From the IMG/VR virus record IMGVR_UViG_3300031578_003737, positions 1 through 22,121 of that record: DNA of 22,121 nucleotides; one strand, written 5' to 3'. Under the pieces are notes generated by a model. The model was not told the DNA's origin. It did no database searches and was given only the letters and a program-made list of their open reading frames with translations. Both the position numbers and the translations under genes were made by a program. Of this stretch, positions 1-22,121 are shown one piece after another. Within the stretch, counting starts at the first letter, position 1, and the number at the start of each line of letters is the position of its first letter. Origin of the DNA: a virus.

Positions 1-167
1 TTTGTAATGTAGTATGGTTGATTGCTAACTATTGCGCGTGTGATGGTTGGTAGTTTGTCACCATAAGTTCTAACGAACTTATTGATGGCTCCACGCGCTT
101 TGCCATAATGCTCTATGGCTTCTGTCAAAAGTTCGCTACCATCTTTACGCTCTTTCTCGTTTAGCAC
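1..167 (-). CDS. Partial hypothetical protein, runs off left edge
   Basis: This leftward gene starts at a GTG (165-167) and stays open through 55 codons to the window edge, so only its N-terminus is visible. The start is chosen because a strong AGGAGG ribosome site lies seven bases before the GTG. The visible protein begins MLNEKERKDGSELLTEAIEH and continues with YGKARGAINKF and TITRAIVSNQPYYI segments. These look like alternating short helices and could be a helix-turn-helix, but no family is recognised. It follows the SWIM-protein gene (196-441) by 28 bases on the same strand and is probably co-transcribed with it. The competing long plus-strand frame over this region has no ribosome site and is treated as a shadow. 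Confidence 0.6.
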   Translation of the reverse strand, partial: MLNEKERKDGSELLTEAIEHYGKARGAINKFVRTYGDKLPTITRAIVSNQPYYIT

Positions 168-195
168 TTTGTTGCCTCCTGTTTTTGTTGTGGGA

Positions 196-441
196 CTAGA
201 ATCCCGCTGCGATTTTCAGTGCGAGTGCATGACTGCACAAGTGGTGAGAGTCGCTTCCATTGTGATTTCCCCAACGGCACGTACAATTGAATGCACCTTG
301 CATAGTGACCTGGCTTTGGTATGTTCCAGTATCACCCTGCACGGCACCATATGCAATGCCATTTTTGGGGTCAAATCGTGTGAGTGTTACACAATCTTTG
401 TCCAACAATCTACGTGCCTTTGCTTGTACGTGCTTGCTCAT
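196..441 (-). CDS. Small SWIM-type zinc-finger protein
   Basis: An 81-residue protein whose C-terminal third carries the SWIM zinc-binding pattern CxCx(n)CxH: Cys53-Thr-Cys55, then Cys69-Ser-His71. It is followed by a short hydrophobic helix (ALALKIAAGF), as is usual after the CxH of SWIM domains. SWIM domains are known to bind DNA or partner proteins in recombination-associated factors and transposases; here the domain is almost alone, so its role is unknown. The start is supported by an AGAGGAG site nine bases upstream, preceded by a CACACA tract seen before most neighbouring leftward genes. A terminator (481-508) lies just upstream, so expression needs read-through or a promoter not recognised here. 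No enzymatic residues are visible. Confidence 0.75.
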   Translation of the reverse strand: MSKHVQAKARRLLDKDCVTLTRFDPKNGIAYGAVQGDTGTYQSQVTMQGAFNCTCRWGNHNGSDSHHLCSHALALKIAAGF

Positions 442-480
442 GTGGCTGCTCCTCTTTGTGTGTGCAGAACATTTGTCTCA

Positions 481-508
481 ATAAAAAAGCCCTCTCCGAA
501 GAGAGGGC
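481..508 (-). terminator. Rho-independent terminator with UUCG loop
   Basis: Read leftward, GCCCTCTC pairs perfectly with GAGAGGGC (8 bp) around a TTCG loop. This gives the very stable C(UUCG)G tetraloop, and it is followed directly by TTTTTTAT. It lies about 30 bases beyond the stop of the gene at 537-830 and ends the 1267-to-537 leftward group. Confidence 0.9.
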
Positions 509-536
509 AAAAGATACGTATGAAGTTAGCGGTGTG

Positions 537-830
537 TCATAATTCTACTACCGTGATTGTAGTGCCTGGTATGTCACACATCCTTTCCAACATGCGTTTA
601 GCAATTGATGCAGCCTCGCACCATGATCTGCCACTACCTGCGTTGAACCAAAAGTTCAGGCGAAAACATCCCCATCGAATTGTGTTGCCAGGGCCAGGAT
701 GTTCATTACTAGAGTGCATACCATTCCGGAATTGTGGCTCGAATGTTCCACCACTCTTTTCGCCACCATCTCAGTAACCATATATTGGCTCTGGGAATGT
801 TACTGTTACTGCATATTGTTGATCGTTCAC
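537..830 (-). CDS. Hypothetical protein with an in-frame TGA at codon 20
   Basis: Reading leftward from a GTG at 828-830 there is an AGGAG site eight bases upstream with the CA-rich leader seen before neighbouring genes. The frame encodes 19 residues (MNDQQYAVTVTFPEPIYGY), meets TGA at 771-773, then continues open for 77 more codons to a second TGA at 537-539. The part after the first stop (GGEKSGGTFEPQF..., NTIRWGCFRLNFWFNAGSGR) looks like normal protein. Its only ATG (717-719, a 60-residue product) has just a weak ribosome site. The simplest reading is one 97-codon gene broken by a nonsense mutation or sequencing error. TGA recoding or suppression is the alternative. Other genes in the window stop at TGA, so general recoding is unlikely. 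No family recognised. Confidence 0.5.
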
Positions 831-858
831 TGTGTTGCTCCTTGTGTGTTTGTGCATT

Positions 859-1023
859 TCACCATGTGCCAAACAGCGTTACGAATACCCCCTCAAATAA
901 CCAGCTGCATACTTTGGTTAGCCAGAGAATGTGTACGCCATTGTAGTGTAGCACTGGTAGTATGTAGCTAGCAAGTTGGCCCAACAGTAAATACGTGCTG
1001 ATTGCGTGTCCTATCCTACGCAT
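859..1023 (-). CDS. Small membrane protein, 54 aa
   Basis: A 54-residue leftward gene starting MRRIGHAISTYLLLGQLASY and ending FGTW before TGA at 859-861. The start has an AAGGAG site about eight bases upstream and the ACACACATA leader typical of this gene group. The protein is rich in Leu, Val, Ile, Trp and Phe. One hydrophobic helix spans about residues 8-25 and another about 30-52, with positive charges at the extreme N-terminus. It could therefore be a one- or two-pass inner-membrane protein, for example a superinfection-exclusion or holin-like factor, but there is no family evidence for either. The next gene begins 29 bases downstream. Confidence 0.6.
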   Translation of the reverse strand: MRRIGHAISTYLLLGQLASYILPVLHYNGVHILWLTKVCSWLFEGVFVTLFGTW

Positions 1024-1051
1024 TGTTATTCTCCTTATGTATGTGTGTGTA

Positions 1052-1267
1052 CTACGCGTGAAAGGCTCTCATGCACTGAATGCAGCAGAATGTTTCTCTT
1101 TGCCAGTTTATCCACCCTATGAGAGAATCATCGTTGCGTATGCCATATCGAAACGCGCCACCTTTTGCACGTTCGTTGCCACACCATGCACAATTGGCAT
1201 TGTGCTCTACTTTGCGCATGATGCAGAAACGGCCAAATGGATCGTGTGATACTTCTGTTGATTGCAT
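1052..1267 (-). CDS. Small protein with paired Cys motifs (zinc-ribbon-like)
   Basis: A 71-residue protein starting MQSTEVSHDPFGRF. Two cysteine pairs, Cys26-x2-Cys29 (CAWC) and Cys62-x2-Cys65 (CIQC), form a CxxC-x32-CxxC arrangement typical of a zinc ribbon, with a Trp-rich stretch (GWINWQRETF) before the second knuckle. The ATG at 1265-1267 is chosen over longer in-frame starts because AAGGAG lies nine bases upstream, behind the same CACACATA leader as neighbouring genes. Zinc ribbons of this size in phages often bind nucleic acid or a host protein; the specific role here is unknown. It is the first gene downstream, in the leftward direction, of the repeat-rich block at 1302-1383, whose sites could control it. 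Confidence 0.65.
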   Translation of the reverse strand: MQSTEVSHDPFGRFCIMRKVEHNANCAWCGNERAKGGAFRYGIRNDDSLIGWINWQRETFCCIQCMRAFHA

Positions 1268-1301
1268 TGCAATTCTCCTTATATGTGTGTGGGAAAAGCC
1301 C

Positions 1302-1383
1302 CAACGCAAAGTGTATAAGCAAACAAGTGTACAAGCAAACAGGTGCATAAGCGTGTTGCTGGCTGCTTATACACTTTGCGTTG
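1302..1383. repeat. Iteron-like array within a 19-bp inverted repeat
   Basis: CAACGCAAAGTGTATAAGC at 1302-1320 is repeated exactly in inverted orientation at 1365-1383, with 44 bases between. Starting inside the left arm, an AGTGTATAAGC-AAACA unit recurs three times at 16-bp spacing: AGTGTATAAGC, AGTGTACAAGC, GGTGCATAAGC. The right arm supplies a fourth, inverted copy. The ordered spacing points to multiple binding sites for one protein, as in origin iterons or operators. Confidence 0.75.
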
Positions 1384-1651
1384 TCGCCTTTCGTTTCGTT
1401 CTCTAATAGATTGCACGTATATGCTTTCGTTTTACTTGTACGTATACTAGAATTCGGGTATCACATGCTTATCGTGGTTGGTTCTCTTTTGTTGCTGTCT
1501 ACGTCCATTTACACAAAAGTTATGATTACTTATTGCGTAACTACGAATTCGCATTATATGCTCGCTCTTAGATATTATATTTCTCTGTTGCAGGGTCAGG
1601 CTCTGTATTACACAAGAAAATGTAGTGTTCTTTACAAACTTTAATAATGAA

Positions 1652-1670
1652 TGTACCATTTTATGGTACA
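1652..1670. promoter_or_regulatory. Perfect palindrome, operator-like
   Basis: TGTACCAT and ATGGTACA form a perfect 8-bp inverted repeat around TTT, inside the gene-free block. The size and symmetry fit a dimeric repressor site. No T-run follows, so it is not a terminator. Confidence 0.4.
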
Positions 1671-1710
1671 CAGCAACACACAGCCTGCAAAAGAGATATA
1701 TAATATATAA

Positions 1711-1737
1711 TACTAATACTAATACTAATACTAATAC
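1711..1737. repeat. TACTAA hexanucleotide microsatellite
   Basis: Four perfect tandem copies of TACTAA plus a partial fifth follow directly on an AT-rich stretch with two overlapping TATAAT hexamers. It is noncoding on both strands. It could be a DNA-unwinding element or a length-variable spacer. Confidence 0.8.
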
Positions 1738-1811
1738 CTTTACTTATAGGCTTTCACTTTGCCCTGAAACAATTTGTGACCTCAAAAGGGTTTTCGACAT
1801 AAAAACCACTT

Positions 1812-1842
1812 ATAGGGGCTGACGGATTAGCCCCTATTTTTT
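1812..1842 (+). terminator. Hairpin terminator, stronger on the plus strand
   Basis: ATAGGGGCT (1812-1820) pairs with AGCCCCTAT (1829-1837) around an 8-base loop and is followed by six Ts on the plus strand. No plus-strand gene precedes it, so it either ends an unrecognised noncoding transcript or works leftward, where the T-run (GGTTTTTA) is offset by four bases. Confidence 0.65.
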
Positions 1843-1911
1843 GTGCTCGCGGTTTCTTGCCGTTGTGTGTGGTGTTGCCCATAATTCTGGTGCTGGCCTT
1901 TGCTTTGCATC

Positions 1912-1942
1912 AAAAAAGCCTACTCTTGCGAGTAGGCTTTTT
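1912..1942 (-). terminator. Bidirectional hairpin terminator
   Basis: GCCTACTC (1918-1925) and GAGTAGGC (1930-1937) form an 8-bp stem with a 4-base loop, flanked by A6 on the left and T5 on the right. It can therefore terminate in both directions. It lies 20 bases past the stop of the leftward gene at 1963-2082. Confidence 0.88.
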
Positions 1943-1962
1943 GTGCTTGCGGTTTGTTGTGG

Positions 1963-2082
1963 TTATCGGCGCGTCACCTTGCGATGATTGCGCTTGCAAC
2001 ATGCCAAGCATATCTGGTGCTTTGTTGGCGTCACGATCATCGTGTGACCGCATTGTTCACACTTGCGCTCGTATGTCTCCAT
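1963..2082 (-). CDS. Tiny zinc-knuckle protein, 39 aa
   Basis: A 39-residue leftward gene starting METYERKCEQCGHTMIV. It carries Cys8-x2-Cys11 and Cys25-x2-Cys28(-Cys29), a CxxC-x13-CxxC zinc-ribbon spacing, followed by a very basic tail (KRNHRKVTRR) that could contact nucleic acid. The start has GAGGAG about eight bases upstream, preceded by the CACACA leader shared with its neighbours. The gene before it (2106-2435) ends 23 bases upstream and also has a zinc ribbon. A strong terminator follows the stop. The function is unknown; a small transcription-modulating or host-interacting protein is plausible but unproven. Confidence 0.65.
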   Translation of the reverse strand: METYERKCEQCGHTMIVTPTKHQICLACCKRNHRKVTRR

Positions 2083-2105
2083 GTCAGTTCTCCTCATGTG
2101 TGTGG

Positions 2106-2435
2106 CTATTGCGAATTGTCGCTATACCAACAGGTCAAGCAATGTGGGCAATGCAGCGTCAAGTAGGCCCTCCGACTTTGCAAACGTGATACCATATTCT
2201 CTCCAAAATCCTGGCCGCAGGCTTGGCAGTGATACTTGCCGTTGGGCAAGCCCACCACGGCAAACATGGGCAGCTGATCGTATCCTGGCCTGGCCGGTTT
2301 GCATGATTGTATTCTTGCCGTCAGATATGCTATCACGTCTGCCAGGGCAGCCAGGGGATACACCTTCCCGTCATACTCGCGCCTGGCCGTTTGCAAGGCC
2401 AAGCGCAAAGCTCGCATTTTGACTGTATCAGCCAT
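2106..2435 (-). CDS. Hypothetical protein with C-terminal zinc ribbon
   Basis: A 109-residue protein starting MADTVKMRALRLALQ. The first 45 residues look helical (RLALQTARREYDG, LADVIAYLTARIQ). The C-terminal third has Cys70-x2-Cys73 (CQAC) and Cys96-x2-Cys99 (CPHC), a four-cysteine zinc ribbon. The ATG at 2433-2435 is preferred over an upstream in-frame start because AGGAG lies nine bases before it. Its leader lacks the CACACA tract seen elsewhere and instead contains a long hairpin (2454-2492). With the 1267 and 2082 genes it makes three paired-Cys proteins in one leftward cluster. No family recognised; a nucleic-acid-binding role is inferred only from the zinc ribbon. Confidence 0.65.
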   Translation of the reverse strand: MADTVKMRALRLALQTARREYDGKVYPLAALADVIAYLTARIQSCKPARPGYDQLPMFAVVGLPNGKYHCQACGQDFGENMVSRLQSRRAYLTLHCPHCLTCWYSDNSQ

Positions 2436-2453
2436 GCTCTTTACTCCTGACAA

Positions 2454-2492
2454 GCGCAAAACCCTGAAGCTTATGCGTCAGGGCTTTTGCGC
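2454..2492 (-). terminator. Long hairpin with T/A-rich arms between leftward genes
   Basis: GCGCAAAA-CCCTGA pairs with TCAGGG-c-TTTTGCGC, about 14 bp with a single bulge, around a 10-base loop. In either direction CCCTGA/TCAGGG is followed by TTTT, so it can act as a bidirectional terminator or attenuator between the genes at 2517-2882 and 2106-2435. Confidence 0.65.
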
Positions 2493-2516
2493 GAGACTAT
2501 TCAGTTGTTGGCCCGG

Positions 2517-2882
2517 CTATTCGAGAGTGACGGCTCCTACGTCCAGAATGTCAGTTGCGCTTGCAGCTATCGCCGTGAGGAGGTGAGTATTAGCCCATGC
2601 CTCTGCTACGGTGTTGTTGTCGTCAGACGCCTGATCGACAACCGTCCGCCACATTCTCACCGCGTCATTTTCTAGAGCACTATCCTGGCGCTCCTGCGCG
2701 ACGCGCTCGACATACTTGACGATGTCCAGTACAGAATAGACAAGTGTTCCATCCTTCAGCTTACCGCACCGGATACCATTCTCTTTCGCCCAGTCGGGCT
2801 TCAGGAGGGCAACCGCATGGCTACCAACGAGTAGGCCTTTGGCCTTCTTGCTATTCACGAAACGATCAGCTTTACCTGGCAT
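2517..2882 (-). CDS. Hypothetical protein, 121 aa
   Basis: A leftward gene starting MPGKADRFVNSKKAKGLLVG. The ATG at 2880-2882 is chosen because AAGGAG lies about ten bases upstream with a CACACA tract behind it; the longer in-frame start upstream has no such site. The N-terminal third is basic and the rest is helical. The segment GTLVYSVLDIVKYVERVAQE resembles the wing and recognition helix of small winged-helix or excisionase-type proteins, but this is weak. The C-terminus (LLTAIAASATDILDVGAVTLE) is Ala-rich and uncharged. No family recognised. It follows the 2942-3181 gene by 59 bases and is probably transcribed from the 3279-3307 promoter. Confidence 0.65.
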   Translation of the reverse strand: MPGKADRFVNSKKAKGLLVGSHAVALLKPDWAKENGIRCGKLKDGTLVYSVLDIVKYVERVAQERQDSALENDAVRMWRTVVDQASDDNNTVAEAWANTHLLTAIAASATDILDVGAVTLE

Positions 2883-2941
2883 TGTACGTACTCCTTGCTG
2901 CGAATGTGTGCGGGTGACCATAGACGCTGAGACCGGATCAT

Positions 2942-3181
2942 TCACATAAACACACTCCTTCGATATTCCACACCGGCAGCTTCTATCATGCGCTTGATAG
3001 CGTCATTGTCAAAGCATATCTCTGCCGGTGTGGTATCCAGTTCATCGAGTGCTCGCAGGACGTTGTTTCGCGCATTGACTGCTGCGCGCGAGACGTAACC
3101 CCCTGATCCATAATCCTTTGCTATCTCGATAATCATATCGAGCGCATTGACTGCCGTTTGCAGTTCCTCTATTGCCGTCAT
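2942..3181 (-). CDS. Hypothetical small helical protein, 79 aa
   Basis: First gene of the leftward group, starting MTAIEELQTAVNALDMIIEI and ending EYRRSVFM. It looks mostly alpha-helical, with helices at about residues 2-23 and 32-52 joined by a glycine-rich turn (YGSGGYV). The ATG at 3179-3181 has AAGGAG about nine bases upstream, directly behind twelve CA dinucleotides (3196-3219 on the complement). Longer frames that translate this CA run as a His-Thr repeat are artefacts. A near-consensus promoter (3279-3307) with an overlapping palindrome sits about 100 bases upstream. The position nearest the promoter suggests early expression. No family recognised. Confidence 0.65.
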   Translation of the reverse strand: MTAIEELQTAVNALDMIIEIAKDYGSGGYVSRAAVNARNNVLRALDELDTTPAEICFDNDAIKRMIEAAGVEYRRSVFM

Positions 3182-3195
3182 TGTAGCATCTCCTT

Positions 3196-3219
3196 TGTGT
3201 GTGTGTGTGTGTGTGTGTG
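3196..3219. repeat. (TG)12 dinucleotide microsatellite
   Basis: Twelve perfect TG units, read as (CA)12 in the leftward transcript, end directly against the AAGGAG ribosome site of the 2942-3181 gene. The tract therefore lies in the 5' leader, not in a protein. Confidence 0.9.
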
Positions 3220-3278
3220 GCACATATGTTATCGGCAATTCTGCGCCACACTTTACTTGTTGGCCTTGCCGTGACTCC

Positions 3279-3307
3279 AGTATAGCACAACTCGCACCAC
3301 TTGTCAA
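3279..3307 (-). promoter_or_regulatory. Leftward sigma70-type promoter
   Basis: On the minus strand TTGACA (complement of 3302-3307) and TATACT (complement of 3279-3284) are separated by exactly 17 bp, one mismatch from the full consensus. A 15-bp palindrome, CCACTTGTCAAGTGG (3297-3311), covers the -35 box and would let a bound dimer block polymerase. It should drive the genes from 3181 leftward. Confidence 0.85.
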
Positions 3308-3517
3308 GTGGCAGTTTCAGACGTATAGGGCAAGGTGCGTGTGTGAGCACACCCTGGCTAGCCTGCGTGTGATCCTCTTGTGGCCACAACATGAAGACGT
3401 ATCCCAGCGAAAGTGGGGGGCCACTCTCCATACACTTTTGCGATACTAGAATACCCTCCACCAAAAAGTGGTGTGTTCATGTTACTTTTGTGTCAGCGTA
3501 CACATCAACGTATGATA

Positions 3518-3546
3518 TTGACAGCAGAAAATGTTCGTGCTATAAT
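3518..3546 (+). promoter_or_regulatory. Rightward consensus sigma70 promoter
   Basis: TTGACA (3518-3523), a 17-bp spacer and TATAAT (3541-3546) match the full sigma70 consensus. Transcription would begin near 3553, about 50 bases before the 3606 gene, and could run through the whole rightward operon, since no strong terminator is evident to the right edge. Confidence 0.9.
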
Positions 3547-3605
3547 GGTGTGATAGAAAGAAGGGGAAATATATCGTCTGCAACGGAGTAAGGGATAAAA
3601 CATCC

Positions 3606-4271
3606 GTGGTCAAACTTCCGTCTCCCGCTGAGAGCTTCCCCCTGGAAAAGTACCAGGAGTTTCTGGATGCCCTTCGCATTAGAGCTTCACAGCAACCAGT
3701 TGCTCCAGTTGCACCAGTTATAGTTATCGAAAATAGTGAGCACAAGCAAGCTATCTTCAATTGTCTCGCAAACAATTGGAGTGCGGGAAGAATTCATGCT
3801 TACCTGTTGCAAACTGTGCAAGTTGATATTCCAACAGCAGCTATACAACAGTACCGCGATAGCTTAGATAAAGACGCCTTTCTCCCTATTTCTTTTCTTC
3901 AAAGCAAGTTTAAAGAGTTAGACATAGAGGTTGATGCAATCGGTGAGCTTGCACGTTTATTGAAACTGAAAGCAGAACGTTTGGACATGGCCCTCTTCCT
4001 TGAAAGCGTCACATTCCCTTTACATTCTATCGTAGATCAGCAATTGCGCGAATATTGGGATTTACTCAAAGAGTACCTTGCGATTCAGAAGGGGCTTGGT
4101 TTCTTTGCTGTGGACACTGTAAGTAACGCTAGCCTACAGAATGTACTGCCAGCTAATATGCCACCAGGTGAGATACCATCTATTAGACATTTGTTGGAAT
4201 TAAGAATAATCTCCGAGAAAGCACCGCGCCGCCAAGAACCAATTGATGCTGATGTAAAGGTGCTTACATGA
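3606..4271 (+). CDS. Hypothetical protein with HTH-like segment; possible small terminase or DNA-binding role
   Basis: A 221-residue first gene of the rightward operon, with a GTG start at 3606. GGAG and AGGG lie 10-18 bases upstream, so the ribosome site is weak. A Pro/Ala-rich linker (PVAPVAPVIV, residues 31-40) precedes a region at about residues 45-88 (KQAIFNCLANNWSAGRIHAYL, DIPTAAIQQYRDSL). That region follows the spacing of helix-turn-helix segments in which a short loop joins 'which site' and 'recognition' helices; similar segments occur in small terminase subunits. The rest is helical with Leu-rich stretches (IGELARLLKLKAERLDMAL, REYWDLLKEYLAIQKGL). TerL lies 5 kb downstream, so a small-terminase assignment is only a guess from architecture. 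The stop overlaps the start region of the next gene. Confidence 0.7.
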   Translation: MVKLPSPAESFPLEKYQEFLDALRIRASQQPVAPVAPVIVIENSEHKQAIFNCLANNWSAGRIHAYLLQTVQVDIPTAAIQQYRDSLDKDAFLPISFLQSKFKELDIEVDAIGELARLLKLKAERLDMALFLESVTFPLHSIVDQQLREYWDLLKEYLAIQKGLGFFAVDTVSNASLQNVLPANMPPGEIPSIRHLLELRIISEKAPRRQEPIDADVKVLT

Positions 4272-4272
4272 A

Positions 4273-4506
4273 ATGCGAAGGAGATACATTAGAAGGGGTA
4301 AGTGTAATCGGTGTGGATGGTGTTGCATAAAAGAGGGGTGTGAGCATTTGGCTTGGAATGGAAATATCGCAGTCTGTGAAATCTATGAAAGCAGATTTGA
4401 TCGCTGTAAATGGTTCCCACAAGCACCGCCTATATTGATTGATAAATGTGGGTACTACTTTCTTGATACTTGGGATGATAGAGTCGTTGGAGCCAGAGAG
4501 GTCTAA
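4273..4506 (+). CDS. YkgJ-like cysteine-cluster protein
   Basis: A 77-residue protein with eight cysteines, beginning with a basic N-terminus. Residues 11-23 form C-x2-C-x2-CC-x4-C (Cys11, 14, 17, 18, 23), with later Cys35, Cys45 and Cys59 in a CKWFP...KCGYYF context. The CxxCxxCC start and the later Cys spacing resemble the YkgJ/UPF0153 cysteine-cluster family, thought to bind zinc or an iron-sulfur centre; its biochemical role is not established. The ATG starts two bases after the previous stop, with no clear ribosome site, so translation is probably coupled. The stop overlaps the ATG of the next gene (TAATG). It is unusual to find this family at the head of phage structural genes. Confidence 0.7.
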   Translation: MRRRYIRRGKCNRCGWCCIKEGCEHLAWNGNIAVCEIYESRFDRCKWFPQAPPILIDKCGYYFLDTWDDRVVGAREV

Positions 4507-6032
4507 TGACCGTAACAATTACTGGTAAAAACTATCAATCTATAAGCGACTGCGAAGCCCTTGGAACGTGGGTTGGTAATAAGATTGTCCCTGTGTCAGA
4601 TTATTTCAAGCAGGGGTCAAACTCTCTTGGATTTACTCTTATTACTGCGGGAAACAATGATTGCTACCTTACGGGATCGTGGAATTTAAGCGCGACGCCA
4701 CACTTGAGAATGTGGCTGATGACCAGTTGCTTGAAGGAATTAGACTCAGACATCAACGGCGGGATTCAGATTTATGTAACGGGTGGAGGAAACACAGGCT
4801 ATTGGAAGATCATTGGAAAAGAGTCTTATCCAGGTGGTTGGTATAACTGCGTCGTTGATGTTAGTAGCCCACCTGATTTGGGTACTGCGCCCACTCTAAC
4901 ATCTGTCACAGTGATAGGGTTTAGACTTGTATTAACTGCGGCTCCCAAGAACATTCAGAACACATGGGTTGATAATGTTATCTGTTGCGATGGACTAATT
5001 TGCACCAGCGACGCCCAATTTGGTCTTCAAGAGATATATGATAAAGACAACGCACCAGCAGGTGCTTGGGGTGTAGTCAGAAAGATTGGTGGCGTTTATT
5101 TGCTCACCGGAAGCCTAACATTCGGAGATGCTTCTGGTTCTGAATCATGTGATTTCAAGGATGTTAGCCAGACGATAGTTTTTGAGAGTAGGAAAGTAAG
5201 CACAACGCTTTATGGCCTCATCGCTGTGAATAACACAGGTGTCTGCAAAGTTCAAATGGGGGATGCGGGCGTATCGGGCTGTATGGTAAGAACGCAATCA
5301 CTAACACAAACGCCTAAATATGCCATAACTTGTATAGACACTGATGTTTCAGATTTTAAGTTGCATGGGAGCACTTTCCTCGATGCGGGAATAATCTCTT
5401 TACCTCTTAATGGAGTTAATCGAGAAGTATTGAGTTGTGCCTTTGAAAAATGCGGGAAGGTAATAGCCAGTACATGCAAAGTGCAATACTGTAACTTCAT
5501 CTCATCGGATGGAGATGCGGTTTTGATAAACGATGATCCACATTACGTCACGGATTGTAACTTCATCAGTTGCACTAGAGGAGTCGAGATTGATGCGGTA
5601 GGAGATGGAACTTATGACTTTGATGCTTTGGTGTTTAGCGATGCTGGTTGGCCTCACGTTAATAACACATCGGGAAGCGCCCTGACGGTTGCAAATGGGC
5701 CTGGATCGAATGCCTCGACCTATACAGGCACTCAAGTTAATTTCAGTACATCAGTTCAATTAACAATGACTGTCAAAGATGAGCAAACTCCGCCCCAACC
5801 CGTCGAGGGAGCCTTTGCCTATATCGACGATCAGGACGATGAGCCATACATTATGAATACGACTACCAACGCGCAAGGTGTAGCAACAGTGCCTTACGAG
5901 GGTAGTACAGTTACGAATGCTAGGTGGAGGGTTAGAAAATATGGTTACAGAAATTTTAAGCAACTAATAAGTATAGCAAGTGATAGTATTAATCTTCCAG
6001 TAACGTTGGTTGTAGACCCGCAACAAACATAG
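4506..6032 (+). CDS. Virion structural protein with beta-helix-like region (fiber/adhesin candidate)
   Basis: A 508-residue protein without a signal peptide, dominated by short beta-strand-like segments. Residues from about 1 to 165 look like a jelly-roll, carbohydrate-binding type of domain (NSLGFTLITAG, WNLSATPHLRMWLMT, GGWYNCVVDVS). Residues from about 190 to 400 contain repeated rungs such as VSGCMVRTQS, VSDFKLHGSTFLDAG, VLSCAFEKCGKVI and VTDCNFISCTRGVEI. This is the pattern of right-handed parallel beta-helix tail spikes. A C-terminal module from about 415 (VKDEQTPPQPVEGAFAYI...RVRKYGYRNF) resembles Ig-like domains and recurs at the end of the next protein. It overlaps the upstream gene by one base. 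It is probably a tail, fiber or decoration protein; the exact role and any enzymatic activity are not visible. Confidence 0.75.
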   Translation: MTVTITGKNYQSISDCEALGTWVGNKIVPVSDYFKQGSNSLGFTLITAGNNDCYLTGSWNLSATPHLRMWLMTSCLKELDSDINGGIQIYVTGGGNTGYWKIIGKESYPGGWYNCVVDVSSPPDLGTAPTLTSVTVIGFRLVLTAAPKNIQNTWVDNVICCDGLICTSDAQFGLQEIYDKDNAPAGAWGVVRKIGGVYLLTGSLTFGDASGSESCDFKDVSQTIVFESRKVSTTLYGLIAVNNTGVCKVQMGDAGVSGCMVRTQSLTQTPKYAITCIDTDVSDFKLHGSTFLDAGIISLPLNGVNREVLSCAFEKCGKVIASTCKVQYCNFISSDGDAVLINDDPHYVTDCNFISCTRGVEIDAVGDGTYDFDALVFSDAGWPHVNNTSGSALTVANGPGSNASTYTGTQVNFSTSVQLTMTVKDEQTPPQPVEGAFAYIDDQDDEPYIMNTTTNAQGVATVPYEGSTVTNARWRVRKYGYRNFKQLISIASDSINLPVTLVVDPQQT

Positions 6033-6042
6033 GAGGAATAAA

Positions 6043-7857
6043 ATGCCTTTAGAATCCGATTTCACTGTGAATGATACGGCAAAAACGGTGACGCATATAG
6101 GTGGGACGGAGATTTTCACCGTATTAGCCTTTTTCCAATGGTTGGCTGCTAAGTTTGCTGCGGCAGCCTATATGGATGATGACTACCCCTTTGTATCAGA
6201 CACTCCGCAGGTTTATCGTTGGGTGAATGCTTGGGATATGGGAGACGAAGCATCGTATCAATTTTTGAAAGGTGGAGCAATCGAGAGTGCAGATGGCAAT
6301 AAACTGTTTGCCAACTTGTATTCGATTGGTTCTCAGTTTAGAAATTCAATGATCTACATAATCCAGGCCGATGCTGAGGTAACGCCTTGGTGGACACCTG
6401 GAAACATCGATATTCTCATCAAAGTTAGAGAGGGAGGTACTCCAATAGATAGTGGAAAGGTCATGGGATTTTCTAGGGATACAGATGCTCTATATGACCA
6501 CAACGAAGTTGACTTGGCTGCTGGTGGAAGAAACCCTGTTGGTATTAATACTTTTGATGACATCAACTATAAGGAGACGGGGGATATTTACCTCGATGTT
6601 GATACAGTAGCCAACTTTGATGCTGGCAACTTCGCTTACGGTGTAACATCTACGGCGTCAGGTAGAATACAATATGTCGATGTTACCAATACCAGGCTCT
6701 ATCTTTGCCAAGTAGAAGGAACTTTTGTGGTAACAGAGACAATTGTAGAAAGGGTGACTAGGGGTGGTACTAACTCAGATGGCACGGCGACCAATCACGC
6801 TACTACTGCTGAGTTTGATGTCATCAGGGGATATGATGACATTATGGAGGTCTTTGTCCAGAGAAAATTTGAGGGCGGCACGGTTGGTGGTGGCCCATTC
6901 ATAGTCGGTGAGGTTGTTAATCAGGCATCTTCTGGTTGGGCTGGTAAGTATGTAGCCATACTGAGCAACGTTCTTTATATGGAAAACACAACGGGCACGC
7001 CAGACAATACAGGCCAATTGGTAGGTGTTACATCAAGTGCAACTTATACACCAACTTCTACGTCTGCCCAAACTACCGTTGACAAGGACTTGAATAACGG
7101 TAATGGGCCACAACCTTACAACTGCGTGGTGGATTGTGCAGGTCGAACAGTTCTTCAAATTTACCAATATCTCAAATACATCAGTGCTCACAACTCAGTT
7201 GCAATAATAAACGGAGATGAGGGCGAGGAATATCGTTCAGCGAACGAGTCATTGCCATACACTGATACTAAGCAAGCTCCATTCGGCACATTCGCTGGTG
7301 GTACTTTCTTCGGCGCTAGAGGTATTTGGATTGAGGACTATGCAGTAGCGGCTTTCTCCCTTACTGATGCAGATGGCGATTTGCAGAATCCTCCAAACTA
7401 TCAGAAGGTTTCAGTTGCCCATGACGAATTAAATGGATGTCAGATTCTGATAGCAGAAAGGTCAGGGGCAAGCATCATTAAGAATCAATATGTAATAGAT
7501 ACAGTAACAACCACGACAATAGTTGTTACTACTGACATCAATCCTAATAAAGTTCCTCAAAGTGGTAATCTCAGGGTTGGAGACTGGCAAGCTACCTATG
7601 CAAGTTTTGCTAGTAAAACATTCTCAGGTGTATCCCCTGACCCGACTGGCAAAACTGGGGACTTGTATGTTCCTCAGTTAGATGTTCTTGCTGATTTTAC
7701 ATCTGAGGAGTCTGCCAATCTCATTCTAACTACCGCCTTTGATGTTAAGGCTAGGGTAAGGAAGTATGGGTGCAAGGATTACACAATGGATACTTCCTTC
7801 CCGACGACTGGTTTGGTGGTAACACCCATTCTAGCAACTGACCCACAGGCTACATAA
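6043..7857 (+). CDS. Large virion structural protein (tail/baseplate or decoration candidate)
   Basis: A 604-residue protein with a strong GGAGG ribosome site. It starts MPLESDFTVNDTAKTVTHIG and contains a conserved-looking acidic N-terminal part (MDDDYPFVSDTPQVYRW, WDMGDEASYQFL). Repeated Gly/Thr/Ser-rich beta modules follow at about residues 190-250 and 270-345 (each of the type 'GxxxG...TSTASG / VTSSAT'). Its C-terminus (ARVRKYGCKDYTM...TPILATDPQAT) matches the end of the preceding protein (RWRVRKYGYRNFK...TLVVDPQQT), so the two share a terminal domain. There is no transmembrane segment or catalytic motif. Structural assignment rests on composition, size and location among virion genes; which part of the particle it forms cannot be read from the sequence. 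Confidence 0.72.
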   Translation: MPLESDFTVNDTAKTVTHIGGTEIFTVLAFFQWLAAKFAAAAYMDDDYPFVSDTPQVYRWVNAWDMGDEASYQFLKGGAIESADGNKLFANLYSIGSQFRNSMIYIIQADAEVTPWWTPGNIDILIKVREGGTPIDSGKVMGFSRDTDALYDHNEVDLAAGGRNPVGINTFDDINYKETGDIYLDVDTVANFDAGNFAYGVTSTASGRIQYVDVTNTRLYLCQVEGTFVVTETIVERVTRGGTNSDGTATNHATTAEFDVIRGYDDIMEVFVQRKFEGGTVGGGPFIVGEVVNQASSGWAGKYVAILSNVLYMENTTGTPDNTGQLVGVTSSATYTPTSTSAQTTVDKDLNNGNGPQPYNCVVDCAGRTVLQIYQYLKYISAHNSVAIINGDEGEEYRSANESLPYTDTKQAPFGTFAGGTFFGARGIWIEDYAVAAFSLTDADGDLQNPPNYQKVSVAHDELNGCQILIAERSGASIIKNQYVIDTVTTTTIVVTTDINPNKVPQSGNLRVGDWQATYASFASKTFSGVSPDPTGKTGDLYVPQLDVLADFTSEESANLILTTAFDVKARVRKYGCKDYTMDTSFPTTGLVVTPILATDPQAT

Positions 7858-7858
7858 G

Positions 7859-8014
7859 ATGGGGTGTAAAAGAGTTAGAGTTGGAATTACGCTTAGAGGA
7901 CAGGCTTGGGTTGCTCTACACGGTGATTTCACCATAGAGCAACTCAAATCCCTTATTCGAGTGCTTGAGAACAACTGTGAAGGTCTGGAGAGAAAAGGTG
8001 CCAATAAGGGATGA
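7859..8014 (+). CDS. Small hypothetical protein, 51 aa
   Basis: A short frame starts two bases after the previous stop. It encodes MGCKRVRVGITLRGQAWVAL followed by HGDFTIEQLKSLIRVLENNCEGL. It has a beta-like, basic first half and a clear amphipathic helix in the second (TIEQLKSLIRVLENN), which looks protein-like rather than random. It fills a gap that would otherwise be the only substantial noncoding stretch in the operon, and it overlaps the preferred start of the next gene by 17 bases. The ribosome site is weak, so translation may be coupled to the upstream gene. No family recognised. Confidence 0.5.
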   Translation: MGCKRVRVGITLRGQAWVALHGDFTIEQLKSLIRVLENNCEGLERKGANKG

Positions 8015-8612
8015 CTTAACCATCAATTGGATGGTGAGTCCACGAATAATTGAGGTAATTGACTCGCCGCTTGTTGTTCAAGATTTATATGATACTCTCA
8101 GAGGTAAGGCTGCGGTTGGAGAGGCTATGGATGACGATGAGATAATTGATGGTTCTGGTAAAGATGATTTGGGTGAAGGGGTGTTAGTTGGTCTAACAGT
8201 CAAACTTTTAAATGCTAAGGTAAAGTTTGAAGCTAGAGCATCTCCAACCGTCTGCATTATACGGGGTGGGAATCTCATCGCGGTAGATGTAAATGGCAAT
8301 AGTATGACTCCCATAGAACCCTCAACCAATATCAGCGTTGTCATCTCTCAATCAACGTCAGCGTCTCTTATTGAAGGGACTGGTATTGAGGTGGATGAGA
8401 TAGCAGATGCGGTTTGGAATACGGTTGCCGCCAAACAAATCTCTGAGCTGGTTAACTTTATAGCAGACGTTGAAGGTGGGCGTTGGAAGATAGTGAATAA
8501 CCAGATGATCTTTTACAAAGCAGATAACGTAACCGAGATAGTACGTTTTAACTTGAAGGGCAAAGAGGGTCAGCCCACAGAGACAGATGTGTACGAGCGA
8601 AGCCGCGCATGA
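7998..8612 (+). CDS. Phage structural-region protein, 204 aa
   Basis: The frame is open from a TTG at 7965. The GTG at 7998 is preferred because GGAG lies seven bases upstream, giving MPIRDDLTINWMVSPRIIEV. The N-terminal part (SPRIIEVIDSPLVVQDLYDTLR) resembles a segment common in small phage virion-associated proteins. The middle (about residues 60-125) is beta-rich. The C-terminal part (ADAVWNTVAAKQI, WKIVNNQMIFYKADNVTEIVRFNL) looks like a strand-rich module ending in charged residues. It overlaps the next gene by 4 bases (ATGA). A tail or baseplate accessory role is inferred from position only. Confidence 0.62.
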   Translation: MPIRDDLTINWMVSPRIIEVIDSPLVVQDLYDTLRGKAAVGEAMDDDEIIDGSGKDDLGEGVLVGLTVKLLNAKVKFEARASPTVCIIRGGNLIAVDVNGNSMTPIEPSTNISVVISQSTSASLIEGTGIEVDEIADAVWNTVAAKQISELVNFIADVEGGRWKIVNNQMIFYKADNVTEIVRFNLKGKEGQPTETDVYERSRA

Positions 8613-8881
8613 TAGTCACACGCGGCTTTGGCCTCGGTCTTTTGGTGGTCACGCGGGGTTATGGCCCACGTTGGATCACAATAGAGATAGTGGAACTGTC
8701 ACTTTATGATCGAGAGGTCAATTTGACTCTATCAATTCGAACGAATATTTTAACGCTCGATCCAATGCGAGCCTTTGGGTTAATGCCGACCAGACGAGTC
8801 GTCGATCTAACATTAGAGCCAAGAACTACCGACCTGACTGTGGAAGATAGAAGCACTGATCTGACACTTCTGTTGGAGTGA
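8609..8881 (+). CDS. Small structural-type protein with DLT repeats, 90 aa
   Basis: A 90-residue protein starting in an ATGA overlap with the upstream gene. The N-terminus contains two similar strands (IVTRGFGLGLLVVTRGYG). The C-terminal third repeats the motif (V/T)DLT at about ten-residue spacing: VDLTLEPRT, TDLTVEDRS, TDLTLLLE. An earlier degenerate copy is VNLTLSIRT. Such regular strand repeats suggest a small beta-solenoid or a fibrous assembly element. It is sandwiched between small structural-type genes and probably acts in the same substructure; no family is recognised. Confidence 0.6.
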   Translation: MIVTRGFGLGLLVVTRGYGPRWITIEIVELSLYDREVNLTLSIRTNILTLDPMRAFGLMPTRRVVDLTLEPRTTDLTVEDRSTDLTLLLE

Positions 8882-9192
8882 GTTATGTCACTAGCAGTGA
8901 GAGAGAGAGTCCCATTGAGCAGGGACGAAACGAGGAAATTTTATACAAACTCATTACGACACCCTGGGGAGGTAAGCCGTCGAACGTTTTGGTGGCGGCC
9001 TACGACGCTACCGAATCTTTCAGAGATGTAGGTTCCGCGGTACTAAAGGGTTCGTCTGAAATAGATGGTGATGTCATTACGCTTCCTGCTTTGAAGTCTT
9101 TGTCAATGGGGCACAATTATTACGTTGAGATAAGATTCACGTCTGGTGGGGATGTTAAGGAAACCCACGTTGAGGTACGTTGTGTGAGATAA
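8878..9192 (+). CDS. Small beta-rich structural-type protein, 104 aa
   Basis: A GTG start at 8878 overlaps the stop of the upstream gene (GTGA). An alternative ATG in another frame at 8884 gives only a short unlikely peptide. The protein is beta-rich: NVLVAAYDATE, VITLPALKSLSMGHNYYVEI and KETHVEVRCV match the Ig-like layout common in phage head-tail or tail accessory proteins, in which a 'D...G....I.LP.L..L..G..Y.V.I' pattern is typical. It ends two bases before the TerL gene. The role is inferred from fold pattern and location. Confidence 0.6.
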   Translation: MSYVTSSERESPIEQGRNEEILYKLITTPWGGKPSNVLVAAYDATESFRDVGSAVLKGSSEIDGDVITLPALKSLSMGHNYYVEIRFTSGGDVKETHVEVRCVR

Positions 9193-9193
9193 T

Positions 9194-11008
9194 ATGCAAT
9201 TAACCACTAAAGACCTTTTATTGATCCGCGCTGCACTTATGCGCAACTTCACAATTGAGCAACTGGATAAGTCGGGATTAATTAACGAACCGATTGACAG
9301 TCGCACAATTCGCCTTGCCTTAGCAGAGGTTGATTTTGAGTTCTTCAAGATGTTCTACCTTGAGCATCACTTCTTTCTACCGTCTGCAAGGATGCACCGT
9401 GAAATTACTGAAGAGATTGAGTATATCATTCGCACGAAGGGGAAAATCTACAGCGCAGTCGTATGGCCACGTGGTTTCGCCAAAACCACTACTGTTACGC
9501 TCGCACTACCTCTTTGGTGTGCATTACTACGCAAGCGACGTTACATTCTAATCGTCTCCGATTCTCACGATCAGGCGAAGCAACAGCTTGCTAACCTACA
9601 AAGTGAACTAGAAAACAATGAACGTATTCGTGAAGACTTCGGGGACGTACAAGGGCGTGTGTGGCAGCGTTCCGAGATTGAACTTTCCAATCGTGTTCGT
9701 ATAGAGTCCCTTGGAACGGGCATGAAGATTCGTGGACGTAAGTATTTGCAATTCAGACCCGACCTCATTATTCTTGACGACATTGAGAACTTGAAGAGTG
9801 TGCAATCCAAGCTACAACGTGAGACAACCTACTCGTGGTTAACACAGGAGGTCATTCGTGCTGGTTGGGATGACACAAAAATCTTCATCGTAGGTAACTT
9901 CCTCCACTTCGATTGCCTACTGAAGCGTGTTGTAGCTAATCCAATGTTTAGGCACATGGTTTTTCAGGCCGTAGTCTCATGGGCTGAGAACCAAGCCCTC
10001 TGGGATACATGGCGCGGCCTCATAACCGACCTCAGTGATGAGCGTAAGAACGAGACGGCTAGTATGTTCTTCGAGCTAAACAAAGATGAGATGCTTAAAG
10101 GTGCTGAAAGTGCCTGGTCAGCAGGTTACTCCTACTATGATCTCATGGTCATAAAGGTTTCCGAAGGCGATGTGTCGTTCTTTACCGAGCTACAGAACGA
10201 TCCACGAGACCCATCGAGATGTATCTTCAGCCGTTGGTACACGTATAGAAAAGAGTTTCGACCCAACAAAGATGATGTACCAGAGCTTTGGTTAATCCCA
10301 AACAAAGAAGGTGCTTCAGTGCGCCTGATTGATTGTAAGATATTCGCATTCACTGATCCTTCGTTGGGTAAAACGTCATCCGCTGACTATTCTGCAATTG
10401 TTATTATCGCCAAAGCGCCTAGCAGACAGATGTTTGTCTTGGAAGCCGATCTGAAGAGGCGTCCACCGACGCAAATAATGGCGGATCAAAACGCATACAC
10501 ACTGGATTATACTTTCTCGCGTTGGGGAATTGAGAGCACACAGTTTCAGGCTTTCTTCGCGTCCGAGTCTGCACGTGTGAGTATGGAAGCCGGTACTAAT
10601 ATTCCATTCATGCAGGTCAACCAGCAAAGCAATAAAGAGCTTCGCATACAATCGCTACAACCCGATTTGGAGAATGGTTACTTGCTCCTGCTCGAAGGTG
10701 GACAGGATTTGTTGAAGCAACAGTTAACCGAGTTCCCGGTTGGTGCTTACGATGACGGCCCAGATGCTTTGGAGGGTTGTCGTACTATAGCACAGAAGTG
10801 GGAACCTATTATGAGTTCTGAGATAATGCAATCAGAAGCCCACGACTTTGGAAGAACATCCGTACCACATGGTTATAGACCGATTGGCTCTAGTGATCCT
10901 TACGCCGAGCATGAAGCAAAAGCGATAGAAGAGGAGAACGCACGTCGTGTGCTACAGAAACTCCCACCACTACCAGAGCCAGCGTTTGTACCCATAATGT
11001 TCTGGTGA
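9194..11008 (+). CDS. terL: Terminase large subunit
   Basis: A 604-residue packaging motor with ATPase and nuclease parts in the normal order. The ATPase has a Walker A-like loop WPRGFAKTT (residues 91-99) with Lys98, and a Walker B LIILDDIE (191-198) with Asp195-Asp196. A coupling-motif-like segment (IFIVGN, 230-235) follows. The RNase H-like nuclease begins at FAFTDPSLGK (385-393), with Asp388 as a likely metal ligand. WGIESTQFQ (Glu447) and DDGPDALE (520-527) supply further acidic residues. The length is slightly above the usual 450-600. The protein uses ATP to move DNA into the prohead through the portal and cuts the concatemer. It is preceded by small structural-type genes and followed by a MazG-like gene; the portal gene lies 7 kb downstream beyond the sugar cassette. 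Confidence 0.95.
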   Translation: MQLTTKDLLLIRAALMRNFTIEQLDKSGLINEPIDSRTIRLALAEVDFEFFKMFYLEHHFFLPSARMHREITEEIEYIIRTKGKIYSAVVWPRGFAKTTTVTLALPLWCALLRKRRYILIVSDSHDQAKQQLANLQSELENNERIREDFGDVQGRVWQRSEIELSNRVRIESLGTGMKIRGRKYLQFRPDLIILDDIENLKSVQSKLQRETTYSWLTQEVIRAGWDDTKIFIVGNFLHFDCLLKRVVANPMFRHMVFQAVVSWAENQALWDTWRGLITDLSDERKNETASMFFELNKDEMLKGAESAWSAGYSYYDLMVIKVSEGDVSFFTELQNDPRDPSRCIFSRWYTYRKEFRPNKDDVPELWLIPNKEGASVRLIDCKIFAFTDPSLGKTSSADYSAIVIIAKAPSRQMFVLEADLKRRPPTQIMADQNAYTLDYTFSRWGIESTQFQAFFASESARVSMEAGTNIPFMQVNQQSNKELRIQSLQPDLENGYLLLLEGGQDLLKQQLTEFPVGAYDDGPDALEGCRTIAQKWEPIMSSEIMQSEAHDFGRTSVPHGYRPIGSSDPYAEHEAKAIEEENARRVLQKLPPLPEPAFVPIMFW

Positions 11009-11045
11009 AAGGGGATAATGTGATCCAAACTAAAAGGGGAAAGCA

Positions 11046-11420
11046 ATGACAAGTGAGGAGTTGGCAACTGCTGTTAGGAATTTCTGTGCACATTTTGTTA
11101 TGCCGGAAGGTCTTTTGCAGCTTTGCGAAGAGCGTGTTCTTGGCCCAGGCGATGAGCAATACTCACATGGCAATCAGCAGGTGTTTGAATTGCTACCAAT
11201 TGCCAAACTTGCTGATATGTTTGAAGAGGAGATTGCAGACGCGCTTGTGTATGTAGTAATGTTGTGCATCCGTTTCAAACAGTGGAGCTATCATTCCACT
11301 GTTCAGCACCTAGAGACTTTTGCCAAAGCCTTAATGGTAGCGTACTGTGATCTCGAAATGTCTCTCGATGATGAGCTTTTCGCCGAAAAGGTAAGCGAGG
11401 ACGATGCCAAAGTTTGTTGA
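11046..11420 (+). CDS. MazG-like nucleotide pyrophosphohydrolase
   Basis: A 124-residue all-helical protein with a GGGGA site before the ATG. The central segment MFEEEIADALVYVVMLCIRF (residues 58-77) has the metal-binding ExxxD-type motif EExxD (Glu61, Glu62, Asp65) followed by a hydrophobic helix. This is the signature of all-alpha NTP pyrophosphohydrolases of the MazG/dUTPase-2 superfamily. A basic/Gly-rich loop (YSHGNQQVFELL) precedes it, as in related phage enzymes. Such enzymes hydrolyse (d)NTPs to monophosphates and pyrophosphate; in phages they are thought to adjust nucleotide pools or blunt alarmone signalling. The substrate cannot be told from sequence. The last 17 bases overlap the HNH gene start. 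Confidence 0.68.
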   Translation: MTSEELATAVRNFCAHFVMPEGLLQLCEERVLGPGDEQYSHGNQQVFELLPIAKLADMFEEEIADALVYVVMLCIRFKQWSYHSTVQHLETFAKALMVAYCDLEMSLDDELFAEKVSEDDAKVC

Positions 11421-11964
11421 TGAGACGGGGAATCATTATGGGAGATTAACAGTATTGAAGCGTGCCGAAAGGGTACATGGAAAGGACAGCGCATACTGGC
11501 ATTGTCGTTGTGACTGTGGAAACGAAACTATTGTTCGTAGCACCTGTCTGCGCGGTGGACATACGAAAAGCTGTGGTTGTCTGCAAGAGGAGCGACGCTG
11601 GGAGGCTCTCGCTTTACCGGAGGGTGTAGCTGCTTTTAATTCAATGGTCAGCAATATACAGCATGGTGCTAAGGCACGCCAACTTGAATGGAATCTAACG
11701 GATGAACAGGTGGCCTACCTGACCAAACAACAATGTTATTACTGTGGTGCAGAACCATCACAAGTGTCACATCCTGCCAAATGTAATGGGGTGTATGTTT
11801 ACAACGGACTTGACCGCATTGACAACGATAAGGGTTACATGATTGACAATGTAGTTCCTTGCTGTATCAAGTGTAACCGTGCAAAGCGCACAATGACGTT
11901 GGGAGAGTTCGAGTCGTGGATTGTGAGAGTATATGAGCAGCTTATGGAGCGTACTGGGAAATGA
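11404..11964 (+). CDS. HNH homing-type endonuclease 1
   Basis: A 186-residue free-standing endonuclease. Residues 9-60 form a zinc/DNA-binding module: GNHYGRLTVL, then HCRCDCGNE (Cys34, 36, 38) and KSCGCL (Cys57, 59). The HNH-type nuclease occupies about residues 110-170: CYYCG (Cys111, Cys114), LDRIDNDKGY and NVVPCCIKCNRAK (Cys153/154, Cys157). The first His of canonical HNH is replaced by the DRIDN form common in phage enzymes. It should cut DNA at a long recognition site and promote its own spread. It lies directly before the sugar cassette, with starts and stops overlapping both neighbours. It is paralogous to the 19634-20497 protein. Confidence 0.9.
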   Translation: MPKFVDETGNHYGRLTVLKRAERVHGKDSAYWHCRCDCGNETIVRSTCLRGGHTKSCGCLQEERRWEALALPEGVAAFNSMVSNIQHGAKARQLEWNLTDEQVAYLTKQQCYYCGAEPSQVSHPAKCNGVYVYNGLDRIDNDKGYMIDNVVPCCIKCNRAKRTMTLGEFESWIVRVYEQLMERTGK

Positions 11965-12776
11965 CACAAGATTCTGTTGCTACCACGATAATTATTCCGA
12001 CCTTTAATGGTAAGGAGCACTTGGAGCGTTGTTTGTCGGCTATTAGTCGGAATACTGCCGCGCCTTATAAACTGCTGATTGCTGATGACAGGAGCTCGAA
12101 CCCTGCGTTTCGTGCTTATTTACGTGGACTTAAAAGTAGGTACAGCATTATAAAGTCACATGTGCGCCGTGGTTTTGCCGGCATCAACAATTGGGCTGTA
12201 TCCAAAACAGATACCAGGTACATTTGTCTCCTCAATTCTGATACTGAGCCTGGTTATCAGTGGTTGACGTTTATGCTAGAAGAACTTGACAACAATGGGG
12301 ATGTTGGTATAGTTGGTGCTAAATTGATGTATCCACCGCAGAAGGGTTGGAGTCTCGGTGGTAGCATTCAGCACGCAGGTGTCGCACGCAATAGCGACGG
12401 GCTCCCATATCACATATTTGGTGGACAGCCTGTGGACTTTCCAGCGGCTAATGTGCGCCGAGAACTGAATGCTGTAACTTTTGCGTGTGTGCTAATCCGT
12501 CGCACGTTATGGGACGAATTAGGTGGTCTCGATAAAGGCTACATCATAGGACAATTTGAAGACATCGACTTTTGCTGGAAAGCACGAAAGAACGGTTGGA
12601 AAATCGTGTATCAACCAAAAGCTACACTTCTACATTATGAGCATGGTTCAGGTGATGATGTTGTCTTGAAACATAGTATGCAAAATAGGGATCGTCTTAT
12701 GCGTGTTTGGGGGAACTTGGGCAGTGATGAGCATTTGTTTACGCAGGGGGAAAGATGTTTGAGTTTTCCGTTGTAA
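11961..12776 (+). CDS. GT2-family glycosyltransferase A
   Basis: A 271-residue GT-A-fold transferase. It opens with TIIIPTFNGKEHLERCL, has the nucleotide-sugar binding pair ADD (41-43) and a metal-binding NSD (92-94, a DxD variant). Further on it has the acceptor/catalytic segment QFEDIDFCWKARKNGW (198-213), and the HYEHG motif (225-229) typical of rhamnosyl/galactosyl-type GT2 enzymes. It transfers a sugar from a nucleotide donor to an unknown acceptor, in the cytoplasm since there are no membrane segments. It starts in an ATGA overlap with HNH endonuclease 1 and overlaps the next transferase by 22 bases. It is the first gene of the seven-gene sugar cassette. The donor sugar cannot be assigned. 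Confidence 0.9.
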   Translation: MTQDSVATTIIIPTFNGKEHLERCLSAISRNTAAPYKLLIADDRSSNPAFRAYLRGLKSRYSIIKSHVRRGFAGINNWAVSKTDTRYICLLNSDTEPGYQWLTFMLEELDNNGDVGIVGAKLMYPPQKGWSLGGSIQHAGVARNSDGLPYHIFGGQPVDFPAANVRRELNAVTFACVLIRRTLWDELGGLDKGYIIGQFEDIDFCWKARKNGWKIVYQPKATLLHYEHGSGDDVVLKHSMQNRDRLMRVWGNLGSDEHLFTQGERCLSFPL

Positions 12777-13627
12777 TTGCTGTTTATAACCGACGAGAGA
12801 GCCTATATCTCACTCTCTGTGCGTTGGACAAGACGCTATTGCACTACCAACAGCCTGTTGAAATAGTTGTCGTAGACGATGGTTCTACAGATAATCCTCT
12901 CGAAGTCATGTTTGAGTTTCAAGATAAATTTGCACTGCAATATCGTTGGCAACCACACAACGGCTTTCAAGAGGCTTTGGCGATCAATCGCGGATGTGCA
13001 ATTGCACGTGGTCACAACTTTCTAATCACGGACGCTGACATCCTTCTAACACCGGAATCACTTGCACATCTTGCCAACATCATTCGAGCAAATCCAGGAA
13101 TTATCGTTGCTGGTCGCTATGATTGGATGCTACCAATGAAAATACGTCCATATGACATTTACTACAATTGGGACAAAATAGTTGACGGAACACTTCCTCC
13201 AGCGCAGTTTGGTGGTAATCCAAAAGGTTTTATCGGCGTCGATCCACGGCACATAAGCGACCCACATCTGTTTGATGGAGATAGATTACATACACAGTTT
13301 GCCGCGATACTTTTTGCTGGCGTTCTAATGTTTCCCAGAGCACAGTACACTGCATTGGGTGGTTTTGATGAGCAAATGGTTGGGCATGGTGGTCAGGACT
13401 GTGAGTTGAGTATTCGTGCACAACAGGCAGATTATCACGTGATTTTTTCAGGGCTGGTGCATGGGTTTCATATGTATCACGACAGGGATCAGGTTGCCAA
13501 TCAGACGGCATGTAACAGGAATGTCCAATACATAGCAAAGAAACACAACCTGGAAGATGTGGGCCTGTACATGTGGCATGTTGGGAACGTTATGGGCATA
13601 GCACGTGCAGGGGAAAAGTTACCATGA
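12755..13627 (+). CDS. GT2-family glycosyltransferase B
   Basis: A 290-residue GT-A transferase. FSVVIAVYNRRESLYLTLCA opens the nucleotide-binding fold, and VVVDDGSTD (38-46) and TDADIL (92-97) are the donor and metal sites. GGFDEQMVGHGGQDCELSIR (202-221) matches the C-terminal galactosyltransferase-like region, where ED/QDxEL contacts the acceptor and base. A His-rich stretch (HGFHMYHDRD) follows and could add a metal ligand. The segment GRYDWMLPM (120-128) is repeated in the next gene as GRYDWMPPM, and the DxD motifs lie at the same residue numbers. Genes B and C are thus a tandem duplication that has diverged. No membrane anchor. Donor and acceptor unknown. Confidence 0.9.
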   Translation: MFEFSVVIAVYNRRESLYLTLCALDKTLLHYQQPVEIVVVDDGSTDNPLEVMFEFQDKFALQYRWQPHNGFQEALAINRGCAIARGHNFLITDADILLTPESLAHLANIIRANPGIIVAGRYDWMLPMKIRPYDIYYNWDKIVDGTLPPAQFGGNPKGFIGVDPRHISDPHLFDGDRLHTQFAAILFAGVLMFPRAQYTALGGFDEQMVGHGGQDCELSIRAQQADYHVIFSGLVHGFHMYHDRDQVANQTACNRNVQYIAKKHNLEDVGLYMWHVGNVMGIARAGEKLP

Positions 13628-14481
13628 CAAGTATTTGCGTCGTGATGGCAGTACACAATCGTATAGACAGTGTGCACTGTGCTCTCCATTCATGGGCATT
13701 GCAAACACGCAAGGGCTTTTCTGTAGTTGTTGCAGATGATGCAAGCACCGAGGACATGTGTGGGTTAGTTAAAGAATACATGGGTGCACTAAATGTATTT
13801 TATGTCTCTACTGGAGGCTCTGTGCCTCGCACTGTTCCAGTGGCGCTGAATGTAGGTACAAAAGCAGTGCCTTTAGAAACGACACATCTTTGGTACACAG
13901 ATGGCGACATCATCTTCAATAGTAAAGCTATGCAGGTGGCCTACGAACACATTGCGCTGCATCCTAATAGAGTCATAACTGGTCGGTATGATTGGATGCC
14001 ACCCATGATCTTTTCACCACAAGATTTGGAACGGGACTTTCAAGGGTTTGTAGATTGCAGATTCCCGCGTAGGGATGTTGATGCTGCTCATATAGTGCGA
14101 CGTGTGGATCATCGAACAGGAAGTCGTGTACCAAACTGGTTCCAACATCAACTTCTCGACTCTTGCAGGCCCATTCTAGGAGCCAACGTAATCATGCCGG
14201 TGCAAGCATGGTATGACATTGGCGGTTGGGACGAGCACATTCCTGGCGCAAATGCAAATGATTGCGACTTTGGTTGGTGTTTAACTGATGCGGGTTATCA
14301 TCTACTGACTTGTGAGTGCATCATAGGCTATCATCAGTGGCATCCGAGAGACATCAAAACGCTGGAACTCTTTAAGGTATCCTTGCCGTATATCTTTCGT
14401 AAGCATGGTGAGGAAGTTCCTGACCAGTGGAAGCCCTATGATACATTTAAGGAAAAGAATTGTGGCCAAGTTCACCTATGA
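13624..14481 (+). CDS. GT2-family glycosyltransferase C
   Basis: A 285-residue GT-A transferase. The ATG at 13624 (MTSICVVMAVHNRIDSVHCA) is preferred over an upstream start because it lies in an ATGA overlap with gene B, has GGGGAAA upstream, and begins exactly where the paralogue does. VVVADDAS (34-41) and TDGDII (92-97) supply donor and metal binding. GGWDEHIPGANANDCDFGW in the C-terminal half corresponds to the acceptor region of gene B, with NDCDF replacing QDCEL. A long overlap with the next frame is avoided if that gene starts at 14462. Its function is probably related to B but on a different acceptor or linkage. Confidence 0.88.
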   Translation: MTSICVVMAVHNRIDSVHCALHSWALQTRKGFSVVVADDASTEDMCGLVKEYMGALNVFYVSTGGSVPRTVPVALNVGTKAVPLETTHLWYTDGDIIFNSKAMQVAYEHIALHPNRVITGRYDWMPPMIFSPQDLERDFQGFVDCRFPRRDVDAAHIVRRVDHRTGSRVPNWFQHQLLDSCRPILGANVIMPVQAWYDIGGWDEHIPGANANDCDFGWCLTDAGYHLLTCECIIGYHQWHPRDIKTLELFKVSLPYIFRKHGEEVPDQWKPYDTFKEKNCGQVHL

Positions 14482-15463
14482 TGGTGTACAAATAGAAGTC
14501 TCTGAACCTAGACGCTGGCCTATCGAGTGGATTACATTTAGGTGTCATCCATGTACCGATTGGTTTGGTGTAGGACAGTATATGAGTGGAGAACTTCCCG
14601 AAGCTCCAATTGTTATTTGTAAGGATTCCTTTGTTGTGTTGGATGGTTGGCATAGATTGGCAGCAGCATGGCGATTGGGTCATCATTATATTATGGTACA
14701 ATTTGCAGACTTTCATCTCGGAGGTGCTCAAGATCGCTGTCACATAGATAAGGTGAATTGGATGGAAACGTTGCGTCCGTGGGTTGATCTCGAATGTATC
14801 TCAGGAAGCTATCATAGAAAAGATTTTGATGTTACCTCGTTTGCTGAGGTAGTTGCTTCACTTAAGCAAGCAGGCGACATTCATATGCCAGTAGCACGAT
14901 GGTGGGAACATACAAGGGCGGTTGTCTGCTTGGGCGTATTAGTCGGTCGGCGCATCTTAGATGTAGGGACAAGAGAAAGTATTATTCCAGCTTATCTTGC
15001 GGACAGGGGTGCTTACGTTGTGGCTACGGATTTGAACGTAAAGCAAATAGCGTTGCACCCTAACGTTGAGATCACACAGGCAGATGCAACGGCGTTGCAG
15101 TTTGAGGATGCCAGTTTCGATCATGTTCTTTGCACTGCTTGCATAAAACACATCACCAATGATACATTAGCAGTATCTGAGATGTTGAGGGTGTTAAAAC
15201 CTCGCGGACTATTGGCATTGTCATTCGATTTTGGACAAGAATATGCAGAGTATCCTAGTGAGGCTACAGGACGGCGCATCTACAATAAGGCAGCCGTTTA
15301 TACACGTCTTATTGATCCGTTCCGAGATGTGGCTATGTTGTGTGAGCCTGCCGACTTTGACCGCAATGATTGGAATGACTGGCCAATCGAAAACCAAGCG
15401 CCCTCTGTCTTTAGGAAAGGCGTAAACGTGCAAGTAGCATTTGTGCTGATGAGGAAACGATGA
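14462..15463 (+). CDS. ParB-like domain fused to SAM-dependent methyltransferase
   Basis: A 333-residue two-domain protein. The GTG at 14462 is chosen because AAGGA lies about eight bases upstream; the frame is open from 14405, deeper in the previous gene. The N-terminal domain (about 1-90) has PIVICKDSFVVLDGWHRLAAAWRLG, the ParB/sulfiredoxin-type D-G-x-H-R motif at Asp61-Arg65. ParB-fold proteins bind nucleotides such as CTP. The C-terminal domain (about 160-260) is a class I methyltransferase: ILDVGTRES (165-173), VATDLN (187-192), ADATALQF (207-214) and VLCTACIKHI. The expected Gly-x-Gly after DVG is altered to GTRES, seen in some sugar-cluster methyltransferases. It probably methylates a sugar or glycan; the ParB-like part may sense or process a nucleotide. 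Confidence 0.82.
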   Translation: MAKFTYDGVQIEVSEPRRWPIEWITFRCHPCTDWFGVGQYMSGELPEAPIVICKDSFVVLDGWHRLAAAWRLGHHYIMVQFADFHLGGAQDRCHIDKVNWMETLRPWVDLECISGSYHRKDFDVTSFAEVVASLKQAGDIHMPVARWWEHTRAVVCLGVLVGRRILDVGTRESIIPAYLADRGAYVVATDLNVKQIALHPNVEITQADATALQFEDASFDHVLCTACIKHITNDTLAVSEMLRVLKPRGLLALSFDFGQEYAEYPSEATGRRIYNKAAVYTRLIDPFRDVAMLCEPADFDRNDWNDWPIENQAPSVFRKGVNVQVAFVLMRKR

Positions 15464-16512
15464 AAATAGCATTCGTGTACACCAAGGGGCGACCAGGAAG
15501 TTGGGCAGATCAAACTTTTGACTTGCAGGACTTTGGTGGTTCTGAAGGAAGCATGATTCGGTTTGCACAGGAATTTGTTGGTCTTGGCCATGAGGTAACG
15601 ATTTACACTTCAGGGGCCAAAGCACAGCGACACGCTGGTGTTGAGTGGCACGACTTTGTTGGTGGTATATGCTATGACCAGACTTTTGACGTGGTTATTT
15701 CTGTGCGATTTCCTGTTGCCTTTGCTGCTGAGGCTGAACTTGGTGCGTTGTTTTGCACAGACCCAGAAATACCAGAGTTGCAACGTTGGGTTGCACGCGG
15801 AGACATAAATCTGGTCATCGTCATCAGTGAGTACCAGAAGCGCCTGTTTCAGTCGCAACACCCAATAGATGAGAAGCTATATCTCGTTAGTAATGCAGGT
15901 GTGGTTTACGCAGACTATGTTGGTAAGAACATCTCTAAGGTGCCAGGAAGATGTATCTACTGTAGTGTAGCAGATCGTGGTTTGGAACACTTGGTATCAA
16001 TATGGCCAAAGATTCGTAGGGAAGTTCCTTGGGCAACGTTGCATATTACTGGAGGTTATTCTTTGTGGGGCTTAGATATACCACTACAAAAACAGCCTGT
16101 CCTTCGTCAGATGTTAGCGTTAGAGGGTGTGACTTATTTGGGGGTTATTTCTCGTGAGAAGCTAATTGAGGCACAATTGCAGAGTCAGGTGTTGCTACTT
16201 CCAGGGAAAGAGCTCTCTCCAGAAATGTGTTGTATGGCTGCTATGGAGTGTGCGGCAGCAGGTAATGTTTTGATAGTTGGTGACATAGCGGCTCTTCCTG
16301 AGCGTGTCATCGAGGGAGAGACTGGTTATGCTGTTAAGCATGAGGGTGATTGGCAGACAGTTTTTGCACAAAAGGCAATAGTGGCACTTACCAGTCCTCG
16401 CTTACAAGAAATGCAAGCACTAGCTCGTGCAGGCGAGTGTGCACATGATTATTCAGTATTGGCTCCTGAGTGGATAACACGCTTCGAGGAAGAGATAAAT
16501 GCACGCAGGTAA
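15460..16512 (+). CDS. GT4-type (GT-B fold) glycosyltransferase
   Basis: A 350-residue protein with a GAGGAAA ribosome site and an ATGA overlap with the upstream gene. KIAFVYTKGR starts the first Rossmann domain, and DFGGSEGSMIRFAQEFVGLGHEVTIYTSG is the family's Gly-rich acceptor loop followed by the typical 'LxxxGHEVTIYT' strand. CSVADRGLEHLVSIWPKI begins the second, donor-binding domain. LLLPGKELSPEMCCMAAMECAAAGNVLIVGD carries the E-x7-E-like nucleotide-sugar motif of GT4 enzymes. It should work as a cytoplasmic retaining transferase. It differs in fold from the three GT2 enzymes, so the cassette builds at least two kinds of linkage. Donor unknown. Confidence 0.88.
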   Translation: MKIAFVYTKGRPGSWADQTFDLQDFGGSEGSMIRFAQEFVGLGHEVTIYTSGAKAQRHAGVEWHDFVGGICYDQTFDVVISVRFPVAFAAEAELGALFCTDPEIPELQRWVARGDINLVIVISEYQKRLFQSQHPIDEKLYLVSNAGVVYADYVGKNISKVPGRCIYCSVADRGLEHLVSIWPKIRREVPWATLHITGGYSLWGLDIPLQKQPVLRQMLALEGVTYLGVISREKLIEAQLQSQVLLLPGKELSPEMCCMAAMECAAAGNVLIVGDIAALPERVIEGETGYAVKHEGDWQTVFAQKAIVALTSPRLQEMQALARAGECAHDYSVLAPEWITRFEEEINARR

Positions 16513-17038
16513 GAATGTCACTATCTATGAGTTGGCAAAACTGGTGTATCCTGAAAACGTCACGCTTGGGCACCACGTCATCATAGACGATTTCGTTTTC
16601 ATCGTGGCTAAACTGCCATCTGAGATTGGCAGCTATGTTCACATAGCTTCGTTCACCTCCATCACTGGAGGTGGGAGTTTTAACATAGGAGACTACAGTA
16701 CGCTATCCAGTGGTGTTCGCATATTTACTGGGACAGAAAACGTTAACGGGGACAGTTTGCTAGGCGCAGCAATTCCAGCGCCGTATCGAAAAGCAATCCG
16801 TTCGCACGTACAGATTGGAAAGCATTGTATGGTGGGTGCCAACACTGTTGTTCTGCCAGGCGTGGTTATTCCTGATGGTACAGTGGTTGGAGCGATGTCT
16901 CTAGTATTGCAAGATACGACCTTAGAATCTTGGAGCATTTACGCTGGATGTCCTGTACGAAAACTCAGAGGGCGATCTAGTATGATGATACTTGCACTAG
17001 AAGCAAAGTTGCGTGCAGACGAAGGAGCGGCGACGTGA
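16499..17038 (+). CDS. Hexapeptide-repeat acyltransferase (acetyltransferase)
   Basis: A 179-residue left-handed beta-helix protein. Hexapeptide rungs run from about residue 22 to 140: VTLGHHVIIDDFVFI, IGSYVHIASFTSITGG, FNIGDYSTLSSGVRI, VQIGKHCMVGANTVVLPGVV and IPDGTVVGAMSLV. His48 in VHIASF is in the usual catalytic-His position, and SIYAGCPVRKLRGR is the typical exit of sugar O- or N-acetyltransferases. The family transfers acetyl from acetyl-CoA, usually as a trimer. GAGGAAGAG precedes the ATG, and the gene overlaps both neighbours (14 and 4 bases). It sits next to a sugar aminotransferase, so N-acetylation of an amino sugar (as by FdtC/QdtC/WbbJ-type enzymes) is likely, though O-acetylation is possible. 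Confidence 0.9.
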   Translation: MHAGKNVTIYELAKLVYPENVTLGHHVIIDDFVFIVAKLPSEIGSYVHIASFTSITGGGSFNIGDYSTLSSGVRIFTGTENVNGDSLLGAAIPAPYRKAIRSHVQIGKHCMVGANTVVLPGVVIPDGTVVGAMSLVLQDTTLESWSIYAGCPVRKLRGRSSMMILALEAKLRADEGAAT

Positions 17039-18198
17039 AACTTGCGATATTTGGGGCAAAGCCAGCATTTAGCACTCCGTTGCACGTTGGTAGGCCCAAC
17101 CTTGCTGCGTCTACAAAACTTCTTTCTGCCTTTGAGAAGATACTTGATAGCAAATGGCTCACGAACGACGGTTGTTGGGTTCGTTCACTTGAAGGTGAAA
17201 TAGGGCAATACTTGAACGTAAAACATTGCATAGCTGTGGCAAACGGAACGCTAGGATTGGAGATAGCAGCTAAAGCCCTTATGCCTGAATGCGGTGAGGT
17301 CATTGTACCTTCGTTCACATTCGCTGCGACCCCACACGCATTGGCGTGGCAGGGATATAAGCCTGTTTTTGCAGACATCAATATGAGCACTCATGTTCTT
17401 GATCCCAATGATGTGGAAGCGAAAATCACTGACCGTACTATTGGCATTCTCGGTGTACACACTTGGGGTACTCCATGTGCTGTAGATGCGTTAACTGTAA
17501 TAGCGAAAAAGCACGGCTTGAAGCTCTTTTTTGACTCTGCTCATGCGTTTAGTTGTAGTAGTATGTACGATGGTAGAAGTTCTGGAAGTTTTGGTTGTTG
17601 TGAAGTATTCTCATTTCACGCCACGAAGTTTTTCAACACAGTTGAGGGTGGTGCAATTACCACCAATGATGCTAGATTAGCTCAAAGGTTTAGAGAATTG
17701 CGGAACTTTGGGTTTGTTGGAGACGGTACGCACGAGGCATCCGATATTGGTATTAATGCCAAAATGAGTGAACTCCATGCTGCTGTGGGTGTGATAAACT
17801 TGGTGGAGATTGGGTCGTTTGTTACCCGCAATTTTGTGAACTATGCTGGATATATGCACGGTCTACAACATCCAAATCTGTGTGTCTATCCACATGAAGG
17901 TGGGAACTATCAATATGTGGTTATTGAACTGTTGAAAGGGGCACTGTCGGCAGACGTTTTAACTAAAGTGTTGCGTGCTGAGAATGTTCTAGCGAGACGC
18001 TATTTTTCACCGCCATGTCACAAGATGGTTCCATACAACCAGGAGGCGCATTTTCTACCAATAACTGATGTCGTCTCGGACAGGGTTTTTGTCCTACCAA
18101 CCGGCATGTCAGTGGGGCAGCAGGATGTAGACAAAATCTGCGAGCTAATTCTATATTGTGTTGACAATGCAGAGGCGATTATGGAGAAAGTAACATGA
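17035..18198 (+). CDS. DegT/DnrJ/EryC1-family PLP sugar aminotransferase
   Basis: A 387-residue aminotransferase starting at a GTG with AAGGAG upstream. GRPNLAAS is the family's N-terminal entry, ANGTLGLEIAAKALM (70-84) binds PLP phosphate, and FFDSAHAFS (165-173; Asp167, His170) contacts the pyridine nitrogen. FSFHATKFFNTVEGGAI (192-208) holds the Schiff-base Lys198, and GINAKMSELHAA (239-250) contacts the sugar nucleotide. The enzymes transfer an amino group from glutamate to a keto sugar nucleotide (3- or 4-position). No gene for the keto sugar intermediate is present, so the host must supply it. Together with the acyltransferase it could make an N-acetylated dideoxy amino sugar for the transferases. 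The stop overlaps the portal gene (ATGA). Confidence 0.92.
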   Translation: MKLAIFGAKPAFSTPLHVGRPNLAASTKLLSAFEKILDSKWLTNDGCWVRSLEGEIGQYLNVKHCIAVANGTLGLEIAAKALMPECGEVIVPSFTFAATPHALAWQGYKPVFADINMSTHVLDPNDVEAKITDRTIGILGVHTWGTPCAVDALTVIAKKHGLKLFFDSAHAFSCSSMYDGRSSGSFGCCEVFSFHATKFFNTVEGGAITTNDARLAQRFRELRNFGFVGDGTHEASDIGINAKMSELHAAVGVINLVEIGSFVTRNFVNYAGYMHGLQHPNLCVYPHEGGNYQYVVIELLKGALSADVLTKVLRAENVLARRYFSPPCHKMVPYNQEAHFLPITDVVSDRVFVLPTGMSVGQQDVDKICELILYCVDNAEAIMEKVT

Positions 18199-19619
18199 CA
18201 GATACACCTAAAAGGTCAGGTTTTATTGGTCGGGTTCTTGCAAAGATTCGTACAATGCTTAGTACACCACTTGTACCTGAGACTCAGCCGACTTCCGCTA
18301 TCGGCGTTGTAGAAGACAACCTGGATATGCTCTCGAATCTTTTCTTCAATATCTCGACCAAGCGCGTGAATGTGTACATAGATACTGAGGAAATGGATGA
18401 AACCGTTGACGAGGTAACTTCAGCACTTGATATTCTGGCTGACAATGCTGTTAACTCGGAGCAAGGTGCTGGTCAATCTTTCATCCTTCACTATGTCGGC
18501 GTGCCTGAAGCTCTAGTGAATAACATAGAGCAAATGCTGGCACGCACTAGGTGGGCAGATAAAGCCTACTCGTTTGCTAGGCAGACTCTCAAATACGGTG
18601 ACTGTTTTGTTCAGTTTGTCTTTGACAAACAATTCAATATTGTGCGCCTTATGGATATGCCTGCAAGCACTATGAGGCGAAATGAGGACAAACAGGGTTT
18701 GCTGCTGAATGGTAGTAAGCAGGGTGAATTTGCATTTGAGCAGTATGTCAATGCCGGTATGCAGTTTGTCGCTGGCTTTTATCCGTGGCAGATGGAACAT
18801 ATGCGATGGAATCGCGTTGGGGGTAGCAAGTATGGAACTTCGCTGCTCTTCACAGCACGTACAGCATGGAAAAAGTTGCAGGCAATGGAGGAAGCATTAG
18901 TAATTAACTGGCTTACTCGCGCCTTCGCTCGCTTACTATTTATCATTGACACCAGTGGTAAAGGGCCGATGGAATCCCTGCAAGCTATAGAAGACTTTAA
19001 ACACACGCTGAGGACGCGTGATGTCGCTACTGATACAAAAGGCACGGAGCAACTATCAGTGGTCAAAGATGTCTACATTGCTAAGTCGTATCGTGAAATG
19101 GGAGGTCGTGTTCAGGAGGGTTTGACAGACGTTAAGGTACTAGATACCAGCAACACAGGATTCTGGAACTTGTCAGCAATTGAGTATTACCAGAACAAGA
19201 TCATCACGTCACTGAAAGTTCCAAAGGCACACCTTGGCATAGAGCGTGACATCAATGCTAAGGCTACCTTGCAGCAACAGGATCGTAGATTTGCACGCAC
19301 CGTCAGGCGTGTGCAATCAATGTTGAGCATGTCGATAGAGCATACCATTGATCTGCAATTGCTAATGTGGGGACTTGATCCTAACAGTGTGGAATACAAA
19401 ATTGTGTGGCCGGCCCCTAGTTGGGAAGATGAACAGGAGAAGAGTGTCACCACGAAGAACTATGTTGATGCTGCTGCGGTAGCACTGAAGTTGGGTATCG
19501 TAGACCACACTTACATTCGTAGTAATTGGTTGGGTATGTCGCAGAAGGAGCTTAGGGAAATGAGTGGGTTGGAAAAAGATGTTGAGCCAGAAGCAGGGCC
19601 GAGGTCGAACGCTGATTAG
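18195..19619 (+). CDS. Portal protein (T4 gp20-like)
   Basis: A 474-residue portal of the T4 gp20-like family. KYGDCFVQFVFDKQFNIVRL (133-152) is the wing/stem region, WNRVGGSKYGTSLL (205-218) the conserved core, and YYQNKIITSLKVPKAHLG (about 335-352) the 'xYFxxKLxxALxVP' family signature. This is followed by the basic RRFARTVRRVQ helix. The protein forms the dodecameric channel for packaging and the head-tail joint. The C-terminus (SNWLGMSQKELREMSGLEKD...) is repeated in divergent form at the end of the next gene. It starts in an ATGA overlap with the aminotransferase and is separated from TerL by the sugar cassette. Confidence 0.93.
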   Translation: MTDTPKRSGFIGRVLAKIRTMLSTPLVPETQPTSAIGVVEDNLDMLSNLFFNISTKRVNVYIDTEEMDETVDEVTSALDILADNAVNSEQGAGQSFILHYVGVPEALVNNIEQMLARTRWADKAYSFARQTLKYGDCFVQFVFDKQFNIVRLMDMPASTMRRNEDKQGLLLNGSKQGEFAFEQYVNAGMQFVAGFYPWQMEHMRWNRVGGSKYGTSLLFTARTAWKKLQAMEEALVINWLTRAFARLLFIIDTSGKGPMESLQAIEDFKHTLRTRDVATDTKGTEQLSVVKDVYIAKSYREMGGRVQEGLTDVKVLDTSNTGFWNLSAIEYYQNKIITSLKVPKAHLGIERDINAKATLQQQDRRFARTVRRVQSMLSMSIEHTIDLQLLMWGLDPNSVEYKIVWPAPSWEDEQEKSVTTKNYVDAAAVALKLGIVDHTYIRSNWLGMSQKELREMSGLEKDVEPEAGPRSNAD

Positions 19620-19633
19620 TGAGGGATTTTGTT

Positions 19634-20497
19634 ATGCCAGCGATGGTCAACGAAATGGGTAATCGCTACGAAAGATTGACGGTGCTGGAACGCACTCAAA
19701 ACAACAGACATGGAGCAGCACAGTGGTTATGCAGATGTGATTGTGGAGAGTTAACCACTGCGCTTGGTAGTAGTCTCCGTTTTGGGAGGACGAAAAGTTG
19801 TGGATGTTTACACAAGGAAGCTGTGAGGCGTGTGGGCGTGTCCAACGTTGTTAATCGTGAAGGTCATAAATATGGCAGGTGGACTGTCATTAAAAGGTGT
19901 GGTTCTAATGGAAGTGGGCAGGCGGCTTGGTTGTGCAAATGTGACTGTGGAAAGGAGGGTGTCGTTACAGGTACTAACCTTCAATCAGGAACTTCTAAGA
20001 GCTGTGGATGTTTGCGGAGGGAAATTGTAAGAAGGTTACACACTTTACCTGAAGGCGAAGCAGCTTTTAACGCAGTTGTTAGTGTAATGGAGGGTAGTGC
20101 TAGGGTACGCGGTTACGAATGGCAGCTAACAAAAGAGCAAATTCGTTACCTTACCAAACAATCGTGTCATTATTGTGGGGATGCTCCATCACAGGTTTAT
20201 AAAAACCCACGGGTAAATGGTAATTATGTCTACAACGGCCTAGACCGCGTTGACAACGACAAGGGTTATACAACTGATAATGTTGTGTCTTGTTGCTTTG
20301 TGTGTAATCGCGCAAAAAGCGTGATGACTTTGAAAGAGTTTAGATCGTGGGCCTTTAGGCTTTGTGAACACCTTGCTGGTTGTACGAGCTGGATGGACAT
20401 GAGTCAAAAACAATTGAAAGAGCTTGAGGGAATAGAGAAGAACATAAAACCAGAACCGGAATCGGAACCAGAACCAGAATCAGACAACAAAGAGTGA
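19634..20497 (+). CDS. HNH homing-type endonuclease 2, carrying a portal-like C-terminal tail
   Basis: A 287-residue paralogue of the 11404-11964 endonuclease. The ATG at 19634 is chosen over an upstream GTG because GAGGGA lies seven bases before it and the protein then starts MPAMVNEMGNRYERLTVL, like MPKFVDETGNHYGRLTVL in its paralogue. It has two copies of the CxCDCG/SCGC zinc module (residues 10-60 and 80-126) where the paralogue has one. The HNH core follows: CHYCG, LDRVDNDKGY and NVVSCCFVCNRAK. About 37 residues after the point where the paralogue ends resemble the portal C-terminus (SWMDMSQKQLKELEGIEK versus NWLGMSQKELREMSGLEK), followed by an acidic Pro/Glu/Ser run. That tail is probably a leftover of an interrupted portal gene. 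Confidence 0.9.
   Translation: MPAMVNEMGNRYERLTVLERTQNNRHGAAQWLCRCDCGELTTALGSSLRFGRTKSCGCLHKEAVRRVGVSNVVNREGHKYGRWTVIKRCGSNGSGQAAWLCKCDCGKEGVVTGTNLQSGTSKSCGCLRREIVRRLHTLPEGEAAFNAVVSVMEGSARVRGYEWQLTKEQIRYLTKQSCHYCGDAPSQVYKNPRVNGNYVYNGLDRVDNDKGYTTDNVVSCCFVCNRAKSVMTLKEFRSWAFRLCEHLAGCTSWMDMSQKQLKELEGIEKNIKPEPESEPEPESDNKE
20384..20497 (+). repeat. Divergent copy of portal C-terminal coding sequence
   Basis: This segment encodes SWMDMSQKQLKELEGIEKNI plus an acidic tail, resembling the portal end encoded at 19521-19619. The DNA copies are clearly diverged. The extra segment starts where the paralogous HNH protein stops, marking a probable insertion junction. Confidence 0.72.
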
Positions 20498-20505
20498 GGT
20501 GAAAC

Positions 20506-20721
20506 ATGTTTATCAGTAAGAAGCAGTGGTTAGAGTTGTGGCAAGAGATACGTGGACAGGGCAGACACATTACGACACTTAACGAAGAGATGGGTGCTGT
20601 ACAAGAGCACACCAAGTACATACCAGTGATGCGTAACAATATCAAGTGGCTTATGTGGTTAGTTTGTGCAATCTTTCTAGCAGTTCTCGCTGGTCTGCTT
20701 AAACAGTTCTTTGGGATATAG
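20506..20721 (+). CDS. Small XhlA-like membrane protein
   Basis: A 71-residue protein with one transmembrane segment at about residues 48-66 (WLMWLVCAIFLAVLAGLL). It has a charged, helical N-terminal half (KQWLELWQEIRGQGRHITTL) and the phrase NNIKWLMWLVCAIF before the membrane. This layout, a heptad-like soluble helix then 'NIKWLxR/W' and a single membrane helix, resembles the hemolysin XhlA family of phage lysis or membrane-attached proteins. It is only an architectural match. AGGTGAAAC lies before the ATG. It sits between HNH endonuclease 2 and the prohead protease, an unusual position for a lysis gene, so a different membrane role during assembly is possible. Confidence 0.65.
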   Translation: MFISKKQWLELWQEIRGQGRHITTLNEEMGAVQEHTKYIPVMRNNIKWLMWLVCAIFLAVLAGLLKQFFGI

Positions 20722-20732
20722 GAGGTATTGTA

Positions 20733-22118
20733 ATGCCTTACAAAAAGGGAACGACACCACGACAGTTGAAAGGTAGAAACATTCCGCAGAGGTTTATGGA
20801 CATCTTTATCAGCACGTACAACAGCTTGGTAGCAAAATACAAGGATGTTGGACGGCGTTTCAGGATTGCGTACTCTGCCATGAATAACGCGCTACGTAAG
20901 GCTGGCTATCGGACGGGTACAGACGGTAAATGGCACAAAGTCCGCAAGGGTGAAGCCTTTGCTTCTGTTCTTGAGGAACAAATCAATGAGGACATGATTG
21001 CTGGCATCTTTGGTCAGGGCATTGTTGCTGAAGAGCTTGCTTTGTCAGAGGCATTGAGCAGCGGGTTACATTACGAGGGAATTGCGCTGATAGACAATGT
21101 TATCAGTCAACAAGGCACAGGGTGCGAGCGTTTCTACTCACCGGAGTTCAATAATCTCTGCATGGAGAATACCAATGCTCATATGGTACTTGGGCACGCC
21201 ATTACCATTTACAACAAGCACGGCAGTGCTTATGGTGGTCTATTCACAATGCCAACCAAGAATCCCGTTGGTAAGATTACCAAACCTATGTGGCGGGATG
21301 GTGAGGTAATTCGTTATGCGGCGTTCATTTCCCCTACATCGGAGGGAAAGGATTTGATTCAACTGTATTATGATGGCATAGTCAAAGAAACTTCGGTGCG
21401 CATGAATGAGGTCACAAGTTTTACACAACCAATAGAGGCAGATGGAGACGACGGTGAAAAAGAGACCACTGGTTATCTTGAGGTGATGATGAATGCAAAA
21501 ATTATTGGGGTTGACTTTTGTGACGAAGCTGGTATAATTGGGGCAGGAATAACTAAGCCGGAAAATCTTGGTTTCGATTTTAGTGAGGAAAGTGAGGAAA
21601 GCGACATGGACTATAAAGAACTGACTCTGGAGCTTCTGGAGAGTAATGCAAAGGCGTTGCTGGACGAATACCTGACAAAACACTTGGACGCTGCAAAGGC
21701 AAAGATCGACGCGCTAACCACAGAAGTTGAGACACTGAAGGCTACTGTGCCTGATGTTGCACTCACAGAAAAGGTCACTGAATTGTCTGGTCTGCTTAGT
21801 GGAGCAAACAGTAAGGTAGCAGGGTTGGAACTTAATCTTGCTATTGAGAAGGCTTCGCAGCTTGGCCTTAGTTCTGTGATAGCAGATGTTTTGCGCGAGG
21901 AAGCAAAAAGCGTAGATGAGATTGCAGCCAAGTTGCCTGGGATTAAAGAGCGTGCAATGGCAACTTATCTAGCGTCTTTTGGAACAGAGGTTCGCCCACA
22001 AGGTGTGAGCAAAGACAGTGATGACGATGACAAGGATGATTTGAAACCGGACATTATAGACAAAAAGGAATTCACCGAAGCTCAAGAGGAAATGGCGGGA
22101 TTCGCCAGTTCTGGATAA
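20733..22118 (+). CDS. ChaB-like/prohead protease with C-terminal scaffold
   Basis: A 461-residue fusion with an ideal GGAGG ribosome site. Residues 1-72 resemble ChaB (IPQRFMDIFISTYNSL..., YSAMNNALRKAGYRTGTDGKW). The protease spans about 110-280: HYEGIALIDNVIS, RFYSPEFNNLC, ITIYNKHGSAYGG (His163 a candidate catalytic His), PVGKI, WRDGEVIRYAAFIS and ETSVRM (Ser221 a candidate nucleophile). The C-terminal third (from about 290) is a helical, charged, coiled-coil-like scaffold (KIDALTTEVETLKATV, LTEKVTELSGLL) ending in an Asp-rich tail. The protein shapes the prohead around the portal, then cleaves head proteins. An internal start at 21606 could yield the scaffold alone. The stop is just before the window edge, where the major capsid gene is expected. 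Confidence 0.82.
   Translation: MPYKKGTTPRQLKGRNIPQRFMDIFISTYNSLVAKYKDVGRRFRIAYSAMNNALRKAGYRTGTDGKWHKVRKGEAFASVLEEQINEDMIAGIFGQGIVAEELALSEALSSGLHYEGIALIDNVISQQGTGCERFYSPEFNNLCMENTNAHMVLGHAITIYNKHGSAYGGLFTMPTKNPVGKITKPMWRDGEVIRYAAFISPTSEGKDLIQLYYDGIVKETSVRMNEVTSFTQPIEADGDDGEKETTGYLEVMMNAKIIGVDFCDEAGIIGAGITKPENLGFDFSEESEESDMDYKELTLELLESNAKALLDEYLTKHLDAAKAKIDALTTEVETLKATVPDVALTEKVTELSGLLSGANSKVAGLELNLAIEKASQLGLSSVIADVLREEAKSVDEIAAKLPGIKERAMATYLASFGTEVRPQGVSKDSDDDDKDDLKPDIIDKKEFTEAQEEMAGFASSG
21606..22118 (+). CDS. Nested scaffold protein from internal start
   Basis: An in-frame ATG at codon 292 of the protease gene has GAGGAAA (21594-21600) five bases upstream. It lies exactly at the protease-scaffold junction (SEESEESD-MDYKELTLELL). 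Initiation there would give a 170-residue scaffold without the protease, as in the nested C/Nu3 genes of lambda. This is inferred from the site's position and strength only. Confidence 0.6.
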   Translation: MDYKELTLELLESNAKALLDEYLTKHLDAAKAKIDALTTEVETLKATVPDVALTEKVTELSGLLSGANSKVAGLELNLAIEKASQLGLSSVIADVLREEAKSVDEIAAKLPGIKERAMATYLASFGTEVRPQGVSKDSDDDDKDDLKPDIIDKKEFTEAQEEMAGFASSG

Positions 22119-22121
22119 CAC

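Follow-up and report, generated by a model that had tools for sequence, protein, structure and literature searches.

Virion glycosylation is already known from tailed phages. In the mycobacteriophages Che8 and Rita, the C-termini of the capsid and tail-tube proteins carry covalently attached glycans, as far as the citing papers relate it (Freeman et al. 2023, cited in PMC11256854 and PMC12619734). In its chemistry, the locus described here most closely resembles the mimivirus 2OMeVio4NAc pathway and the viosamine island of Pseudomonas syringae. The former is a virus-encoded amino-sugar pathway that serves the glycan of the fibrils (PMC10117803). The latter comprises vioA, vioB, vioM and vioT, along with the acyl-chain genes vioR, vioS and acp, and provides an N-acylated dTDP-4-amino-4,6-dideoxyglucose that is added to the flagellin glycan (PMC3927599).

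We analysed a 22,121-base IMG/VR virus record, a metagenomic contig from an uncultured tailed phage (hereafter the window), which carries an island of seven glycan genes among its head genes. As in Che8 and Rita, the glycosyltransferases are phage-encoded. In those phages, and likewise in mimivirus and chloroviruses, the glycan has been found on the virion, whereas here it is predicted from the genes. Two differences from the mycobacteriophages stand out in the cited accounts: the putative glycosyltransferases of the related phage Maravista are encoded close to the 3' genome end, while the phage group of the window has a transferase fixed beside the major capsid gene (MCP), and this group has in addition a separate, exchangeable island with nucleotide-sugar tailoring enzymes. 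With the viosamine island, the phage island shares the combination of aminotransferase, acyltransferase, methyltransferase and transferase in one cluster, but the former is bacterial, acts on flagellin and is flanked by conserved housekeeping genes rather than head genes (PMC3927599). Mimivirus and chloroviruses similarly combine a clustered amino-sugar pathway with glycosyltransferases; they are giant viruses of eukaryotes, use a UDP-linked pathway and encode further steps themselves (PMC10117803).

Organization of the island within the head operon

The seven-gene cassette at 11961-18198, originally predicted to lie between the TerL/HNH genes and the portal, was recovered in full: all seven open reading frames are present, and profiles confirm the transferase, methyltransferase, acyltransferase and aminotransferase families as well as the TerL, HNH and portal flanks (Table 1). 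Eight junctions connect the first HNH gene to the portal, and all of them overlap. Five are the 4-base ATGA/GTGA overlaps that had been expected almost throughout (with the GT2c start taken as 13624), and the remaining three overlap by 14-22 bases (GT2a/GT2b 22, GT2c/ParB-MT about 20, GT4/HexAT 14). Promoter- and terminator-like sites in the island region show no excess over shuffled sequence. Because all eight junctions overlap and no such excess is seen, the island forms one block co-translated with the packaging and portal genes, in agreement with the predicted translation alongside late morphogenesis genes. The label MazG, given earlier to the small protein downstream of TerL, was not borne out, as Pfam and PHROG profile searches returned no match for it. 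Two long proteins (4506-6032 and 6043-7857) are encoded between a TerS-like gene and TerL. At the other end of the window, the ORF upstream of MCP has a counterpart in the near-identical contig L008, where it is followed by MCP and then by the start of the capsid-side transferase described below.

Table 1 Features of the island and its flanks in the window.
Feature	Coordinates	Strand	Evidence
TerL, left flank of the island	9194..11008	+	phrog_38 1.4e-93
Small conserved protein (earlier label MazG)	11046..11420	+	homologues 53-62% in L004, L005
HNH homing-type endonuclease	11404..11964	+	phrog_374 1.9e-23, phrog_1035 1.1e-19
GT2a, conserved left-edge glycosyltransferase	11961..12776	+	PF00535 1.2e-17
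GT2b, glycosyltransferase, partner of GT2a in conserved pair	12755..13627	+	PF00535 9.4e-19
GT2c, glycosyltransferase	13624..14481	+	PF00535 2.1e-6; start 13624 likelier than 13573
ParB-MT, ParB/SbnI-like motif domain with SAM methyltransferase	14462..15463	+	Methyltransf_11 1.4e-17; SbnI E=0.22 (non-significant); alternative starts 14405/14438
GT4-type glycosyltransferase	15460..16512	+	PF13692 9.7e-10 (GT4/Glycos_transf_1)
HexAT, hexapeptide (left-handed beta-helix) N-acyltransferase, AntD-like	16499..17038	+	PF00132 4.3e-13; PDB 3vbi 4.5e-31
DegT, DesI-like PLP sugar 4-aminotransferase	17035..18198	+	PF01041 2.4e-88; TIGR04427 1.2e-120; PDB 2po3 6e-100
Portal, right flank of the island	18195..19619	+	Portal_T4 4.7e-32
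Second HNH homing-type endonuclease	19619..20497	+	phrog_374 1.2e-37
ORF upstream of MCP, probable protease/scaffold by position	20733..22118	+	

Enzyme families and sugar supply

GT2b is chondroitin-synthase-like by profile (4.7e-24), and in G008, G009 and L130 it is fused with GT2a into a single ORF of about 600 amino acids. A tblastn search of the isolate phage collection gave no match for GT2b or ParB-MT. The predicted fusion of a ParB-like domain to a methyltransferase is secure in its methyltransferase half. For the ParB-like half, Pfam gives nothing at E<=5 and the best PDB match, the ParB-fold protein SbnI, is non-significant, so the label reflects the motif LDGWHRLA; an AlphaFold model of ParB-MT built from four sequences (pLDDT 34) is too poor for use. 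GT4 adjoins ParB-MT wherever both were seen. This includes L130, where HexAT and DegT were not detected in the stretch examined, and the methyltransferase therefore need not target the amino sugar.

HexAT is closest to PDB 3vbi, which we take to be AntD, the N-acyltransferase of the anthrose pathway. Of the presumed key residues of AntD, Ser84 and Asp94 in what we take to be its numbering, the serine is kept, and the phage homologues have Glu in place of the aspartate. DegT matches TIGR04427 (DesI) over its full length (residues 2-382 on 7-389/390), but its 403 bits fall below the equivalog cut-off of 650 bits, which makes it a relative of DesI and not classed as DesI itself. Among solved structures its closest relative is PDB 2po3, assigned to DesI by NCBIfam and the literature, and the nearest solved relatives of both phage proteins are bacterial enzymes. 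DesI forms dTDP-4-amino-4,6-dideoxyglucose. Its substrate is a dTDP-linked sugar with a C-2' hydroxyl, and Thr, Asp, Ser, Lys and Asn residues are strictly conserved in DesI and two related aminotransferases (PMC8040287). By inspection of the 2po3 alignment, DegT has all five, and its PLP lysine is present in SFHATK.

The same HexAT-DegT pair occurs in Azospirillum and in Ilyobacter, where it is followed by rfbA and a dTDP-glucose 4,6-dehydratase. An NTP transferase was found in 0/12 phage records (control 14/14), and no GDP_Man_Dehyd-type dehydratase was detected in the island carriers G000, G008 and G009; as the records are fragmentary or of uncertain completeness, such absences are soft. 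On this basis the phages most likely tap the dTDP-4-keto-6-deoxyglucose pool of the host, a supply that we assume in what follows. Together, DegT and HexAT suggest that this host keto-sugar is turned into an N-acylated dTDP-4-amino-4,6-dideoxyglucose. The original prediction of an N-acetylated amino sugar is thereby retained for the enzyme pair and the host source, with N-acetyl broadened to N-acyl.

Constant transferase beside the capsid gene and exchangeable island in relatives

In the relatives, the major capsid gene (phrog_138) is directly followed by a gene for a protein of about 620 amino acids, GT620. By tblastn, 38/39 MCP contigs have this order, some of them being duplicates from a single population; in the remaining contig, L016, the flank is truncated but still shows the N-terminus of GT620. 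The two genes are separated by 1-89 bases, or by about 500 with an insertion, which in L024 is a LAGLIDADG gene. GT620 consists of an N-terminal domain of about 60 amino acids, a GT4-type transferase (phrog_2170, 1.7e-32) and a C-terminal SAM-methyltransferase-like motif. Its model adopts a GT-B fold (pLDDT 86) and is closest in the PDB to a chlorella-virus glycosyltransferase (3oy2, 5e-14), a resemblance in fold that does not imply common descent. Since L008/L087, whose portal is identical to that of the window, show the MCP-GT620 arrangement, the window phage very probably has GT620 as well. An in-frame MCP-GT620 fusion in L015 was excluded as support: it is without the conserved capsid tail, and in L016, from the same metagenome and 85% identical in DNA, the capsid C-terminus is normal and GT620 has its own start. 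A deletion or an error of assembly is the probable source of the fusion.

As for the island, G008 and G009 (with L021 and L022) carry all seven genes, their order unchanged, between TerL and portal, and L073 repeats this order as far as the contig end. The TerLs of these phages are only 50-52% identical to that of the window, and such constancy of genes, order and place argues that the island did not arise by chance. The closer relatives G001-G004 (TerL 77-85%, portal 74-85%) keep the left edge (GT2a 70-76%, GT2b 58-67%), and G003 and G004 keep DegT (72-75%) at or near the right edge. Their interior is replaced by an ATP-grasp protein, epimerase/dehydratases, an RGP-type protein, a CmcI-type methyltransferase, a GNAT and further transferases. 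The cassette is thus one version of an exchangeable island and not a fixed seven-gene unit. The GT2a tree tracks the portal tree. In the HexAT tree, a clade of the window and G004 is not rejected (p-AU 0.07), so that only the identities hint at a movement of the middle genes from one lineage to another.

The TerL-portal gap measures 4.2-11.1 kb in the island-bearing records and <=51 bases in L015, L048, L050, L052, L055-57, L063, L065 and L067. Yet several relatives with this empty junction, the kind of finding that had been expected to count against the cassette, have glycan genes at a different junction within the operon. In L056/57, two GT2s immediately precede TerL together with a radical-SAM gene and a CmcI-type methyltransferase; L052 likewise has a GT2 upstream of this gene; and in L015 a set similar to that of L056/57 follows GT620 and precedes an SU10-type adaptor. 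The place of the glycan genes therefore varies but stays inside the head operon. All relatives without the TerL-portal island whose MCP flank is visible keep the capsid-side transferase. As a group, these phages are distant from those in an isolate-dominated collection, the nearest TerLs of which are <=41% identical.

Proposed glycosylation pathway and alternative readings

We consider it probable that these genes form a virion-glycosylation system in the head operon, in which a capsid-side priming transferase works together with an exchangeable, sugar-building island. Decoration of a virion component, as originally suggested, gains strong circumstantial support from the relatives, chiefly from the transferase fixed beside MCP. 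The acceptor is probably the capsid protein, with the 4506-6032 and 6043-7857 proteins as equally possible acceptors.

We infer the order of the steps, the exact sugar and the purpose as follows. GT620 would attach the first sugar to a head protein, with the capsid protein as the likeliest candidate, and the glycan would then be extended by the GT2a/GT2b pair, followed by GT2c and GT4, as their families suggest. By homology, the DesI-like DegT would convert host dTDP-4-keto-6-deoxyglucose to dTDP-4-amino-4,6-dideoxyglucose, which the AntD-like HexAT would N-acylate, and one of the island transferases would attach the product, probably as a cap. ParB-MT may methylate a sugar, probably one on which its partner GT4 works. 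With the interior of the island exchanged from relative to relative, each phage would show a different glycan, plausibly allowing escape from recognition or tuned surface interactions.

A change of the host surface polysaccharide by the island, through serotype conversion or superinfection exclusion, would also fit the late operon position taken alone, but is unlikely. The enzyme families are those of O-antigen and EPS clusters, the HexAT-DegT pair occurs in bacterial polysaccharide clusters and there are weak PHROG matches to GtrB-like proteins. However, the O-antigen conversion (Gtr) system needs a multi-TM flippase/transferase, and membrane segments are absent from 7/7 island proteins (maximum 19-residue hydropathy 1.66). 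Within the island there is likewise no flippase, polymerase, membrane transferase or undecaprenyl-phosphate enzyme, and the block is co-translated with head genes. Scans of bacterial genome contigs with portal and MCP patterns, two patterns per scan, gave no match to a relative that would mark a prophage.

Quite unlikely, too, is a glycan carried by tail fibres or beta-rich proteins upstream of TerL instead of the capsid protein. The genes in question went undetected in most relatives, whereas the MCP-side transferase is universal in the sample; in favour of this placement are the two long proteins upstream of TerL and, in G009, a homologue of ORF 8878-9192 located between DegT and portal.

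Glycosylation of a modified base in the phage DNA, which the original prediction had left open, now appears very improbable. Phage glycosyltransferases can modify DNA, according to literature cited in PMC12619734, and the relative G002 encodes an RGP-type protein. Against this, the thymidylate-synthase/hydroxymethylase family, which supplies the hydroxymethyl base in DNA-glucosylating phages, was found in 0/9 records of up to 72 kb, possibly incomplete (control 9/14). The replication module of G009 is ordinary, with no modification enzyme among its scanned proteins, and a set of four different glycosyltransferases, accompanied by enzymes for amino-sugar formation and methylation, looks like an oligosaccharide pathway. 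A Tet_JBP search, in which the controls gave no signal, carries no weight in either direction. It is just as improbable that the island is cargo without virion function, for instance an accessory metabolic set picked up by chance, since despite the strong variation in content and the several lineages with an empty TerL-portal junction, order and site persist between lineages whose TerLs are about 50% identical, the catalytic motifs are intact and GT2a follows the portal.

Returning to glycosylation of the virion, we put forward more tentatively, with slightly less than even confidence, that this phage group as a whole possesses a dedicated capsid-glycosylation system, in which an invariant MCP-linked priming transferase and an edge-conserved, swappable island would give each phage its own capsid 'serotype', in the manner of an O-antigen locus. 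What is new is the transferase invariably adjacent to the capsid gene and, in a phage head operon, the island of conserved edges and swapped interior. If this reading is correct, tailed phages equip their particles through a modular glycan programme that can be exchanged, comparable to bacterial O-antigens and the fibrils of giant viruses. The MCP-fixed transferase and the swappable island would then offer a genetic handle on the roles of virion sugars in recognition escape, stability and attachment, and the MCP-adjacent GT4-methyltransferase would serve as a reusable marker for glycosylated phages in metagenomes.

Proteins and enzymes of the head region, and a DNA polymerase

The two long proteins encoded between the TerS-like gene and TerL resemble each other at their C-termini (RVRKYG...DPQ-T) and are candidate virion decoration or fibre proteins. 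In L015, a related metagenomic record, the major capsid protein (MCP) and GT620, the GT4-methyltransferase encoded after MCP in relatives, are joined in a single in-frame ORF of 968 amino acids, which lacks the conserved capsid C-terminus. This fusion was set aside as probably arising from a deletion or from faulty assembly.

In lineages carrying the glycan island outside the TerL-portal site, the glycan genes come with radical-SAM/SPASM enzymes. The phosphoesterase, with homologues in L005 and L004, is placed between TerL and the GT2a glycosyltransferase in three close relatives and is absent from the window. The G009 polymerase bears an N-terminal uracil-DNA glycosylase (UDG) domain.

Features of the window and related records
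Feature	Coordinates	Profile match
Long proteins	window 4506-6032, 6043-7857	none
MCP-GT620 ORF	L015:5226-8132	
Radical-SAM/SPASM enzymes	L056:2293-3141; L015:9908-10831	
Calcineurin-like phosphoesterase	L007:11828-12661	PF00149, 3e-4
Family A DNA polymerase (G009)	L029:7853-10240	PolA 1.6e-62; UDG 1.3e-21
TerL with intein	L056:3142-6156	Intein_splicing 1e-18
HNH/LAGLIDADG endonuclease genes	window 11404-11964, 19619-20497; L009:7400-8194, 14850-15599; L024:5943-6407	

TerL intein and homing-type endonucleases

In L056, as in L055 and L057, the Walker A motif of TerL is split by an intein (PRGHGK^C ... HN^TSW), which is in frame and contains a LAGLIDADG domain. Across this group of phages, genes for HNH and LAGLIDADG endonucleases dot the head operon. 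Frequently positioned at the borders of the island or MCP, these endonucleases might promote the exchange of adjoining genes.

What the first reader, a model, noticed from the sequence alone, without database searches (positions are those of the whole stretch)
14462..15463. ParB-like nucleotide-binding domain fused to a methyltransferase
The N-terminal third has the ParB/sulfiredoxin D-G-x-H-R motif (LDGWHRLAAAWRLG) and the C-terminal part is a class I methyltransferase with an altered glycine loop (GTRES). ParB-fold proteins can bind CTP or act as small kinases or nucleases. Inside a sugar cassette this pairing could couple nucleotide binding to methylation of a glycan, or mark a DNA/RNA-linked sugar. 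I do not recognise this domain order as a described enzyme.
Basis: partly seen in the sequence, partly recalled or inferred. Interest (0 to 1): 0.7.

Follow-up and report, generated by a model that had tools for sequence, protein, structure and literature searches.

The report
ParB-like domain fused to sugar-cassette methyltransferase
A family of uncultured bacteriophages carries, inside a sugar-building gene cassette placed among its head genes, a two-part protein that joins a ParB-type (probably nucleotide-binding) domain to a methyltransferase and probably puts a finishing methyl group on a sugar.

Summary
The gene at 14462-15463 (+) encodes one continuous protein: an N-terminal ParB/sulfiredoxin-fold domain (DGWHR, residues 61-65), a variable linker, and a small-molecule class I methyltransferase (Pfam Methyltransf_11, E 1.4e-17) with the altered loop LDVGTRES. 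It is not an assembly error: four other distinct phage lineages carry the same full-length fusion at 60-65% identity, and both domains are under purifying selection. Pfam does not detect the ParB part; profile-profile comparison (92%, decoys below 2%) and fold search do. The gene sits in a translationally coupled cassette (GT2s, this gene, GT4, hexapeptide acyltransferase, DesI-like aminotransferase) between terminase and portal. Best reading: a glycan-tailoring methyltransferase with a nucleotide-binding module, acting on an amino-deoxysugar glycan, probably of the virion. Whether the ParB-like part gates methylation or phosphorylates the sugar first (a WbdD-like methyltransferase-kinase) is open; one SerK/SbnI catalytic acid aligns, the other cannot be placed. 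ParB-fold/methyltransferase fusions in phages were reported in a 2025 survey, so the architecture is not new in kind; this divergent subfamily in a glycan cassette is a new variant.

The parts
14462..15463 (+). ParB-like/methyltransferase fusion gene (333 aa; GTG start)
14462..14725 (+). ParB/sulfiredoxin-fold domain, residues 1-88
   Evidence: AF2; fold searches; hhalign; mean pairwise identity 68% among 5 members
14642..14656 (+). Box II (P motif) DGWHR, residues 61-65, invariant 5/5
14726..14881 (+). Linker, residues 89-140, least conserved (53%)
14882..15460 (+). Class I SAM methyltransferase domain, residues 141-333
   Evidence: Pfam Methyltransf_11 E 1.4e-17; 65% mean identity
14957..14980 (+). 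Methyltransferase motif I, LDVGTRES (LDVGSRES in L003)
11961..12776 (+). GT2 glycosyltransferase a
   Evidence: Pfam
12755..13627 (+). GT2 glycosyltransferase b
   Evidence: Pfam
13573..14481 (+). GT2 glycosyltransferase c, directly upstream in 5 of 5 lineages
   Evidence: Pfam
15460..16512 (+). GT4-type glycosyltransferase, start overlaps the fusion's stop (ATGA); next recognisable gene downstream in 5 of 5 lineages
   Evidence: Pfam Glyco_trans_1_4
16499..17038 (+). Hexapeptide-repeat acyltransferase
   Evidence: Pfam; NCBIfam
17035..18198 (+). DegT-type sugar aminotransferase, closest to DesI
   Evidence: Pfam E 2.4e-88; TIGR04427 403 bits, below its cut-off of 650
9194..11008 (+). Terminase large subunit flanking the cassette
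   Evidence: PHROG 38 E 1.4e-93
18195..19619 (+). T4-type portal protein; start overlaps the aminotransferase stop (ATGA)
   Evidence: Pfam Portal_T4 E 4.7e-32

Best explanation
The gene encodes a glycan-tailoring enzyme of a phage sugar cassette. The cassette makes an amino-deoxysugar (DesI-like aminotransferase, hexapeptide acyltransferase, and in one relative a 4,6-dehydratase) and assembles it with GT2/GT4 glycosyltransferases; the C-terminal domain then transfers a methyl group from SAM to a sugar of that glycan. The N-terminal ParB/sulfiredoxin-fold domain binds a nucleotide through its DGWHR motif, ATP being the likeliest, and makes methylation depend on it, either as a switch or by acting on the same sugar first. 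Position between terminase and portal, with overlapping stop/start codons, suggests that the glycan is made late and put on the virion. Shown: the fusion, both domain identities, conservation, cassette, overlaps. Inferred: substrate, nucleotide, virion target, coupling.
For: ParB-like fold and invariant GxxR/DGxHR box; best matches of the other domain are small-molecule methyltransferase families, among them a D-glucose O-methyltransferase and the mycofactocin-oligosaccharide methyltransferase model; no DNA amino-methyltransferase motif. GT2c upstream and GT4 downstream in 5 of 5 lineages; hexapeptide acyltransferase and DegT in 5 of 5 (for L003 the DegT lies across the join of a record with a 114-nt terminal repeat). 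L003's cassette has a Polysacc_synt_2 dehydratase, E 1.9e-81, and its record a CmcI-type methyltransferase. Stop/start overlaps ATGA, GTGA, ATGA. Both domains conserved: 68% and 65% identity against 53% for the linker, pN/pS about 0.27 with synonymous sites saturated. ATP binding by bacterial ParB-fold/SAM-methyltransferase fusions: PMC12704722, section 8 read.
Against: No substrate, nucleotide or virion glycan was measured. The methyltransferase models are poor (pLDDT about 40 or less), so no substrate pocket could be compared. In the cited survey 17 of 28 purified ParB-fold proteins bound no nucleotide. The glycan could go to the host envelope or to DNA instead. The methyltransferase core also matches the PADLOC model mad2, of a defence-system protein, in 5 of 5 members, best E 8e-13, about as well as other generic methyltransferase models.
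Confidence: 0.5

Rival explanations
1. Methyltransferase-kinase cap enzyme. The ParB-like domain is a small kinase of the SerK/SbnI type that phosphorylates a sugar hydroxyl; the methyltransferase then methylates that phosphate (or the sugar), ending the chain, as WbdD does with an unrelated kinase fold.
For: D61, H64 and R65 align with DGHHR of SerK and DGVHR of SbnI; SbnI needs Glu20 and Asp58 for kinase activity (passage in PMC9641203). SerK/SbnI are among the fold matches (Z 5.3-6.8). O-antigen enzymes pair methyltransferases with two different kinase folds: WbdD (PMC3482155, abstract) and Klebsiella O7 ORF6 (PMC11231755, passages).
Against: The second catalytic acid (SerK E30, SbnI E20) could not be placed: alignments disagree in Box I; simple ungapped counting by eye puts a proline there, with invariant D33 three residues on. 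WbdD was not among the 60 listed PDB matches of the methyltransferase. Known ParB-fold kinases act on free serine.
Confidence: 0.15
2. Nucleic-acid methyltransferase: the ParB-like part recruits or gates a DNA/RNA methyltransferase used against host restriction, as proposed for phage ParB/methyltransferase fusions.
For: The survey suggests anti-defence or phage-host roles for phage ParB/Methyltransf_23 fusions; mad2 match E 8e-13; L003's cassette holds an N6_N4 DNA methyltransferase.
Against: No [DNS]PP[YFWH] and no PC[QN] in 5 of 5 members; no DNA-binding domain in Pfam; always between glycosyltransferases.
Confidence: 0.1
3. The ParB-like part is a relic that only holds the protein or docks a partner glycosyltransferase, without nucleotide binding.
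For: Pfam's ParB model no longer detects it; many ParB-fold proteins bound no nucleotide in vitro.
Against: It is at least as conserved as the methyltransferase and far more than the linker, and DGWHR is invariant in 5 of 5.
Confidence: 0.2

Closest known systems
Phage and bacterial ParB-CTPase-fold/methyltransferase fusions (Methyltransf_23, N6_N4) of Kaljevic et al. 2025, PMC12704722
   Same: ParB-fold domain plus methyltransferase in one chain, in phages; Methyltransf_23 matches here above its cut-off (8 of 8 records)
   Different: That survey searched with PF02195, which does not detect this domain. Its text holds 'glycosyltransferase' 0 times by the search count.
SerK (Thermococcus) and SbnI (Staphylococcus) free serine kinases
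   Same: Fold and D-G-x-H-R motif
   Different: No methyltransferase; act on serine; second catalytic acid not placed here
WbdD and Klebsiella O7 ORF6 methyltransferase-kinase terminators
   Same: Methyltransferase joined to a nucleotide-using module inside a glycan gene cluster
   Different: Unrelated kinase folds, opposite domain order, coiled-coil ruler; no sequence match to WbdD among the 60 rows listed
Sulfiredoxin
   Same: Fold; H-R of the signature binds phosphates in Srx (PMC4619093, passages)
   Different: The catalytic cysteine of GCHR is tryptophan here in 5 of 5

Membership tests
ParB/sulfiredoxin superfamily | Fold | tested here: met
   modest scores but one superfamily fills the top rows
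ParB/sulfiredoxin superfamily | Box II GxxR | tested here: met
   G62-W-H-R65 in 5 of 5
ParB/sulfiredoxin superfamily | Profile similarity to ParB_N | tested here: met
   hhalign 91.9%, aligned over 36 columns around Box II only
Pfam PF02195 ParB_N as curated | Score above the gathering cut-off | tested here: not met
ParB/sulfiredoxin superfamily | NTP binding | not testable with these tools
   needs purified protein
Canonical ParB (ParABS) | ParA-binding box, HTH and C-terminal dimer domain | tested here: not met
   box absent 5 of 5; only methyltransferase domains above cut-off in Pfam
Sulfiredoxin | Catalytic Cys in GCHR | tested here: not met
SerK/SbnI-type kinase | Catalytic Asp of DGxHR | tested here: met
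   D61
SerK/SbnI-type kinase | Catalytic Glu (SerK E30, SbnI E20) | tested here: inconclusive
   Box I alignment unstable
SerK/SbnI-type kinase | Phosphoryl transfer | not testable with these tools
   needs purified protein
Class I SAM methyltransferase, Methyltransf_11 type | Score above cut-off | tested here: met
   64.6 bits against 21.2
Class I SAM methyltransferase, Methyltransf_11 type | Textbook motif I E/DxGxGxG | tested here: not met
   D-V-G-[TS]-R-E-S in 5 of 5: Asp and first Gly kept, later Gly replaced; I treat this as a variant of the motif, since the curated profile is met
DNA N4/N6 amino-methyltransferase | [DNS]PP[YFW] | tested here: not met
   0 of 5
WbdD-type methyltransferase-kinase | Methyltransferase plus kinase in a glycan cluster | tested here: inconclusive
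   methyltransferase and cluster present; kinase activity of the ParB-like part unknown
PNAS 2025 phage ParB/Methyltransf_23 fusions | PF02195 plus PF13489 in one protein | tested here: not met
   PF13489 met in 8 of 8 records, PF02195 not met in the window

The most novel reading that the evidence does not exclude
A methyltransferase-kinase cap enzyme whose kinase is a ParB/sulfiredoxin fold: the phage phosphorylates a sugar of its own virion glycan with a SerK-like domain and methylates that phosphate, giving a capped phage glycan. It would be a new kinase fold in this role and, as far as my searches go, the first ParB-fold kinase for sugars and the first such cap from a virus.
Probability: 0.14. 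Interest if true: 0.8.

Novelty: new variant of a known kind. Interest (0 to 1): 0.42.

Why it matters
It places the ParB nucleotide-switch fold inside glycan assembly, away from chromosome partition, in a family that the standard Pfam model misses. It offers a compact protein in which to test whether ParB-fold domains fused to methyltransferases gate catalysis or phosphorylate the substrate, a question that the 2025 survey left open. It also marks phage head-gene cassettes as a source of tailored amino-deoxysugar glycans.

Tried and rejected
Assembly error between two genes: rejected, 5 distinct full-length members. Canonical ParB and sulfiredoxin chemistry: rejected. DNA amino-methyltransferase: disfavoured. 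Bacterial full-length homologues: the single genome-contig scan gave one locus, L017, only a methyltransferase. The N-domain profile over 392 genomes of that phylum gave hits in 6 (best E 1.3e-4); on reading, L119 (DGHHR) and L122 (DGEHR) look ParB-like, L120, L121 and L124 look like chance, and L123 (one stop inside) was not judged. Cultured phages: no match covering 80% of the protein, N-domain 4 weak hits; plasmids 45 records with weak N-domain hits, of the 20 listed many named ParB or HTH proteins. A wider set of 70 viral loci with the acyltransferase: the fusion in 7, all records already known; L042 is cut off before the place. Whole-record search of 18 other records, chosen from the 63 others: 2 hits, both in the methyltransferase part only. 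A DGWHRLA-xx-W DNA pattern found only the 7 known records. Structure of the methyltransferase part: pLDDT about 40, not used. One search used 13 ParB sequences after I dropped 10 of 23 picks that were antisense or misread frames. Shuffle control: the real SerK, SbnI and phiM9 fragments scored above all shuffles that were scored (452, 474 and 387 of 500 each); the hhalign match to the SerK fragment alone was only 40%. Paper searches showed no paper on a ParB/methyltransferase fusion in a glycan cassette, in an open-licence library only; Freeman et al. 2023 on virion glycosylation was seen only as cited in passages of PMC12619734 and PMC10877033. The meaning of PADLOC mad2 beyond its label, and 3bus being a sugar O-methyltransferase, would be recall and are not relied on. 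Structures found by the second aligner are limited to Foldseek's own candidates, so families not listed there are not excluded.

Full report
The window is a whole viral record of 22,121 bases, which I take for a fragment of a tailed phage: terminase large subunit at 9194-11008 (PHROG 38, E 1.4e-93) and a T4-type portal at 18195-19619. Between them lies a cassette of three GT2 glycosyltransferases, the gene in question, a GT4-type glycosyltransferase, a hexapeptide acyltransferase and a DegT aminotransferase. The reading frames overlap at the fusion/GT4, acyltransferase/aminotransferase and aminotransferase/portal junctions (ATGA, GTGA, ATGA), so the cassette looks translationally coupled to the portal.

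The frame 14462-15463 is open and GTG 14462 has a good ribosome site. Four further distinct full-length relatives, 60-65% identical, occur in seven other viral records. Mean pairwise identity is 68% for residues 1-88, 53% for the linker and 65% for the methyltransferase; synonymous sites are saturated while pN is about 0.23 in both domains. A chance joining of two genes is excluded.

The N-terminal domain is ParB/sulfiredoxin-like although Pfam does not say so. Its AF2 model, with pLDDT from 47 to 83 per ten-residue block over residues 1-90, finds ParB-N, sulfiredoxin, SerK and SbnI structures first, at modest Foldseek E-values of 0.02 and up; in the second aligner 32 of 34 listed rows are that group at Z 5.3-7.4, then Z 2.1. 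A profile comparison with 13 ParB_N sequences from genomes chosen independently gave 91.9%, over 36 columns around the P motif, against at most 1.7% for ten decoy blocks. PHROGs ParB families match weakly, E 0.005 and 0.02 for the window domain. The motif D61-G-W-H64-R65 is invariant in five members.

The C-terminal domain is a small-molecule class I methyltransferase with motif I D-V-G-[TS]-R-E-S. Its PDB sequence matches include antibiotic, phosphoethanolamine, ubiquinone-type and D-glucose O-methyltransferases; NCBIfam adds a mycofactocin-oligosaccharide methyltransferase at E 4.3e-7, far below its cut-off. The DNA amino-methyltransferase motif is absent. A match to PADLOC mad2 (E 8e-13) covers the same core and is no stronger than other generic matches. 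The models of this part are too poor for a substrate argument.

The cassette is the best clue to the substrate. A GT2 lies upstream and the GT4 is the next recognisable gene downstream in 5 of 5 lineages, with a 138-aa frame with a weak DnaJ-zinc-type match between in L003. The aminotransferase is nearest to DesI, the 4-aminotransferase of dTDP-4-dehydro-6-deoxyglucose (403 bits, below the cut-off of 650). L003's cassette adds a Polysacc_synt_2 dehydratase nearest to PseB, and its record, which has a 114-nt terminal repeat, carries a CmcI-type methyltransferase and the DegT across the join. So a 4-amino-4,6-dideoxyhexose is the likely building block. Virion glycosylation by phage glycosyltransferases is known from mycobacteriophages (as cited in PMC12619734 and PMC10877033, passages); that this glycan goes to the virion is my inference from gene position.

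What the ParB-like part does is open. In ParB-fold proteins an Arg-to-Ala change in GxxR abolishes nucleotide binding, and bacterial ParB-fold/SAM-methyltransferase fusions bind ATP; 11 of 28 purified proteins bound any NTP (PMC12704722, section 8). SerK (PMC5120207, passages) and SbnI show that the fold can be a kinase; Glu20 and Asp58 of SbnI are needed (PMC9641203, passage). Here the Asp aligns (D61), the Glu cannot be placed. In O-antigen assembly, methyltransferases are joined to kinases of two unrelated folds, WbdD (PMC3482155, abstract) and Klebsiella O7 ORF6 (PMC11231755, passages). A ParB-fold kinase in the same role is therefore a real, testable possibility; I give it about 0.15.

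Novelty. Phage ParB-fold fusions to Methyltransf_23 and N6_N4 domains are in print (PMC12704722, passages and sections 6, 8, 9 read). This family differs in having a ParB-like domain that PF02195, that survey's query, does not detect, and in sitting in a glycan cassette. In the collections searched it is confined to eight viral records of five lineages; cultured phages and the scanned genomes gave no full-length member. I call it a new variant of a known kind.

Noticed in passing
window 11404-11964 and 19619-20497: Two related ORFs (N-x-Y-x-R-L-T-V-L repeats, a zinc-like CxCG pattern and an LDRxDNDKGY...CNRAK end that looks HNH-like to me) lie near either end of the cassette; Pfam finds nothing at E 0.01. 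They may be homing-endonuclease-type insertions.
   Followed up: partly
L003 2501-3244 and the end of its record: Two N6_N4-type DNA methyltransferase genes, alike at their N- and C-termini, lie inside the sugar cassette of this relative (the second by sequence likeness only).
   Followed up: partly
L002 2493-4292, L005 3467-5278, L009 3440-5260: GT2a and GT2b, separate overlapping genes in the window, are one fused two-domain protein of about 600 aa in three relatives.
   Followed up: partly
   Followed up: no
L027 161-2367: On a Streptomyces plasmid a class I methyltransferase gene is followed by a DGMHR ParB-like/HTH protein, a two-gene arrangement with the same two domain kinds.
   Followed up: no
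L047, L048, L051: The acyltransferase-aminotransferase pair recurs side by side in other phage records in which the fusion was not found, so it looks like a mobile amino-sugar module.
   Followed up: partly
window 4506-7857: Two large ORFs (508 and 604 aa) upstream of the terminase with similar C-terminal ends (VRKYGYRNFKQ / VRKYGCKDYTM), no Pfam hit for the first; perhaps paralogous structural proteins.
   Followed up: no

Follow-up and report, generated by a model that had tools for sequence, protein, structure and literature searches.

It is commonly assumed that a homing element can spare its host gene only from within an intron or an intein, or at an intergenic site. In fungal mitochondria, mobile ORFs that form gene hybrids have been described for atp6, atp9, cox2 and nad3 of Glomus sp., the first case being atp6 of Allomyces macrogynus (PMC3630166). 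In phages, the free-standing homing endonucleases of T4 (seg, mob) are encoded by intronless genes lying beside their targets, and are associated with flank co-conversion and marker exclusion; the insertions treated in the relevant passages of the T4 review are intergenic or split a gene (as mobE does in nrdA of Aeh1), and none is presented there as carrying a replacement gene end (PMC2988022). A survey of nuclease genes at exchange boundaries deals, in its corresponding passages, with introns and with repeats inside nuclease genes (PMC10448857). Here, we describe a phage locus at which an HNH homing-type cassette with its own replacement gene end is likely to have entered a portal gene and displaced the resident end.

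The window, i.e., the whole stretch of DNA that was analysed, is itself a virus record in IMG/VR (22,121 bases). Towards the right end, it encodes a T4-type portal, an HNH endonuclease (HNH2), a membrane protein of 71 residues and a protein of 461 residues; all the window features located below are on the plus strand. The portal gene (18195..19619) is T4 gp20-like (Pfam Portal_T4, E 4.7e-32; PHROG portal protein; the predicted structure, with a pLDDT of 41, is uninformative) and reads as a hybrid of a resident body and a foreign 3′ end, the latter spanning 19524..19619 with its own stop codon. The encoded protein finishes with NWLGMSQKELREMSGLEKD and then an acidic run. A short spacer (19620..19633), read directly from the sequence, holds the likely HNH2 ribosome-binding site GAGGG, after which HNH2 probably starts at the ATG at 19634 rather than at the GTG at 19619, and runs to a stop at 20497. 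The C-terminus of HNH2 is SWMDMSQKQLKELEGIEKN, again followed by an acidic run. Its last 36 residues resemble the portal end with a local BLOSUM62 score of 89, and none of 2000 HNH2 shuffles reached 66, the score of the 19-residue core, so the diverged second portal C-terminus that the initial annotation had seen on HNH2 stands up to scoring. This segment (20387..20497) is in frame with HNH2, and the portal homology may begin a few codons earlier, at about 20378. Further upstream, between the terminase and portal genes (11961-18198), the window encodes glycosyltransferases, an acetyltransferase-like protein and a DegT-type aminotransferase.

Nine portal relatives were obtained from an IMG/VR scan (L001-L009). 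The first, a second IMG/VR contig, has the same arrangement as the window and differs from it at 18 positions over 4276 common bases (from 17846), none of them before 21720. In six HNH-free relatives (L002-L007), the portal leads straight into the small membrane-protein gene (20506..20721 in the window), in keeping with the earlier proposal that a homing-type endonuclease gene sits at the portal 3′ end, and all six of these portal homologues carry a tail of the HNH2-fused type. The HNH gene is missing at the same site in these relatives, as is typical of a homing gene. The last two relatives (L008 and L009, 51%) have other portal ends, and none of ten more loci retrieved by profile search has an HNH gene after the portal. 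L005 and L006 appear to be one phage. In the DNA alignment, the correspondence between HNH2 and the HNH-free portals extends over the tail, the stop codon and the intergenic bases as far as the following start codon. Over codons 444-462 (57 nt), the HNH2 tail shares 86.0% identity with L002, likewise the nearest relative in the portal body (79.7% nt), and 82.5% with L005, with a range of 66-86% across the other phages. The window portal tail reaches 54-61% with the five relatives compared, below every pair among those (64.9-78.9%), and the two window tails are the most distant pair of all, with 28 of 57 nt matching (49.1%) and none of eight shared degenerate residues using the same codon. Because the HNH2 tail matches the HNH-free portals and the portal tail is the outlier, the resident portal end is, on these alignments, the copy fused to HNH2 and the portal's own end is foreign. 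The initial annotation had taken the tail of HNH2 for the old portal end, and its junction with the resident downstream gene agrees with this.

These distances also bear on a simpler explanation, namely that the portal 3′ end was duplicated in tandem in place, that the HNH gene was inserted between the copies and that they diverged later. The HNH gene does lie between two copies, and a near-exact duplication of 80 bases around an HNH gene at another locus (L275, see below) indicates that simple duplication can occur. However, tandem duplication predicts sister copies, while the window copies are further from each other than from the relatives; moreover, the foreign tail of phage phi93, described below, is outside sequence between identical flanks. 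We consider such a duplication very unlikely. A close empty-site relative of the portal was not found, the best having 85% amino acid identity; no donor of the foreign tail was found in IMG/VR, and no portal relative in the genome-contig collection.

The change from resident to foreign sequence is sharp. In 19-codon sliding windows, it falls within codons 431-444 (19485..19524), which would be the left edge of the cassette, and the tail is the most extreme stretch along the portal: the window-minus-relatives identity is -0.13 at codon 444, compared with a body mean of +0.026 (sd 0.034, minimum -0.042). An origin of the present end in another allele, as first annotated, is therefore upheld, although the foreign tail is about 31 codons long and its ancestry rests on short alignments. 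The foreign end, made of MSQKELREMSGLEKD-like DNA, has 10 of 19 residues in common with the resident tail and looks like a working portal end. Summed over the sliding-window comparison, its synonymous agreement with the relatives is 13/47, compared with roughly one half for the body. Such divergence fits a diverged portal under selection, and selection for mismatch with a cut site could produce it as well, the sample being too small to separate the two.

The HNH2 core (19634..20386) comprises two CxCDCG...SCGC zinc-finger-like modules and an HNH-type domain. It corresponds to the PHROG HNH endonuclease (E 2.6e-37), which gives it a nuclease domain of a homing-endonuclease family; a Pfam search of HNH2 returned no HNH match. 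The AlphaFold2 model has a mean pLDDT of 83, with a good core, and its top PDB fold match is PacI (E 7.3e-4). In many HNH enzymes, the nuclease motif contains a catalytic DH. The HNH2 family has DR instead, invariant in the eight aligned members (window 20246-20320), which makes its putative catalytic residue uncertain. A paralogue with 53% identity, HNH1 (11404..11964), lacks the portal tail, and its stop coincides with the start of the extra HNH2 segment, as the initial annotation had stated; the paralogues end where the HNH2 core ends. HNH2 relatives occur at gene junctions in this phage group (HNH1 in the window, two in L002 and one in L004), and the portal tail is absent from all four. 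A 124-residue ORF before HNH1 (11046-11420) is matched by relatives only to residue ~108, its last residues differing from theirs and overlapping the HNH1 start; HNH1 too may thus have changed a gene end.

One could imagine that HNH2 has co-opted the portal-like tail for a function of its own, for instance capsid or DNA binding, and the tail is indeed in frame and not decayed. Yet this last part of the gene is still in its native place, including stop codon and intergenic DNA, and the tail is modelled with low confidence (pLDDT 56-68). In addition, at three comparable loci, two with methyltransferases (L204, L226) and L153, the relic is situated past the stop codon of the HNH gene. Recruitment appears highly improbable on these grounds. 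Even less credible is a group I intron that holds the HNH gene and has the downstream copy as its second exon. HNH genes are, as is well established, common in phage introns, and intron examples are cited in the survey mentioned above (PMC10448857). Against this, no Rfam group I intron matched at gathering threshold in 12 loci and, with permissive Rfam filters, the window stretch gave one sub-threshold match only, to another family, and phi93 gave none; an intron would also not encode a complete homologous end into which the upstream frame runs. The Rfam results thus place no self-splicing intron around the HNH gene, which is free-standing.

The arrangement is best resolved in a series of Lactococcus phages. 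In the cultured dairy phage phi93, a Skunavirus, a methyltransferase gene is followed by an HNH gene and, right after the HNH stop and in another frame, by a relic of the methyltransferase end. In Phi155, the methyltransferase gene is uninterrupted and represents the empty site for phi93: the two phages are identical at 689 of 692 nt upstream and 500 of 500 downstream, and the block inserted in phi93 consists of a foreign tail plus the HNH gene. As at the portal, the foreign end precedes the endonuclease gene and the native end has been moved behind it, the phi93 relic beginning at ACAACAG of native GGTTCAGGA|ACAACAGC. The native methyltransferase end is complete in 29 of 38 matching records (rows H156-H184; GenBank and RefSeq copies counted apart), and the HNH gene is present in three of the Lactococcus records (phi93, and PhiM1127 twice). 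Several Skunaviruses that lack the HNH gene keep the foreign tail: Phi40 and FB14 carry it with the HNH gene deleted, phi145 has it joined to the last native codons, and the frameshifted Phi109, which has it in part, looks like a recombinant at the common AATACTGAACGAAATT. The foreign tails of phi93 and FB14 are identical at 158 of 162 nt, compared with 44% (aa) and 67% (nt) for the gene bodies. In Lactococcus phage PhiL.6 (KP793122, ~872-979), the match to the native end begins close to the junction seen in phi93 (base 24 of the query versus 27), and this phage is possibly another HNH-loss derivative. M.Phi145I was reported to protect DNA against HphI (PMC4190342), and the sequence of this protein (Phi145_02) carries the foreign tail, from which it follows that a hybrid-tailed enzyme works. 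In a published assay, the phi93 HNH protein had no significant activity against phage sk1 (PMC12724721); sk1 does not appear by name in the 38 records with a match to the target tail.

The PacI-like HNH protein of phi93 (Phi93_03) is related to the HNH protein of L204 (42%) and to HNH2 (38%), and like HNH2 it has a swapped gene end alongside. It differs from HNH2 in having a methyltransferase as its target and in terminating before the relic. The genes of phi93 are listed in published descriptions, whose relevant passages are silent on the relic and on the swapped end. As the phi93 sequences show, a foreign end and an HNH gene form a single block that has native sequence on either side, and native relics persist.

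This block structure weighs on the order of events. The initial annotation had proposed that the endonuclease gene was inserted first and that the portal end was restored later from another phage; an illegitimate crossover between a phage with the portal-HNH pair and a phage without it would be a related route. The final anatomy would be identical, free-standing HNH genes of the HNH2 family do occur at gene junctions in relatives, and flank co-conversion is known in phage homing (PMC2988022). However, such a history requires an intermediate with a broken essential portal, or one lucky crossover, and a new end and an HNH gene are repeatedly found as one block at several genes, which favours a cassette. 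We regard insertion with separate restoration, or crossover, as unlikely, and the order first proposed is probably wrong, since the methyltransferase end and the HNH gene arrive together in phi93 relative to Phi155. By analogy with this pair, the foreign portal end and the HNH gene would have come in one insertion, which suffices for the portal; the mechanism at the portal is extrapolated from the methyltransferase loci. The divergence of the two portal copies, initially attributed to age or to mixing of two lineages, would then reflect the distance of the donor, possibly together with a need to differ from the cut site, and not age, the old tail being undecayed and still 86% identical in nucleotides to L002.

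Altogether, these observations suggest a model for the cassette we favour. It would comprise, in order, a replacement 3′ end of the invaded gene, a ribosome-binding site and a free-standing gene for an HNH homing-type endonuclease, and would have entered the portal gene near codon 443. The enzyme would cut an uninvaded portal near this codon, and repair of the break would use the allele with the cassette as template, guided by homology on the portal side and, judging from the junctions, by little on the far side. The portal frame would then read into the portal end of the cassette and stop there, so that a complete portal protein would still be made, while the resident end would be pushed beyond the HNH gene, whose frame happens to read through into it and to use the resident stop codon. 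The invaded gene would be functional immediately, with an end that no longer fits the presumed cut site; the sequence difference is observed, and immunity to cutting would be its consequence. Loss of the HNH gene would usually leave the foreign end in place, and the gene end would stay changed. In this model, the anatomy is seen in the sequence, and it is the cutting, homing and immunity that we infer.

The layout recurs in other phages. Endonuclease-like ORFs were searched for a second copy of the preceding gene's C-terminus on the far side of the endonuclease. A first screen of 90 loci yielded the window type and endonuclease paralogues only; in the enlarged screen, 8 of 253 endonuclease-like ORFs in 332 loci show the layout, with three types of target: the portal, six DNA methyltransferases (L204, L226, L231-L234) and what reads as a PD-(D/E)XK-like, or nuclease-like, gene (L153). 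This tally leaves out L076, L081, L261, L197 and weaker matches. Two candidates of the C-terminal list, L051 and L067, were judged to be endonuclease paralogues. The portal tail itself was found at this locus only among the 253 screened ORFs (the window and L001, one distinct ORF), and is thus not a common ending of HNH proteins remote from a portal gene. At L204, L226 and L153, the HNH stop codon marks, or just follows, the beginning of a relic in a different frame, whose own stop is adjacent to the start of the next gene or overlaps it, as expected of a native gene end. At a Z score of at least 9, 11 of 419 endonuclease pairs passed, as did 21 of 2400 control pairs, which means that layout cases need inspection and not a score alone; the passing controls look like tandem paralogues.

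Mirror cases were found at gene starts. The clear one (L317:2001-3734) has a relic start, an HNH gene and then the same gene intact with a new N-terminus; its target reads as an ERCC4-like nuclease, for which no match was found in the phage collection. Four others (L292, L259, L147 and L051) are shorter and less certain. At L275 (3211-4034), a near-exact repeat of ~80 bases around the start of a gene, read as nicotinamide phosphoribosyltransferase-like, lies on both sides of the HNH gene. Some neighbouring features were noted in passing. A terminase-like ORF (L317:3583-6339) seems by eye to hold an intein (CLVGDTMV ... GTPNHKV), and L051:122-2000 contains a topoisomerase-like gene, upstream of which lies what may be a displaced N-terminal piece, as well as two neighbouring ORFs with a common restriction-nuclease-like domain.

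Among the methyltransferases, the contrast between body and tail was dropped as evidence for a cassette, HNH-free controls behaving alike: conservation of the HPTQKP...GS segment is 85.4% in 10 HNH-free methyltransferases and 84.1% in the six IMG/VR cassette loci. There is also no clear co-variation at the methyltransferase loci, either of the cassette tail with the HNH protein (r 0.31) or of the relic with the body (r 0.08). In the motif GSG|TT, F or L replaces G in six of seven cassette-bearing methyltransferases, L204 keeping G, while G is kept in all 10 HNH-free controls, from which HNH-free phages with cassette-like tails (L337, L344, L345, L348) had been set apart after inspection; L347 is not read by this pattern. 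The motif is GSF in Aeromonas phage PhAER-3 (L337), where no HNH gene is annotated and no relic was seen in the stretch fetched, so the change is not exclusive to cassettes. This difference (6/7 cassette tails against 0/10 controls grouped post hoc) suggests that immunity to cutting could be gained through changed codons.

The likeness to the fungal mobile ORFs is close. In both, a core gene receives a foreign C-terminus, followed by an endonuclease ORF and by the displaced native C-terminus; the native copy matches relatives and the inserted copy is foreign, and one fungal insert is even in phase (PMC3630166). The differences are equally clear: the fungal elements are mitochondrial and encode LAGLIDADG or GIY-YIG enzymes, whereas the present ones are found in phages and encode an HNH enzyme with zinc-finger modules. 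Because these are phage records with an HNH enzyme, the phage cassette may be said to work like a mitochondrial mobile ORF without being a member of that group. Furthermore, in the fungal account, the empty-site isolates presented are not as near as the phi93/Phi155 pair, and mirror cases at gene starts, present here, do not figure in the corresponding passages on mobile ORFs (PMC3630166). No phage report of the cassette layout was found in the open-licence PMC literature, and as far as searched, the replacement-end cassette known from fungal mitochondria appears to be undescribed in phages.

A broader reading, to which we give even odds, is that phages host recurrent HNH cassettes that act like natural home-and-rescue drives, each bringing an altered, cut-resistant 3′ or 5′ end of its target gene, with the result that even conserved or essential coding sequence could be invaded and the gene left intact. 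As the two copies of the end differ, clean loss of such a cassette by recombination between them would be rare, most losses would retain the foreign end, and the ends of phage genes would be steadily replaced. A cassette that brings a replacement gene end would constitute a third route for homing elements and would explain their entry into the coding sequence of a portal or a methyltransferase. This route would create hybrid proteins by design, which can mislead gene trees and annotation. With a full cassette, an empty site and HNH-less derivatives, the Lactococcus series makes the mechanism directly testable in culture.
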